A program made the translations under genes and the position numbers. Source: Perognathus longimembris pacificus (taxonomy: Eukaryota; Chordata; Mammalia; Rodentia; Heteromyidae). Taken from it: DNA of 64,000 nucleotides. The stretch covers positions 50,517,649-50,581,648 of the forward strand of contig NC_063166.1 of NCBI RefSeq assembly GCF_023159225.1. Direction: 5' to 3'. This document shows, in pieces, positions 1 through 64,000 of this stretch (positions are counted from its first letter, which is position 1; every line of letters begins with the position of its first letter). The notes under the pieces are model-generated. The model saw nothing but the letters and a program-made list of their open reading frames with translations. It was not told where the DNA came from and searched no databases.

Positions 1-102
1 TTGCGGTGGCATCTCACTAAATTGACAGGCTGGCCTCAAACCCACAATCTCTCCTCAGTCCCTGGAGTAGCTGGGGTTACAGATGCACACTGCTGCATCT
101 GG
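1..102 (-). mobile_element. 7SL/B1-like SINE monomer, cut by window edge
   Basis: The reverse complement reads as a degraded 7SL-type monomer: the + strand shows 'CAGGCTGGCCTCAAACCC', then 'GAGTAGCTGGGGTTACAG'. The left end of the window truncates it. Family assignment is by resemblance only. Confidence 0.5.
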
Positions 103-1842
103 GAGTAAGTAGGGTCTAAAGACTGGTCATTCACAAACCATGATACAGGGTCGCATTTTTTTTTTATCCACTGCTGTCCTACCCATGAACCACCTAAGAT
201 TCTTCCCACATTGTTTTCCAAATCAGTATTAGCCACCCTGAAGGATCAAGTCATGGGAACACTGTAGAATATGCATCACCCTTCTCTATAGAAACACCTT
301 GCTTCATCTTTGTCCGTTGAGTTGCTTCCAAACAAGTTTCCTTTGGTTTTATCCTCACCAGAAATAGTGATCAGGACTCCCATTCCCTTCCTGCAGATGT
401 TCTTCTATCTAACATTTGAAAACGGTCAGTAGGTTTCATTACTTTCCATCAAGAAAGAGATCCGAAAAAAAAAAAAAGAAAGAAAGAAAGAGATCCGCCA
501 GATCCAAGGGAACACAGATAAGTTTTCTGGGTGCCTTCAAAAGCTCACAATGGACAGGACACCCTTCATACAACTCAGAGCAATTGCATTGTGCAGCTGG
601 CATGCTCAGTACTGGATGTTCTCCTGGACAAATGCTCCGTGCAAATCCCCAGGGAGACTCTACATATGCATCCTTGGAAGTCTATCAACATTGATGCTGT
701 GTTTGCAAAGTGAATCCACATCAACCCGTACCTCTCTTACCCCTTGCCAGATCACCATATGTATGTCATTCTTAGTGTGAGATATTCAGAAAAGCAACAC
801 CGTTCATCTCATTCTCTTCTGGCACACAGCAATCATCTCTTCCCACCATGAGGGCCTGTGGGTAGCCAGCCAGTGATGGTCATGGTGGCTTTTCCATGTG
901 AAACCTTTAGCCTGTCATCCAAATGACCTTCAGGTTCTGCAGACTTGGGCCAGGAGAAAAGGTGTGTTCAACATCTGGCACCAAACAAGTCCAGGGCTCT
1001 AACAATGAAGTGGTATTTCCCCCCCAGGATGGAAACACGTGCTCAGGAGGATAAACAAACCTCTGAATGCTATCTGTAACAGCTCCATCTGCTGGTTCCC
1101 AGATAATGTTACAGATCTGACAGGTGGCCATCGATCATATCGATCCAATGATAAACAGAGCATTATAATGGAACTTTTGTCGTTTTTCTTCTCAATTCAT
1201 CCATAACTGCTCCTGCCTCAGACATCAGCCAGCATACACAAACAGCAATTGGGCCTGCTAAAATAGAGAATGGGGATGGCACTGGGAGACTATGTAGCCA
1301 AATAGAAAAGTCTGCAGAATAAAGGAGATGAGAAAAAGAGACTGGGGATCTCCTTCTGCCCTTGTCTGTGCTGTTAGACAACAGTCTTTGCCAACAATCT
1401 ATATCCTAGACTTTCCTCACCAAAGATGGAAGCAGTGACCCTGGCACCCCAAGTCCAAGTGATGTTAACTAGGTTGCCGTAATGAGACCATGCCCGGTGT
1501 GCTGTGCATTCCTAAAAGTCATGGAAAGACAGGGCCATTGTAATTACATCTGAGTATTCACTGGTTGTTACTAGGACACCGAAAATCTTCTTTTCATGCA
1601 GTGAGAATTAGATGTATATCAAAGATAGACAGTTCAAAGTTGAAGTATCAAAAGTTGGGGGACTAGACAAAAAAAAAGATGTTGAAGAAGCAATACAGGC
1701 AGAGCTCAAACAGGCAAAGCTGTTTTGTCGGGGGAAAAAACAGTCTTGTATAGGTTTGAAGTATTTTCTAAGAGAACGAGATGACAGATAGACAGACAGA
1801 CAGACTGGCTGATTTCTAAGACATATGGAATTGTTAGTCATC
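103..1842. other. Intergenic DNA, no feature recognised
   Basis: I see no supported gene, SINE or long tandem repeat here. There is a short A-rich tract near 463-490 and a short GACA-type run near 1790-1806. All open frames are under 100 codons and resemble no protein I know. Confidence 0.5.
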
Positions 1843-2215
1843 TTCTGTCACCGTGACAAGTGCCTGAGATAATCAACTTACAGAGAGCAAAGCAGTTCAT
1901 TCTGGCTCACAGTTTTAGAAGTTTCAGCCCAAGATGAGACAAGCCCATTGCTTTAGGCCTCTGCTGAGGGTGACCTGCAATAATGTGGAGAAGCACATGC
2001 TGAGGCATTAACAACTCACTTCATGGCTGCAAAGTGAAAGAGCAAGAGAGCAATGGAGCGCTAGAGTTCCCTTTCTTCCCCTTTGAGCACACACCTCAGT
2101 GACCTGAAGAGCTCTCACAAGGTCCCACCTCTTAAAGGATCCACTTTTCAACAGAGCCACTCTGGACATCAAGCCTTCAACATGTCCATCTCTGAGGGTC
2201 AGTCAAAATCTAAAC
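1843..2215. repeat. Old interspersed repeat, class unassigned
   Basis: The segment has the texture of a widespread mammalian repeat, with phrases such as 'TGCCTGAGATAATCAACTT' and 'GGCTCACAGTTT'. I recognise the style from other mammalian loci but cannot name the family with confidence. Confidence 0.35.
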
Positions 2216-2394
2216 TATTATAGTATTACTATCCCAAATTTCCCAAGCCACTTAAAAGTCACATACCCCTAAATGGATATAAACACAGAACACAGCCAGT
2301 CCCAACAACCAAAGGCAAGAACTTGACTACATTTAGCATTACTATGTCATAGCCCCTATGATCATCATCATCTCCTAGGAAAAAAATATGTTGA

Positions 2395-2625
2395 AGCAAG
2401 GTACTGTTAATCACACCTATAATCCTAGCTACTCAGGAGGCTGAGATCTGAGGATCACATTCAATGCCAACTTGAGCTGAAAAATCCATGAGACTTTTAT
2501 CTCCAATTAACCACCCAAAGGGCCAGAAGTGTGGCTCAAAGAACAGAACACTAATCTTGAATGAAAAAACTAAGGGACAGTGCCCAAACCTTAAATTCAA
2601 GCTCCATTGTCGGCCCCACCTCCAA
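2395..2625 (+). mobile_element. Dimeric SINE, 7SL/B1-like left half plus Geo right half
   Basis: The left half carries the 7SL signature 'CCTAGCTACTCAGGAGGCTG' followed by 'GAGATCTGAGGATCAC'. The right half carries the Geo core with 'TGTGGCTCAAAGAACAGA' and ends near 'TTCAAGCTCCATTG'. This dimer type is the commoner of the two SINE types in the window and is generally more diverged than the IDL-Geo copies. It is non-coding and mobilised in trans by L1. Confidence 0.8.
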
Positions 2626-2629
2626 AAAA

Positions 2630-3060
2630 AAGTGCTAATCCCTAGTACTATAACCTTATTTGGAGGTAAGATTTTAGATCATTAGGATGGCACCTAATCC
2701 AATATAACTGTCATTCTTATTTTAAAAGAGGGAGTGCTGGAAGGCAGGGGAGTGTGGAAGAGAGTAGCTCAGTGGTAGAGTCCTTGCTTGGCATTCACAG
2801 GGTACTGAGTTCAATTCCCAGCATCACTGAGTCGGAAACACAGTGAGCCTTACATAGTAAGGAGATTCTGTGAAGAGACAGAAGGAAAAAATGGATACCT
2901 ACAAACTAAGGTAAGGGCTGGAACAGCTCCTTCTCCATCTCCTTTGGAAGGAACCAACATCTTGGTTGTAGACTTCTGGCTTCCAGAAGCATGAGACTAA
3001 ATGTTTACATTGTTTAAGACACTCAGTTTATGGTACTTGTTACTGCACCCATCATCAACG
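2630..3060 (+). mobile_element. MLT1-like MaLR LTR fragment, interrupted by an ID SINE
   Basis: Two flanks resemble a MaLR/MLT1 LTR. The first, near 2650-2700, has 'ACCTTATTTGGAGGTAAG'. The second, near 2940-3050, has 'GACTTCTGGCTTCCAGAAG' followed by 'AAGACACTCAGTTTATGG', the usual 3' end of these LTRs. An ID-like element at about 2743-2829 splits them. Assignment is from recalled consensus features. Confidence 0.5.
2743..2829 (+). mobile_element. ID-like (tRNA-Ala-derived) SINE monomer
   Basis: It contains A-box-like 'TAGCTCAGTGGTAG' and B-box-like 'GAGTTCAATTCCC', the arrangement of a tRNA-Ala-derived monomer. There is no intact acceptor stem, so it is not a tRNA gene. It sits inside the MLT1-like LTR and is therefore younger than it. 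Confidence 0.65.
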
Positions 3061-3225
3061 CATACACTAAGTAGATATATGGCTTAAATAAAACCATCCT
3101 GTGAATTTAATGATTTAAATTATTTTAGGTGGGAAAAGATCAGAGTCATTTCAGCTCTGCTATGAAAGACAGAATGTGATTTCCTCTGGTGTAAAAATCT
3201 TTACAATATAAAGCATTTATACACA

Positions 3226-3305
3226 GGGCTGGGATGTAGTTCAGTGACAGAGTGGCTGATTAGCATGCACGAGGCCTTGGGTTCTATCCTCAGTACCAGA
3301 GGAAT
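3226..3305 (+). mobile_element. ID-like SINE monomer
   Basis: It begins 'GGGCTGGGATGTAGTTCAG', has the B-box-like 'GGGTTCTATCCTCAG', and is followed by A-rich sequence. No Geo half follows, so it is a monomer or a truncated dimer. Confidence 0.65.
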
Positions 3306-4469
3306 AAAAAAGTTCATATGCAAGCAATTTTAAATCTTAAACCCATAAAGATTTACAAATTCCCTGATCATCTCTAAATTGACAAGAGGGGAAAAAAAAA
3401 GAAGGAAACCTTTTCTTCATCTCCAAGTCTTTTATCAAATTCACTTCCATGATGCTTCCCATTGAAATTGAAAACTGTCAACGAGCCGCTGAGATTTATG
3501 ACGAGGTTTCTGTCCCCAATGGCAACATCAGCACAGGTTCAAATTTGACAACCACATCTAGATGACAATTTTGTGATTGGGTCCCAATGTAATTTTTTTC
3601 TCCCTCTGCTGTGTAATTGCCCAGACCTTATCATTTACTTTATTGTGATATCAGCCTGATACCTCCCACCCCTCCAAAAAAAAAAAAAAAAAAAGATCAT
3701 CCAGAGAGCTAAACACACCAGGGTCAGATAAGCATTAACTTCTTGAAGAAAACCCTAGAGGGCTCAAAAGCTAACTTATAATTCTGCCAATGAATTGCCC
3801 ATCACCTATGGAAAGCTCTCAGAGTAGGGAAAACATAACCAAATCTAATTTCCTACCCTTATTCTCCTACCCCTAACACATGAAGAGTTGGCGACCATAA
3901 ATTCATAATTATTAGTGGAAACTGTCAATCCACTTACTCTCCAGATGTTTTCATAAGTGTTCTGCTTCCCATACTGCCAGTGTGAACAGATGCCTTCTGA
4001 GAAATCCTAGGCTGATTGTTTCTTCTCTCTTTTGTAAATGCTCAAGCAATATGCCTTCCCTTGGCCTTGCCTTTCTTAGGGAGAAGCTCACAATCCCTAA
4101 GAGGGAACCTGTAAGAGAACACAGCATAAGGGGCACTTAGGTTGGGACCTCATGCAGTGAAGAAGATAAGCAGTTAACCTTATCTGAACCCACTGGGATA
4201 AGAGACAACAACCCATTTTCTCACTACCTTAAACCTGGGCCTGTTCTAACTTCAGGGCTGAATACAAGCCCGTCGTAACCCTGCCTGTGGCTTCTTGGCT
4301 ATAAAAGAAATACAAGCCTCCAAAAAGAACAAAAAACATATATAAACTTAACAACAAAATGCAAGAATTCTGTGGTTAGAAAGCTAACTTAATAAACCTC
4401 TAAATCAACGATAATGGAAAATGACATGATGTTGCATTTCAAACTCCCAAAGTCTTTATTCGTTTTTTT
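3306..4469. other. Mostly unique sequence; possible conserved block at 3420-3670
   Basis: No gene is visible. The stretch from about 3420 to 3670 looks non-repetitive, with homeodomain-type AT cores ('TGTAATTTTTTTC', 'CTGTGTAATTGCCC'). An A-run at about 3676-3694 follows. Whether 3420-3670 is conserved cannot be told without alignment. The remainder shows nothing I recognise. Confidence 0.3.
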
Positions 4470-4700
4470 AATGCCTACACTGGAGCTTGAACTCAGGGAC
4501 CACATGCTTTCCCTTGCCTCTTTTGCTCCAGGCTGATACTCTACCATTTGAGTTACATCTATACCTCTGGCTTTTTGCTGGTTAACTGAAGATAAGAATC
4601 TCATGGACTTCTCTGCACAGGCTGGCTTTGAATCATGGTCCTCAGATCTCAGCCTCCTGAGTAACTAGGACTACAGATGTAAGTCACCAACATCCAGCCC
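4470..4700 (-). mobile_element. 7SL/B1-Geo dimeric SINE
   Basis: In reverse orientation the Geo half comes first ('CTTGAACTCAGGGACC', 'CTCTACCATTTGAG'). The 7SL half follows ('CAGGCTGGCTTTGAATCA', 'GAGTAACTAGGACTACAG'). Confidence 0.75.
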
Positions 4701-5404
4701 TACTGCATCTTTTTACTGGAAAGCCACAAATTAACCCATGGAACCATCACTTATTTAGTCCTAAATGCCAGCCCAGGCACTGGTCCATCACCATCTTCAA
4801 TACAACAACACATCAGAGAAAAAGAAAACACCACTGAGAGAGACAATATTAAAAGAAGCTGGAACAGAGAAGGCTAGCCAAGCACATGTACAGGGAACAA
4901 ACAAATTCAGTGAATGCTGAGAGCTACGTGATGTAAAGTTCCTGGGGGAATAGGTGATCACTACACAGTGATGATACTGTAGAAGTGCTAAGGAGTTATT
5001 GCCTAGTCAGTCCCTAACCTACGTGGAATGATATGGTGGTCACTAACACAGGGACAGGACCTGTCTCCTAATGAGATGCAATAGGGTGTACCACACATGA
5101 GGTGTTCTTACCTCACATGTGTAGGCCATGTCTATTCATGGCGCTAGAACTGACATCCACCTTATAGCTGTAGGGGGGTTATAGGAGCAAGGCAAATAAC
5201 ACCAGGAAAAAGCAGTGTAACAAATCCAGATGATGGGGTGTTCTACCAGTATCCCAGGTTCTTCAAAGTCAACAACAGGACAGGAGGAAAGCAGAAAGGG
5301 AGGTAGGAGGCGGGGGCTGAAAAGCAGGGAAGCAAAGGGCAACTATCATAAATTCAAAAAGGTTAAGGACATAAAACTATTTTTAAAAATCAAATCAACC
5401 ATCA

Positions 5405-5612
5405 CCAGTGGCTCACACCTATAATCCTAGCTTCCTAGGAGGCTAAAATCTAAGAATCAAGATTTAAAGCCAGCCCAGACAGGAAAGTTCATGAGAGTCT
5501 TATCTCTAATTAGTCATCAAAAGGCTAGAAGTGCTGAAGTACTAGCCTTGAGCACAAAAGCTCAGAGACAGTATCCAGGCTGTGAGTTCAAGCCCCAGGA
5601 CAGGCACACACA
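5405..5612 (+). mobile_element. 7SL/B1-Geo dimeric SINE
   Basis: The 7SL half reads 'GGCTCACACCTATAATCC', then 'GGAGGCTAAAATCTAAG'. The Geo half ends 'GAGTTCAAGCCCCAGGAC'. The tail is a short CA run. Confidence 0.75.
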
Positions 5613-5689
5613 CAAAATCAAATTAGTACATACATTTTGAGTAGTTTCTGGATCTGGAAAAATAAATTGCTATAAAAATGAATTTTGAA

Positions 5690-5895
5690 TCTGTCCTTGT
5701 TGGCTCACACCTGCAATCCTAGCTATTCAGGAGGCTTAGATCTGAGGATCACATTTCCAAGCCAGCCAAGACAGACAAATCCTGGAGACTCTCCTCTCCA
5801 ATTAACCAGCCAAAAAATGAAAGTGGAGCTTTGGCTCTATAGATACAGTGCCAGCCTTGAGAGGAAAAAAAGCAAAAGCCCCTAGTATAGGCACA
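5690..5895 (+). mobile_element. 7SL/B1-Geo dimeric SINE
   Basis: It starts 'CTTGTTGGCTCACACCTG' and includes 'CAGGAGGCTTAGATCTGAGG'. The Geo half is decayed ('GCTCTATAGATACAGTGC'). Only about 80 bp separate it from the upstream copy. Confidence 0.7.
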
Positions 5896-6120
5896 ATAAA
5901 TAAATAAATTTCAGTTAGGATAAAATTTGAGAAATGTGAATAAAGAATTGATGTCAGGCAATATTGTTGAAGTATGATTAATTTTCTAGATGGAAGGATA
6001 TGATTATATTGAATGGTATCTTTTCTTAGGAGATTTGCTGATATATTCCACAAGGAAATATCAAGATATCTTCAGTTTTAACTCCAAATCATTTCACAAA
6101 CATACAATGAAATTAGGGTA

Positions 6121-6568
6121 ATAAATTGTATGTGGCATATACAGAAAATGGCCAGAAGTGGTGCTGTGACTCAAGTGGTAGAGTGCTAGCCTTGAGCAAA
6201 AAGAAGCCAGGGACAGTGTGCTCAGGCCCTGAGTCCAAGCCCCAGTACTGGCAAAAATTAATAAATAAAATAAGTAGTCAAGTTTACCAATACAGGAAGT
6301 AAAATGATGTTTACTAGTAGGTGAGAATATGAAAAACTAGAGAACCACTACTCAATAAAGTTTCAATTGTGAAAGACTGAAAAGTTCTAGAGACCTCCTG
6401 TGCAAAATTCTACCTGTACTCTACATATACAATGTTATACTATGTACTGAAATACTTGTTATATAACTTCTCTTGTGTTAAGCTTCCTACCACAATGCAG
6501 CAAATAAATAAATAAAAATAAAAATAATAATAGTAAAAAATAAATAAATAAATAAATTGTATGTGGCA
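6121..6568 (+). mobile_element. Retroinsertion with truncated Geo SINE plus transduced 3' sequence
   Basis: A perfect 17-bp direct repeat, 'ATAAATTGTATGTGGCA', occurs at 6121-6137 and 6552-6568. Between the copies lie a 5'-truncated IDL-Geo SINE (starting in the linker 'TATACAGAAAATGGCC'), about 270 bp of non-SINE sequence containing AATAAA near 6355, and an A-rich (AAAT)n tail. The target-site duplication and A-rich tail show that the whole unit was inserted by L1-type retrotransposition. The parsimonious reading is a SINE transcript that read through into its downstream flank. Confidence 0.65.
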
Positions 6569-6606
6569 AAACGTTTTTAAGTGTATTTTTAAAAAACTTC
6601 TGAAGA

Positions 6607-6810
6607 GGGCTGGGGATATAGCCTAGTGGCAAGAGTGCCTGCCTCGGATACACGAGGCCCTAGGTTCGATTCCCCAGCACCACATATGCAGAAAACGGCC
6701 AGAAGCGGCGCTGTGGCTCAAGTGGCAGAGTGCTAGCCTTGAGCTGGAAGAAGCCAGGGACAGTGCTCAGGCCCTGAGTCCAAGGCCCAGGACTGGCCAA
6801 AAAAAAAAAA
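6607..6810 (+). mobile_element. Full-length IDL-Geo dimeric SINE
   Basis: The left monomer is tRNA-Ala/ID-like: 'GGGCTGGGGATATAGCC', with B box 'GGTTCGATTCCCC'. The linker is 'CATATGCAGAAAACGGCC'. The right Geo monomer runs from 'GGCGCTGTGGCTCAAGTGG' to 'CCCAGGACTGGCC', then an A tail. A 16-bp target-site duplication with one mismatch flanks it (6591-6606 and 6811-6826). The low divergence suggests a recent insertion. This dimer is the lineage-diagnostic repeat of the window. Confidence 0.9.
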
Positions 6811-6839
6811 AAAAAACTTTTGAAGAATCAAATAAGCTG

Positions 6840-7065
6840 TGTTGGGAACATGAGAGGAAATGGAGATGAAGAGAGTGGATGAGAGTAAACATGTTTGAAG
6901 TTCTTTATATGCATGTATGAAAATAGAACAATAAAAGTAGTTGAAAGAGTTAGGGGATACAGGACAGTGACCAAGGGCTGAGACTGATGAGCTACATTGT
7001 ATGAATGTATAGAAATATCAATCACAATTCAATCACTTGTACAACTAATGTTAATAATTAGTGCT
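6840..7065 (+). mobile_element. Possible L1 3'-end fragment
   Basis: The tail of this segment ('CTTGTACAACTAATGTTAA') resembles the ends of better-supported L1 3' fragments elsewhere in the window, for example near 9940. No coding remnant is visible. Confidence 0.3.
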
Positions 7066-7084
7066 AACAAAAAAATCTTAATGA

Positions 7085-7306
7085 CAGGCACTGTTGGCTC
7101 ACATATGTAATACTAGAATCAGGAGGCTGAGCTCTGAGGATCACGGTTCAAAGCTAGACCAAGCAGAAAGGTAAGACTCTTACCTCCAATTAACCACCAA
7201 AAGAAAAAAACGGAAGTGGAACTGTGGCTCAAAGTGATACAGCACTAGCCTTGAGTGAAAGAGTTTGATAACAGTGCCCAAGCCCTGAATTGAAACCCCA
7301 TAACAA

Positions 7307-7350
<44 letters not shown>
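7085..7350 (+). mobile_element. 7SL/B1-Geo SINE with (TA)n tail
   Basis: The 7SL half ('GTTGGCTCACATATGTAA', 'AATCAGGAGGCTGAGCTC') and Geo half ('ACTGTGGCTCAAAGTGATAC') are followed by an A-run and a (TA)n microsatellite at about 7314-7350. Confidence 0.75.
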
Positions 7351-7352
<2 letters not shown>

Positions 7353-7524
7353 TTAAAGAAAGTGAAAAAAAGACTAGGAAAATGAAAAGCTAGTTTCAGG
7401 ATCCCTTATCTTCCCCCAACTTTTACATTGTTCCTTCTACACCAGTACTATCTAGCCCAGTTAAAGACATTAGTCTTTCAAGCAGCCTCATCATTACAAG
7501 ACTCATGCACTGTACAAGTCACCC

Positions 7525-7748
7525 ATTTTCTTTTGTGCCCATCCTGGGGTTTGAACTAGGATCCTGGCATAGTCCTTGAGCTTTTTTGCTCAAAGCTGGT
7601 GCACTCCACTTGATCACCAGCTTTACTTCTAGCTTTTTGTGGTTGATTGCAGATAAGAATTTAATGGGCTTTCTTGCCTGTGCTGTCTTAGAAATTTAAT
7701 CCTGATTTCAGCCTCTTGATTATAGGTAAAGGCTACTGCTGCCTGGAT
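7525..7748 (-). mobile_element. 7SL/B1-Geo dimeric SINE
   Basis: Reverse-orientation Geo half ('GGGGTTTGAACTAGGATCC', 'GCTCAAAGCTGGTGCACTC') then a decayed 7SL half ('TTTCAGCCTCTTGATTATAG'). Confidence 0.65.
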
Positions 7749-7925
7749 CAATTCACCCATTTAATGTATAAAGTTTAGTGACTTTTAATGTACACTGTGT
7801 AACAATCACCAAACCCACTGTTAGAGCATATTCATCACCTGCAAACAAAACTTAGTCTTCACTCTTCAGACCATTTTAGACTACCATTAATCTATTTTCT
7901 ACTTCTGGATGCCTTTGGGGTTTTT
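7749..7925. mobile_element. Old interspersed repeat, possibly an L1M-type 3' end
   Basis: The phrases 'GTGTAACAATCACCAAACCC' and 'ATTAATCTATTTTCTACTTC' resemble a widespread ancient mammalian repeat that I associate with old L1 3' ends. The exact family is uncertain. Confidence 0.35.
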
Positions 7926-7944
7926 TTGTTTTTCATTTTATTTA

Positions 7945-8205
7945 GTTTGTTTGGGGGGTTGGGGCCTGGGTGCTGGTCCTTGGGCTTGAACTCAGGGCTG
8001 GGTATTGTCCCTAGCTTCTTTTTGCTCAAGGCTAGAACTCTACAACTTGAAACACAGTGCCACTTTTGTTTTTTTCTAAGTAGTTTATCGGAGATAAGAG
8101 TATCTCAGACTTTCCTGCATGGAATGGCTTTGAACCTTGATCCTCATAACTTAGCCTCTTTAGTATCTAGGATTACAGGCATGAGCCACCAGTACCTAGC
8201 TGGCT
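7945..8205 (-). mobile_element. 7SL/B1-Geo dimeric SINE
   Basis: The reverse Geo half ('GGGCTTGAACTCAGGGC') is followed by the reverse 7SL half ending 'ATTACAGGCATGAGCCACC'. Confidence 0.75.
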
Positions 8206-8769
8206 TTTGCTTCTTAAAGATTTAACAAATGTTGCCAGGTTTTGCACTGTTGCCAACTCTTTAACAAGCCAGTCCATGCCCTGCTGTGTTTGCTCACTCT
8301 GGTTCTCTGCAGAAAAGAAGAGGGAACTGGTATCATTCTTGACCTCTGGAGCCCAGGAGCCTCCTAGAAGAAAGACTTTGGCCCTCTCTTTTCCAGCTCT
8401 GCTAAAGAATGTGCTGGAGGCAGATCCTCAAAGACAGAGGATCCAAATTCCAGATCACTGGTTCACTGGTTAGGTACTGGAAGGGCCACCTCCATTTCAG
8501 CACTGCATTGTGCCTCCTGACATTTGCTGGTGCACAATTTCCTGACAGCCTCCTGTCGTCCAAGGTGGGGCTATAGACTTTTCTCAGAGTCTGTCTCAGC
8601 AGTCGCCTGACTTAATGGAGCCTCTCTGGATATCAAACGTGATACTCCTATAAAGAAGGAACATGGCACCCAGTTCCTTGATTGAATCAACCATGCACCA
8701 ACCCATACAGCTATGAGAAAACACTTCTGTATTGAGGGAGTCACTGTAGAACTCTGTTTGTTGGGGGGC
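8206..8769. other. Unique intergenic DNA
   Basis: No repeat or gene recognised. The 88-codon frame here starts inside the upstream SINE and has no family features. Confidence 0.4.
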
Positions 8770-8915
8770 AGGGGAGGTGAGAGATTCTGTTTATCCGTGA
8801 CAAGTTCTCACTGTGTATGTAGCCTGGACTGTCCTTAAACTGGCAATTCTCCTACCTTAGCCTCCAGTGTAGTGGAATAAAAGATATAGAGCTCCACCAC
8901 TGGCTATATAACTCT
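8770..8915 (-). mobile_element. B1-like (7SL) monomer
   Basis: On the + strand it reads 'TCACTGTGTATGTAGCCTGG' then 'CTACCTTAGCCTCCAGTG', a diverged reverse-orientation B1. Confidence 0.5.
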
Positions 8916-9095
8916 TTTCAAGATGGTCGATGATGTTATGATTCAAATATCCTAGAGCATTCATTTCAGCTGATTGTTTCCTTGTAAATTCTGAGAACCA
9001 CTCAATCCCAGAAAGAAATAATGGAAGTATTTGCAACTGATGGTGCTTGGGGGGAAACTTTGTGGAAGAAGATTTTTCTGCATGGAAAGCCTATA

Positions 9096-9096
<1 letters not shown>

Positions 9097-9137
<41 letters not shown>

Positions 9138-9328
9138 ACCTTGGGGCTTGAATTCAGGACCTATGCACTCTCTCTTAGCATTTTTGCTCAGAATTTACAA
9201 GGCTAGCACTCTACCTCTTGAATCTTTCAGACTTTACTTTCCTACCCAGGCTGGCTTTGAATCAAGATCATCAGATCTCAGCCTCCTGAGTAGCTAGGAT
9301 TATAGGCAGGAGCCACCAGCACCCAGTC
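9097..9328 (-). mobile_element. 7SL/B1-Geo SINE with (TG)n at its tail end
   Basis: A (TG)n run at 9097-9135 lies at the 3' tail side of a reverse-oriented SINE. The element then reads 'GGGGCTTGAATTCAGGACC' and 'GAGTAGCTAGGATTATAGG'. This is an example of microsatellite growth from a SINE tail. Confidence 0.75.
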
Positions 9329-9688
9329 CTGTTTTCTGCTTTTCAAATGGAATTTCCCTGGCAGAGAATGAAAGCAAATCTCTTAATATATTCTATTTTG
9401 GGCTCTCACAGTCAGATTTCACTGGAACCACCACATACTGATTTTCTAAATTCCTGTGTGCATATCAGAATACTGCCTAGAAGGTATCAATGATACAAAA
9501 AAATGGGGGCGGTGTCTTTTCACAAGGCCTTGTTACACAAAGATATCCAAAGATATCCATTCCTACAAGTATGCCAAATGCTAAGTTCTTCCTTCAAAGC
9601 ACCTGGTCTAATTTTAAGCATGGAGCAGTTTACCACAGACTCAATGTACATATGTGCTTAAACCATAAACAATGACTTACAATCCATG

Positions 9689-9772
9689 AAAGGGGCTACA
9701 GACATAGTTCAGTGCAAGAGCACTGGCCTAGCCTCTGCAAGGCCTCTGGGATCTACTCACAATACCAAAGAA
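9689..9772 (+). mobile_element. ID-like SINE monomer
   Basis: 'GGGGCTACAGACATAGTTCAG' (cut here to its core) starts a diverged tRNA-Ala-like monomer, followed by A-rich sequence. Confidence 0.55.
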
Positions 9773-9824
9773 AGGAAAAAATAAATAAATTGCAGTAGTA
9801 ATTTTCCAAGGCCAACACCTCATA

Positions 9825-9957
9825 CAATGGTTGAGAGAGATGGGGGAGAGTGATGGAAGGGGTAACACTGATCAAGATGCATTTTACTCATACATTGATC
9901 TATTAACTTGAAACCTTTTGTACAACTACTGAAGAATAATTTAGAAAACAAATTTTC
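9825..9957 (+). mobile_element. L1 3'-end fragment
   Basis: It is a G/A-rich stretch then 'CAAGATGCATTTTACTCATA' and 'CTTTTGTACAACTACTGAAG', matching in order the tails of L1 pieces near 36060 and 55000. Confidence 0.5.
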
Positions 9958-9964
9958 ATCTTAA

Positions 9965-10045
9965 TTTTTGTACTGGGGATCAAACCAAGAATGTTGCACT
10001 TGCTAGGCAAGCACTTTGCCACTGAGCTACATCCCAGCCCAATAA
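9965..10045 (-). mobile_element. ID-like SINE monomer
   Basis: The reverse complement is tRNA-Ala-like. The + strand shows 'TACTGGGGATCAAACC' and 'GCCACTGAGCTACATCCC'. Confidence 0.65.
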
Positions 10046-10743
10046 GAATAAATCACTAAAAAAAAAAAATCAATAACACCTGCAAGCCTGCATTTTCTGC
10101 AGTCATTGAAGATTTCTGGGAGCTCAAGCCAAGGCCTGGGGGAATGGACCCAGAAAGGCACCATTTGTGGTCAGCACCTCAGGTTAAGAGGTTGACTTGT
10201 TAGCTCCTTTTTACACCTGTTGAATGGGTCATCCAAGCTAGCCCATATCCACTCTCCTCTGCTTCCCACCCCTCTTTCAACAGCATCATTTTTCCACCCT
10301 TAACAGCCACCTAAGGACAGTTATCCTGTGCAGGCAAACCTGGGGTAACTTGTAATAGTAAAGTCAAATGCTTATGTTTTTCCCTGCAGTAGGGTAACAT
10401 TTCTCATCTCTTATTTTCCTTGGCCAGAAGGAAGATGTCATTCAGGGAACCCCAGGTGTTTTGAAGATGAAAAGGAATGTAGGGGGCCTGGCTCAGTGCT
10501 TATTAACCACAGAGAGAATCGGGTTCACTTCAAGAAAGAGTGAAATAATGGCAAGGAGAGACAATGGCTCTTAATGAATTCATATGAGGAAAGTGTGTGG
10601 TGACCAGTTTGGAGACAAGCAGTCCTTAGACTGTCTTCTGAAGGAGAAAAACAAAACAATTGTTTTCTATTATGATATGAATGATATTTACTTGTCTTTG
10701 CTGAAGCACACAGGACTGGCTGGATTTCATAACCAATTGCAAG

Positions 10744-10747
<4 letters not shown>
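10046..10747. other. Unique intergenic DNA
   Basis: No gene, SINE or LTR recognised between the last upstream SINE and the (TC)n tract. Confidence 0.4.

Positions 10748-10748
<1 letters not shown>

Positions 10749-10816
<68 letters not shown>
10749..10816. repeat. (TC)n microsatellite, about 34 units
   Basis: A perfect dinucleotide homopyrimidine tract not obviously attached to a SINE. Mirror symmetry makes it a potential triplex-forming sequence. Open frames through it are artefacts of the repeat. Confidence 0.95.
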
Positions 10817-10819
<3 letters not shown>

Positions 10820-11084
10820 ACTCCTCCTCATCCCCCCCGCCTTTGCCTTTAATTTAAATGAGGCAGAAGACCTCAGATCAGGCCTGAGGTATAAGAGTAA
10901 TCTTAGGTGCACTCCTTCCGCCAGGCTCCACTTCACTCCCTCACATCTCTCCCTGAGAGGTCACGAATCCCCATCCTCCAGTGACACACCTCGCAGAGGA
11001 CAGCAAGTGCTCCTCTTTCCTGTGTCAGACCTAAGTTGAATGGAACACCTGGGGAATAAATCAGCCTTTCAAGACCCTGGGGGA

Positions 11085-11280
11085 CCGCGGGGGAGGGGGG
11101 GAGTTGAAGACAAGGAGCGTTGTGGGGGGCAGGGCAGGGGAACACCGAGGCTGCTTCTAATCCTAGACAGGTGGCACCTTGGCACAAACGCCCTGAAATC
11201 ACTTTCTTCCTGGGCTGCAGGGAGCTGAATCCTTTCCCAGAAGAGCGACATCCCTCAATCAGGACGGGGGGGGGGGGGGT
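11085..11280. repeat. G-run-rich segment
   Basis: Several G-runs occur at 11085-11135, and an uninterrupted run of 14 G lies at 11266-11279. G-quadruplex formation is possible but is inference only. Confidence 0.6.
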
Positions 11281-11329
11281 ACACTGGGGAGGGGCCTACA
11301 ACCCAAGGCCCGAGGTCCGAGACCCCCCG

Positions 11330-11480
11330 TGAAGCCGTACGATCTGCCTTGGATCCGCATATCTAGTGTAAACGCGGTTTCACACATAAATAACGTGCCA
11401 CATCTGGCCCTTTGGTTTTATGGCGTCTTAGCGACCGAGCAATTTATAGATGGCGACCTTGTTAACCAGAAGCCCGGGTG
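11330..11480. promoter_or_regulatory. Candidate conserved non-coding block
   Basis: Unique sequence lies just upstream of the CpG-rich segment, with AT-rich cores ('CACATAAATAACGTGCC', 'GAGCAATTTATAGATGGC') and no repeat. It resembles vertebrate conserved non-coding DNA in texture. No alignment was possible. Confidence 0.3.
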
Positions 11481-11734
11481 CGCCAGGAGCTGCAGGGTCT
11501 CCGGCACTGATGAAGACAGGACAGGACAGAGGAGGGGCGAGGGTGACCAAGGACTTGGGGTTCCCAGATCAGCAGCTGGGGCGGGGGTGGGCACAGCGTG
11601 AGTCTGCCCGTGCACTGGGAAAGATGGGGCCTCGGCAGGACGGAAGCCCCCCTCCCGCGCCAGCCGGGTATGTGGCAGCTGAAAGAGCCATCGAAGCCCC
11701 AAGTGTGTTTGCGCTCATACCCAATTTATTACCG

Positions 11735-11785
11735 CTGAACATATGGCCAATATTTTGACTCACGTCAGTCCGGCAAGGAAAACAA
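11735..11785 (+). promoter_or_regulatory. Candidate upstream promoter with CCAAT and AP-1/CRE-like motifs
   Basis: 'GGCCAATATT' (CCAAT box) is followed within 15 bp by 'TGACTCACGTCAG', which combines an AP-1 core (TGACTCA) and a CRE-like half site (ACGTCA). A very CpG-rich segment starts about 15 bp downstream. This would suit a CpG-island promoter for an alternative first exon of Nkx2-2. Direction is inferred from the donor at 12068. Confidence 0.4.
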
Positions 11786-12067
11786 ACAGAGCGCGCGCGG
11801 CGCGGGGGAGCGGGCCCCCTCCGCTGGGGCTGCGCGCCGGCCGCGGGGCCCCGGAGCCCGGAGGGTGGGGCCGCCGGGCGTGAAGCTGGGAGCCGGAGCG
11901 GGGAACTGGGAGCTGACAGCCGAGAGGGGGAGCGATCGCCTGCAGCGCGGCGCCACAGCCAGAGTGCGCGCTGACCGCCGCCCAGCTGACCGCGGCAGGG
12001 ACTGCGGGGCTGCGGGAGACCGGCTCGCTCGCCGAGGCGGGGCTCCCACAGCGCAGCCGCTCTCCAG
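11786..12067 (+). other. Candidate alternative non-coding first exon (1) with consensus donor
   Basis: A CpG-dense segment ends in 'TCTCCAG|GTGAGC', a near-perfect splice donor with GT at 12068-12069. Paired with the acceptor ending at 20887 it would define an 8.8-kb first intron of Nkx2-2. Alternative 5' exons are reported for mouse Nkx2-2. The exon start is not defined by sequence. It could instead belong to a non-coding RNA. Confidence 0.35.
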
Positions 12068-12748
12068 GTGAGCCTTTCGCTTGCTGGCTTCCGGTAGCCG
12101 TCCCGGGGCGCTGAGAGCAGCCGGGGAGCGGTGTGGAGGTGATGCGGGAACCAGGCTTCGCCTCCCTCTGCCGGGCATCAGGCATCAGTTCCTTGTGCCT
12201 CAGCCTCCGCACGGGTCCCCGCAGCCTCCGAGGGCGCGAACACATTCTGGGCACAGTCCTCGCGGCGGGCCAGCGGAAAGGGACATCTCGGGGCATCACC
12301 GTGTTCGGTGAGCTGTGTCCCAGTTCCAGATCCCTTGCCCAGCCTGCCAGCCGGTCCCTCCTCGAGGCTTCGCACTCGCCGGCGTTCCCTGGCGCAGAGT
12401 GGGGAAGCAGCAGGTGGGCAGATCTGGGTGTCTCCAGTCCTCCCGGGACTTTGGGGGGGGGGTGGAATCTCGTGGAGAGACATCCCCCACTACCCTACCG
12501 CTCCTGCCGTCTGGGAAACTTTTGCCTGTCCCAGAGGCCAGGTGATCCTGCCAGGCTGCACCGTAGGGAAAGGGGACTGACTGGGCAGGTGCAGAGTATG
12601 CACGGTCAGCAGAGGAAGGAGGGGCGCAGCGTCCCCTTTACCCCCGCTCGCCCGCCGGCATCTCGGCGGACCCTCAAGCCCCGCCTGGGAGGGCCTGCGA
12701 CGAGAGGGAGGGGAGGGCGCAGCAGGAAGGGGCGTCGGGTAGGTGGAG

Positions 12749-12926
12749 GGCTAGATAAAGACGCGCCCGGGAATGCGGCGCTGCTGTAGCCACTGCGCCG
12801 GGAGTGGGAGGCGGAGCGGGCGCGCAGAGCGCCGGGCCAGCCTCCTCCCCACTGCCCAGTGCTGGACGTTCCTCAGCTTAGGGCAGCTCCAAGGAAGGAC
12901 CCGCCACTGTCCCCTTCCTCCTCTGG
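12749..12926 (+). other. Candidate alternative first exon (2) with TATA-like box and donor
   Basis: 'CTAGATAAAGACG' near 12749-12762 is a weak TATA-like element inside the CpG island. About 170 bp downstream 'CTCTGG|GTAAGT' (GT at 12927-12928) is a strong donor. The pair would fit a first exon of about 145 bp starting near 12780. Transcript data are needed. Confidence 0.3.
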
Positions 12927-13599
12927 GTAAGTCTCCCCTTGGGCGCCACGGCGGGGGGGTGGGTCGGGGAGGGGAGCGAGGGAGGACTTGGGCTTGGAGG
13001 TTGCAGTAGTCTTGAGCAAAAAGTCCCGAGGTAATTTGGAGATGGCGCCTCGTAGAAAAAGGGGCAGGAGTGGGGCGGGGAGCTGTGGGGACGGAAGGAT
13101 GAGTGGCGGAAGTCGCTGGCGAGGACCAGCCAGGGCGGAGAGCTGGAGGAGTAAACCGCGATCGCCGGGAGGCGACCCTAGCCGGGAGTTTAGAAGATTC
13201 AAGTCGTCAGGGCCGGGCCCGGCTCTGGACAGTTCTCATTTGTGACAGTAGAGATCGCCAGAGGATCAGAAATGAACCTCGATGGGGCCTGCTGAATTCA
13301 GGGTCACTGAGGGGCGCCCCCTTGGTTGCATCCACCCCTCCTCCACCACCCACCCGCAAGCTCTCCAGGAAGGCCCTCCCGTGCGTGTCTCGCGCCCCCT
13401 CCTCTTTGCTGGCACCTGGGGTTGGGACAGGTGTTGAAACACCCTGGGGAAAACCTTGGGTGTCCAGATTGGAGAGATAAGAAACAATCTGCAGGCACCC
13501 CTTCTCGGTCCCGGAGGGAGCTCGTGGGTGCGCCCCTGGCCCTCCCTAGCCCTTAACCCCGGCTGAGCTCGCGCGGCGGCGGAGGGCTACATTGCACAC

Positions 13600-14290
13600 A
13601 GCCTGCCGAACCCAGCTTCAAGTATGGAATGTTAACCCGTTATGAGAGGCGGCCTGTTTGCCAAAGTCTTGTGATAATGATTTCATCACGTGTTAAGAAG
13701 TAAATTCAGATAAGGAAAGGCTTTCTGTGCCCGTTTCCTAGAGAAACCAAAATCTCCCCCCACTGAAATCGCCTTTATCGGGAGAAGGTCGGGCTGGGCT
13801 GGAACAAACGTTCCTGAAGGCATTGCTGACGATGCGTAATCTCATTGTAACATATTTAATCACTAGAGCAGCGCGAACGAATAAAGCAAAGGGGTTCGCC
13901 CGGGGGGGAACGCGATGTTTGGTTCCCCCAATAAGCCAGTGATAATGAATTGTCTGGAACAAGCTTCTTTGGCTCGAGGGGGGCTTAAACCTACGTTTAT
14001 AAAAGAAAATATTGGAAGGAGACCCGTTGTATTTTGCAGTCCGCCCGGAGCTACATTTCGTGTTCAATTTAACATCCATGAAAGTTAAACGGCTTTGCTC
14101 GCCTCTTATTTTATTGGATGCATTTTCAAAGATCTCATTAAATTGCATTTATCAAAGTCCTAACATATACCCTCGGGGTCTTACGCCCACACAAAGAGGC
14201 TGATTAATGGACAGAGAAATCCTAATTTCTGTTACAATTCACGTCCTCCGAGTTATGTGGCCCTTTGTGGGGTAGCGGCAGGTAACTGGA
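13600..14290. promoter_or_regulatory. Candidate enhancer block 7 kb upstream of Nkx2-2
   Basis: Unique AT-rich sequence in an otherwise GC-rich region is packed with homeodomain-type cores ('GATAATGAATTG', 'TCATTAAATTGC', 'TGATTAATGG'). It also has a CACGTG E-box at 13687-13692 and a SOX-like ACAAAG near 14193. There is no repeat. Texture and position suit a developmental enhancer. Conservation is untested. Confidence 0.4.
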
Positions 14291-15354
14291 AAGCTTTGTA
14301 TATTTTGCCTTGAAAGAGAATGGTGACACTTCTATGTCTTCCACCTGCAACGATTATGACCAGGTCAGGGACTCCAGGCTTTAGGTCAGCAACTCCCTCT
14401 TCATGCTTTCTGGGAGTTACCGCCATTCTGAAGGAAGGGGGACATGGGACAGAGCTTGGATGCTGGGCTTGCAAAACGTACTCATTCACCACCTTCTTGG
14501 TGAGTTGTCCATCTGGGAGGCGTCCATTCATTCTCCCCATCCTGGTACTTAAGAGTCAATGCCTCAACATGGACTAAAGAATGAAGAAAAGTCATCATGA
14601 GCGTAAACCCAAAGTGGGCTCTTTTCCATCCATTCACAGTGTGCTCTCTGTTCCATCTGGGCTATGGCTAGTGGATAAAGGGAATTCCCTCTGCCAGAGA
14701 TCTTTGTGGGCCTGATCTGGCCTACCCAAAGTTGCACATCCTCACTCCAGACACTTCACTAAACAGGTTTCCAGTAACTTCAGATTTCCTCTCCCAGGTG
14801 CCAAAGGGGAGACTAGCTGAAGCTAGGATTGATAGGAGACCAAACTGATGTTGTTTCCTGGGTGTGGGGGTGGTTGGTATTTTAGGGGCAGAATTTCTCC
14901 CTGTCTTCCACTCAGGATGCCAGAGTTACCCCCTGTCCTCAAGAAACCCAAACCTAAGCAACCCTAGGGTTGTTTGAGGGTTGACATCATTAGAAGTGAT
15001 CATCTTTACTGCAGCCGCTAGGGACCAGAATGGGTGACATTTTCCTTCCCTAGTGATTTTGAGTGTGTGCCATGCTTGGAGTCTTCAGCCCAAGACAAAA
15101 GAAACCTCTCCCCTCTGACAAAATCTTCATGTGGTGTTGTTAATCCTCACTGGAGCTGGAAGGTGTGATGGGCTTTGTTTCAGGAGTGAACCAAGACAAA
15201 TGCTTGCACCTTGCCACTAGCCAGATAATAAACTAATCCACTTCAAGGTTGTTATCTGAGATGAGCTGGGGAGGGGACAGGTGCAACCACATTATACCAA
15301 GAAAGGAGTTTCTTTTCATTCCAAAGGAAAAGAATAATAAAGAAATGACATCAA
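14291..15354. other. Unique DNA, nothing recognised
   Basis: No repeat, gene or strong promoter signal is seen. The short frames at 14253-14577 lack recognisable features. Confidence 0.4.
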
Positions 15355-15545
15355 GGGCTAGGAATGTGGCTTAGTGGTAGGTGCTTTCCTAGCATGCATG
15401 AAGCCCTGGGTTTGAATCTTCAGTACAACATAAACAGAAAAAGCCAGAAGTGGCACTGTGGCTCAAGTGGTAGAGCACTAGCTTTGAGCAAAATAAAGCT
15501 CTGGGATAGTGCCCAGGTCCTGAGTTCAAGCCCTAAGGCTAGCAA
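15355..15545 (+). mobile_element. IDL-Geo dimeric SINE
   Basis: 'GGGCTAGGAATGTGGCTTAG' starts an older IDL monomer and 'GGCACTGTGGCTCAAGTGG' marks the Geo half. A purine-rich (A/G) tail follows to about 15607. Confidence 0.8.
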
Positions 15546-15684
15546 AAAAGAAAAGAAAAAAAAAAGAAAGGAAGGAAGGGAGAGAGAGAAAGAGGAAAGA
15601 AAGAAATGAAGTCAGACACGTTAGTGTTTCCAAATAAAGGGGTGAGATCTTGGTTTATTTATATTTTATGATAAGAACTGATGC

Positions 15685-15888
15685 CAGCACCAGTGGCTCA
15701 TGCCTGTAATTCTAGTTAACTTAGGAGGCTGGGGTCTGAAGATTGAAGTTCAAAGCCAGCCCAGGCAAGAAAGTCCATGAGTTATCTTATCTCCAATTAA
15801 CCACCAAAAGGCCAGAAATAGAGCTGTGACTCAAGTGGTAGAGCACTAGCCTTGAAAAAAAAAGGCTCAGGCCTTGACTTTGAGCCCC

Positions 15889-15951
<63 letters not shown>
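15685..15951 (+). mobile_element. 7SL/B1-Geo SINE with (AG)30 tail
   Basis: The SINE ('CAGTGGCTCATGCCTG', 'AGCTGTGACTCAAGTGG') runs directly into a perfect (AG)n microsatellite at 15892-15951, so the repeat grew from the SINE tail. Confidence 0.8.
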
Positions 15952-15955
<4 letters not shown>

Positions 15956-16145
15956 ATTTGCAAGTAGAGAAGATAAAGCATGTCACCTAGGCCTGCTAAG
16001 CTTTAAACTTCTAGAGGCCATTTCCCTTTCAAGTCAATTTGCAAGATCACCCTTCCCCTAGACTTTGCCATAAGCCCCCTGGGCTGTGCACCCTATAACA
16101 GGGCTAAAGCAGCAATTGAGGGGAGAAGTCAGATACCATCCAAGA

Positions 16146-16225
16146 AAGCTGGGGATTTGGCTGAGTGGCAATGTGCTTGATTAACATGCACAAGGTCCTA
16201 GGTTCAACCTCCAGCTCTGGGGGTA
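16146..16225 (+). mobile_element. ID-like SINE monomer; last repeat before the repeat-free zone
   Basis: 'GCTGGGGATTTGGCTGAGTGG' core (partly shown) with B-box-like 'AGGTTCAACCTCC'. No SINE, L1 or LTR is recognised downstream of this until 30215. Confidence 0.6.
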
Positions 16226-18839
16226 AAATGCCACCCAAGTATGCCCACTTTATCCAGAGGCCCACTGAGGAAGGCTCCTATCTATACATCAAGACCTCTC
16301 CCCACTTGCCTAAAGTATCTTTCTTGCCTTATTTGCTCAGATTTAGAACTCCTCTCTCCATATATACAGTGAGAGGAGGTAAACTGAGGCATGAGGTAGA
16401 CGCCAGGAAAGCAGAACACATTGGGGCACTTCAGAGCACAGAAAAGACACCATGTTTGAGCTACCTGGGAAAGTAAACAGGTAAACATTGGGCTGACTTA
16501 AAGGGCCACTTGTCCTGGAGTGGGGCCACTTAGCCTGTGTACATTCACCTCCCCTCTGAGGCCTCCGGCAATTGTTCAACTCCCTCCCAGCCCTCTCCAG
16601 TTGTCTGAGCCCAAGCTTCTGTCCAAAAGGCCAAAGCAGCCAACTCAGAAGAGTCCTTGGCCTCCTGAGAGAAAGGTATGCTTCTTCCCTTAGCCAGCCT
16701 GTGACTCCCATGCTACCTTCCTAAATTAAGAGGGGAAAACACATAGTTAGATATGGGTATAAACTTGGAGCCCCGATGCTGAGGATGACGACCAAGCACT
16801 GAGAATGGCTTCAACTCTTCAGATAACCCCAGCAGGATCGTGTGTTGCTCTGAACACTAATGAGATACCAGAGCAATCTTCCCCCAGCTAAAGCGTGGAT
16901 TCAGAACTGAGCTGGGTTCAAATTTTCCAGCATTCACCCCCAACTTCCTCCCCTAGAAGGAGAAGACAGTGCAGAAGCTCTGCCCTCACCTCACCACAGC
17001 AGCCCAGAGTTAAACCAGATGGAGCCTGGGACAATGCCCACCCTCCCTCAAGAATTCCGAGTGGACATGACCCAGCGCACATCTATGTAGAGCTGAAAGT
17101 GGTGCCGACCGAGGCTGATTTGTACTCCATTGACAGGGTGGGGGTGGGGGCACATTAATACAGGACTCTAGATGGGGAAGCAGTGAGTGACTGGGTCTGC
17201 TCAGCCTGCTGAGTGTACTGATTTCCACAAAAGAGGAGATTCTGGGACCCAACAGGCAGGACTATAGCACTCACAGGGAAGCGTCTTCCAGAGTCCATAG
17301 CACCAGCCACCAGTTTAATTTGGGCAGAAGTGGTGCATTTAGAACCTGATGCCTCTGGCCTTCCATCCCCAAGCCTGGCTCACAAAATCAAGGAAACCCA
17401 CCCAGTAGTGGGGTGTAGGCACAGGACTGGCCCCTGGCCACCAGCTGGGCCTGTCTGGGCCTCCTGGCATCCCCAGGCTGCTCCTGGGGGAGTTGTATTT
17501 ATGATCTTCCACTAACAAGCCCAATTTCTCCCCAGCAATTATGAGCCTCCCAGCAGTCTCCCTTCACCTTTTCAATTGCAAATGTTAACGCGTTGGAAGC
17601 AAGCAGGGAAACCACGAAGGGATGGGGGAAGTGAACTCATGAAGTCTCGGGAAAGACCTAGCTCAGTAGGTCTGGCTGCACTTGTGGGTAGGCCAGGAGC
17701 CCCTCCCAGCCCGGCTGACCCAAGGCCGAAGCAAGGAAAAACCTGGGTTCTGAGGAAGGCAGAGGCCAGTAGTCACAAGGGAAGTCCCACACAGGGCCTG
17801 GGGGAAGAAGATCCTGCATGCAAGATGAGGAAGGGTTCAGTTTGGTTGAAGCCCAAGGGGCAGCTGTAGGGCAAACCCAGCCTTTGTGAATGGGACAGGA
17901 GACCAGGCACTTAAATCAACACTCCTTTCCTACAATTAATTCCCAGGAGCCTAGATTCCAGTAGAGAATCAGTTGCCTCTCTCTGTGCTCTGCACACCTT
18001 GCAAGCTACTTTGCTGCTTTGCAAGGCTGGTTAGACTGAAGAAGGAAGAAGAAAGGTCCACCAGGCTTGGAGAAGGGAGAAGTTGGGAACTGTAGAGAAC
18101 TAGGTGGGTTTAAACCATGGAAAGGAGCAAGTTCTGGAAGGTTCTCCCCGCCCCCCAAACACATACTCAAAGATGGCTCTGGACATATTCAAAACAGGAC
18201 ACTTCTTGCTAAAAGACCACTTTCCACTCAGTCCAAGAAGTTGGCCTAACCACCATGCTCCCTTTGGGCCCTAGGCCCCATCCCTGAAGCCTGTCCTTAG
18301 TCCCCCAAGAAAATACACAAACCCTCCCCTCCCTTAGGACAGAGGAATAAGAGGAGGAACAAAAGGAGGAGGTCTTTTCTGCAATGCTTGGGTTGAGGAA
18401 CTTTTTCTCACCAGCTATTTATTTAGCATCTGAGTAACAATGGCTGGGGCAGGCCCACCCTGGCTTCTGTGTCCAAACTCAGCGCTTCCCTTACCACTAG
18501 AAAAGCAACTTGCCACCGTAGTCCGGGCAGGGCAGCAGGCTCCCATGTAAGGGGGGCGGGGGGGGGGCAGGCAGGGGAAGAAAAATAAATAAATAAAACT
18601 AAAAGACACAGAAAGTAATGGGTTGAGGAATATGGTTCCAAACCAGTGTCTATTTCTTGCAAGGGGTTTGAAACGGGAGAAAGGAGAGAAAGGGGGAAAA
18701 AGTAGGAGGAGAAAGAGAGGAATCGAGGAGCGTCGACATGAAGGGGTTTCCTTAATATTGTGGACGGATTCAGAAATGAATGAAGAGATAGTCCATTGAA
18801 AAGGGTTGAATGCCATGACAACTAGGAACAACCTTAGAT
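16226..18839. other. Unique, repeat-free upstream DNA
   Basis: No interspersed repeats and no recognisable gene. The largest frames (up to 138 codons on the minus strand at 18415-18831) are low in information and match nothing I know. A G-run lies at about 18550-18568. Confidence 0.45.
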
Positions 18840-19110
18840 TTATTCCAAACAGTTAGGACACATTGAAAGCGAGCGTCAATCATGTATTATTTCGCCACTG
18901 AAATAAATGCAAAAACCGAGCCGGGACAAAGGCTTCCAACGGGAGCGGGACATTTGTCTACATTTCGCTCATTGTCCGCAGCTTAGCAATCGGTTTGTAT
19001 TTGTGTTTGCCCGGGTCCGACCACCCAGGACGCGCCGACGAGGGGCTCGCTCCAACCTGGGCCATTGTCACCCACGTCACATACTGGGGCGAGGCAGCGA
19101 GGGCTGCAGA
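18840..19110 (+). promoter_or_regulatory. Candidate Shh-responsive enhancer with perfect GLI site
   Basis: GACCACCCA at 19019-19027 is an exact match to the GLI consensus. Eight bp before it, TGTTTGC (19004-19010) fits a FOXA motif. SOX-type CATTGT cores flank it at 18970-18975 and 19063-19068. 'GTCAATCATG' near 18873 is PBX-like and GACAAAGG (18925-18932) is TCF/SOX-like. Mouse Nkx2-2 is known to be a direct GLI target with GLI and TCF sites in an upstream enhancer roughly 2 kb from the promoter. Here the site is about 1.9 kb upstream of the TATA-like box. The GLI match is seen directly; equivalence to the mouse enhancer is inference. Confidence 0.7.
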
Positions 19111-20720
19111 AAGCCGCCGAGCGGCTCGGAGAGAGTCGCCCTCACCAGGCCTTGGCAACCCGGGGGTGGCAGGGGCGCCTTGGTGGCCGAGGCAGCTGCG
19201 CGCAAGAGAGGACCTGGCGTCCGCACGGTCTCCGCTGGCCGGGTGCTAAGCGGCCGGGGCTTGGGGCTGTCCAGGAAAAGAGCCCAGACTCCCACAGGCG
19301 ACCTTTTCTGGCCCTCCTTTGCCCCAAGCTCCTTCCGGATGCTTCTTGGGGCGAACAAGCCTCAGGTAGCAACCCCCCACCCCACGCACACATAGTTAAA
19401 CTGGACAGTGGAGCTGTCAGGGCGGCGTTGCTTTTTCCTCCCCAGCGCAGAGGAAGGCTGTTCTAGGAAAGTTCTGTTCCAGGTCCGGGAAAAAGCAGGT
19501 TGGAAAGTTCACACCAACCTAAAGCAAACTGGAAGCTCCAATCGCTTCCTTGTCCTCGGAGCGCACCCTCCGGGTGTCCAAAAAGAGAGAAAAAAAAATG
19601 AAAGGACTGGCAGAAAACCCCTCACCACTCGACTGCCCTATGGCCCCACGCCCCTGTAGCTTTCTACGTCTTCACTCGGGTTGAAAGCGCGACCCACACC
19701 CCAGCCCCGCGGGGCAATCCCGCCCCCCCCTCCCGCGTCCCCGCCGCTCCACCTTAAGCAGCAGGCTGGAGAGGGAGGAGACCGGGACAGACACGGACAC
19801 TACTGGGGCCCCCCAAAAAGGGAACTGGCCAGCCCACTCGGCCATCCACTGGGAGAAAGCAGCCTACGGAGGCCTTAGGCAGCTAGGCTGGGCCAAGGTT
19901 CCATCCAACTTGGCCTAAATTAGAGCATCCCAATCCCGGCTCCCTCCTTTGCCTGGACCGCCCGCCAAGCAGAAAGTGCACTGCGAGTCCAGGGTGGCTG
20001 CAAAGAAATCGGGGGCGGGGAAAGGGGGCTGTGAGGGAAATCAATGAGTCTTTAGCAAATAAAGGGTGGCTGGAGGGGGGTGGGTCGCTTGCTGGTGGTT
20101 CAGGCCCTCCCGGAGCCGAGTCCTCTCCAGGATTTCGAGTTCTTTCGCGGTTAACTAGAATCAATTACTTGCCTTGTCATTTCTAGTACTCATCCTTAAG
20201 CCTCAACCAAAATATTGACCTAGGAGGCTTACAGAAGTTGGGCTCTTGCCATTTGAACCGGATCGTGTTTAGGGAACCCACTAGCGATGGGAAGGAAAGA
20301 TTTCTGAGTCTGAGCCTCGGTTCCCTCCCCCCCCCTCCCTACTCCACAAATCGCCAATTTTCCGCCTAGCTCCTGGGCAGGCTGACCGGGGTGGGTAGGT
20401 AGGAATCGGTAAATGTTAAAGAGCTTGTTTTTCCCTCTCACACACACCCCCGCCTCCGATTCCTGTTTGTTTTCTACCAACCCCCTCCCTCCACCTCTTT
20501 TTAAGATGCAATTTGTTAAAACGGCCCTTTCGAGTGTGTGGTCTCGAGAACTACGCGGTGGCTCTTTGTATGTAAATACTGGGTTAAAAAAAAAAAGGCT
20601 CTCCCCGTCTTTGCAATTAATTGACACGTTACACCTCTCATCTTGCTCTAGAGGGCCGTTGGCTGGAAGCGCAGAGCTCCCCCAAAACCCACAATTTCAC
20701 ATCTGCAAATACCGTCTTCA
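19111..20720. other. GC-rich proximal upstream DNA
   Basis: CpG-rich at 19000-19270 and 19660-19760, free of repeats. Frames on both strands (up to 162 codons) are GC-driven and mutually overlapping. No gene is supported. Confidence 0.45.
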
Positions 20721-20721
20721 T

Positions 20722-20729
20722 CCACTTGA
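20722..20729 (-). promoter_or_regulatory. NK2 homeodomain consensus near the promoter
   Basis: CCACTTGA reads TCAAGTGG on the minus strand, the high-affinity NK2/NKX2-2 core. It lies about 180 bp upstream of the TATA/CArG-like box, and a second CAAGTG core lies at 21286-21291, 41 bp before the start codon. Autoregulation or regulation by another NK2 protein is possible. An 8-bp motif is common by chance. Confidence 0.4.
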
Positions 20730-20782
20730 CTCCCAAGACCCGCCCACACGTGGCCAACCTTTGCGTTTTTAATGTCTCTTCC

Positions 20783-20887
20783 CCCCCCCCTTTTTTTCCA
20801 CCCCTCTCTCGCTCCCTCTCTCGCGCCCCCTCCCTCCTCTCTCTTTCCCTCTCTCCCTCCCTCTTTCTCCCCCTCCCCCCTCCCCAG
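20783..20887 (+). promoter_or_regulatory. Long polypyrimidine tract and 3' splice acceptor
   Basis: Roughly 100 bp of almost pure C/T ends in 'CCCCTCCCCAG|GTTCG', with AG at 20886-20887. This is an unusually strong acceptor for a + strand exon that would contain the Nkx2-2 start codon. It implies transcripts starting further upstream. The same tract could also act as a non-B DNA or SP1-type promoter element. Confidence 0.55.
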
Positions 20888-20906
20888 GTTCGTGAGTGGA
20901 GCCCAG

Positions 20907-20916
20907 CCTTATATGG
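20907..20916 (+). promoter_or_regulatory. TATA-like / perfect CArG box of the proximal promoter
   Basis: CCTTATATGG is an exact CC(A/T)6GG CArG box (SRF-type) and includes a TATA-like core. A start about 25-30 bp downstream (about 20935-20945) would give a 5' UTR near 390 bp with no ATG before the real start. Whether it works as TATA, SRF site or neither needs data. Confidence 0.5.
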
Positions 20917-20932
20917 ACTGATCGCTCGGGCA

Positions 20933-21034
20933 ATGGCCCATTTTTTCCTCGCCACCAGCCGCCACCGTGCGCCGAGCGGCCGCCGGAGCCCGAGCCGACC
21001 GCGCCTTGGCGCCTCTCCTGGAGTTACAAACTAA
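20933..21034 (+). other. Upstream ORF present only in longer 5' UTRs
   Basis: An ATG at 20933 opens a 33-codon frame ending in TAA at 21032-21034. It is the only ATG between the acceptor at 20887 and the coding start at 21332. A transcript starting at or after about 20935 lacks it. One spliced at 20887 contains it, so promoter choice could alter translation. Confidence 0.4.
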
Positions 21035-21331
21035 GGTCGGGCTGGCGCTCGGCGCGCCGGCCGCCAACTCCCTGCGTCCATTCCCTCTGGCTTTCAGAGA
21101 AGACAGAGGCTCCGGGTTGGGTTTTCATTTCCCCCCCTTTCCCTTTCTTCCCGTCACTGATTTTTGTAAATTCATCTCTCTCTTTTTTAAAAATAATAAT
21201 TACCCCCCAATAATTGAGGCCCATCCCCCGCCCCTCCCCCAACCCTCCCCCGCCCGCCGGGGCTGGGGAGTGCCACGAATTGACCCAAGTGAAGCTGCAA
21301 CTTTACGGCATCAATTGCCGGGTGCCGAACC

Positions 21332-21590
21332 ATGTCGCTGACCAACACAAAGACGGGATTTTCCGTCAAGGACATCTTGGACCTGCCGGATACCAATGAT
21401 GAGGAGGGCTCGGTGACCGAGGGGCCGGAGGAGGAGACCGAGGGACCGGAACCCGCCAAGAGGGTCGGGCCTCTGGGGCCGGGCGCCCTGGACGCCGTGC
21501 AGAGCCTGCCCCTGAAGAGCCCATTCTACGACAGCAGCGACAACCCCTACACGCGCTGGCTGGCCAGCACCGAGGGCCTCCAGTATTCCC
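21332..21590 (+). CDS. Nkx2-2: Homeobox protein NKX2-2, coding exon 1 (residues 1-86)
   Basis: This exon encodes the N-terminal 86 residues of NKX2-2, an NK2-class transcription factor that specifies ventral (p3/V3) neural progenitors and is required for pancreatic beta-cell and other islet cell fates. The start ATG has A at -3, and the proximal 5' UTR has no earlier ATG. The TN (tinman) motif, which recruits Groucho/TLE corepressors, is at about residues 9-19 ('[11 protein letters not shown]'). An acidic E-rich linker and the conserved '[14 protein letters not shown]' block follow. The exon ends 'TATTCCC|GTAAGT', splitting codon 87 after its first base. Compared with human NKX2-2 as I remember it, about five substitutions fall in the linker and none in the TN motif. 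Confidence 0.95.
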
Positions 21591-22537
21591 GTAAGTAGCG
21601 AAACGGAGCCCCCGCCGACACTACCTCCACTCCCGCGGCTGCAGCCTGGGCTGGACAGAGGGAGCTGGGGGGGGGGAGGGTCCTTTAAGCTCCCCGAAGG
21701 CCCTCACTCCGCGTCCCAAGCAAGATTTTTTAGCACTTGGTCCGAATAGCTTCGCCCCTCCTTCCCCAAACCCTCCGTCCCGAGCCGAAGGCAAGCTCAG
21801 ATTTTTTTTTTTTTTCAACTTGAGAAGTTAAAGAGACCAGAGAAGGGAGATGTCTTCCACGGGCTGATTGCAGATGTCAGCCCAGCGGACAGCTTCATCC
21901 GGAGCCTCCGGGCTCTGCCCGCAGAAGGGACTGGCCTGGTGCACGTTGGAGCCAGCCAGTGAGTCTGGTCCGGCTCCGGGTAAAGGGTGGGGGGAGGCTT
22001 CGAGTGGCCCGGGTATAAGTAGCTCACCCAGCCCCCGCCTGCGCGATCATAAGAGGATGCTTTGTGCTGTGCTGGGGGTGTCCAGAAAGGCTGGAAGAAG
22101 AAAAAAACACCCGAAAGCCCCCCAAAAAAACCTGCCTTAAATGGCTGAGCCGATCAATGCTGGGATTGTGAAGGTTTTCTTTTTGAAAATCTGCCCACGT
22201 CTCTCCAGAGAGGAAATAGCTTAAGGAGGCCGGAGCCCTTAACCCTCAATGATCTCCCAACGCGCTCCATTCCCCACCAAATGTGCGCCCACACGGGAGC
22301 GACCCCCTACAACAGCGGGCCCCGAGCCCTTACTACTGTTGATTCTCCTTTTTATACCCTGGGCGACCCCGACGGCTTCCTCAGGCGTGCCGGGGATCGG
22401 AGCAAAGCCAGCCGTGTTGGCACCGGACTAGAGGCCCCAACCGAGGAAACCCGGGTGCTAGGGGTCTGCGCCCCCTTCCCCCAGGCCCTGGGCCTCCAAT
22501 CGCCTGATGCGCTTTTCTCCCCCCTCTCCCTCCCCAG
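21591..22537 (+). other. Nkx2-2: Nkx2-2 intron, 947 bp, phase 1, GT-AG
   Basis: The donor is 'CCC|GTAAGT' and the acceptor is 'TCCCTCCCCAG|TGC' after a pyrimidine tract. Joining the exons restores the Leu-87 codon (C|TG) and the reading frame. The intron has a T-run near 21801-21815, no interspersed repeat and no other supported gene. Confidence 0.93.
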
Positions 22538-23100
22538 TGCACGGGCTGGCGGCTGGCGCACCCCCTCAAGACTCCAGCTCCAAGTCCCCCGAGCCCTCGG
22601 CGGACGAGTCCCCGGACAATGACAAGGAGACCCCCGGCGGCGGGGGGGACGCGGGCAAGAAGCGGAAGCGGCGGGTGCTCTTCTCCAAGGCGCAGACCTA
22701 CGAGCTGGAGCGGCGCTTCCGGCAGCAGCGGTACCTGTCGGCGCCCGAGCGCGAGCACCTGGCCAGTCTCATCCGCCTCACCCCCACGCAGGTCAAGATC
22801 TGGTTCCAGAACCACCGCTACAAGATGAAGCGTGCCCGAGCTGAGAAAGGTATGGAGGTGACGCCCTTGCCCTCGCCGCGTCGGGTCGCTGTGCCCGTCT
22901 TGGTCAGGGACGGCAAACCGTGCCATGCGCTCAAAGCCCAGGACCTGGCAGCCGCCACTTTCCAGGCGGGCATCCCTTTTTCGGCCTACAGCGCGCAATC
23001 GCTGCAGCACATGCAATACAACGCTCAGTACAGCTCGGCCAGCACCCCCCAGTACCCGACAGCACACCCCCTGGTCCAGGCCCAGCAGTGGACTTGGTGA
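22538..23100 (+). CDS. Nkx2-2: Homeobox protein NKX2-2, coding exon 2 (residues 87-273)
   Basis: This exon encodes the rest of NKX2-2 and ends in TGA at 23098-23100; total length is 273 residues, the usual length. A Ser/Pro/Asp-rich linker precedes the homeodomain at residues 128-187. Diagnostic residues are present: basic N-terminal arm 'KKRKRR', Phe8 (F135), Trp48 (W175), Phe49, Asn51 (N178), and the NK2-type Tyr54 (Y181) that selects CAAGTG sites. The NK2-specific domain lies at about residues 201-217 with '[15 protein letters not shown]'. The C-terminus is Gln/Ser/Tyr-rich and ends 'QQWTW', as in the family. I see no truncation or frameshift. The gene acts in the nucleus, as a repressor with TLE in neural tube and as activator or repressor in islets. 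Confidence 0.97.
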
Positions 23101-23683
23101 GCGCCGCCCCTCCGAGACTCGCGGCCACCCCCAGGCCCAGGTTCCACTCCAGCGGCGGCGGCGGCGGCGAGGAGAACGGGGTCCTTAACCATGGGTTATT
23201 AATATTATTATAATTATTATTAGGGTCGAGTTGACTCTCGGCTTCAGTTGGGGAGGCGCTGAGAGGCGCCCACCACCCCCTTTGGAGTGGCAGATTCCAG
23301 CCGTCCGCCTCTGCCCCCACCCCTCTCCTGCTTTGAACCTTTGGAGAGGGTTGAACTCTAAGCCGTGTTTACAGAATGTTTGCGCAGCTTCGCCTCTTTG
23401 CCTCTCCCTGGGGGAAACCAAACCACCCCAGCGTTCACTCCGTCACCGGAAAAGAGAAAAGACCCACCGCCCCACCCCACGCCGCCCCGCTGTCGTGAAT
23501 TTTGTAAAAATATGTTGATGTGAGTAGCGATATTCTTGTCAGTCGTCTCTAAAGCAAGTGGGGGACACTTGAAAGATATAGAGGACTTCTTCTTCCTCTC
23601 GTCTTCTTTTTGAAATAAGCAAATGCTCAATATTTATGGCCATGTATACGTTCTGACAACTGGTGGCAGATTTCGCTTTTCGT

Positions 23684-23691
23684 TGTAAATA
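23684..23691 (+). promoter_or_regulatory. Pumilio response element candidate in 3' UTR
   Basis: TGTAAATA is an exact UGUANAUA match on the sense strand, about 345 bp before the poly(A) signal. PUM1/PUM2 binding would lower mRNA stability or translation. Function is inferred from motif alone. Confidence 0.4.
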
Positions 23692-24033
23692 TCGGTGGTG
23701 GTGTTGCCAAAATGACATTCAGAATGGGCCTGTCCCCTCTCCAGGCCCGACTCCTTTCTTTGTGGTTTGGTTTGGTTTGGTTATGTTTGGGTTACCCCCC
23801 CCCCCATTTCCGTCTTCTCTTCTTTTTGTTTTGTTTTATTTTATTTTGTTCTGTGCGAACAGTTTTCGAATATGGAAAAGAAAAAAAAAAGGAAGTAGGC
23901 GAGAAGCCCTCAGCCCCATTTTCTGGGGTCCCGAGCCCCAGAATTTAGAACTCAGCTGTTCCGCACGGTCCTCCCCTCCCCGCTCCAGAGCGCCGGGCGC
24001 TGAAAGCTTTCCATTTTTTTAAATAAGAATTTT

Positions 24034-24039
24034 AATAAA
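24034..24039 (+). terminator. Poly(A) signal AATAAA of Nkx2-2
   Basis: Canonical AATAAA in 'TTTAATAAAAATCC', followed within 20 bp by a T/G-containing stretch. It is the first clear AATAAA after the stop codon and gives a 3' UTR of expected size. Confidence 0.75.
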
Positions 24040-24060
24040 AATCCTGTGTTAAAAAAACAC

Positions 24061-25379
24061 ACACGAGCGCAGCCCTCCCGTTTGTCAACTTTGTCGCCCT
24101 GCTGGGGACCGAAAACCTCTGGCCAAGGAGCCACCAGAGGTGCGTCTCTCGGGTTGGGAGGCCGGGGTACTGGGACGCTGGAGGGGCTCCCCGCCAGGCC
24201 GCCTCGGGACTGACCACCGCGGCACCCCGCGCTAGGACCCGGGGCCCGAGCACCAGAGCTTGGCCAGCGGTTGGTCGGAGTCCAGGATGGCCCTTGATCT
24301 TCGGGCCTCTCCTCGGGCTTGGCGCGCTGTCTGAATCCCCCCAGCAGCAGCGTCCTAGTCTAAAAAGGAAAAGTGACTTTGGGAAACGCGAAGGCGAGGA
24401 GAGCAAGCCCCCCTCGTCCGCCCAAACCTACGAGTGGCTCCTTCAGCCTGAGAAGCTGTTGAAGCCACTACACTTGATGACTTTCACTTTGTTGCGTTTT
24501 ATTTTCCTCGCGCTGAAGGGGGGAGGGGGACCCGAGGTTGACACTGCTCGGCTTTCTCTCCACTCCCCACCCCCTTTTCAAAATCTTCGGTGGCTGGAGG
24601 CCTAGGAGCCCACTCCGAGGCCTGGGTGCGGATGGGAGGGGTGAGGGGGCCGGGGAGGTGGGTTTTGAGACTGGCAATTGGGGAGTTGTGGTGGGCCCTG
24701 GGCGCAGATGACAGCGGGACAGCGGGGTTGCAGTGCACCTCTCCAAGCTTTTTATCCCGGGGCACACGGGAGCGAGTCATTGACAACCCAAGCCAACCAG
24801 CCTCTCCTCTCAGCGATCTTTCCTGGGTTTCCAGCTCTCTGGCCAGGAACTGGATCCTTAGCCTGGTTCTCTCGCAGCGTTTGGTGGAGCGAGCCCCCCC
24901 CCACCCCCCCGGCCCCAGGCCAGCCCTTGGGCGTGCGGTTGTAGGAGGAATTGTTAGAAAGCCAAGGTTGGAGGTGGAGTGGTGCGCCCAGACCTCCAGG
25001 GATGACACAGGGGAGCCGGAAGTGGGTAAACAGCCCCGGGCTCCTCCCGAGGAGTTTGCAGCCCTCCTCAGCATGGAGTTGATTGCATCCCAGCCTGTGC
25101 CCACCGCACAGATCTACTAGGCGAATGCTGGCACTCACTTGGCTGCCTGGAGGAACATGGGGGCAGACTGGGAGGATGCACCTTTCTCCTGTATCTCGAG
25201 GATTTAGGGAAATACCCGTGGTTCCGTGGCTCTGAGCCCAGCGGGAGCTCTGAAACACCTGGAAATGGAAAATCAGCCCGTTTGGAAATCGTAACTCTTG
25301 ATTTTCTGCAGAGCTCCAGCTTCAAGGCTAGGGGAGTGGAGGGAGGCGAGGAGGCCGGGCAAAGGGAGCGGTCCCTGAT
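24061..25379. other. GC-rich downstream flank
   Basis: Repeat-free sequence with CpG-rich parts near 24065-24330. Long overlapping frames on both strands (up to 201 codons) reflect base composition. No gene is supported. A partial GLI-like GACCACCGC occurs at 24212-24220. Confidence 0.4.
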
Positions 25380-25760
25380 GACTTTCTGGTTCCCTCCAGT
25401 TGATGATCAGATTTAATTCAATATCTAAAGCAAACATGATTATCCGTGTGACCAAATCTGCGCGTCAATAGCACTCAGTGCAACGCGCCGAGGGACATGA
25501 TTACACTTTATTCCCGCGTTGCGCACTGGTCCCTGGATAATTGAGGGCAGGGAATATTCTTAATATCCGCCTTCAGGTCTTTCCCCATCCCCAGGTTCAG
25601 CAGCCGGTAGGGAGCAGTTTTCCTAAATGCTAAAAGGGCTCCCTTTGTTGTCTGCACTAGCTCGGAAACCTTTGGGGGTTTGTCTGGGTATTCATAAAAA
25701 GCCAGATATAGAGTTTTTCCCCAAAATTATTTGTGGCTAATAGTCGGACACCCAACCTGC
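25380..25760. promoter_or_regulatory. Candidate enhancer block 1.3 kb downstream of the gene
   Basis: Unique AT-rich sequence with repeated homeodomain cores ('AGATTTAATTCAATATC', 'CATGATTATCC', 'CATGATTACAC', 'GGATAATTGAGGG') stands out from the surrounding GC-rich DNA. The texture suggests a conserved regulatory element. Not tested by alignment. Confidence 0.38.
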
Positions 25761-26029
25761 TCTGGATATCAACCACTCAGTCCCACGTGTAACTGTCTGT
25801 AGCCCCGCCATGGGGGGGAGGGGGGGAGAAAGTGGGGTTTGTCAAGAGATTGAGGTACTGTCTCAACTCCAGAAAACCAGAGTTGGTTTTGACTACCCGA
25901 GTCCCCAGCTCTTCCTAGGCCCAGGATAGCCACAAGGGTTCTCTAGGCCTCGGTGGAGGAAGGAAGGGGAACAGAACGCTCCGGCTCCTCCAGGTTTCCA
26001 GTGTGCTTGAGCAGAAAGCGCATTTGGGT

Positions 26030-26270
26030 ACACGACCAGGCCCACCGGCCGGCAGCCCGGGTCTGCGCGCTCCCGCGCGGCTGGGACCCGGGAGATGGGC
26101 CTGGAGCCCGCCTCTCTCTCGGTGTCCTCCGGGAGTCTATAAAAAGCGCCTGCGGAGCCCTGTGTGGCCCTAACCCCAGCGCCCTGGGAGCGCACCCGGC
26201 GCAGGGTCCGCTTCGGCAGTCTATCTTCGCCCAATCTACAGCAGGCCGCACAAAACGGCACAATGGGAAC
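26030..26270 (+). promoter_or_regulatory. Candidate TATA promoter in a CpG-rich segment, + strand
   Basis: TATAAAAAG at 26138-26146 is a canonical TATA box inside a CpG-rich stretch ('GCGCGCTCCCGCGCGG' upstream). A start would fall near 26168. No protein-coding gene is recognisable downstream, so any transcript would probably be a non-coding or enhancer RNA. It could also be a chance TATA in GC-rich DNA. Confidence 0.35.
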
Positions 26271-27479
26271 GCTGGGAGTTGGAGATGTTAGAGGCGTGCA
26301 TATTAAAAAGGGACAGAGAAAAGATCGCAGGGGACAGAAAGACGGGAAGAGGGAGAAGGGGCCCGCCCTCCCCCCACCCCACCCGGCACCATTCAGCGCG
26401 CTTATCGCGGGCAGTGAATCCCGGAGTCAGGCAGAAGTCTCCTTGGGGTTTTGTTGGGCCTGTCACTGGGTCCCTTTGTCATCCGCGGACTCCATGCTGG
26501 ATTCCATATGGCCAGCTGGGCCGAGGGAGCGCGAGGAGGGACACGCACAAAACCCAAATTGTGTCCGGCTTTCAAACCCTGTATTGTTGTCTGTGAAAGG
26601 AAGACGCATTAAAAATTCGTGCTATATCTATTGGGGAGGAGGATGGAGGAGGGGAAAAAAGCCACCCCTGTCTTTGATGGCTTCAGAGGGCGCCTACCCT
26701 GCCTAGGCCCCATGACTCTGAGATCTCTTTCTCTCTCTCTTTCTCTCTTTCTCTTTCCCTCTCCCTCTCCCTCTCCCTCTCTCCCCAAATAAACTGGTAC
26801 ACATGCTTGGCCAGGTCTGACATGTGTGCTTTTAGGGTTAGGACTCCGGCCACACTTTTTAGTGCTGCATGGTAGAGCTGGCGGCCAGGCTTGTGTTTGG
26901 ACGCCCAGGCTGAAGGCATTGGACCATCTGGGATGCCCAGGGACCGGTTGGTGCTGTGTCTGCCAGAGTTTGCCACTCCAGAATAGAAGAGAATCCAGCC
27001 CCCTGGCTCCAGCCTCAGAGGATAGAGCCACCCTTCCATTCCTGGCCAGAATACCTCTGCGGGCCCAGCACCATCTTTAGCCATGGCCTCTCCCAGGAGG
27101 GTTGAGGCAGGTGGGACCCACTGCATTGCTGCCCCAAGCAGCTGGGGAGCCACACTTCGTTTTGGATTTCATTGAGGTGGTCTGTCAGCATCTCAGTGCA
27201 AGGGGAAATCATTGGGAAACTTCCTCCAGCAGCCTCTCCACGGTGGAGGAAGAGATCTCCTCCTCATTCTTAATGTTGCCTACCTCCTTTTGTTCGCAAA
27301 ATGAAGTCACGGAAGCACTGCCTGGCTTACAAGGAATTTGCCCCCTTTACCTTCTCTAAGTGTTTGCGTTGGCATAAGGCATGCCGTCTCCCCTACAATA
27401 GCCAGGTCAAAACCCCCCAGAAGCAGGCCCCCAAATAAACAGTATGTGGTTTAAAAAAAAAAAGTGTTCAAGCTGAGCT
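26271..27479. other. Unique repeat-free DNA with a short pyrimidine tract
   Basis: A CT-rich simple tract at about 26723-26784 gives the only low-complexity signal. Frames on either strand through it encode R/E or S/L repeats and are artefacts. No gene recognised. Confidence 0.4.
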
Positions 27480-27870
27480 GTGAAAGCCAAAATAGAACCC
27501 AGACATCTTCCCCTGAAGTCGGTCCTTAATGAGCTGAGTCGGTGGAAATTCCAATTAACCCAATCGGGTACCCTCCCTCCTTGTTTAATGTTGGCGTCAT
27601 AATTAGAAGAATAGGATAACTCCACGGGAGGGGAGAACACCCCTCCTCAGTCACACCCCACCGCAGGCCAAAAACTAACTTATTTTTCTTACCTATTGAT
27701 TGTTGGGCTTAGTTGAGACCTGGTGTGGATTTCTCAAGCCTTTTCAAGAGCCTGGCCATTGAAAAGCTAATCCAGTATTTACCAAGCATAAGGACAGTTC
27801 TCAGACGTATTTATTAAGGCCCACGGCTAAGTGATTACTTGGATGCAAGACAAAGGCCGAGGGCCAGGGT
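27480..27870. promoter_or_regulatory. Candidate conserved non-coding block
   Basis: Unique sequence with several homeodomain-type cores ('CTTAATGAGC', 'CCAATTAACCCAATCGG', 'GTCATAATTAGAAG') and no repeat, 3.4 kb beyond the poly(A) site. Possible enhancer. Confidence 0.35.
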
Positions 27871-28059
27871 GTCCCATCATGACAGCCTCTGCCCGTGGGA
27901 CCTTCCCCACCCACAGCTTGGACATCAGGCGCGAACTCGTGGCTCCTGAGGCTGAAGTGGCCCGTGGATTAGATGCTGCGTGGGGTAGTATTTCAGGAAA
28001 TATGTACTTGTGGCTTCCTGAGAGGCCGGGCGCAGTGACACTCTAAACAGTGTCGATAT

Positions 28060-28165
28060 ATCATCTTTTATCCAGGATCTGCAAATAAACCCTGATCCCC
28101 TCGGCGCATTATAGCCGCCGCTATCTCGCCGAGGAAGCGATCTGAGTTTTATTGCTTTCGCCAAC
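28060..28165. promoter_or_regulatory. Candidate conserved non-coding block beside a (CA)n tract
   Basis: 'ATCTTTTATCCAGGATCTGC' through 'GCCGCCGCTATCTCGCC' is unique and compositionally mixed. It is immediately followed by the (CA)21 microsatellite. Confidence 0.3.
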
Positions 28166-28170
28166 GCCCC

Positions 28171-28171
<1 letters not shown>

Positions 28172-28213
<42 letters not shown>
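28172..28213. repeat. (CA)21 microsatellite
   Basis: A perfect dinucleotide tract inside the repeat-free zone. Unlike most microsatellites in this window it is not attached to a SINE. Confidence 0.95.
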
Positions 28214-28217
<4 letters not shown>

Positions 28218-29439
28218 CCTTTCCCACCAGTCTGGTTTTTTTTAAGCTCTATTTTTCCTTCCCAGACATCGTTATGATTAAAGAAGCGAACAGGCCCCCC
28301 TCAGCGCCGCCCTCAGAGCAGCGAGGGGGCCGTGGGCCTTGCGCGTGGGGAATCGTGGAACCACAGTCCCTCAGACACCACAGGCTGCGGGGAAAACTAC
28401 CGGGCCCTGCGCGCTGCCGCCGCCAGGAGGCGCCCGCGCTCCATCCTAGGCGCGACGCGGGGTCCTGGGCTTCGCCCGGGAAGAGCATGGCTTGTGTGTG
28501 CGTGTGTGTGCGCGCGTGTGGGGGGGGGGGGGGAGGAGGTACTATCCCGGAAGTCCCTCGCTGCTTGTGCGCCACAGGGCAGCCCCAGGTCAGAACCCAG
28601 CATGGGGGCAGAGGAGGGAGTCGCTCACAAGTACCGTGCGAGCACTTACTGCGCCTTCAGCACAGCCGGTGAGGGTCCACAGCGGCCCCCCTGCACCGAA
28701 TACCCTCCTTTCCCTCGGTGCACCCCATCACCACCTCTCCACTGGCGTGACACACCTGCTGCCCCTGCCCCAACTTCCCTGAGCGCAGAGGCCTCAGCAA
28801 ACTGGTGGTTCAAGAATGCGCTGGCCAATGAGAAGCACCGGAGCGCGGGCTCCCCGGCCCGAGGACTGGGAGGTCAGGGGCCCTGAGAGTGATGCTGCTG
28901 CAGAGGGCTGCTAGCTTTGGTCCAGGATTTGGGGGTGGGAGGTGAGGAGGGAGGAGATGGAGACTGGGAAGCAGAGACCTTCCCCTCTGCCCACCATCTA
29001 GTTGGAGATCCACATCAACATCAACTACTGACGCCACAGCTGACAACCTAGAAAGGCCCTTGGAGAAGCCAGTCGCTCTCGCGCCTTTCCCGGGTCACGG
29101 CGAAATAGGTGCAGTGCATCCATCTGGCCACCAGAGGGAGACATCGCCCCGACGCCGGCCCTTGGGGTCTAGGCTGAGAAATGGAAATCACTCCTCACCC
29201 CTCTGCCAGGCCCGCCGCCTCTATAGCTAAGAGCACTGCAGGTGACCTCGACTCTGTGCTGGGGTCTTGACTGAGGCCCAAAGAGGTCTGGGAGAGGAAA
29301 AGACACACGACTTTGCCTCCTACCTCCACCTCTTTCAGGGAGCCTTTCCTAGAGGCTGGGTGTGGAGAGGATGACATTCCTCCACATACCTCATCGGTCC
29401 CATAGGCCCCCGAGAAATATCAGGGCCTGAAACCCCAGC
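28214..29439. other. Repeat-free flank, GC-rich in part
   Basis: GC-rich with a TG/CG and G-run at about 28493-28532. Frames up to 184 codons overlap on both strands and carry no recognisable domain. No gene supported. Confidence 0.4.
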
Positions 29440-29740
29440 TTTTTTTCGTTGTTGGAATTTCCTGCCACCAATGGCATTCGCAGCTTCAAACATTGATCTC
29501 CTTACTTAATAAACAAGCAAGTTATAATCAGCCGGCGGAGGACAGGATAGGAAGTCTGCAGTGCCAATATTGTCCGCGGGATGGCGCCATTGTATCAGAA
29601 AAGACTTTCCAGTCGGCCGCCTCCTGAGCACCTACGAGTGTAAAAGATAACACCTTCGGGCTGCGATCCTGGAAACATTAACTCAGCTCTCAGAGTGCGA
29701 TGAAGAGGCTAATGGTATTCAGCCCAGCCCAAGCCTTTCC
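29440..29740. promoter_or_regulatory. Candidate enhancer block 5.4 kb downstream
   Basis: Unique sequence with SOX-type CATTGT ('GCCATTGTATC'), 'CAATATTGTCC', and AT cores ('ACTTAATAAACAAGC', 'AGTTATAATCAGCC'). No repeat. It resembles conserved developmental non-coding DNA. Confidence 0.38.
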
Positions 29741-30214
29741 TTCCTCCCTCAGCTTGACACCTGCATTCTTGCTACCCACCCTAAAATGTTCTCTTCTGCC
29801 AGGGTCATGTGTTTTGTTCTAATAAACCTATTGTGCCCATCCTTGAAAGCTGCAGATGGAAAAATTTACCCATCCTTTTCCTCACTACTAAATTTCACCT
29901 GTGATCTTTTTGCCGTTCTTCATAAAATGGTACAAAGCTGAGGCAGGTCTCTGGTGCTGTTTCCATGCCTGAAGACTGAAGATTGCCACACTTATTGATA
30001 AGCCATCTGCTGACTGTTTCCTATGTCACCTTGTTGGATTATCAATTATCCCCACAATCTGTCCCTTGTCTGAGACAAGGCCTCTTGCTTAGACAGATGG
30101 GCTGTGCCTTTACAAAGAAAGAGGTCCTGAGGGCAGAGGAGGGCCTGTCCTGTTCCAGGTAAAGGAGATCCAGACTGGGCTAGCCCCTAGACATTCTTTA
30201 AGAACCTGCCAGGC

Positions 30215-30406
30215 GGGCTGGGGATATAGCCTAGTGGCAAGAGTGCCTGCCTCGGATACACGAGGCCCTAGGTTCGATTCCCCAGCACCACATATACAGA
30301 AAACGGCCAGAAGCGGCGCTGTGGCTCAAGTGGCAGAGTGCTAGCCTTGAGCGGGAAGAAGCCAGGGACAGTGCTCAGGCCCTGAGTCCAAGGCCCAGGA
30401 CTGGCC

Positions 30407-30431
<25 letters not shown>
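30215..30431 (+). mobile_element. Young IDL-Geo SINE with perfect 15-bp target duplication
   Basis: The full dimer ('GGGCTGGGGATATAGCC' to 'CCAGGACTGGCC' plus a long A tail) is flanked by 'AAGAACCTGCCAGGC' at 30200-30214 and 30432-30446. It inserted at the 5' edge of an older 7SL-Geo SINE and ends the repeat-free zone. Confidence 0.92.
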
Positions 30432-30437
<6 letters not shown>

Positions 30438-30439
30438 CT

Positions 30440-30640
30440 GCCAGGCACTGGTGGTTCAAGCCTGTGGTCCTACTTATTCAGGAGATTGAGATCTGCCTGG
30501 GCAGAAGGGTCCCTAAAATTCTCTTCAATTAACCAACAAAATGCCAGCCTGGGGGTGTGCTTCAGTATTAGCATGAATGGAAAGCACAGGGCCCTGAGTA
30601 CTAGCATGCACACACACACGCCCCTGCATACTAGCTACAA
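30440..30640 (+). mobile_element. Older 7SL/B1-Geo SINE
   Basis: 'GCACTGGTGGTTCAAGCC' and 'TTATTCAGGAGATTGAG' mark a diverged 7SL half. The Geo half is heavily decayed and ends in CA-rich sequence. Confidence 0.55.
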
Positions 30641-30884
30641 ATATTCCCGAGGGCTACAATTACAGGTATATGCTACCAGGCCATTTTTATTTCCAGGTTT
30701 CTCCACATTTCTCCAAGTCTGCTAACTACAAAGTAGAACAGATAACTTCTCAATGTCTCTAGGTGAAACTAACATGCTTAGAATGAATATAGAAAGGGAG
30801 ACATTAGATTGGTGGATTTTTGTGTCTGTAGTGGAGGAAGAAGACACCTGCTCATCTGGGGCCTTTCACAAGTAGCTAGTCACT

Positions 30885-31190
30885 AGGTGCTGGTGACTCA
30901 TACCTGTAATCCTAGCAACTCAGGAGGCTGAGATCTGAGGATCGCAGTTCAAAGCCAGCCCACGCAGTAAAGTTGATGAGACTCTTGCCTCCAGGTAACC
31001 ACTAAAAAGACAGAGCTGTGGGTCAAATGATAGAATGCCAGCCTTGAGCAAAGAAAAGCTAAGGGACAGCACCCAGACTCTATGTTCAAGCCCTACTACT
31101 GGCACAGAAAAGGAGGAGGAGGAGGAGGAGGAGGAGGAGGAGGAGGAGGAGGAGGAGGAGGAGGAGGAGGAGGAGGAGGAGGAGGAGGAG
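30885..31190 (+). mobile_element. 7SL/B1-Geo SINE with (GGA)n tail
   Basis: The SINE ends 'GTTCAAGCCCTACTACTGG' and its A-rich tail continues into about 27 (AGG) units at 31111-31190. A poly-Glu open frame across it is an artefact of the repeat. Confidence 0.8.
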
Positions 31191-31699
31191 GGGGAAGCTA
31201 GTCCATCTCAGCCAATGACACACAAGCTCCTCCAATCATAAAGCGACCCTTTGGGGGGGGACAGATGTTGGGCCGCCACAGCTGCGGAGCACTGCCCACA
31301 GTCTTCCCACAGGGCCAGCAGCCTGCTCCAGCTGGCATCTGCAAGTCTCTGTCTGAAGGAACAGGGGGCGCCTCACACTAGGACTGTGGTGAGTGCTGGG
31401 AGGTTCATGGTCTCCAGCCAATTTCAGATGAGATGGCTGGCTGCGCCCTGCAATCTGTAGGGGGCACAACTCCCAGGCAAGCGCTGCCCTGTCTCCCCAA
31501 GCCCCCAGAAGGACTGAGCCCAGCTTCCCTCAGAGGCCATTTGTGCCTAACACCTTGACCGTTCCCCCTCATTTCCCTGCTCCTTCCAGTTCTTCTTGGG
31601 ATCCTCTTCCTAATTAATGATGTGTGAGCCCTCGCCTCGGGGATTGCACAGAGTGGGGCCGCGTGGAAACACAGGTAGTTGAGGTTTCTCTGTCTTCAT

Positions 31700-31915
31700 C
31701 CTGAACCAAGCTGATCAGGAGGCTGAGACCGGAAGATCACAGTTCCCCATCAGCCCAGGAAGGAAAGTCCATGAGACTCTTATCTCCATCTAACCAGCAA
31801 AATGCCAGAAGCGGGGCTGTGGCTTAAGTTCTAGAGTGTTAGCCATGAGTGAAAAAGGTTAAAAAAAAAAAAAAAAAAAACGGTGCCTAGTCCCTAAGTT
31901 CAAGTCTCAGATCTT
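31700..31915 (+). mobile_element. 7SL/B1-Geo SINE with internal A-run
   Basis: The 7SL half is truncated ('CTGATCAGGAGGCTGAG'). Inside the Geo half an A20 run at about 31861-31880 replaces the usual short 'GCAAAAAG' linker, the same internal site that expanded in the copies at 38700 and 41596. Confidence 0.7.
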
Positions 31916-32150
31916 AGAATGTGACTGAGACTTGGGATGACTACGAGACCAAGTGACTCAATTGAAATGAGGTCATTCGGGTACACAGGAGGACACAGAC
32001 ACGTGTGGAAAGAAGACCAGGTGAGGACTCCAGGGAGGAGATGGCATCAGGTGAGAGGCTAGGGACCCAGCACCCCGCTGACACCCTGATCTCACACTGC
32101 CAGCCTCCAGAACCCAGAGAACTAAATCACTGCAGTGCAAACAGCTTTGG
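31916..32150 (+). mobile_element. MLT1-like LTR fragment
   Basis: 'GCTGACACCCTGATCTCACA' followed by 'GCCAGCCTCCAGAACCC' matches the order of phrases in MLT1-type LTR 3' regions as I remember them. Confidence 0.5.
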
Positions 32151-33985
32151 TTTTTGTGGTACTTTGCTCTGGTGGCCCGGCTGACTTATGCACTAAGAGG
32201 TCTGCCTTGAACTTCTCTCTGCCAGGGGCTCCTTTGCCACTTACCCTAAGTGCCATGTATCGAAAGGCATGGGGAAGGTGGCGTAGAGACCCTAGGACAA
32301 AGCAGGGCAAGCAGTGTAGCAAGGCCTCCTCTGTGTCTCACAGCTGATGGACCTCATGAAGAAACAGCTTACCCACCCAGGGCAGCTCCTGTCTCCAACG
32401 CCCCAAGTACAGAAGTCAAGCTCCCCCCCCCGCCCCTCCAGCAAACAAGAATTTCATCCCCACCCCCACCCCCCAGGAACAAGCAGCTGCTCCAAGCCTG
32501 GGGGGGGGGGGGGGTTCAGATTTTCAATGGATAGCCGAAGGTGGCAATCCATCTGTTGGTTCTGTGTGATGTCAGATGGAATCTGACAGTGTTGTTGGGT
32601 GGCCTAGTGGCAGAGGGGGAGAACCTAGGTTCCCCAAGGGACCCCACTTCCATGTAGCCATTGGCTTCTGCCATGGAGTTTCCCTCCAGCAGGTGGCCCG
32701 TGTGCCTTCACCCACAAACCTCCTGGCTGCCCAGACCTCCAGAGCCTCTTGGGCACCAGGATGCTTCTGTGCACTTGGGGACAAGTATCTTGGGTTGTTG
32801 TTACTTTGTCCTCTGTGCTGTGAAGGCTGCTTCTTCTTTCCCCCAGGGTGCAAGGCAGGCCGGCCACCGTCCCCCTGGGCCCCCGATAGGCTGTGGACAT
32901 GTGATGCCTATATTCTCTGCAGCCATTCAAGGGCTTGTGGCCAGGGCATCTGAAGTCCACCTAACTCCAAGTGCATCCTAGGAACCATGATTGTGACTCC
33001 TTGCGAGATCACAAGGCCTGAACAGGCTGCTGGCAGCCAGAGAGAGGACAGAGAGAGAAGGATCATGATGGGCCCCTAACCAGGAGGAGAGACTCTAGCC
33101 ACCCATGCTCTCTGCCAACCTCTCACGTTCCTCAGACAAAAAAGGAGAGGATAAAACACTGCCCATGAGGGAACTTCGGCTGGAAACACTCTGAGGAGAA
33201 AGGTTGCAGCCCCAGAGGGCTGGGAAATTCAGAGCCACAGACAGGTGGCCGCTGCGTGCGCAGGTGAGTCACGTTCATTCTTGTCTCTCCTGGGCCTGGC
33301 TCAGTTTCTCCGACTCTGAGTGCACAAATGCATCTCTTCGGATTTTATAACATGAACATCCTGCCATTCTGAGTTCCTGCTTGTCTAACAAGCTGGCCAG
33401 GGTGCAGACGCTGCTGCTGTGGGCGGCCCACAGGTGGAGCCCCGGATGTTCATTGTAGGTGAACTTCTGCTAGATGATCGGTAGGAAGCTTGCTGGAATG
33501 ATTGTCTTCCCCAGAACGAAGTTGGGGAACCCTGGAAATGGTCTGTGAATCATTATTTGTGAAATGAATGAAGAGCCAAAAACCATGTTGACTTGGAGAG
33601 CTGGGAAAAATGCTGAGTCTCCCCACAGCAGCTCTCCAGGCAGGGAAACTGAGGCCTGTGAGGGAATCCTCTGCGGCAGCTCATACACCTAGGTGACCTG
33701 TGTGGCAAGAGGGGGAATGGCACCTGGGCTTCCTGCTCTTACATCCATTGCTTCCCACAATTAATTTAATTTTATTTTCTTGTAAGGGTGATGTCAGAGG
33801 GTTACAGTTACATAAGTGATGTAATGAGTACATTCCTTTCTGAACAGTGCCTCCCATCACTGTGGGCTCTGGCCTGGGGAAACAACGTCACCCAAGGTAG
33901 AACTGTGATCTCCAGGACACGCAGGCCAGGTGAGGGGCTGAGAGTGGACAGCAGGCAGTGTTTGCTCTGAAGTTAACCCCTCCTC
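32151..33985. other. Unique intergenic DNA
   Basis: No interspersed repeat or gene recognised. C-runs and a G-run lie at about 32424-32514. Overlapping frames (125 and 111 codons near 32576-32960, opposite strands) show no domain. Confidence 0.4.
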
Positions 33986-34200
33986 ACGGCCCATCCACTC
34001 CTTTCTATGGGCTTGATGACATTTCATCAAATCAAGCTTGGGATCAGCAACAGGAGAACATCATTTAACGAGACAAATCGCGATAGCACTCTTCATACAA
34101 ACATGCTTTTAAAGTTTACCACTCTGATCCTATGCAATTAGACAAAGCAATTATGAACACGGTCGCCGGCTGCCTCCCCAGCCCTGCTGCTGCAGAGAAT
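33986..34200. promoter_or_regulatory. Candidate enhancer with paired homeodomain and SOX motifs
   Basis: 'GCAATTAGACAAAGCAATTA' places a SOX-type ACAAAG between two TAATTG-type homeodomain cores within 20 bp. The surrounding 200 bp ('ATCAAATCAAGC', 'TTTAACGAGACAAATCG') are unique. HD-SOX pairs are typical of neural-tube enhancers. Conservation not tested. Confidence 0.42.
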
Positions 34201-34386
34201 GGCTCTAATGGAGACTTGGTCCCTCAGGCTGGAGAGGCTGCCTGGCCACAGGAAGGTGGATACAATTATCATAGTTGGGTTAATTAATCAAATGAGGAAA
34301 TGGGGGGGGAAATCCATCTTGTTGGAGCAGCCTGGAGAGTTCAAATGCAGAGGATATGGGACAAACGAGACAGTGCATGTTTGTTT

Positions 34387-34473
34387 GAATTCTCTCCCTC
34401 CCTCCCTCCCTCCCTTCTTCCCTCCTTCCCTCCCTCCCTCGCTCTCTCTGTCTCTGTCTCTGTCTCTATCTCC

Positions 34474-34538
<65 letters not shown>

Positions 34539-34545
34539 CCTCTCA
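34387..34545. repeat. Composite (TCCC)n/(TC)n pyrimidine microsatellite
   Basis: About 150 bp of nearly pure pyrimidine, grown at the tail end of the adjacent reverse-oriented SINE. Long Ser/Leu or Glu/Arg frames through it are artefacts. Confidence 0.9.
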
Positions 34546-34743
34546 CACACACACATACTCTCATACCAGTCCTGGGGTTTTAACTCAGGACCTGGGCACT
34601 GTCCTTAAGCTGTTTTGCTCAAGGCTAGTGCTCTACCACTTGAGCTACAGCCCTATGTCTGGCTTTTTGCTATTTAAGTGGAGATAAGAGCTCTAGATCT
34701 CAGCCTCTCAAGTAGAATTACAGGTGTGACCAGCAGCACCAAG
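34546..34743 (-). mobile_element. 7SL/B1-Geo dimeric SINE
   Basis: Reverse orientation: Geo half ('CTCTACCACTTGAGC') then a shortened 7SL half ('GATCTCAGCCTCTCAAG'). Confidence 0.7.
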
Positions 34744-34904
34744 CAGAATCCTGTTGTTTTTGTTTTTTTTTTTTCAGTCATGGGGCTTGAACTCTGGGGC
34801 TGGGCACTGTCCCTGAGCTCTTCAGCTCAAAGCTAGCACTCTTCCACTTGAGCTACAGCACCACTTCTGGTTTTCTGGTGTTTAACTGGAGATAAGAATC
34901 TTAC

Positions 34905-35118
34905 CAGACTGGAAATATGGCTGAGTGGCAAGAGTGCTTGTCGTATACATGAAGCCCTGGGTTCAATTCCCCAGCACCACATATATAGAAAATGGCCAGA
35001 AGTGGCACTGTGGCTCAAGTGGTACAGTGCTAGCCTTGAACAAGAAGAAACCAGGGACAGTGCTCAGGCCCTGAGTCCAAGGCCCAGGACTGGCAAAAAA
35101 AATAATAATAATAATAAT
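34905..35118 (+). mobile_element. IDL-Geo SINE nested in an older SINE (first insertion)
   Basis: 'GACTGGAAATATGGCTGAG' to 'CCCAGGACTGGC' followed by A7 and (AAT)n. The host SINE phrase 'AGAATCTTA/AATAATCTCA' is duplicated imperfectly at its ends. Confidence 0.8.
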
Positions 35119-35177
35119 CTCACCAACTTCCCTGCACAGGCTGGCTTTGAACTGTGATCCTCAAATCTCAGCCTCCT

Positions 35178-35390
35178 GGGCTGGGGATATGGCCTACTGG
35201 CGAGAGAGCTTGCCTCGTATACATGAGGCCCTGGGTTCGATTCCCCAGCACCACATATACAGAAAGCGGCCAGAAGTGGCACTGTGGCTCAAGTGGCAGA
35301 GTGCTAGCCTTGAGCAAAAAAGAAGCCAGGGACGGTGCTCAGGCCCTTAGTCCAAGGCCCAGGACTGGCAAAAAAAAAAAAAGAAAAAAA
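35178..35390 (+). mobile_element. IDL-Geo SINE nested in an older SINE (second insertion)
   Basis: Begins 'GGGCTGGGGATATGGCC'. 'AAATCTCAGCCT' of the host is duplicated at 35163-35174 and 35388-35399. Confidence 0.85.
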
Positions 35391-35509
35391 TCTCAGCCTG
35401 TAGTGGCGTGAGCCACTAGTGCCTGGCTATCCTCATTTTTTATGTGTGAAATTAGAGGATGGATCTATGACTTAAGTTCAGCTCCGTGGTTGGAAATTAA
35501 GAAGACAGC

Positions 35510-36120
35510 AAGTGCTTTAAGACTCAATGCATCTTCACTACAGCCAAGGGACAAAATCAGCCCAGTTGCCCCTCAATGGATGAACGGACCAAGAAAATGT
35601 GGTATATACACACAATGGAGTATTATTCATTCATTAGAAAAAAATGATACTGTACCATTTGTAAAGAAATGGAAAGACTTGGAAAACATTTTGCTAAGTG
35701 AAGAAAATCAGGCCCAGAGAGACAAAGGATACATGTTTAACCTCATATAAGGAAACTAGAACTAGCTAATAAACTAAAAAGAAAATTCTTTAGATGATAA
35801 GCAAGTGTATGCAAATGTATTACCTGAAGTAAGGTAGATTCGATGGAGATCTCAAACGTATAATTCCTTAGAGGATCAAAGTTCAACAAAATGAATACAG
35901 GAAACAGGTACTTGAAAGGAGTAAGGTGAGATCCTAGGGAGAAGGGAAGTGGTGGAGGGAGACTGTCAAGAATTCAATGCATATCCCACAAAATTAAGAA
36001 AAGCCAGGAAAGGGGAGGGTTGGGAGGGATGGGTGAGAATGTTGAAAGGGGGGAAATCAATCAAAATGCATTGTATCCATAAACTGCTTTGTTAAATTAT
36101 TAAAACAGAAAATAAAATTG
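35510..36120 (+). mobile_element. 5'-truncated L1 with ORF2 C-terminal remnant and 3' UTR
   Basis: The frame at 35442-35750 contains residues resembling the L1 ORF2 C-terminus (W-Y-T-x-W-S-I-I-type block, then a 'KKWKDLENILLSEE' stretch). The rest, to AATAAA near 36108, is 3' UTR-like. It is not intact. Confidence 0.7.
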
Positions 36121-36861
36121 AGAACCAAAACAACAACAACAAAAGAATCAGTGCAGAAGAATGAACTGGTAACCATTATGAGTGATAGGTATTTACCCAT
36201 TCTTAGCTTTTTATCTTCCATTTTACTCCCACTCACCGCCCGCCACATTTACAACATGTGCACTCTGCCACACATTCCAACACATAAAATTGCTTGGCTG
36301 AAACTCCACCATGTGAACCATGCCTCCCACCGAGGGTGGTTATTAGTTTGTTTTTTGCTATTTATACACTTATGCTATGATATAACCTTTATGAGTCTTG
36401 AAAAAGCTAGCTTTAAAAGCAAATTTATTTTCTTAAACATTCTGCCATCAATTTAAAAGGCTCTTCACATTTTACAAAGAATGAAAGTTACTCAAACAAA
36501 ATTGACATGAATATTTTAGTGTATATACAACAGTGGAATGAAGCTGATCAAGTGTGTGCCGTGTTCTAAAAACACACCTTTACATTAAACATGGACATCT
36601 TAGAGTCTGGCTGAACATTTTAATTGTCTGTTTCTAAAAGGTCTGCACCATACATTTTGTACACAGTTCAAGCTTTAATAAACATGAAAACTACGTGTCC
36701 TGTGAGGTAAATAAACAATTTAGAGGCAATGCAGAATAATCAGCAGGATTATAAATGGACATGATAAATACGGTATCTTTGAGGAGCAGGAAAAGGTTAT
36801 TTTAACCATGCATTTTGTGGTTTCTATAGACATAACAATAACTAACAAAAATAGCATAAGC
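36121..36861. other. AT-rich unique DNA
   Basis: No gene or repeat recognised. The stretch 36560-36800 has several homeodomain-type cores ('CATTTTAATTGTCTG', 'GAATAATCAGCAGG') and could be regulatory, but nothing decisive is visible. Confidence 0.3.
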
Positions 36862-37095
36862 AGCTGGGTCCTGTGGCTCATGCCTGTAATCCTCGCTACT
36901 CAGGAGGCCGAGATCTGAGGATCATGGTGCAAAGCCAGCCCAGGCAGTAAAGTCCATGTGACTCTTACCTCCAATTACCCACTCAAAACCTGGAAGTGGA
37001 GCTTATGGCTCAAAGTGGTAGACTGCTAACCTTGAGCAAAAAGAGCTCAGGGACAGCACCCAGGGCCTGAGTTCAAGCCTCACAACCAAGTTAAG
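36862..37095 (+). mobile_element. 7SL/B1-Geo dimeric SINE
   Basis: 'TGTGGCTCATGCCTGTAATC' opens the 7SL half and 'GAGTTCAAGCCTCAC' closes the Geo half. Confidence 0.8.
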
Positions 37096-37184
37096 CAGAA
37101 AAAAATAAAAGATAGTAATGTGAGACATAAATTATCAAACTATTTCAGGTGACTTTCTATATGGAAGGAAATGACTCAATCCAA

Positions 37185-37320
37185 GGTGCCATGGCTCATA
37201 CCTGTAATCCTACCTACTCAGCAAAGAGCGATTAGCAGGATCATGGTTGGAGACCACCCCAGGCAAAAAGTTAGTAAGATCCTATCTCAACCAACAGGCA
37301 TCAGCCTGTAGCTACATAAA
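37185..37320 (+). mobile_element. Diverged 7SL/B1-like SINE
   Basis: 'ATGGCTCATACCTGTAATCC' and 'CACCCCAGGCAAAAAG' give a recognisable but heavily decayed 7SL half. Confidence 0.5.
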
Positions 37321-37515
37321 AGGTTATAGGTAGGTAGAGCATGGTCTATCTACCCAGGCAAGGGCGAGAACGAGATCCTATCTAAACCATACCTTGAAAT
37401 GCAAAAGGATCTGGAGGCATGGTACAGGTTGCAGAACTCCTACCTAACAAGCACAGGCCCTGGGTGGTGGGAGGGGAGGAGAGGGAAGGAAGGGAGAAAA
37501 GGAAGGAAGGAGAGT

Positions 37516-37660
37516 AGGAAAGGAGGGGAGGGAGAGAGGGAGGGAGGGAGGGAGGAAGGGAGGGAGGGAGGGAGGGAGGAAGGGAGGGAGGGAGGGAGGA
37601 AGGGAGGGAGGGAGGGAGGGAGGGAGGGAGGGAGGGAGGGAGGGAGGGAGGGAGGGGAAG
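37516..37660. repeat. (GGGA)n homopurine microsatellite, about 145 bp
   Basis: Almost pure GGGA/GGAA units on the + strand, preceded by further purine-rich DNA from 37470. It can form triplex or quadruplex structures. The poly-basic or Pro/Ser frames across it are artefacts. Confidence 0.95.
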
Positions 37661-37817
37661 GTCATAAATTCAATTTCAGTCTTGCAGGAAATTAAGGATG
37701 TCTTCTTAAAGTTAGATTATTTATTGTCAATAATATAAATTTCACTAATGACTATATTTGATTGTGCTTTTGAAAATTTATAGTTGGCACTATTTGCTTA
37801 TTTATTTGCTTATTTGT

Positions 37818-38022
37818 GTTGCTACTGCAGTTTGAACTCAGGGTATCTCAAGTACTTGACTCAAGACCACTTGAGCCACAGCTCTAGCAGGTGTTCGTTT
37901 CTATTTCAGAGAAGGAATCATACAGACTTTTCTGTCCTAGTTGCCTTCAAACCTTGATCTTTCTGATCTCAGCCTTCTGAGTAGCTAGGATTACAGGCGT
38001 GAGTCACCAGCACCTGGCTAGT
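37818..38022 (-). mobile_element. 7SL/B1-Geo dimeric SINE
   Basis: 'AGTTTGAACTCAGGG', 'CCACTTGAGCCACAGCTC' and 'GCTAGGATTACAGGCGTGAG' in reverse orientation. Confidence 0.7.
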
Positions 38023-38049
38023 TAACACTTTAGATAAAATTTAAAGAGA

Positions 38050-38167
38050 ATAACCCTTTTTCCTTTTTCCCTTTCTTCCTTTCCTTTCTTTCTCTCTTCT
38101 TTCTTTCTTCCTTTACTTCTTTTCTTCCTTCTCTCTTTCGTGCGTGCGTGTGTGTGCGTGTGTGTGT

Positions 38168-38207
<40 letters not shown>
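38050..38207. repeat. Pyrimidine-rich tract and (TG)n at a SINE tail
   Basis: A CTTT/CCTT-rich stretch at about 38056-38138 leads into (TG)n with CG interruptions at 38140-38207, immediately before a reverse-oriented SINE. Confidence 0.85.
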
Positions 38208-38209
<2 letters not shown>

Positions 38210-38425
38210 ATCCTTAGTCTTGGACTCAGGGCCTGGTCACTGTCCCTGAGCTTTTGTGCTAAAGGCTAGCATTCTACCACTTAAGTCACAACTCCACTTC
38301 TGGCTTTTTTTGGTAGTTAGATATAAGTGTCACACACTTTTCTGCCCCAGCTGGCTTCAAACTTGGATCCATAGATCTCAGCCTCCAAAGTAGCTAGAAT
38401 TACAGTTGTGAGCCACTGGCACTGA
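38208..38425 (-). mobile_element. 7SL/B1-Geo dimeric SINE
   Basis: 'TTGGACTCAGGGCCTGG' (Geo) then 'GATCTCAGCCTCCAAAG' (7SL) in reverse orientation. Confidence 0.7.
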
Positions 38426-38435
38426 ATTTCTCCTC

Positions 38436-38637
38436 CTTTTTTTTGTGGCCAGTCCTGAGGCTTGAACTGATGGCCTGAGCACTGTCCTGGCTTCTTTTTG
38501 CTCAAGGCTAGCACTCTACCACTTGAGCCACAGCACCACTTCTGGCTCATTCTGTATATGCGGTGCTGAGAAATGGAGCCCAGGGCTTCATGCATGAGAA
38601 GCAAGCACTCTACCACTAGGCCATATTCCCAGCTGCT
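38436..38637 (-). mobile_element. IDL-Geo dimeric SINE
   Basis: Reverse Geo half ('GCTAGCACTCTACCACTTG') then linker and IDL half ('CACTAGGCCATATTCCCAGC'). Confidence 0.8.
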
Positions 38638-38669
38638 TCTCCTTCTTTTAAGGGTACCACACCATGAGT

Positions 38670-38921
38670 TTTTTGTTTGTTTGTTTGTTTGTTTGTTTGT
38701 TTTTTGTTGGCCAGTCCTAGGCTGTGAACTCAGGGCCTGAGCACTGTCCCTGGCTTCTTTTTTTTTTTTTTTTTTTTTTTTTCTCAAGGCTAGCACTCTG
38801 CCATTTGAGCCACAGTGCCACTTCTGGCCATTTTCTGTATATGTGGTGCTGAGGAATCGAACCCAGGGCCTCATGTATACGAGGCAAGCACTCTTGCCAC
38901 TAGGCCATATTCCCAGCCCCC
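38670..38921 (-). mobile_element. IDL-Geo SINE with internal T-run
   Basis: A (TTTG)n tail at 38670-38706 is followed by the reverse Geo half. That half carries a run of about 24 T at 38759-38782 where the linker 'CTTCTTTTTGCTC' normally stands. The IDL half ends 'CCATATTCCCAGCCCC'. A 185-codon minus frame spans this and the neighbouring SINEs and is not a gene. Confidence 0.85.
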
Positions 38922-39904
38922 ACCATGAGTTTTTGATACAGTTTCATATCTTTAAGTATTTTTCCTATTACTATCATTATAATTATTTGAGTCTCTAGTA
39001 CTGGTTAAAGGTCCCAGCTCTCAGATCAACTGACTCAAGTTTAGGTCACACTCACTTTTATGACAGTGGCATGAGTCCTCCAAATCTCTAACCCTCCCTA
39101 TTTTGATCTGTAAAATGGAGACAGTATTGACCTAGTCCCTAGGGGTGCTGGATGGGATGAATGGGACTGTGCACATACAATCTTCACTGTGTACCCTGGA
39201 TAAAGGTGATCCAGATCGATTTCAGCTAACTTGATTGACAACAGCTACTGTTAGTTTTGTGTCTTCAGTTCCCCACTCCCCCCAGTCCTGATAGTTTTTC
39301 ACATTGTTTCACATTGTTTCATACATGCAGTTCCATAAACACTTGCTTTCAAATACAGAACAGCTCCCCCCAGGTAGATTTCTACCACTCCGCCCACAAT
39401 TCCTCCCCAGCTTCAGCTGCTGCAGCCTCAGCCTGAGCTCCAAAGTATTTTCATCTGGCCTAAAATTCACTGCTTCCTTCTCACCCTGGTATCATGTCTA
39501 GACTTCCCTTCAATGGATGGCGGGGTTGAGTTCGTTGCATTCAACCCTCTCCCAGCTAAAGCTGGCAGAGACTCAGGCCTGGTTTCAGTGTCCCTGGTAA
39601 GTACTCAATCAATGTCCCTTGCTGCTGAAATAAAATAGGAAAATGCTATAAAACCTACAAAGCATAGTGGAAATTGAAGGCGTGAATTAAAATGTCACTT
39701 TCCATAGATTAGTCATCACCAATGTGATGAGAGAACTCTGAAGCGCATCAGCAATGAGCCCAGGTTTCTGCCAGGTGATCATCTTTTTTCCTGGCATTTG
39801 TCACCCAATGAATCTTAAATGTTTGCTCAGGTTTACTATGAACCCAAGGAACAGGCCATGCTCAGTTCACCAGAAGAGTAACCTGTCAAAATGCCCTCAC
39901 TCTT
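38922..39904. other. Unique intergenic DNA
   Basis: No repeat or gene recognised. Composition is mixed and the frames are short. Confidence 0.4.
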
Positions 39905-40145
39905 GCCGGGAGCTGGTGGCTTATGTCTGAAATCCTAGCTACTCAAGAGCCTGAGATCTGAGGATCGCAGTTCAAAGCCAGCCTGGCCAGGAAAGTCTTA
40001 TCTCCAATAAACTGCCTCCCCTCACCACCACCTCCAAAGCCAGAAGTAGAGCTATGGCTCAAGTGGTAGAATTCCAGCATTAAGCAAAAACATAGAAGCT
40101 CAGGGACAATGCCCATTCAAGTGCCAGGACCAGCACACACACAAA
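39905..40145 (+). mobile_element. 7SL/B1-Geo dimeric SINE
   Basis: 'GGGAGCTGGTGGCTTATG' to 'CAAGTGCCAGGACCAGC', with a short CA tail. Confidence 0.75.
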
Positions 40146-40199
40146 AGCAAGTGTCCTGAGCCAACTCTGTGAAAACAAAAGGATTTCTCAGGTGGACTC

Positions 40200-40370
40200 T
40201 GGGAATTCACTTCTATACCCAGCTACTTTGGAAGCTGATGATCATGATTTGATGCCAGCCTGGGCAGAAGAGTTCACAAGACTCGAAAATAACCAGAGGA
40301 AACCTGGACTGCAGGCATGGCTTAAGTAAAGCACAAGGCCTGGGTTCAAACCCTGGTAGTACTGGCAATT
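40200..40370 (+). mobile_element. Decayed 7SL/B1-Geo SINE
   Basis: 'CCCAGCTACTTTGGAAGC' and 'GGGTTCAAACCCTGGTAG' are recognisable ends of a strongly diverged copy. Confidence 0.45.
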
Positions 40371-40769
40371 AAAATATGGGAATTTGTCAAATAATAAAAA
40401 TGCACGTTTTTCAGTCCTCTTCATATGAATACCTAAGCAAATTTAAAAACCTTTCTGCTAGGCTGCATGAACTTAAGTTTATTTGTGAGGAGGTGGGATA
40501 TGTTATCTTTTCTTTCTAAGGTTCTCCCACCAGTGCAAGAAAGCTTTTGCCAAAGAAAACCCCACTTGGACTCCTACTGGGCTTTCCCAAGTCAGAATGT
40601 AAGTTGTTTAATGACCAGATATCAGCTGGAAAACTATGAGGCTGGGCCCCTCAGCTACTGTTGTAATTTCATCATGTAGCAGTGTATGCTTACTTTCAAT
40701 AGAAATATGATGTGTCTTGTCATCAGGACAAGTAGTATTCCAATTATTCCCTGATGCTAGGAAGTATTA

Positions 40770-40960
40770 TAAGACTCTCAATGCTTCATGGCTGGCACTC
40801 TACTACTTAAGCCATGCCTTCAGCCCAGCATTTTCTTGGCTACTTGGAGAAGGAAATCTCACGGACTTTTCTTCCCCCAGCTTTCTTACAATCTTAAACT
40901 TACAGATTTCAGCCTTCTGAGCAGTTACGATTGTAGGTGTGAGCTACCGGTACTTGGCTT
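40770..40960 (-). mobile_element. Decayed 7SL/B1-Geo SINE
   Basis: 'TGGCACTCTACTACTTAAGCC' core (abbreviated) and 'TTTCAGCCTTCTGAGCAG' in reverse orientation. Confidence 0.5.
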
Positions 40961-41010
40961 CAAAGACTCTTCTTCAACAGTAACTTACAAAGATCTTTTT
41001 GTTTTGTTTA

Positions 41011-41222
41011 TCTTTTTTTTTTTTTTTTTTGGCCAGTCCTGGGGCTTGTACTCAGGGCCTGAGCACTGTCCCTGGCTTCTTTTTGCTCAAAGCTAGCACT
41101 CTGCCACTTGAGCCACAGCGTCACTTCTGGCCATTTTCTGTATATGTGGTGCTGGGGAATTGAACCCAGGGCCTCATGTATACAAGGCAAGCACTCTTGC
41201 CACTAGGCCATATCCCCAGCCC
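41011..41222 (-). mobile_element. IDL-Geo dimeric SINE
   Basis: T-run, 'GGCCAGTCCTGGGGC', linker 'CATTTTCTGTATATGTGG' and IDL end 'CCATATCCCCAGCCC'. Low divergence. Confidence 0.88.
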
Positions 41223-41312
41223 TTGTTTGCTTTTGAGACAGTCCCATAATATAGCCTAGGCTGGCATCAAATTTGTGATCCAGCCTCAACCTCCCAAGTA
41301 CTTAGATTTTTC
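41223..41312 (-). mobile_element. B1-like monomer fragment
   Basis: 'TTTTGAGACAGTCCC' and 'AGCCTCAACCTCCCAAG' in reverse orientation. Confidence 0.5.
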
Positions 41313-41595
41313 TCCAAAGATCTTAATAAGACACTACCACAGGTTATCTCTGGATATCTATTTTTACCTCTTTGCCTCTGAAATTTATCACAGGTCAAGT
41401 TTGATCTCACTAAATCAAGTATAAAAGGCAATCACAAAGATAACATATTTTTTAAAAAGTCACACACAGTGAGAGAGAGAGAGAAAAAAAAAGGGCAAAC
41501 TTTACTTCTTCAGATTTTTTAATTGTTCCTCAAAGAAAGGGAAATGTGCTTTGAATAGTTCTTCCAGGTGATCATTATTGAAAAGAATATTATTG

Positions 41596-41900
41596 GGCTG
41601 GGAATATGGCCTAGTGGTAAAGTGCTTGTCTCATATATATGAGTTTGATTCCTCAGCACCACATATATAGAAAAAGCCAGAAGTGGCGCTGTGGCTCAAG
41701 TGTTAAGAGTGCTAGCCTTGAGAGAAAGAAGAAGAAGAAGAAGAAGAAGAAGAAGAAGAAGAAGAAGAAGAAGAAGAAGAAGAAGAAGAAGAAGAAGAAG
41801 AAGAAGAAGAAGAAGAAGGAGAAGAAGAAGCTGCCGCCACCAGGGACAGTGCTCAGGCCCTGAGTTCAAGGCCCAGGACTGGCCAAAAAAAAAAAAAAAA
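41596..41900 (+). mobile_element. IDL-Geo SINE disrupted by an internal (AAG)n expansion
   Basis: The IDL half starts 'GGGCTGGGAATATGGCC'. The Geo half is intact up to 'GTGCTAGCCTTGAG', then about 95 bp of (AAG)n (41727-41830) intervene before 'CAGGGACAGTGCTCAGG' resumes. The usual linker is 'AAAAAGAAGCC', so the expansion was seeded within the SINE. Poly-Lys and poly-Arg frames here are artefacts. Confidence 0.9.
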
Positions 41901-41919
41901 GAATATTATTAAATGCCTT

Positions 41920-42012
41920 TGTGGAAGGAGGAAGGAAGGGAGTGAGGAAGGGAAGGAAGTGAAGGAAGGAAGGAAGGAAGGGGAAAAGAAAAGAAAGGAA
42001 GGGAAGGGAAAT
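41920..42012. repeat. GGAA-rich purine tract
   Basis: Imperfect (GGAA)n/(GGGA)n sequence downstream of the SINE A tail. Confidence 0.8.
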
Positions 42013-42094
42013 GAAGGAATTAAAAAAAAAACTAGCTAAAGGATCCTTTCCTTTTCTCTTTCACCTTCCCTCTCCTCCTCCCCCCCACCCCCAC

Positions 42095-42237
42095 CAGACT
42101 AAGTCTTGCTCTATCAATCAGGCTGGTCTGGAATTTAGTATGTAGTCCACACTGGCCTCTAATTCATAATCCTCCTGCCACTACTTCCTATACATGGAGG
42201 TAACAGGTTTGTGCCAATATGCCTAGTTCTCTTCCAT
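42095..42237 (-). mobile_element. B1-like monomer
   Basis: 'CTTGCTCTATCAATCAGGC' and 'CACACTGGCCTCTAATTC' in reverse orientation, with an internal duplication-like stretch. Confidence 0.45.
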
Positions 42238-42252
42238 TTTTAAAGAATATTA

Positions 42253-42480
42253 CGCTGGTACTGGGGCTAGAACTCAGTGTCTGGGTACTGTACCTTAGAT
42301 TTTTACTCAAGGCTGGCACTTTATCACTTGCCACAGCTCCACTTTTGGCTTTTTGCTGGTTAATTAGGTAAATAAGAGTCTCACAAACATTCCTGCCCAG
42401 GCTGACTTCAAACTGTGATCCTCAAATCTCAGCCTTTTGAGTGGCTAGGATTGTAGCCATGAGACATCAGTGCCTAGCTC
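42253..42480 (-). mobile_element. 7SL/B1-Geo dimeric SINE
   Basis: 'GGGGCTAGAACTCAGTG' (Geo) and 'CCCAGGCTGACTTCAAAC' (7SL) in reverse orientation. Confidence 0.7.
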
Positions 42481-43940
42481 TTCCATGAAAAAAAAAATAT
42501 ACCTTTCAGAAGAAGATGCCACTTTAATAGGTAAATTTAAAATGTGCTATTTGTATCTTACTTAGGGATATTTACTGTTTATCAACTGGAACTTCCAGAG
42601 AACATAGCAGACCTCAGAACATGCCAGAGGTAGCCACAGCCTGTTTCCCTTGCCTCTAGGATGAATATCCTTGCTCAGTTATAGCTCCTAGTTCTCTAAT
42701 TGTTCCCAGAGGAACAAGGTCAAGGGGTAGGTGAGGGTTGTTTGGGAGTTGGAGAATTGCGTGATCTTGTAACCCACATATAAAATGTTTCATGAGTATA
42801 AGAAGAAGAAGAAGAAAAAAAAACTTGCTATGTAAGGGCCAAAGCTGCCCATGAACTATGAGTATACAAATGTCATGGGGAAAGTTAAGACGGGAAATAG
42901 TTTTGATTTTCATGAGAAGATATTTGGAACCACATGGGACTGAGATTGGGGCTTGCTCAGAACACAAACTGTCTGAGTTGCCCTTCCCTGGTCAGGTGAG
43001 CGCTCAATACTGAAAAAGGGAAGGTGTGAGGGTGCTGATTTCACTTGAGCAGTGTGAGGCAGCATCTTTACAGTCTTCATGAGAAGTGGAAAGATCCTGA
43101 AGCCAATCCTAGGTGACAGCATCTCCTGAAAGAAAATGATTTTCAACCATTGCATTGAGTATTCACAACAGATACTTTCTACATAGTCATCTAGTCCTGA
43201 CAAAATCCCGGAGTGGTAAGACTTATTGTACCCATTTTATGCAGGGGAAAAAAATCACAGCATGGAAAAGTTTAGGCCAAAGATAGCAAATAAGTCAGAC
43301 CAAGGTTCAAATCCGAGCTCTCTTGAATCAGAGCTGGCATCTTCATCTCTATACCCTATTGGCTGTCAGGTAAAATGGCCTATTGGGTAGTTACAAATAA
43401 AATACACATGCTAGCTTTTATAGAATAAACTGTCAGGATGATTTGAAAAATTACCACAGGATACCATGAACCCATGTATAGTTTCATTCTACAATTTTAG
43501 TACATAGGTATCCTACAGACCTACTGTGTGACAGCTCCTGTGATCCACACAGCAGGTAGAAAGCAAAGGCGCATCTTCATATCTGAATAGAGGTTTACCT
43601 GAAACCCAATTCCTCCTCCACCTTCCCCACCTGCCTTCCTTTATTGAATGGTGTGTGTGAATCAGGAAGCATCCATAAGAGTACCATCAACACTTTGTGT
43701 CCTGTCCAGCTCCTGACAGACAAAGCAACTGCAGGGACCATGAGGACTCATAATGAAACCAAGTCCCCAAAGCAGGCAATAGATCTTTAGTACAATCTTA
43801 CTTGGATAATGATCACAAAAGAATATAGAAAAGTAGCACCCCAAGAAAAAGGTTTTCCTTATAGAAAACAAGTCTTTGGCAGAAAGTCCAGTCTCTAGCC
43901 TTGGCTGTGTGTGTCTTCCTGGGTGTATTGTCTACTGCTG
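42481..43940. other. Unique or unrecognised intergenic DNA
   Basis: No gene, SINE or LTR recognised. The minus frames of 97 and 103 codons near 42656-43203 have no known features. Confidence 0.4.
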
Positions 43941-44366
43941 TGTTGGGGTCCATCTTCCCCCCTAGATGGAAGGGGCCTGAGGCACCTCCCCCAGCTGGGG
44001 AATGCGGCCTTTCCCTCCTCTCTACATTGGAATCCGGAGAAACCCGTCGGGCAAAGAGACCCCCGACTTAGCTGGCAGCCAGCCTGGCGCCTACCAGCCC
44101 CGCCCTGGTTTGGCGCGCTCAGAGTGACGTAGCCCCTTGGAGGTCAAGTGACCAGCCCCTTGGAGGTCACCTGACAGCTCGTGGCCTATGGGAATCCTGG
44201 CCAACCCCCTTCCCCTGATCATCTACCCTTGCCCCTCTCTCAATAAAGTTAGTTCGCTCTCAGAAGCTGACTCCGTGGTCTATGTACGTAGGTAGGAAAA
44301 CGGTCACATTGCCACGCGGGTCGCGCGCACGCCAGAACGGAGACGCCCCTACGTCTCACCCCAACA
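43941..44366 (+). mobile_element. Solo endogenous-retrovirus-type LTR, 426 bp
   Basis: It opens TGTTGGGGT and closes ACCCCAACA, a perfect 9-bp terminal inverted repeat with TG...CA ends. AATAAAG near 44241 and the following 'TTAGTTCGCTCTC' fit an R/U5 region. A 20-bp unit with 'AGCCCCTTGGAGGTCA' is directly duplicated at about 44131 and 44154, as in LTR enhancers. No coding region, primer-binding site or second LTR adjoins it, so it is a solo LTR. Class I (ERV1) is likely from its form. Confidence 0.8.
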
Positions 44367-44800
44367 GACCTGCAGGCCGAGGGTTGGGGGAGAGGACGAT
44401 ACGAGGATAATAAGAGAGAAAGGAATAAGCATTTGAGCCGGAGCAGAGAAAGCAGTCCCCACACTGCTGAATGCAGGAAGGGTTGTGACAACAGCATATC
44501 CCTGCTACGGAACCTGTACTGCTTGTACGGACTTTATTCTCGGAAGCAGAAGGACCCAGGCCAAGTAAAGCCCCTCTAATACTCCACACAGAGGGAGGTA
44601 CTGGAGTATGCAAGAAAGAAAGAGGTATGAGAATGTGGGGCTCCTTCCCTTCTAAGGAGGAGGCACATATACCAAGGAGGGCAGGGAAGGACAGGTACCT
44701 CAGAGAGCACACACTAAAGACTAGAGGAGAAAAGAGGAAAGGGACACAGGGGAGACAAAGGCACGATGTTCTACCTTCCAACCTGTTCCACAAAGCTCCC

Positions 44801-44968
44801 CCCTGGATTTCTTCTCTTCTTCTGGCCTCCTCCTTCTCCTCCTCCTCCCTGGATTTCTTCTCTTCTTCTGGCCTCCTCCTCCCCCTTCTCCTCCTCCTCC
44901 TCCTCCTCCTTCTCCTCCTCCTCCCCCTCCCTCCCCTCCCCCTCCCCTCCCCCTCCTCCTCCTCCTCT
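44801..44968. repeat. CTC-rich pyrimidine tract with a 46-bp tandem duplication
   Basis: The unit starting 'CCCTGGATTTCTTCTC' occurs at 44801 and again at 44847. (CTC)n then runs up to the tail of a reverse-oriented SINE. Confidence 0.85.
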
Positions 44969-45155
44969 TCTGGCTTGAACTCAGGGCCTGAGCACTGTCC
45001 CTGAGCCTCTTTGTGTTCAAGGCTAACGCTCTACCACTTGAGCCACAGCACCACTTCTAGTCATTTTCTATATATGTGGTGCTGAGGAATCAAACCTAGG
45101 ACTTCATGTATACGAGGCGAGCACTCTTGCCACTAGGCCATATTTCCAGCCTCCC
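44969..45155 (-). mobile_element. IDL-Geo dimeric SINE
   Basis: 'GGCTTGAACTCAGGGCC', linker 'CATTTTCTATATATGTGG' and IDL end 'CCATATTTCCAGCC'. Its A-rich tail has become the adjoining (GAG)n tract. Confidence 0.8.
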
Positions 45156-45637
45156 CCTTCGATTCCTACCCCTGCACCTTTGAAATTTCTAATCCCCCTG
45201 CCAAGTTCTCTATGGTGTCAGAAGAGAAGTAGTATTATTGAATTCATTTATGTTAACATGTAATGGTGGAACACAGTACCCCCAGAAAGAAAATGAAGGG
45301 AGAATTTCTTGGGTTGGATTCCTAGGTAAGGTCGTAAGAGTGTGATACAGGATAGTTCTGGGAAGCTTGCACAGGTGTGACCCCTGGCACAAAGGTCACA
45401 CCCAGGCTGTTACTGCACAGAAAGGCACCAGTAATGTGTGGGTGTGGGTGTGGGTTTGGAGAGGGTGAAGGTAGGGCAACAAGGCTGTTCCTGGGATGAG
45501 TGACATATTTCTTTTTTGGTATTGTTGAGTACAGAGTGTCTCAATCAATGCCCCCCTCTCATTATTCTCACCCATCCTTCCCAACACAACCCTCCCCTCA
45601 CTGTTTTTAATTTTGCAGAATATGTATTGAATTTTAC
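45156..45637. other. Unique intergenic DNA
   Basis: No feature recognised apart from a short GGGTGT run near 45437-45455. Confidence 0.4.
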
Positions 45638-45865
45638 CAGATGCTGGTGGCTAACCTGTAGTTCTAGCTTTTTAGGAGGCCGAGATCTGAGGATCCCAGT
45701 TCAAAGCCAGCCTGGGCAGGAAAGACCATGCGACTCTTACCTCCAGTTAACCACCAGAAAACTGGAAGTGATGCTATGGCTCAAAGTGATAGAGCACTAG
45801 CCTTGATCAAAAGAGCTTATGGAAGACAGTGAGGCCCTGAGTTCATGCCCCACAACCATAAACAA
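45638..45865 (+). mobile_element. 7SL/B1-Geo dimeric SINE
   Basis: 'AGATGCTGGTGGCTAACC' and 'TTAGGAGGCCGAGATCTGAG' begin it; 'GATGCTATGGCTCAAAG' marks the Geo half. Confidence 0.75.
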
Positions 45866-45892
45866 TATTCAATTTTTTTTGTCTAAATGTCC

Positions 45893-45990
45893 AAATGTGG
45901 GTGTCCCTCAAATGGTTAAGCACCAGCTGTGAGCCAAAAAGCTGCGTTAGAAAAAGGCTCTGAGTTAGAGCCTCAGTACTGGCAATAACA
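45893..45990 (+). mobile_element. Geo monomer fragment
   Basis: 'CCTCAAATGGTTAAGCACC' to 'GAGCCTCAGTACTGGC' is a diverged right monomer without a recognisable left half. Confidence 0.45.
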
Positions 45991-46129
45991 AAACAAAACA
46001 AAAAAGACCACAAAGAAAACCAACCAAAAAGAAAGAAAAATATCCTAAATGTTCTGCAGCAGAACAGTCTCTCAGGGCATTTAATTCACTATACCACTCA
46101 AAATGGAACAATTCTTTTTTTTTTTTTTT

Positions 46130-46216
46130 TGTCTTTTCTTTTTTTGGTACTGGGGATCAAACCCAGGACATTGCACTTGCTAGGCAAGCGCTTTGCCACT
46201 GAGCTACATCCCAAAC
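46130..46216 (-). mobile_element. ID-like SINE monomer
   Basis: 'GGTACTGGGGATCAAACCC' and 'GCCACTGAGCTACATCCC' in reverse orientation after a T-run. Confidence 0.65.
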
Positions 46217-46662
46217 CAAAATGGAACGATTCTTACATTTCTGTATCTCTGGTTCACACAAGAGGCAACTCTGAAGGAGACCCTACAGAGAATGGGGTTT
46301 TTCTTTGTGTGTATTTAATAAATATTCATTCTTCCCCTTTTCTCTGTTGAATAGGTCATCTCCTCTCTTTTCCACTGATGTTAGATTTGGCCATGACCTT
46401 GCATTGGCCAATGGAAAATAGGTTGAAATGTCAGTATCTCAGTTCCAAGCAGACATTTTCAGAGAGCCTAGGATTTATGCCAACACTTTGAACTCCTACC
46501 AATTTCCATGTCTGAGTATGGTGAAGGCAACCATTGCTCCTTTATCTGGGTCCTAGAATAAAAGACAAAGTAGTATAATGGCATAGCACAGCTGACTCAG
46601 ATGTGAAACCAAAAAAATATTTCTTGTAAATCACAGAACTTTAAGGATAATTTGTACAGCCA
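46217..46662. other. Unique intergenic DNA
   Basis: No gene or repeat recognised. Confidence 0.4.
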
Positions 46663-46858
46663 GGGTTGGGAATGTGGCTTAGCAGTAGAGTGCTTGCCTA
46701 GAATGAATGAAGCCCTGGATTCATTTTCTCAGCACCACATTACCAGAAAAAGCCGGAGTGGTGCTGTGGCTCAAGTGGCAGAGTGCTAGCCTTGAACAAA
46801 AGGAAGCCAGGGACAGTACTCAGGCCCTGAGTTCAAGCCCCAGGACTGGCAAAAAAAA
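46663..46858 (+). mobile_element. IDL-Geo dimeric SINE
   Basis: 'GGGTTGGGAATGTGGCTTAG' to 'CCCCAGGACTGGC' plus an A tail. 'AATTTGTACA' before and 'AATTGTACAAC' after look like an imperfect target duplication. Confidence 0.82.
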
Positions 46859-47432
46859 ATTGTACAACTACTTGGTTGCAGAAAAGATCAATAATGCAAT
46901 ATCCATGTAATTTTCATATAGCACTCCCCTTGAGTATGTATTTGTGTCTGTGTCTTGGGTAAGCGTTATATAAATCACTTTTAGGCCCCAAAGCAGAAGG
47001 TAGTATTTATTTTGGGTAAAGTTCTTTCCTATTTTCCTTCTAAAACCATTTTTCTAAGTTCTTCCTGCACAAGCAAGAGTTTAGAAAACACTTCGTATAT
47101 TGTTACTGGGGAAATATTCAGATTGAGATGTTAAATAGCCTGTTTAATGTTGTAAAGCATTGTTTTTATTAGAGACAGAGACCATATCCACAGAGGTTAT
47201 GAAGACTAAAACTGGCCTGTGGTTTCCTGGAACTTCAGACCCTGAACATAGAGAAAAAAGACAAAATGAAGTAATCTTCATTTCCACAACTGACATGTGT
47301 TGGACATCATAGTTAGCTCCACGAGGAAGTTCCATGTACAGTATCTTGCCCAATGTGCCAGAAGAAGGGAAAATTGTACCTAATATCTCAATTCATATCT
47401 TCCTTTTCTCTTCTTCAAAAGAAGGTTTGTAA
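46859..47432. other. Unique intergenic DNA
   Basis: No gene or repeat recognised. Confidence 0.4.
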
Positions 47433-47515
47433 TGGGGCTGCAGTAGAGGGCTTGTTCAGTAGATTGCTTGCCTACCATGCACCAGGCCTTGGGTTTGATC
47501 CCCAGCACTACAAAA
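47433..47515 (+). mobile_element. ID-like SINE monomer
   Basis: 'GGGGCTGCAGTAGAGGGC' with B-box-like 'GGGTTTGATCCCCAGC' and an A-rich (AAAC) tail. Confidence 0.65.
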
Positions 47516-47799
47516 GAAACAAACAAAACAAAAGAATGTTTGCAAGCATTTTGAGTTAGTTGTATTATTTGGGAGAAGAAATGTATTGCTTTGGGTCTAC
47601 TTTCTGTTTTGGGACAAAAGCCTTCTGGGAAAAATTGCCGCATTTAGAAAAACAATGAAGAGTCAGAAAAGATGCAAGCAGTGTCAGGTGACCCCGCTAC
47701 CCAGATGCCCTTGTAGAACTTGTTAGCATTCCTAAAATTCCTTGGAATGTGGAGTATAAGGCAGCAATAAAAAGCAAGTAAAGCAAAGTTATTATAGAC

Positions 47800-48008
47800 A
47801 TGAGTTGTATATCAATACTTACAAAACCATTTGGTGTAAACCAACTGTACAACTCATGGGGGGGAGAGGGAAACGAGGAGGGGAGAGATGGGAAAAAATG
47901 AGGGAGGGGGTAACAAGTTGGATAAGAAATGTACTCACTGCCTTACGCATGCATGAAACTGTAACCCCTCTGTACTTCACTTTGACAATAAAGAAAAATA
48001 AATAAACA
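47800..48008 (+). mobile_element. L1 3'-end fragment
   Basis: G/A-rich stretch, 'AGAAATGTACTCACTGCC', 'GTAACCCCTCTGTACTTC' and AATAAAG, the same order as in the larger L1 piece ending near 57000. Confidence 0.65.
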
Positions 48009-48839
48009 GATAATGAAATAAATAATTTAAAAAAGGGGGGGGAATGATGTCACTTTTGAGTGATTTAATTTCATTAACATGAAAAGAACCTTCCAGACCT
48101 AGTCCTCTCTTAAAGGACCCATGTCTCATACTACCTCAGTGGCAGCATTGCAGAAGGGATACATTCAAGCCATAGCAGTGAAACTGCCTGGAGAATTTTC
48201 TGATGGGAAGGAGGGAGAAGGGGCTTGTGGGAAAAAGACCCTTTCAATGCAATAAGAGAGACAGGGGGCTCATCTACATTGTTCAGCTTCACACAAACAC
48301 TGGGGGCCCTTTTGTTTAAAGATTCACAAATAAAGAAGAAAAAGCACAATGTACTGGAGATGTGGTTTAAATGGTACAGCCCAAACTCTAGTACTGGGAG
48401 TGAGAGGGAATAACCATCACAATGTCACTGCAGGTTCCAGTGAGAATGAAGCACTCTCCTTCTTCAAGGGAATTGGGATGATCCACTGTAACAGTGGAGC
48501 TGGATAGGCTTCAACTCTGCATCTGGAGAAGGTAAGGGCATTCAGAGAAAGCATAAGCATGCCTTGATGTTTTTTAATTGTACGGATGGGAAGTGTTAGG
48601 CTTGGGAGGATATGGGATAGCAGCAGTCCAGTCCAGCCTCCAGACCTTTGGCTTGTGCCTTTGAGAGTGAGATGCAGGCCTGGTTCCCCAGGACCCCCCT
48701 CTAGGTTCCCTCTTGAAGGCAGGTTGTCCTAGGCTTGAAACCAAATCTAAAATCAAAAACTTATCTGTGTTTGTGTAAAAATTTGGCCTCGGTGTCAAAT
48801 GGACAATTGCACAATCAAAAAATTTAACTGCTTAGAAAA
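48009..48839. other. Unrecognised DNA with a possible ID remnant
   Basis: 'ACTGGAGATGTGGTTTAAATG' (partly decayed, 48353-48400) could be an ID monomer. Nothing else is recognised. Confidence 0.35.
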
Positions 48840-50871
48840 TTAGCCCCAGTATTAATTGGATATGTACAATCACTGGCCTGAATGCAGTACTTGTGACCCC
48901 ATAATGTCGCAAGATGTAAATTTCTCCAATGGAATGGCACGTGGTCAGAAGTTCCCTGAGGATAAGCCTTTTTTCCTTCCTTGCTCTTGTCATTACCTTC
49001 TTCCTCTCTGTGGTTCAGATTTTCTTAGCTCAAACTCTCTCTTTCTCTCCTTGAGAGCACCCACATTTAGTTAGTGTGCCCCTTCCTTTCTGTTTGTCTG
49101 CTTGTCCACTTTCTTGTTTGCTTACTTAAAAAAAGCTCCACCAAGTTTCCTTACCATCATGACTTGTCCAGAAATTCACTATCTTGGCCACATGGTGGGT
49201 TTTCATCAACCTCCACTCTTCCACCAAGCTTACTCCCCCTCCCTTCTTGCAAGTGTTCCAAGGTCCATGCTAATGTGTCTCTTCACCAAAACTGTTTTAA
49301 AGGGTTTCTGGTCACCAAGACTTAACTGACTTCATAGGCCAAAAAGAAGAATTGGACAGTTTTAAACTCAAACTGCCAAGAAACCCATCAGACTTGTATG
49401 TGTACAAATGGCTGTCTGTTTCCCAGGTATGTAAGCTGCCTTGGATAAAAAGCTGACCATGGTTTCAATCTTAAGTAGTATACTACAGTGCTATAGTCAA
49501 TTAAAATTTAGCTAGATTGTTTAATCAGTTGCTGTTTCAAAACTCTCATCATGACCACTATTGAGTTTTGCCATTACAGATTTGATCTCTGAAGCACTTA
49601 GTCAGAACCACAGAGGGATAAAGAACTCTTGCAAATATTTATTGGTCAATCTTAACTTTTATTCTTAATAAGTTTCAGGTAAGCCCGGCTTAAAAACTAT
49701 TTCTATTGGGGCTGGGGATATAGCCTAGTGGCAAGAGTGCCTGCCTCGGATACACGAGGCCCTAGGTTCGATTCCCCAGCACCACATATACAGAAAAACG
49801 GCCAGAAGCGGCGCTGTGGCTCAAGTGGCAGAGTGCTAGCCTTGAGCGGGAAGAAGCCAGGGACAGTGCTCAGGCCCTGAGTCCAAGGCCCAGGACTGGC
49901 CAAAAAAAAAAAAAAAAAACTATTTCTATTGATCTCCTTGTTGCTTCAATTGGAAATAAAATGGGTCCATTGGCACTAACTCTCACTTGATTGGTCAATC
50001 ACAGCCCCTCTACTTTGGGATTCAGGCAACTGGGACATGCCATCTCAGCAATGAGCAAAAATGCCAAATGCACCATCATCCCTGCAAGGAAAAGAGACCT
50101 ACATGGACATCATTGAGGGATCACCCAGAGGCAGTTGGAAAAAATAGCACAGGTACAAGGGGATGGTGTCAGATCCTAAATGGAGTCACTTTGTGCTTTC
50201 CCTTTTAAAATTAACCAGAGCTGAGAGCTCAAAAGAAAGTAGCTAATAAGTATGCCTACCTAATGTTCATACCTGTCTTTCTTCTGACTGGACAGGAACG
50301 TATAGTAAGTCTTAGACTCAAGACAGTTTTTCTTGGCACCTTCCTGGGTCTCCCATCCATACTCTGTGGTACAGACATCAGTAGTCCAGTTACAGTCAAT
50401 GATCAAGGCCTCTTACTGGGCTCTTAACCACTCTACTCCAGCCCCAGCTTCTGACTGGTTATTTTTAACCAGTTCACAATGCTCTTCCTTACCCAGTCTC
50501 CCAGTATTACTTAGTCAAGAAGTGGTCAGGGATAGAACCCACCAACTCTAGGACCACCTTGAACACAGGAGATAGAAACTAGCCGAGTCACTGATTTTTT
50601 TCTTTTCCACACTAAATGGATGACTGCCCCTCTTTCTGCCATTTGTGGGCCCTCTAATAATATTCTTTTCTTATTGTTCAACCCCGGCCTCATAAGATTT
50701 CTTTCAGATTCATCCGAAGACAAATATGCGCATTCACCACCAAGGAACTCTTACTGCTGCCTTCTCCCAGACCAGAAACACCTCCACCTTCTACCCCTAA
50801 TGGTGATGCCCCTTCCCAGCAGGAACTAGCCAGAGAATCTGTGCCACTTTATAACCATCAAAAGGCTGGAA
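48840..50871 (+). mobile_element. Decayed internal region of a class I endogenous retrovirus (tentative)
   Basis: Remnants ordered 5' to 3' suggest an ERV1 interior. A frame near 48856-48970 has a W-P-x4-T-x-D-P pattern reminiscent of a gag matrix start. A Cys/His-rich stretch lies near 50020-50085. At about 50640-50800 a hydrophobic run followed by a basic stretch resembles the membrane-anchor end of an env TM subunit. A purine-rich 'AAAAGGCTGGAA' sits directly before the LTR start at 50872, where a polypurine tract belongs. Stops and frameshifts break all frames, and a SINE (49709-49914) interrupts it. It cannot encode a functional protein. The gag assignment is weak; the env tail plus LTR junction is the stronger part. 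Confidence 0.4.
49709..49914 (+). mobile_element. Young IDL-Geo SINE with perfect 17-bp target duplication
   Basis: The full dimer and A tail are flanked by 'AAAAACTATTTCTATTG' at 49692-49708 and 49915-49931 with no mismatch. The body is almost identical to the copies at 6607, 30215 and 54465. Confidence 0.93.
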
Positions 50872-51200
50872 TGTTAGGTTCACCTGGGAAAAAAATGGCC
50901 CCTTCCCCTTTGTTCTCTCTCTGTGGCCCTCTCTGGAAGACCCTGCCCAGCACTTGTAACACAGGTAATTGACATACCTGGGGCAGTGGGAGGTCGCCAG
51001 GTTCTGAGGTCACTTCTGAATCCACCTCAGCCACACCTTCTCCCTACCTTCTCCCTGAATATCCTCTGCCTGCCATAACTCCCTTTTCCCCTCTGATGCG
51101 GGCTGGTAGTTTGGTTCTACTAATAAACTTTTCTACCTGAACAACCATGTGGCAGTCTCCTTTCAGCAAATCGTTCAGGCAGGTCTTTTCAGGTATGACA
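50872..51200 (+). mobile_element. 3' LTR of the decayed ERV
   Basis: It starts TGTTAGGTTCACC right after a polypurine-like tract, has AATAAA near 51121-51126 and an R/U5-like stretch after it. The 3' end is not clear; 51200 is an estimate. Confidence 0.5.
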
Positions 51201-51441
51201 TGAAACCCAAAAATGTCCCACTAAAATGTCTGGTTGTCAATTTTCCTTCAGAATTATGCCAGTTTTTCCGTTATATATTTCAAGGCTATAATGTTAGGAG
51301 CATAACATTTCTAATTTTTATATGTTTCTTTTATCGTCATTCCTACTTACATTTTCCACTATTTTTCTTCCTTGTTGATATACCAGCTTTCCATTGGTCA
51401 ATATTTGCATGGTAAGTATTATTTTCCCTTTTCATATTATT
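51201..51441. other. AT-rich DNA, nothing recognised
   Basis: It lies between two LTRs. No feature beyond T-rich stretches is seen. Confidence 0.35.
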
Positions 51442-51473
51442 ATGTTCTGTGGTTATTTTGTTGTTGTTGTTCC

Positions 51474-52079
51474 TGTAATGTGGAGGTCAGATCTGGCCAG
51501 CGAAAGAGGGCAGAAGCTGACTCCATCTCCGCTATTTCCCCAGCCCCCCTGCTCAGAGGCCTGAGAAGATTCCCTGTCCCTGCAAACAATAGTGCCCAAC
51601 ACCCCTTAAATCAGCATGCTAATTCTTGATGGGCGTGCCTGGATTCCTACTGGAAGGGAAGCCTTATCCCCAGGTAATGGGTGTTCCTGAATCCCAAGAG
51701 ACAAGGGTGGGCATATGGCCTATAGGTTACTGAACCTGTCAAGTGCTTGGAATTGGGAGCTTCCTGTGACCCTGCCCCCTAGGGGCAGGCCAGCTCAGGC
51801 GCCATTAGGCCATACCATGTGTTTGAGTCTGGTGTCTGTCGTCCCCGTGGCGTCCCAATTCAGCTCTCTATTGGAGCTGAATTGGCTTGTTGGTACTTGG
51901 GAATCCTCCGGAAGTAAGTCTCTGTGCCACTGTTCTGTTCTGTGTTATATGTTTTTCTGAAACCTGGGACCAGTCCATCCAGAACTTCCCCAATAAATTC
52001 ATCTTTTTACTTAAGACTGTCTTTGAGTGGTGGACTCTTAGAGGGATGGGGGTTCCCCCCACCCTCAAACCCCATTTCA
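51474..52079 (+). mobile_element. Solo LTR (606 bp) inserted in the tail of a SINE
   Basis: The ends TGTAATGTGG and CCCCATTTCA form an 8/10 inverted repeat. AATAAAT near 51994 and the following 'TGAGTGGTGGACTCTTAGAG' are shared with the LTR at 60050. Short flanks GTTCC and GTTAC are a probable 5-bp target duplication with one mismatch. The 5' flank is the (GTT)n part of a SINE tail. Confidence 0.7.
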
Positions 52080-52083
52080 GTTA

Positions 52084-52289
52084 CTTTTTTTTTTTCCTTC
52101 CCATGCTGGGGCTTGAACTCAGGGCCTGAGCACTGTCCCTGGCTTCATTTTGCTCAAGGTTAGCACTCTGCAAACTTCAGCCACAGCGCCCACTTATGGC
52201 TTTTTCTGTATATGTGGTACTGAGGAATCAAACCTCGGGCTTCATGTATACCAGGCAAAGCACTCTTGCCACTAGGGCATATTCCCAGC
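52084..52289 (-). mobile_element. IDL-Geo SINE whose tail was split by an LTR
   Basis: The reverse-oriented dimer ends 'GCATATTCCCAGC' at 52289. Its 16-bp target duplication 'ATGTTCTGTGGTTATT' is at 52290-52305 and at 51442-51457, on the far side of the solo LTR. The SINE was therefore there first. Confidence 0.85.
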
Positions 52290-52305
52290 ATGTTCTGTGG
52301 TTATT

Positions 52306-52699
52306 ACTATAATATTTGGGCTTATACCTCCATCTTAGTGATTATAGTGACCATTTTCCCTTGCCTCTTTCATTTTTCTTTTCTATCTTGTGTTGTATTG
52401 ATAACATTTTTATGTATTTCTATTTTGATCCTCTGCTCACTTGAAAGTTTTTCCTTTCATTGCTGTTGTTCAATGGCATTGATGCATACTAGACATTTTG
52501 TCTAGAAGTAATTCAATATGTCTTACTTCCTATATACCACAATGACTTTAACTTATTTTATCCTGCTTTATCCATGGTATAATTTCCAATATGCCCCTCC
52601 TCCTGTTGTTATTGTTTAGGTTTTTAATTTTACCTTTTTCACACTTCAAAACAGGTTTCCTTTTCAGCTTTAGAGCTACTAGATTGTTAACGTTTTGTT
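52306..52699. other. AT-rich intergenic DNA
   Basis: No gene or repeat recognised. Confidence 0.35.
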
Positions 52700-52843
52700 T
52701 AGCTTTTTAGGTTTTGTTTTTTGAGATGGCTCTCCCTATGCTTCCTAGACTAGACTTGAACTCCTGACTCAAGTGACCATCCTGTTTAAGTTTTCTGAAT
52801 GCTGGGACTATATGCAGGTGTTTACTACCATACCTGGCTAGGA
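52700..52843 (-). mobile_element. B1-like (7SL) monomer
   Basis: 'TTGAGATGGCTCTCCC', 'TTGAACTCCTGACTCAAG' and 'AATGCTGGGACTATATGC' in reverse orientation: a clear B1/proto-B1 order. Confidence 0.75.
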
Positions 52844-53026
52844 TCCTAATCTTGTCCTAAATAAAATCAAGTTTTTATTCCAGAGAAAGAAAGGAAGAGG
52901 AGATTGTGGTGAACTGAGAGATTTAGGACAAAAGCTCTACAGGAAGACTTCACTGCATCATTTCCTATCATTTACAAGGTTTACTATCTCCTTGTGTGAC
53001 CCTTAAAAAAAAAAAAAAAAAACCTG

Positions 53027-53215
53027 CCAGGCACCAGTGACTCATGCTTGTAATCTTTGTTATTCAACAGGCTGATAGCTGAGGACTGTTGTTCAAAGCC
53101 AGCCAAGGCAGGAAAGTCAGAAATGGAGCTGTGGCTCAAGTGGTAGTGTGCTATCCTTGGGTAAAAAAGCTCAGGGGCAGCACACAGGTCCTGAGTTCAA
53201 GCCCCAGGAATGCTC
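53027..53215 (+). mobile_element. 7SL/B1-Geo SINE, internally shortened
   Basis: 'CAGGCACCAGTGACTCATGC', then directly 'GGAGCTGTGGCTCAAGTGG' after a deletion of the second part of the left half. Confidence 0.7.
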
Positions 53216-54450
53216 TCCCCCCAAAAAAAACTTTGAGAAGAAAAAAGTGTAGACTGATAAAGAACCAAAGCGACCTCATTTCTATCCAATTGGGAAGAGG
53301 CAAGATTGGGAGATTTGTGATAGTGAAGCTCAAAACTGGCAAAAATCCTTACAATCCCCCAATTTTGAAGATTCATACAGAGAAACATAGCTTTGAGATG
53401 AGGTAGTGCTGCTTTGGCCATTCTTGTCATTATTATTTTGATGCTGGGAATTAACATGCCTATTATTTCAAACAGAAACCATTTGTTCTTTTCAAAACTC
53501 ATATCATCATTTAATATAAGCTTAAATTAAGAGAAGCTTAAGTTGAGAGACCCTGCTGGTCCCTCTTTCCTCAAAGAATCAGTTCTGGGTTAGCAAAGAG
53601 CAGGCTTAAATTTGGTTTTCATTTCAGTAGTAGTTATTTGTGATTCTTCTGGTTTGCCTATTCTAAAGTCTACTATCGTTTAAGCAAATTTACTTTTAAC
53701 TCTCCACTGAGTTTACCAAAGACAAGTAATCCTCCAGCAACTGGCAAGGCCGAAGATTAAGCCCCCTTGGGCAATTAAGTGTAACCCCAGGTTCAGCTGG
53801 TAGCTACAGTTTACATTCATTACAGCCATTTAGCAAGGTTCTACAGTTTCCACCCTCCTCTGAATGAGGATTTGTGTCCCTCATTAGCATTCCTGTATCT
53901 GGCTAGGATGTGATGACATATACCGCTGTCAGGCTGAGTCCCAGTATTATGAGATTAGGGCTGCAAATTTCACCCTTCTGCCACCCAGGGAACCTTCTAG
54001 GACTTGGCCTCTCTAGGCAGCTGTGCCAGTTTTTGAAGGGAAAGCTGGAACGGGTACCAGTAGGAAGTGTAAACAGAGTTGATTGTTATAAAATTGGAAA
54101 ATGGAGATTCGGTTTTGTACCAGGGATGCAAAAATGGATATAAAGGAACATCACTTCCAGGATCTTCAATTTGGTGACTTTTAAAGAGGGGCTACAGTTA
54201 TGGAGGTAATATGGTAGATTAGTTAATTCATGCTGCATAAATGCCCTCAGAAAAACAGTAGTGTTTAACAATGCAGCTCACACATCTGTGAGTGGGTTGA
54301 ACAACTTACCTGATTTCAATGTCTTCCTCATGTGTCTGGGTATCCACAAATCCAGCCTGGGCTGGGCTTGAGTGACTTGTCCCTATTTCACATTGCACTC
54401 ATTTTCTGTGGGATAGGCTGGTCACTTAGGCATCTCCTTCCCCTGGTGAT
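53216..54450. other. Unique intergenic DNA
   Basis: No gene, SINE or LTR recognised. The minus frame of 101 codons at 53197-53502 has no known features. Confidence 0.4.
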
Positions 54451-54460
54451 GATGGTTCAT

Positions 54461-54464
<4 letters not shown>

Positions 54465-54493
<29 letters not shown>

Positions 54494-54686
54494 GCCAGTC
54501 CTGGGCCTTGGACTCAGGGACTGAGCACTTTCCCTGGCTTCTTCCCGCTCAAGGCTAGCACTCCGCCACTTGAGCCACAGCGCCGCTTCTGGCCGTTTTT
54601 CTGTATATGTGGTGCTGGGGAATCGAACCTAGGGCCTCATGTATCCGAGGCAGGCACTCTTGCCACTAGGCTATCTCCCCAGCCCC
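54465..54686 (-). mobile_element. Young IDL-Geo SINE with perfect 14-bp target duplication
   Basis: 'GATGGTTCATTCTT' occurs at 54451-54464 and 54687-54700. The body is a near-perfect reverse copy of the young subfamily ('CCGCTCAAGGCTAGCACTCC'). Confidence 0.93.
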
Positions 54687-54899
54687 GATGGTTCATTCTT
54701 AAAGGAAGGTTTCATAAGTGCAGGCCAAGCTTTGGCTGCTTTCACACCCTCTGATATCCACTGGCCAAAACAAGTTCAGGTGTTTGGAAAGCATTCCACA
54801 CTATCAAGTTACATGCCAAATGACAAGATGCAGAAAGGGATGGAGAATTTAATGCAATCTGCCAGAGGGGACAAAGAGACTTGAAAATACATTTCTAAT

Positions 54900-55055
54900 T
54901 AATGATGTAGAAAGGAAATGAGCTAATAAAAAAAATCAGGAAAGGGATGGGTTGAGAATGTTGAAAGGGGTGACATTGGTCAAAATATATTTACATTTAT
55001 AAACTTCTTTGTTAAATGGTAATCCCTTTCTACAACTACCTAAAGAAGAAAAATT
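54900..55055 (+). mobile_element. L1 3'-end fragment
   Basis: 'GTTGAGAATGTTGAAAGG', 'AAACTTCTTTGTTAAATGG' and 'CTACAACTACCTAAAGAAG' parallel the L1 tail near 36020-36110. Confidence 0.55.
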
Positions 55056-55077
55056 GGCCCTTCATTAAAAAGAAGAA

Positions 55078-55272
55078 TAGAAGACTGTGGCATAGTGGTA
55101 GATTTCTTGCCTAGCATACATGAAGCCCTGGGTTCAATTCCTCAGTACCACATAAACAGAAAAAGCCAGAAGTAATGCTGTAGCTCAAGGGGTAGAGTGT
55201 TAGCCTTGGGCAAAAGAAGCTCAGGGACCGTGCCCAGGTCCTGAGTTCAAGCCCCAGGACTGGCAAAAACAA
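55078..55272 (+). mobile_element. Older IDL-Geo dimeric SINE
   Basis: 'GTGGCATAGTGGTAGATTTC' to 'CCCCAGGACTGGC', A/C-rich tail. Confidence 0.75.
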
Positions 55273-55373
55273 ACAAATATACTTAATACTGAGGGATCAT
55301 GAGATGGGTCAGCTGGAACTGAATTTAGAGTCATCTAAACCAGTGGTTCTCAGCCCTCAACCTAAGGTCTGAA

Positions 55374-55590
55374 TTTTTTTTTTCTGGTCCTGGGCACTGT
55401 CCCTGATTGTGCTCAAGGCTAGTGCTCTACCACTTGAGCCACAATGCCACTTCTGGCTTTTTCTGAGTAGTTTATTGAATATAACACTCTCACAGACTTT
55501 CCTCTGGGGCTGGCTTCAAACCATGATCCTGAGATCTCATCCTCCTGAGTAGCTAGGATTACAGACATGAACCATCACCACCAGCTCTGA
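55374..55590 (-). mobile_element. 7SL/B1-Geo dimeric SINE
   Basis: 'GCTCTACCACTTGAGCC' then 'GAGTAGCTAGGATTACAG' in reverse orientation. Confidence 0.75.
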
Positions 55591-55649
55591 ATTCTTCTTA
55601 ATGACATGTTTAAGATTTTATGGTGCTATAGTTTGGATTTGGGATATTT

Positions 55650-57010
55650 CCTCAAAAACCTGTGTGTGGAACCTACAGAAACAAAGGCTACCCTAATCTT
55701 TAACAAGGGAGCCAAAAAACTAGAATGGAAGAAAGCCTCTTCAACAAATGGTACTGGCAGAATTGGCTAAATATATGTAGAAAACTAAAGTTATATTCTT
55801 ATATATCACCCTGCACCAGGATCAATTCCAAATGGATCAAAGAACTTGAGGTAAAAGCAGATGCCCTGAAAATATTACAGGAAGGAATAGGAGAAACAGT
55901 AGGGCTCCTAGGCACAGGTCAAAACTTCCTAAGTAAATATTCAGAAACACAACAAATCGAAGAAAGGCTAGATAAATGACTCTACATGAAACTGCAGAGT
56001 TTGTACATGGCAAAGGACATAGCTAGCAAGATACATAGTAAGTCCACAGACTGGGAAAAGATCTTCACTAGCCATACAACAAACAAGGGCCTCATATGTA
56101 AAATATACCTACAGCTCAAGAAATTAATTTCCCCCCAAACAACCGCCCCATTAACAAGTATGCTAAAAGCTTAAAGAGAGACTTCTCTGAAGAGGAAATA
56201 AGAATAGCCAAGAGATACCTGAAGAAATGCTCAACATCTCTGGCCATAAAAGAAATGCAAATCAAAACAACACTGACATTCTACCTCACACCAGTTAGAA
56301 TGGCATTATGAAGAAATCTAATAACAGATGCAGGCAGGGATGTAGCCAAAGGAGAACACTACTACACTGTTGGTGGGAGTGCAAACTTGTTCACTCTAGA
56401 AAGCAGTATGGAGGTTCCTCAAAAGACTGAACATAGAGCTCCCCTATGATCCAGCAATCTCATTCCTGGATATTTACCCAAATGACCACAAACAAGCCCA
56501 TACTAAAGCTACCAGCACAACCATGTTCACTGCGGGGTTATTTACCATAGCTAAGATATGGAACCAAACCAGATACCCCTCAGTAGATGAATGGATCAAG
56601 AAGATGTGGTATATATACATAATGGTGTTCTATGCCTACATCAGAAAGAATGACATTCCCCTATTCATAAGAAAATGGAAAGCCCTGGAAAAAAGTTATA
56701 TTGAGTGAAGTAAGCCAAGCCCAAAGAAAAGTAGGTTGCATAATTTCCCTCATTTGTAAGAACTAGAATATGTATTGTCATTATGTTTAATGTACTAGAT
56801 GAATTTCCTTTGGTGTACCCCATGTGGTTACTGTATATGATTTTGGTTCACTGTATATTGTATATATGCTTACCTGAACTAGGGAAGGGAAAGCAAAATG
56901 AGGGAGGGTGTAACAAATATGACAAGAAATGTACTCACTACCTTATTATGTAACTGTACCCCCTCTGTACATCACCTTGTCAATAAAATTTAATTAAAAA
57001 ATAAACAAAA
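55650..57010 (+). mobile_element. 5'-truncated L1 with ORF2 C-terminal region and 3' UTR
   Basis: About 1.35 kb. Three broken + frames (55725-55979, 55986-56174, 56523-56708) carry L1 ORF2 C-terminal features, including the block around 'IAKIWNQTRYPSVDEWIKK' in the last one. The DNA 'ACACTGTTGGTGGGAGTGC' and 'GATCCAGCAATCTCATTCC' are hallmark L1 phrases. A 3' UTR follows to AATAAAA near 56980 and an A-rich tail. Frames are broken and the reverse transcriptase domain is absent, so it is dead. Confidence 0.88.
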
Positions 57011-57159
57011 GTAATTGCTAGATAAAAAGAAAAAAGAACTAGAATATGTCTATGACATTCTTAACAGGGGATCTCAACAACCCAATTGCTTAGTGCATAG
57101 GGCCATATATGATGAAGCCTATCAACATGAACTCCAAGATATGTAAACAAGTGGTTCTT

Positions 57160-57369
57160 TTTTTTTTTTTTTTTTTTGCTAGTCCTGGGCCTTGGACTCA
57201 GGGCCTAAGCACTGTACCTGGCTTCTTTTTGCTCAAGGCTAGCACTCTGCCACCTGAGCCACAGCGCCACTTCTGGCCATTTTCTGTATATATGGTGCTG
57301 GGGAATAGAACCCAGGGCTTCATGTATACGAGGCAAGCGCTCTTGCCACTAGGCTATATCCCCAGCCCC
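57160..57369 (-). mobile_element. IDL-Geo SINE with perfect 14-bp target duplication
   Basis: 'AACAAGTGGTTCTT' is at 57146-57159 and 57370-57383. The reverse dimer body is nearly intact. Confidence 0.92.
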
Positions 57370-57469
57370 AACAAGTGGTTCTTATTATGTCCTAAACATA
57401 GTTTTTTTTTCCCCTTACATTTCTCTTAGTTTTCTGTACCTTGTATCTTGTATATAAAATTATTTGACC

Positions 57470-57712
57470 AGGGGAAAGGAAAGGGTTTCACAGAAACAGC
57501 AGGTCAAAGGATGAACTAGTGTAACAATGATACTCACTTGACACTAGGTTGAACATGAACCTTACAACTTGGAGGGGGTTGGGATAGGGAGGGGTAAACT
57601 GGAGACAATGAGAGATGGAGTAACAGTGTTTAAAAACAAATGTAATCATTACCTTGTGTAACTGTAACCCTCTTGCTCATCACCTTTACAATAAAGATTT
57701 TTAAAATTTTTT
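57470..57712 (+). mobile_element. L1 3'-end fragment
   Basis: 'AATGTAATCATTACCTTG', 'GTAACCCTCTTGCTCATC' and AATAAAG, the same order as other L1 tails here. Confidence 0.6.
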
Positions 57713-57779
57713 TTAAAAAAAGAAGGAAGGGGGAGGATCAACTGTGCTCAAAGGGATTAGTGGAATCTTGGCCCCTTTC

Positions 57780-57985
57780 CTTCTTCTTCCTCTCCTTCTT
57801 CAGCTCTGGAGCGAGTTGTTTTGTACCACCAGGCGTTCTCACAATGAAGGGCTGCCTTACCACAAGCCCAAAAACAATGCAGCCAATCACGGTGGGGTCC
57901 CTCCAAAAGTGTGAACCGAAATAAGCCTCCTCTGTATTAGCTGGTTAGCCTGAGTATTTGATAGCATAACAGAAAACTGTCAAAT
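57780..57985 (+). mobile_element. MaLR-type LTR 3' fragment
   Basis: 'GTGAACCGAAATAAGCCTCC' followed by 'GATAGCATAACAGAAAACTG' matches the usual 3' end of MaLR (MT/ORR1/MLT1-like) LTRs. Confidence 0.55.
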
Positions 57986-60049
57986 ATATATTCATGGAAA
58001 GCCAAGAATTTCTGGGGAAATCCTGTCAAACTGAAAAAGCTCCATTACATTATGATTTCTTTCTGCTTAAAGACCTTTCATTTGAGATTTAAAAAAGTAT
58101 TTATTTAGATGAACTTGTTACTGTATCAAGATGACTACAAACAAGAGGTCACCACAGCTCAAGAACTTCCAGCTACGTTTCTTCACACCATGTAAAATCC
58201 TTTCTCCTGACCGCAGTCTACAAGTTCGTCCACGGAGGAATCTCCACTCACCTTTCTAACTTTCCTTTCATCTCCTTTCTCTCATTTCAGCATTCAGTCA
58301 GAAAAGCTTCGGTGCTGTTTCTTGCACTTGTCTAGTTTGGAACCTGTCCAATTGCAGTTCCTCTGTTAAATGCCTTTTCCCCCCCTGAATGCAGAATTCA
58401 AAATACCACCCTTCAGTCATTCTTGCCCTACTTATACTTTTATTCATTTGTGCCCCTAGCATGGTAAAACTACCCAAGGGCAAGAACTTTGTTTATGTTG
58501 TCCTCTAGTGTATTCTCAGTATACAGCACCAATCCAGAAACAGCAAGCACTGGAATCTGTATGAAGTAGGTCAATTTATATGTTTTATTATAAGATATAC
58601 ATTCACAGAAAAAACCCAGAGAAGAAAATACACCAGAATGCTGGAATGAAGATGTAACTCAGCTACCGAGCACTTGCCAAGTATGCGAAGAACCCTGCAT
58701 TCCATACCTAGCCCTGAGAAAAAGAAACTGCTAAGAAGACATAAATATACCAGAATTCACTTCCCAACCAAATGTGTAAGTGTCTTAAGAGAGATTTTAT
58801 ATACCTTAGTCTTGCAAAGAAAATGGAGCTAGTCTACTAGGCTAACAATGACCCTAACAATAACATTTAATATCCAAGTAAACAATGACAGTTCACCAAA
58901 AATCAAACTGTATCCATAGGTAATGGCCCTCTAAGGGTTTTTGCAGGGAAAGCAGGCTTGGAAGGGAAACTTGTCATTGGTCCCTTTATAGGTTGGTGAC
59001 ACAAAGCTCAGGGGAGTAGCTTTCTAATGTAAGATTAGGAGCATCTTATACAACATTAAATGGAGATGGCAAGTTGGTGAAGAGGTTATCAGCTGTCCTT
59101 CGGCATGACTGATGGAGGCTCTGATTTCAGAGGTTAACAAAGATTTGCTTTGGGGCTTATATGTGTTTTCCTAAGTCTCTCAGAGCTGATAGATAAATGT
59201 GTTGCCATCTTTTGCTGGCACTTCTAGTGTGTAGGTGCAGCTGGATGAGGCGCAGCCACAAAGGCAATCCCAGTGTTATCATTAATGGTGACTTTGTGTC
59301 ACAGATGATGACTTCGTATTTAGGGAAGGCTGCTTAATTTGTCTCTTGCAAACATGAAGCCTCTTAAAACTATTATGTACTAAACATTGTCTGGAAAATT
59401 CTCTTCTTTTGTAACCCCGTCCTTCTTGAGGAAGAGCAGCAGTCTGGAATTAAAAGAATAAAAAAGAGATTCAAATGAAGAAATGCTTCTTTCCACTACA
59501 TTTGTATTCATTCTGACTGTGATGGGGAGAGGGACAACAAAAAAGACATTATGGTATTGCCAAGGGAAAACACATGTATTAAAAACAAAAGTCTAAGTGA
59601 ATAGATGCTGAGTAAGCCATAAGGAATGAGGGTGGCGGTGAGGTTTGGCTTCCTGTCGTTTGTACACAAGTATCCCCATTTACTTATTGCCCGACACAAA
59701 CAGAGGAGGTAACAAAGAGTTCGAAATCTTATGCATAATGGTAAGAAAGTGACTTCATCTCACTTACCATCTGGTCAGCTCAGCCTATTTTTAAGGCAAA
59801 GGATTAATCATTTGTTAGGTATATTAAGTCCTGTTCTTTACAACCTGCCTCAGTACATACCCTACATCCTATTTCTGTAGCTTTGCTTCTTTCCAATATA
59901 TATAAATTCCATTTTTATTTTGGAACATCTCTGGGGAAATGGTCATGCATGTCACAAAATTAATGACTTATCCATACTTTTCTCAGTAAATAAAAAGAAT
60001 ACTTACATGAGACCATCAAAGTAAGGTTGTGGCCAGGCAAGGTGCTATA
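57986..60049. other. Mostly unrecognised intergenic DNA with one ID remnant
   Basis: An ID-like monomer lies at about 58645-58730 ('GAAGATGTAACTCAGC', A-rich tail). No other repeat or gene is recognised; frames are under 75 codons. Confidence 0.35.
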
Positions 60050-60620
60050 TGTTACGGGGTTCAAGGGAGGAGATTCCACATCTCTCCAAGAGTCCACCAC
60101 TCAGAGATAGTCTCAAGCAAAAAAGATGGATTTATTGGGGAAGCAAAAAGCGAACTGACCAGCCAAGGACTCAGCACAGACTTGGGAGCTGAAACCTCGA
60201 TATTATAACATGGGCTGACCAGCCAGGGACACAGTGCAGACTCAGGAGCTAACACTGTGACCCTGAGCAGTCCTCAAATTGGGGTTCAGAAAGGCAAATA
60301 CCACATGGTCAAGCCTGCCACACGCAGGTGGCCAATGAGGTTACAACACTTACAGAGAAACTACATAGTCATGTCAGGTCACACGCAGGTGGCCAATGGA
60401 GTTACTTCCTGCCACATAGTATCTGTTTGAACTAACCTATCATTTTAGTTAGAATTGGAGCGCAAATTTGGTGGGCCCCACACAAAGCAGGTGGGTATGC
60501 TTACTCATGGGAGTTGGGGTAATGCTGCTCCTTGATGGAAGGGCACAGGTTTACTATTGTTAACCTTGAATGTTCCACAATGCAGGTGGTCAAGCAGTTT
60601 ACACAATCTTATCACAGCAA
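60050..60620 (-). mobile_element. Solo LTR, minus orientation, with two 60-bp tandem duplications
   Basis: The + strand starts TGTTACGGGG, the reverse complement of an LTR end in CCCCGTAACA. Its poly(A) signal on the minus strand is near 60132-60137, and 'AAGAGTCCACCACTCAGAG' matches the 3' part of the LTR at 51474. Two 60-bp duplications lie inside: 'CTGACCAGCCA' at 60155 and 60215, and 'CACACGCAGGTGGCCAATG' at 60319 and 60380. The far end is not certain. Confidence 0.65.
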
Positions 60621-60934
60621 AGGGGACCTTCCCTTGATCAGTATATACCTGTAATCCCAGACCTGGGAGGGTAAGGTGGAATCTTTCATTTGAGACCCAA
60701 TCTGGTTTACATAGTTATACCTTGTCACCAAAACATAAACAAAAAGCAGAGGTTGTTGGTGTAAGAAGAAAGGATTGTACATTATTAGTATCACCATTTT
60801 GGAAAGAAATGTGACTGTTTCATCAACTCCCTCCCCTCCTCCCAGCCCCTAATCCTCAAACATTATGCCCCAGAATTTCATCTCCTTGTAAATAGCTCAA
60901 AATAAGTCTTAAAAGCACTTCACAATAGCAGAAT

Positions 60935-61129
60935 GTCAGTGGCTCACACCTATAATCCTAACCACTCAGGAAGCTGAGATCTGAGAATCATAGTCCAAAG
61001 CCAGCCCAGGCGGATCCACTCCAATTAACTAAAAGCTGGAAGCGAAGCTGTGTCTCAAGTGTTCGAGCTCCAGCCTTGAGGGAAAAAGCTAAAGGACAGC
61101 ACACAGGACCTGAGTTCCAGCCTCAGAAC

Positions 61130-61170
<41 letters not shown>
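60935..61170 (+). mobile_element. 7SL/B1-Geo SINE with (CA)n tail
   Basis: 'GTCAGTGGCTCACACC' and 'AGGAAGCTGAGATCTGAG' begin it. The tail is a (CA)n microsatellite at 61135-61170. Confidence 0.75.
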
Positions 61171-61173
<3 letters not shown>

Positions 61174-61311
61174 TCCTATCTATCCATCTATCTACTATCT
61201 ATCATCTGTCTATATATTTATCCTTTTTCTGTTATAAGGATCTGAAGTTAGGGCCTCACATTTGCTCATCCTGCTCTATCACTTGAGACATCTCCAGCCC
61301 AAAAGCTGTGG

Positions 61312-61312
61312 T

Positions 61313-61349
<37 letters not shown>
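61312..61349. repeat. (TG)n microsatellite
   Basis: Perfect TG tract, followed by AT-rich sequence. The preceding DNA at 61220-61300 looks like a decayed reverse SINE. Confidence 0.9.
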
Positions 61350-61351
<2 letters not shown>

Positions 61352-62194
61352 ATATAACATACATATATAATAGATAAATATATAATGAATAAATAATATA
61401 TATGTATGTGTTTTTTCAATTCAGACACAAATGATCAAGTTGCCCCCTTATAAACTTTGAACTAGTTTAGACTTTATGGATTAACAATGACATTTTCACA
61501 AAACTTTGAAGATTATTTATTTTTAAGATTTTTTTTTCGGTATGAGTGACCAAAAATATTTTTCATTTGCTATTTCATAGAGTTGTTGCACCTAATCCTC
61601 AGAGAATACATTCCTCAAACCCTCTCCCCCATGGATGCATGAGACCCTGAATTTTACCAAGCCCTATATGCACACCTCACAGAGTTTAATTTATCAAATA
61701 GACATAGTAAGAGACTAACAGTAATAACAATAAAGTAGAACAATCATTATAGCATGCACTAATATGAATAGTAATAAAAGCCATGTGAAGGGAGGGAGGG
61801 ATGTAAACCATACCAGCAGCGGAAATATCTTCCTTGGTCTGCCTTCCGCCAGCAGTGCAGGGGAGGCCTGTCTCAGAGCATCAAGGTCTCGGGGCAACAA
61901 GGTCTACTCTACAAACACCCGGAGAGCATGCTGAGATATGATCTGACTTTTGCAATGTTATCCCACTTTATTTCCAGCTAAAATGAATTCACTGGACAGC
62001 ATTTGTGGCGGTTTCTGCTTGCAAAGTAATTTCAGAAGATTGAAGACTGGCTGTCTGGATGTCAAGATTGTGAATGCCTTCCATCTTTTCCTTCTTTACA
62101 TTTACATTCTGTCCAACCTCAGCATACTTCAGAGCTATCTCCTCATTGTTGTCATCCCTGACATCAGCTGTTTAGAACTCTTGTTGCTACTAAA
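61350..62194. other. AT-rich intergenic DNA with an old unassigned repeat
   Basis: The stretch near 61600-61800 ('ATTATAGCATGCACTAAT', 'GTAATAAAAGCCATGTG') resembles a widespread old mammalian repeat that I cannot name. No gene seen. Confidence 0.3.

Positions 62195-62227
<33 letters not shown>
62195..62227. repeat. (CA)n microsatellite
   Basis: Perfect CA tract of about 16 units. Confidence 0.9.
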
Positions 62228-62229
<2 letters not shown>

Positions 62230-62289
62230 GAATATGCATACTTTTGTGTGTGTCCATGAACACAGGAAGCAGAATGAGCAGCAGGATTT

Positions 62290-62397
62290 CTCTTTTTTTG
62301 AGACAGACTAGCCCACGATGGCCTTGACCTCTCAAACTTCCTATCTCAACCTTCTAGGTTGTAAAGGTTATGTGTGTGTGCCACCATGTTGGCTAGT
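62290..62397 (-). mobile_element. B1-like (7SL) monomer
   Basis: 'TTTTTTTGAGACAGACTAGC', 'GATGGCCTTGACCTCTC' and 'GTGCCACCATGTTGGC' in reverse orientation. Confidence 0.7.
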
Positions 62398-62699
62398 AGG
62401 AACCTTTTGGTGTCCCTAAAACTAGTGACTGGAGAGAACAGATTTTTACCTCTTGGGCTGAGCTGTATCTCAGAATCTCTTGGGTCTCTCACAAGCCATC
62501 AGGTACTCAGTCAGGTGACACAGCAAGATTTCTCCTGGAAGATCTGAAATGCAGGAGTCCAACACTGGCAAAGTGATTTTTTTCCTCTGCAAATTCAGCT
62601 GGTCTGGTAATAAAGTCATACTTTTGGGGTAAAATGTGGCCTGGGAGAACAATGCCCTCAGGGCAAGGGGGCCTGTCTTCAGGGACAAAAGGTAAAATT

Positions 62700-62790
62700 C
62701 TTTTTTTCTTTTTTTATGGTACTGGGGTTTGTGCTCAGGGCCTTGTGCTTGCTAGGCAGGCTTTCTACACTTGAACCACACTCTCTGCTT
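62700..62790 (-). mobile_element. ID-like SINE monomer
   Basis: 'GGTACTGGGGTTTGTGC' and 'TTGCTAGGCAGGC' after a T-rich stretch. Confidence 0.55.
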
Positions 62791-63419
62791 TAATTTTTGC
62801 TTTAATTGCTGTTTAGACGGGAATCTTACACTTTTTGCCCACCCAAAAAGAAGTCACAATTCTCTCAAAGAAAAACTCCATAAAGACTTTTTGATCCAGA
62901 TGGTTCTAAAGAGCAGAACTCCATGCTCACGTACACACTGCAGCCTAAAGATGCCAAGGATTTCTCTCCTTCAAGGCAGGAGGGGGGAGAGGGAGCAGAT
63001 ACCACAGTCCAGACATTCTAGAACTGAATCATTCCTTATAAAATAACTATTGATAATCCTGTTTGTATCAGGAAACCAAGGCTTACCAAAGTTTAGTAAA
63101 CTTTACATTTTGTTTAGGGGGGGGGCCTCAAATGTCCCCCCTCTTTTAACTTCAAAGACTTCGGTAAATTCTATATCCACAGTGGTGCAATCCTTGTCTG
63201 GGATATGAGAAGACCTTTAGCAGCGATGCCTGGAATTTCTTAGGCATCAACTCCAGTGACAGGGGTAGTTTTGGTGGGAGCACATTGTCTGCATTGAGTC
63301 CTGGGAAGCGAACGGTGGTAGGCCAACAATAATACGGTATACCAGGAAATAAGGAGACCTGAGAGGTCAGCAAACACATCCATTTGAGTAAAGTCATTAT
63401 TTACGCTGCCATGCTATAC
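62791..63419. other. Unique intergenic DNA
   Basis: No gene or repeat recognised; a G-run lies near 63116-63126. Confidence 0.4.
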
Positions 63420-63625
63420 TGGATTTAAAAACATTTATTATGAAAACGGCCAAGCATTCAAAACAAGAATATGCAATGAGACCCCACAGGTCCATCACCC
63501 AGTTTCCATAGTTACATAGATGTTACCACATTTGCTTCACCTTCCCTATATTTTTTTCTTGCTAAAGGGTTTTAAAGCAAATCCAATGCATGTGATTTGA
63601 CCCTCTGACTACTTTACTATTTAGC
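63420..63625. repeat. Old interspersed repeat, class unassigned
   Basis: 'GGTCCATCACCCAGTTTCC' and 'GTTTTAAAGCAAATCCAATG' match phrases of an ancient mammalian repeat that I recognise but cannot name safely. Confidence 0.4.
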
Positions 63626-63927
63626 TATCATACCCATCATCAAAGCCAATGTGGCTGAGACTCAGGTAAGGTCTTTAGCTCAGGGAGAAGTTGAGGGCAT
63701 AACAGGAAGTGTCCCTCTCTTTGGGTCATACTGAGCAGATTCTGCACCTGAGAACAAGCATCTCCTAGAGACTGCTCCCCTGAGGTGCCTCCCTGGGCTC
63801 ATAGCAGTACCAACTGCTCTTAAGCACTGAATTTGTCCTGACTTGGACTGGCAGAGATAGTCCATCTGAGACAGTCTCATTTAATCTGGCTCTGATAGTA
63901 AAGTCACTGAAGGAGTTATCTATGCCA

Positions 63928-64000
63928 AGCGACTGTGGCTCATGCATGTAAATCTAGCTGCTCAGGAGTCTGAGATCTGAGGATCACAGTTCAAAGCTAG
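63928..64000 (+). mobile_element. 7SL/B1-Geo SINE, cut by window edge
   Basis: 'GACTGTGGCTCATGCATG' and 'AGTCTGAGATCTGAGGATC' are the first part of a 7SL half that runs out of the window. Confidence 0.75.

Follow-up and report, generated by a model that had tools for sequence, protein, structure and literature searches.

The 274-bp segment at positions 18812-19085 of the window, by which we mean the whole 64,000-nucleotide stretch of Perognathus longimembris pacificus DNA under analysis, is very probably orthologous to the mouse Nkx2.2 p3 cis-regulatory module (p3-CRM), acting on NKX2-2 in ventral progenitors exposed to Sonic hedgehog (Shh). The identity of the element is shown by the sites of the mouse primers, by its place upstream of NKX2-2, and by the motifs that it carries; binding, activity, and expression pattern in P. 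longimembris pacificus would, by analogy with work in mouse and chick, follow those of the mouse element. The element is real but unremarkable and has already been described in mouse, and the control of NKX2-2 by Shh through GLI in the p3 domain was established before. The present sequence extends by one species the record of an amplicon whose two ends are nearly unchanged, a result reached through a motif reading of raw sequence that landed on the documented enhancer, almost at the boundaries of the published ChIP amplicon.

Identity of the element

The ChIP-PCR primers for the mouse Nkx2.2 p3-CRM are printed in PMC5036887. In a search of the whole window, both were found to converge over 274 bp and to bracket every motif of the cluster described below. 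The reverse primer matches 18812-18835 on the plus strand at 23 of 24 bases and the forward primer matches 19062-19085 on the minus strand at all 24; the next best match of either primer in the 64-kb window is 16/24. Identity to the mouse CRM therefore stands at 47/48 in a comparison that covers the 48 primer bases at both ends and none across the GLI site, with order, orientation, and place all in agreement and the one differing base located in the distal primer site. The matches at both mouse primer sites are direct sequence evidence that 18812-19085 is orthologous to the published module. The original prediction had proposed a counterpart of a documented mouse enhancer upstream of NKX2-2, and its core is borne out by the primer bases; it had also named failure to align with the mouse region as what would undo it, and alignment was found at the primer sites, the 48 bases that were compared.

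An identity of 47/48 at the primer sites suggests that the element is under constraint, though these few bases come from a module that its authors had selected; the GLI site GACCACCCA would be expected to be invariant between species. A 24-base piece of the CRM, used to look for contaminating vertebrate sequence, gave no exact match in prokaryote genome contigs and none in viral contigs, and no Rfam family matched positions 10000-36000 at gathering thresholds. A literature text search, which was not exhaustive, found no letters of the mouse CRM beyond the primers of PMC5036887.

The NKX2-2 gene and its surroundings

NKX2-2 lies downstream of the element and in the right orientation. Coding exon 1 occupies 21332-21590 on the plus strand, running from an ATG at 21332 to a splice donor GT from 21591 (GTAAGT), and coding exon 2, which holds the homeodomain, occupies 22538-23100 on the same strand, after a CAG whose acceptor AG is at 22536-22537. 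Once spliced, the two exons yield a frame of 273 residues plus a stop. The exon 2 open reading frame matches the Pfam homeodomain PF00046, and among the best 60 of 122 distinct sequences the closest solved relatives of this homeodomain are Drosophila Vnd/NK-2, followed by Nkx2.1. We take the gene to be NKX2-2 rather than a paralog from its N-terminal sequence and from its length. A putative NKX2-2 promoter is marked by a TATA-like TATATGG at 20910-20916 on the plus strand. The GLI site is about 1.9 kb upstream of this box and 2.3 kb upstream of the ATG at 21332, in keeping with the placement upstream of Nkx2-2 given in the original prediction.

The gene and the module share a 14-kb interval, 16205-30215, in which there is no match to three SINE references, these being three copies taken from the window itself. 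This interval is the longest of three gaps of more than 3 kb among the 94 matched intervals, the other two running from 9323 to 15354 and from 57368 to 60939. Gaps of this sort are common at developmental genes. Many short copies at 2399-15774 and 30193-64000, among the best 20 of 24 direct-repeat families, are 7SL/B1-like and ID-like SINEs, a repertoire suggestive of a rodent that does not belong to the mouse-rat group. Separately, a GC-rich, CpG-island-like stretch 8-9 kb before the NKX2-2 ATG, at 11800-13000, contains the donor-like plus-strand sequences GTGAGC and GTAAGT. The coding potential of this stretch was judged from ORFs of 110 aa or more, and it is possibly an upstream first exon or the promoter of a non-coding RNA.

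Motif content

A perfect GLI consensus, GACCACCCA, is located at 19019-19027 on the plus strand and has no other perfect copy on either strand of the window, the canonical GLI sequence being that given in PMC3828767. A FOX-like TGTTTGC at 19004-19010, also on the plus strand, lies 8 bp before it. Two candidate SOXB1 sites, each recognized by motif only, from an ACAATG core on the minus strand (CATTGT on the plus strand), flank the GLI site, one per side; one lies at 18970-18975, and the other, at 19063-19068, falls inside the 24/24 primer site. Farther upstream, at 18925-18932 on the plus strand, stands GACAAAGG, an HMG-box site of TCF/SOX type that is one base off WWCAAAG and is separated from the GLI site by 86 bases. 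It is the best TCF-like candidate in the amplicon, which across 18812-19085 contains neither WWCAAAG nor CTTTGAW, and it may correspond to the published Tcf site. The GLI site, the FOXA-type TGTTTGC 8 bp away, the two flanking CATTGT cores, and the TCF/SOX-like GACAAAGG upstream had all been called in the original prediction, and all are present at these positions, the GLI site as an exact consensus match.

The element also carries a CRE-like TGACGT at 19074-19079 on the minus strand, 46 bases from the GLI site and one of four copies in the window. Because the forward primer covers both at 24/24, this site and the second SOX core are identical in mouse. It is conceivable, and in our judgment unlikely, that the module takes direct cAMP/PKA-type input through this CRE-like motif in addition to GLI, SOX, and TCF; were that true, PKA would counteract or modulate Shh directly at the DNA, in addition to its effect on GLI processing. 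Two further motifs inside the module are uncommon in the window, a PBX-like TGATTGA at 18876 (11 sites) and a POU-like ATGCAAA at 18907 (6 sites), and these could add positional inputs.

Chance expectation and alternative readings

Taken alone, the GLI site is without statistical weight, because its counts sit at chance expectation. One perfect 9-mer was found against 0.84 expected in 64 kb, as estimated from 100 shuffles of the window, 57 of which hold at least one copy, and sites with at most one mismatch number 17 in the window against 16.6 expected. One might thus propose that 18812-19085 is the orthologous CRM and that its perfect 9-mer is incidental, with GLI working instead via a weaker site elsewhere in the element or close by, a proposal to which both the chance figure of 0.84 and the restriction of the mouse comparison to primer sites, outside the GLI site, lend some room. 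We consider it very unlikely all the same. The window's sole perfect site falls inside the 274-bp CRM, which makes up 0.4% of the window, and when the element is shuffled 5000 times a perfect site arises in 14 cases. Besides 19019, no site with one mismatch or fewer lies between 13353 and 20534, and in the larger interval of 13353-24781 the sole further one is GACCACACA at 20535. The mouse CRM is itself described with a Gli site (PMC9898512).

A chance cluster of motifs devoid of any regulatory role is extremely improbable, even though motifs this short recur often, the window holding 52 ACAATG and 149 TRTTTRY sites. At least one each of ACAATG, TGTTTRC, and ACAAAG is found in 0.83% of the 274-bp stretches of the window versus 0.24% in shuffles. 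The combination of at least two ACAATG with one TGTTTRC and one ACAAAG is found in 0.39% of real 274-bp stretches, a figure that includes the contribution of the 18812-19085 locus, versus 0.01% on average over 40 shuffles of the whole window. Among the 5000 shuffles of the element, one held the SOX, FOX, and HMG set and none held all four motifs. These cluster figures overstate the surprise, because the motif set was picked after the sequence had been seen, and the rarity of the SOX+FOX+HMG cluster is only suggestive. Chance as the sole explanation is instead rejected because of the primer match, with 47 of the 48 primer bases identical to the mouse CRM and with place and order right, although the GLI site by itself is at chance level.

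The orthologous p3 module was also weighed against an enhancer of the floor plate that FOXA2 would drive beside GLI, on the pattern of the FoxA2 floor-plate enhancer. This reading, which we regard as highly improbable, draws on the nearness of TGTTTGC to the GLI site (8 bp) and on the report in PMC7614300 that Foxa2-null cultures lose most of their p3 cells, which fall from 25% to 2%; the same paper describes FOXA2 as binding the same places as the NKX2.2 protein. The published module, however, is described as a p3 module in PMC9898512 and PMC5036887, and the GLI fragment of the FoxA2 floor-plate enhancer finds a best match in the window of 27/50, with the next at 26/50, which is not above background. 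NKX2.2-positive cells persist in the Foxa2-null cultures, and the authors of PMC7614300 state that FOXA2 is not directly required for NKX2.2 expression. With the FoxA2 fragment at background and NKX2.2 cells persisting when FOXA2 is absent, the floor-plate/FOXA reading is unsupported; the loss of p3 cells nevertheless means that FOXA2 is important to p3 identity. The original prediction had read GLI plus SOXB1 plus FOX as the grammar of a floor-plate/p3 enhancer, and of this the p3 part stands, the weak points being the floor plate and FOXA.

Published biology and a proposed mechanism

The mouse enhancer holds a Gli activating site together with Tcf repressing sites and, in both mouse and chick, confines expression to p3, according to PMC9898512, which cites Lei 2006. 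As PMC5036887 cites Lei 2006 among others for the p3-CRM, the enhancer of the former and the p3-CRM of the latter are taken as one element. ChIP-reChIP of E10.5 mouse embryos with these same primers placed HDAC1 and Tcf4 together on the p3-CRM, where repression is described as acting through Groucho/TLE (PMC5036887), and Nkx2.2 induction depends on an element to which Gli binds directly (PMC2920307). Between them, PMC5036887, PMC9898512, and PMC2920307 report p3-restricted, Shh-dependent activity with GLI and TCF binding for the mouse element. GLI1 is described as raising NKX2.2 in Ewing tumour cells (PMC2763206), and reviews and models name SOXB1/Sox2 as the neural-specific input at Shh target elements (PMC4712844, PMC4197706).

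The motifs in P. longimembris pacificus appear to fit the published mouse element, with GLI at 19019, SOX cores on both sides, and GACAAAGG as the best TCF-like candidate, although the lack of any WWCAAAG or CTTTGAW in the amplicon speaks against complete correspondence. SOXB1 sites stand beside the GLI site in the Nkx2.2 p3-CRM itself. In ventral neural progenitors under strong Shh, GACCACCCA would be occupied by GLI activators, and SOXB1 factors at the CATTGT sites on either side of it would confer neural competence, the two jointly activating NKX2-2 from a position about 2 kb upstream. HMG-box sites of the element would be bound by TCF (TCF7L2) together with Groucho/TLE and HDAC, a complex that would keep NKX2-2 off in the adjoining motor-neuron progenitors.

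Comparison with known systems

The Olig2 pMN-CRM is the enhancer of a neighbouring Shh target gene and was studied beside the Nkx2.2 enhancer in the work described in PMC5036887. The Olig2 primers printed in that paper reach 16/24 and 17/24 in the window, which is background, and, unlike the Nkx2.2 p3-CRM, the pMN-CRM is one on which HDAC1 and Tcf4 were not found together in the experiments of PMC5036887. The FoxA2 floor-plate enhancer, whose GLI 50-mer (Sasaki 1997) is printed in PMC3267043, is likewise a neural enhancer that responds to Shh and contains a GLI site; it differs in its GLI core, GAACACCCA as against GACCACCCA here, and in its domain, floor plate as against p3. With the mouse Nkx2.2 p3-CRM (Lei et al. 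2006, Dev Cell 11:325; Wang et al. 2011; Oosterveen et al. 2012, as cited in PMC5036887 and PMC9898512), the element shares its gene, its upstream place, its ChIP primer sites, and the presence of a GLI site and of candidate TCF/SOX-type sites, and it departs from it by the single base in the distal primer site.
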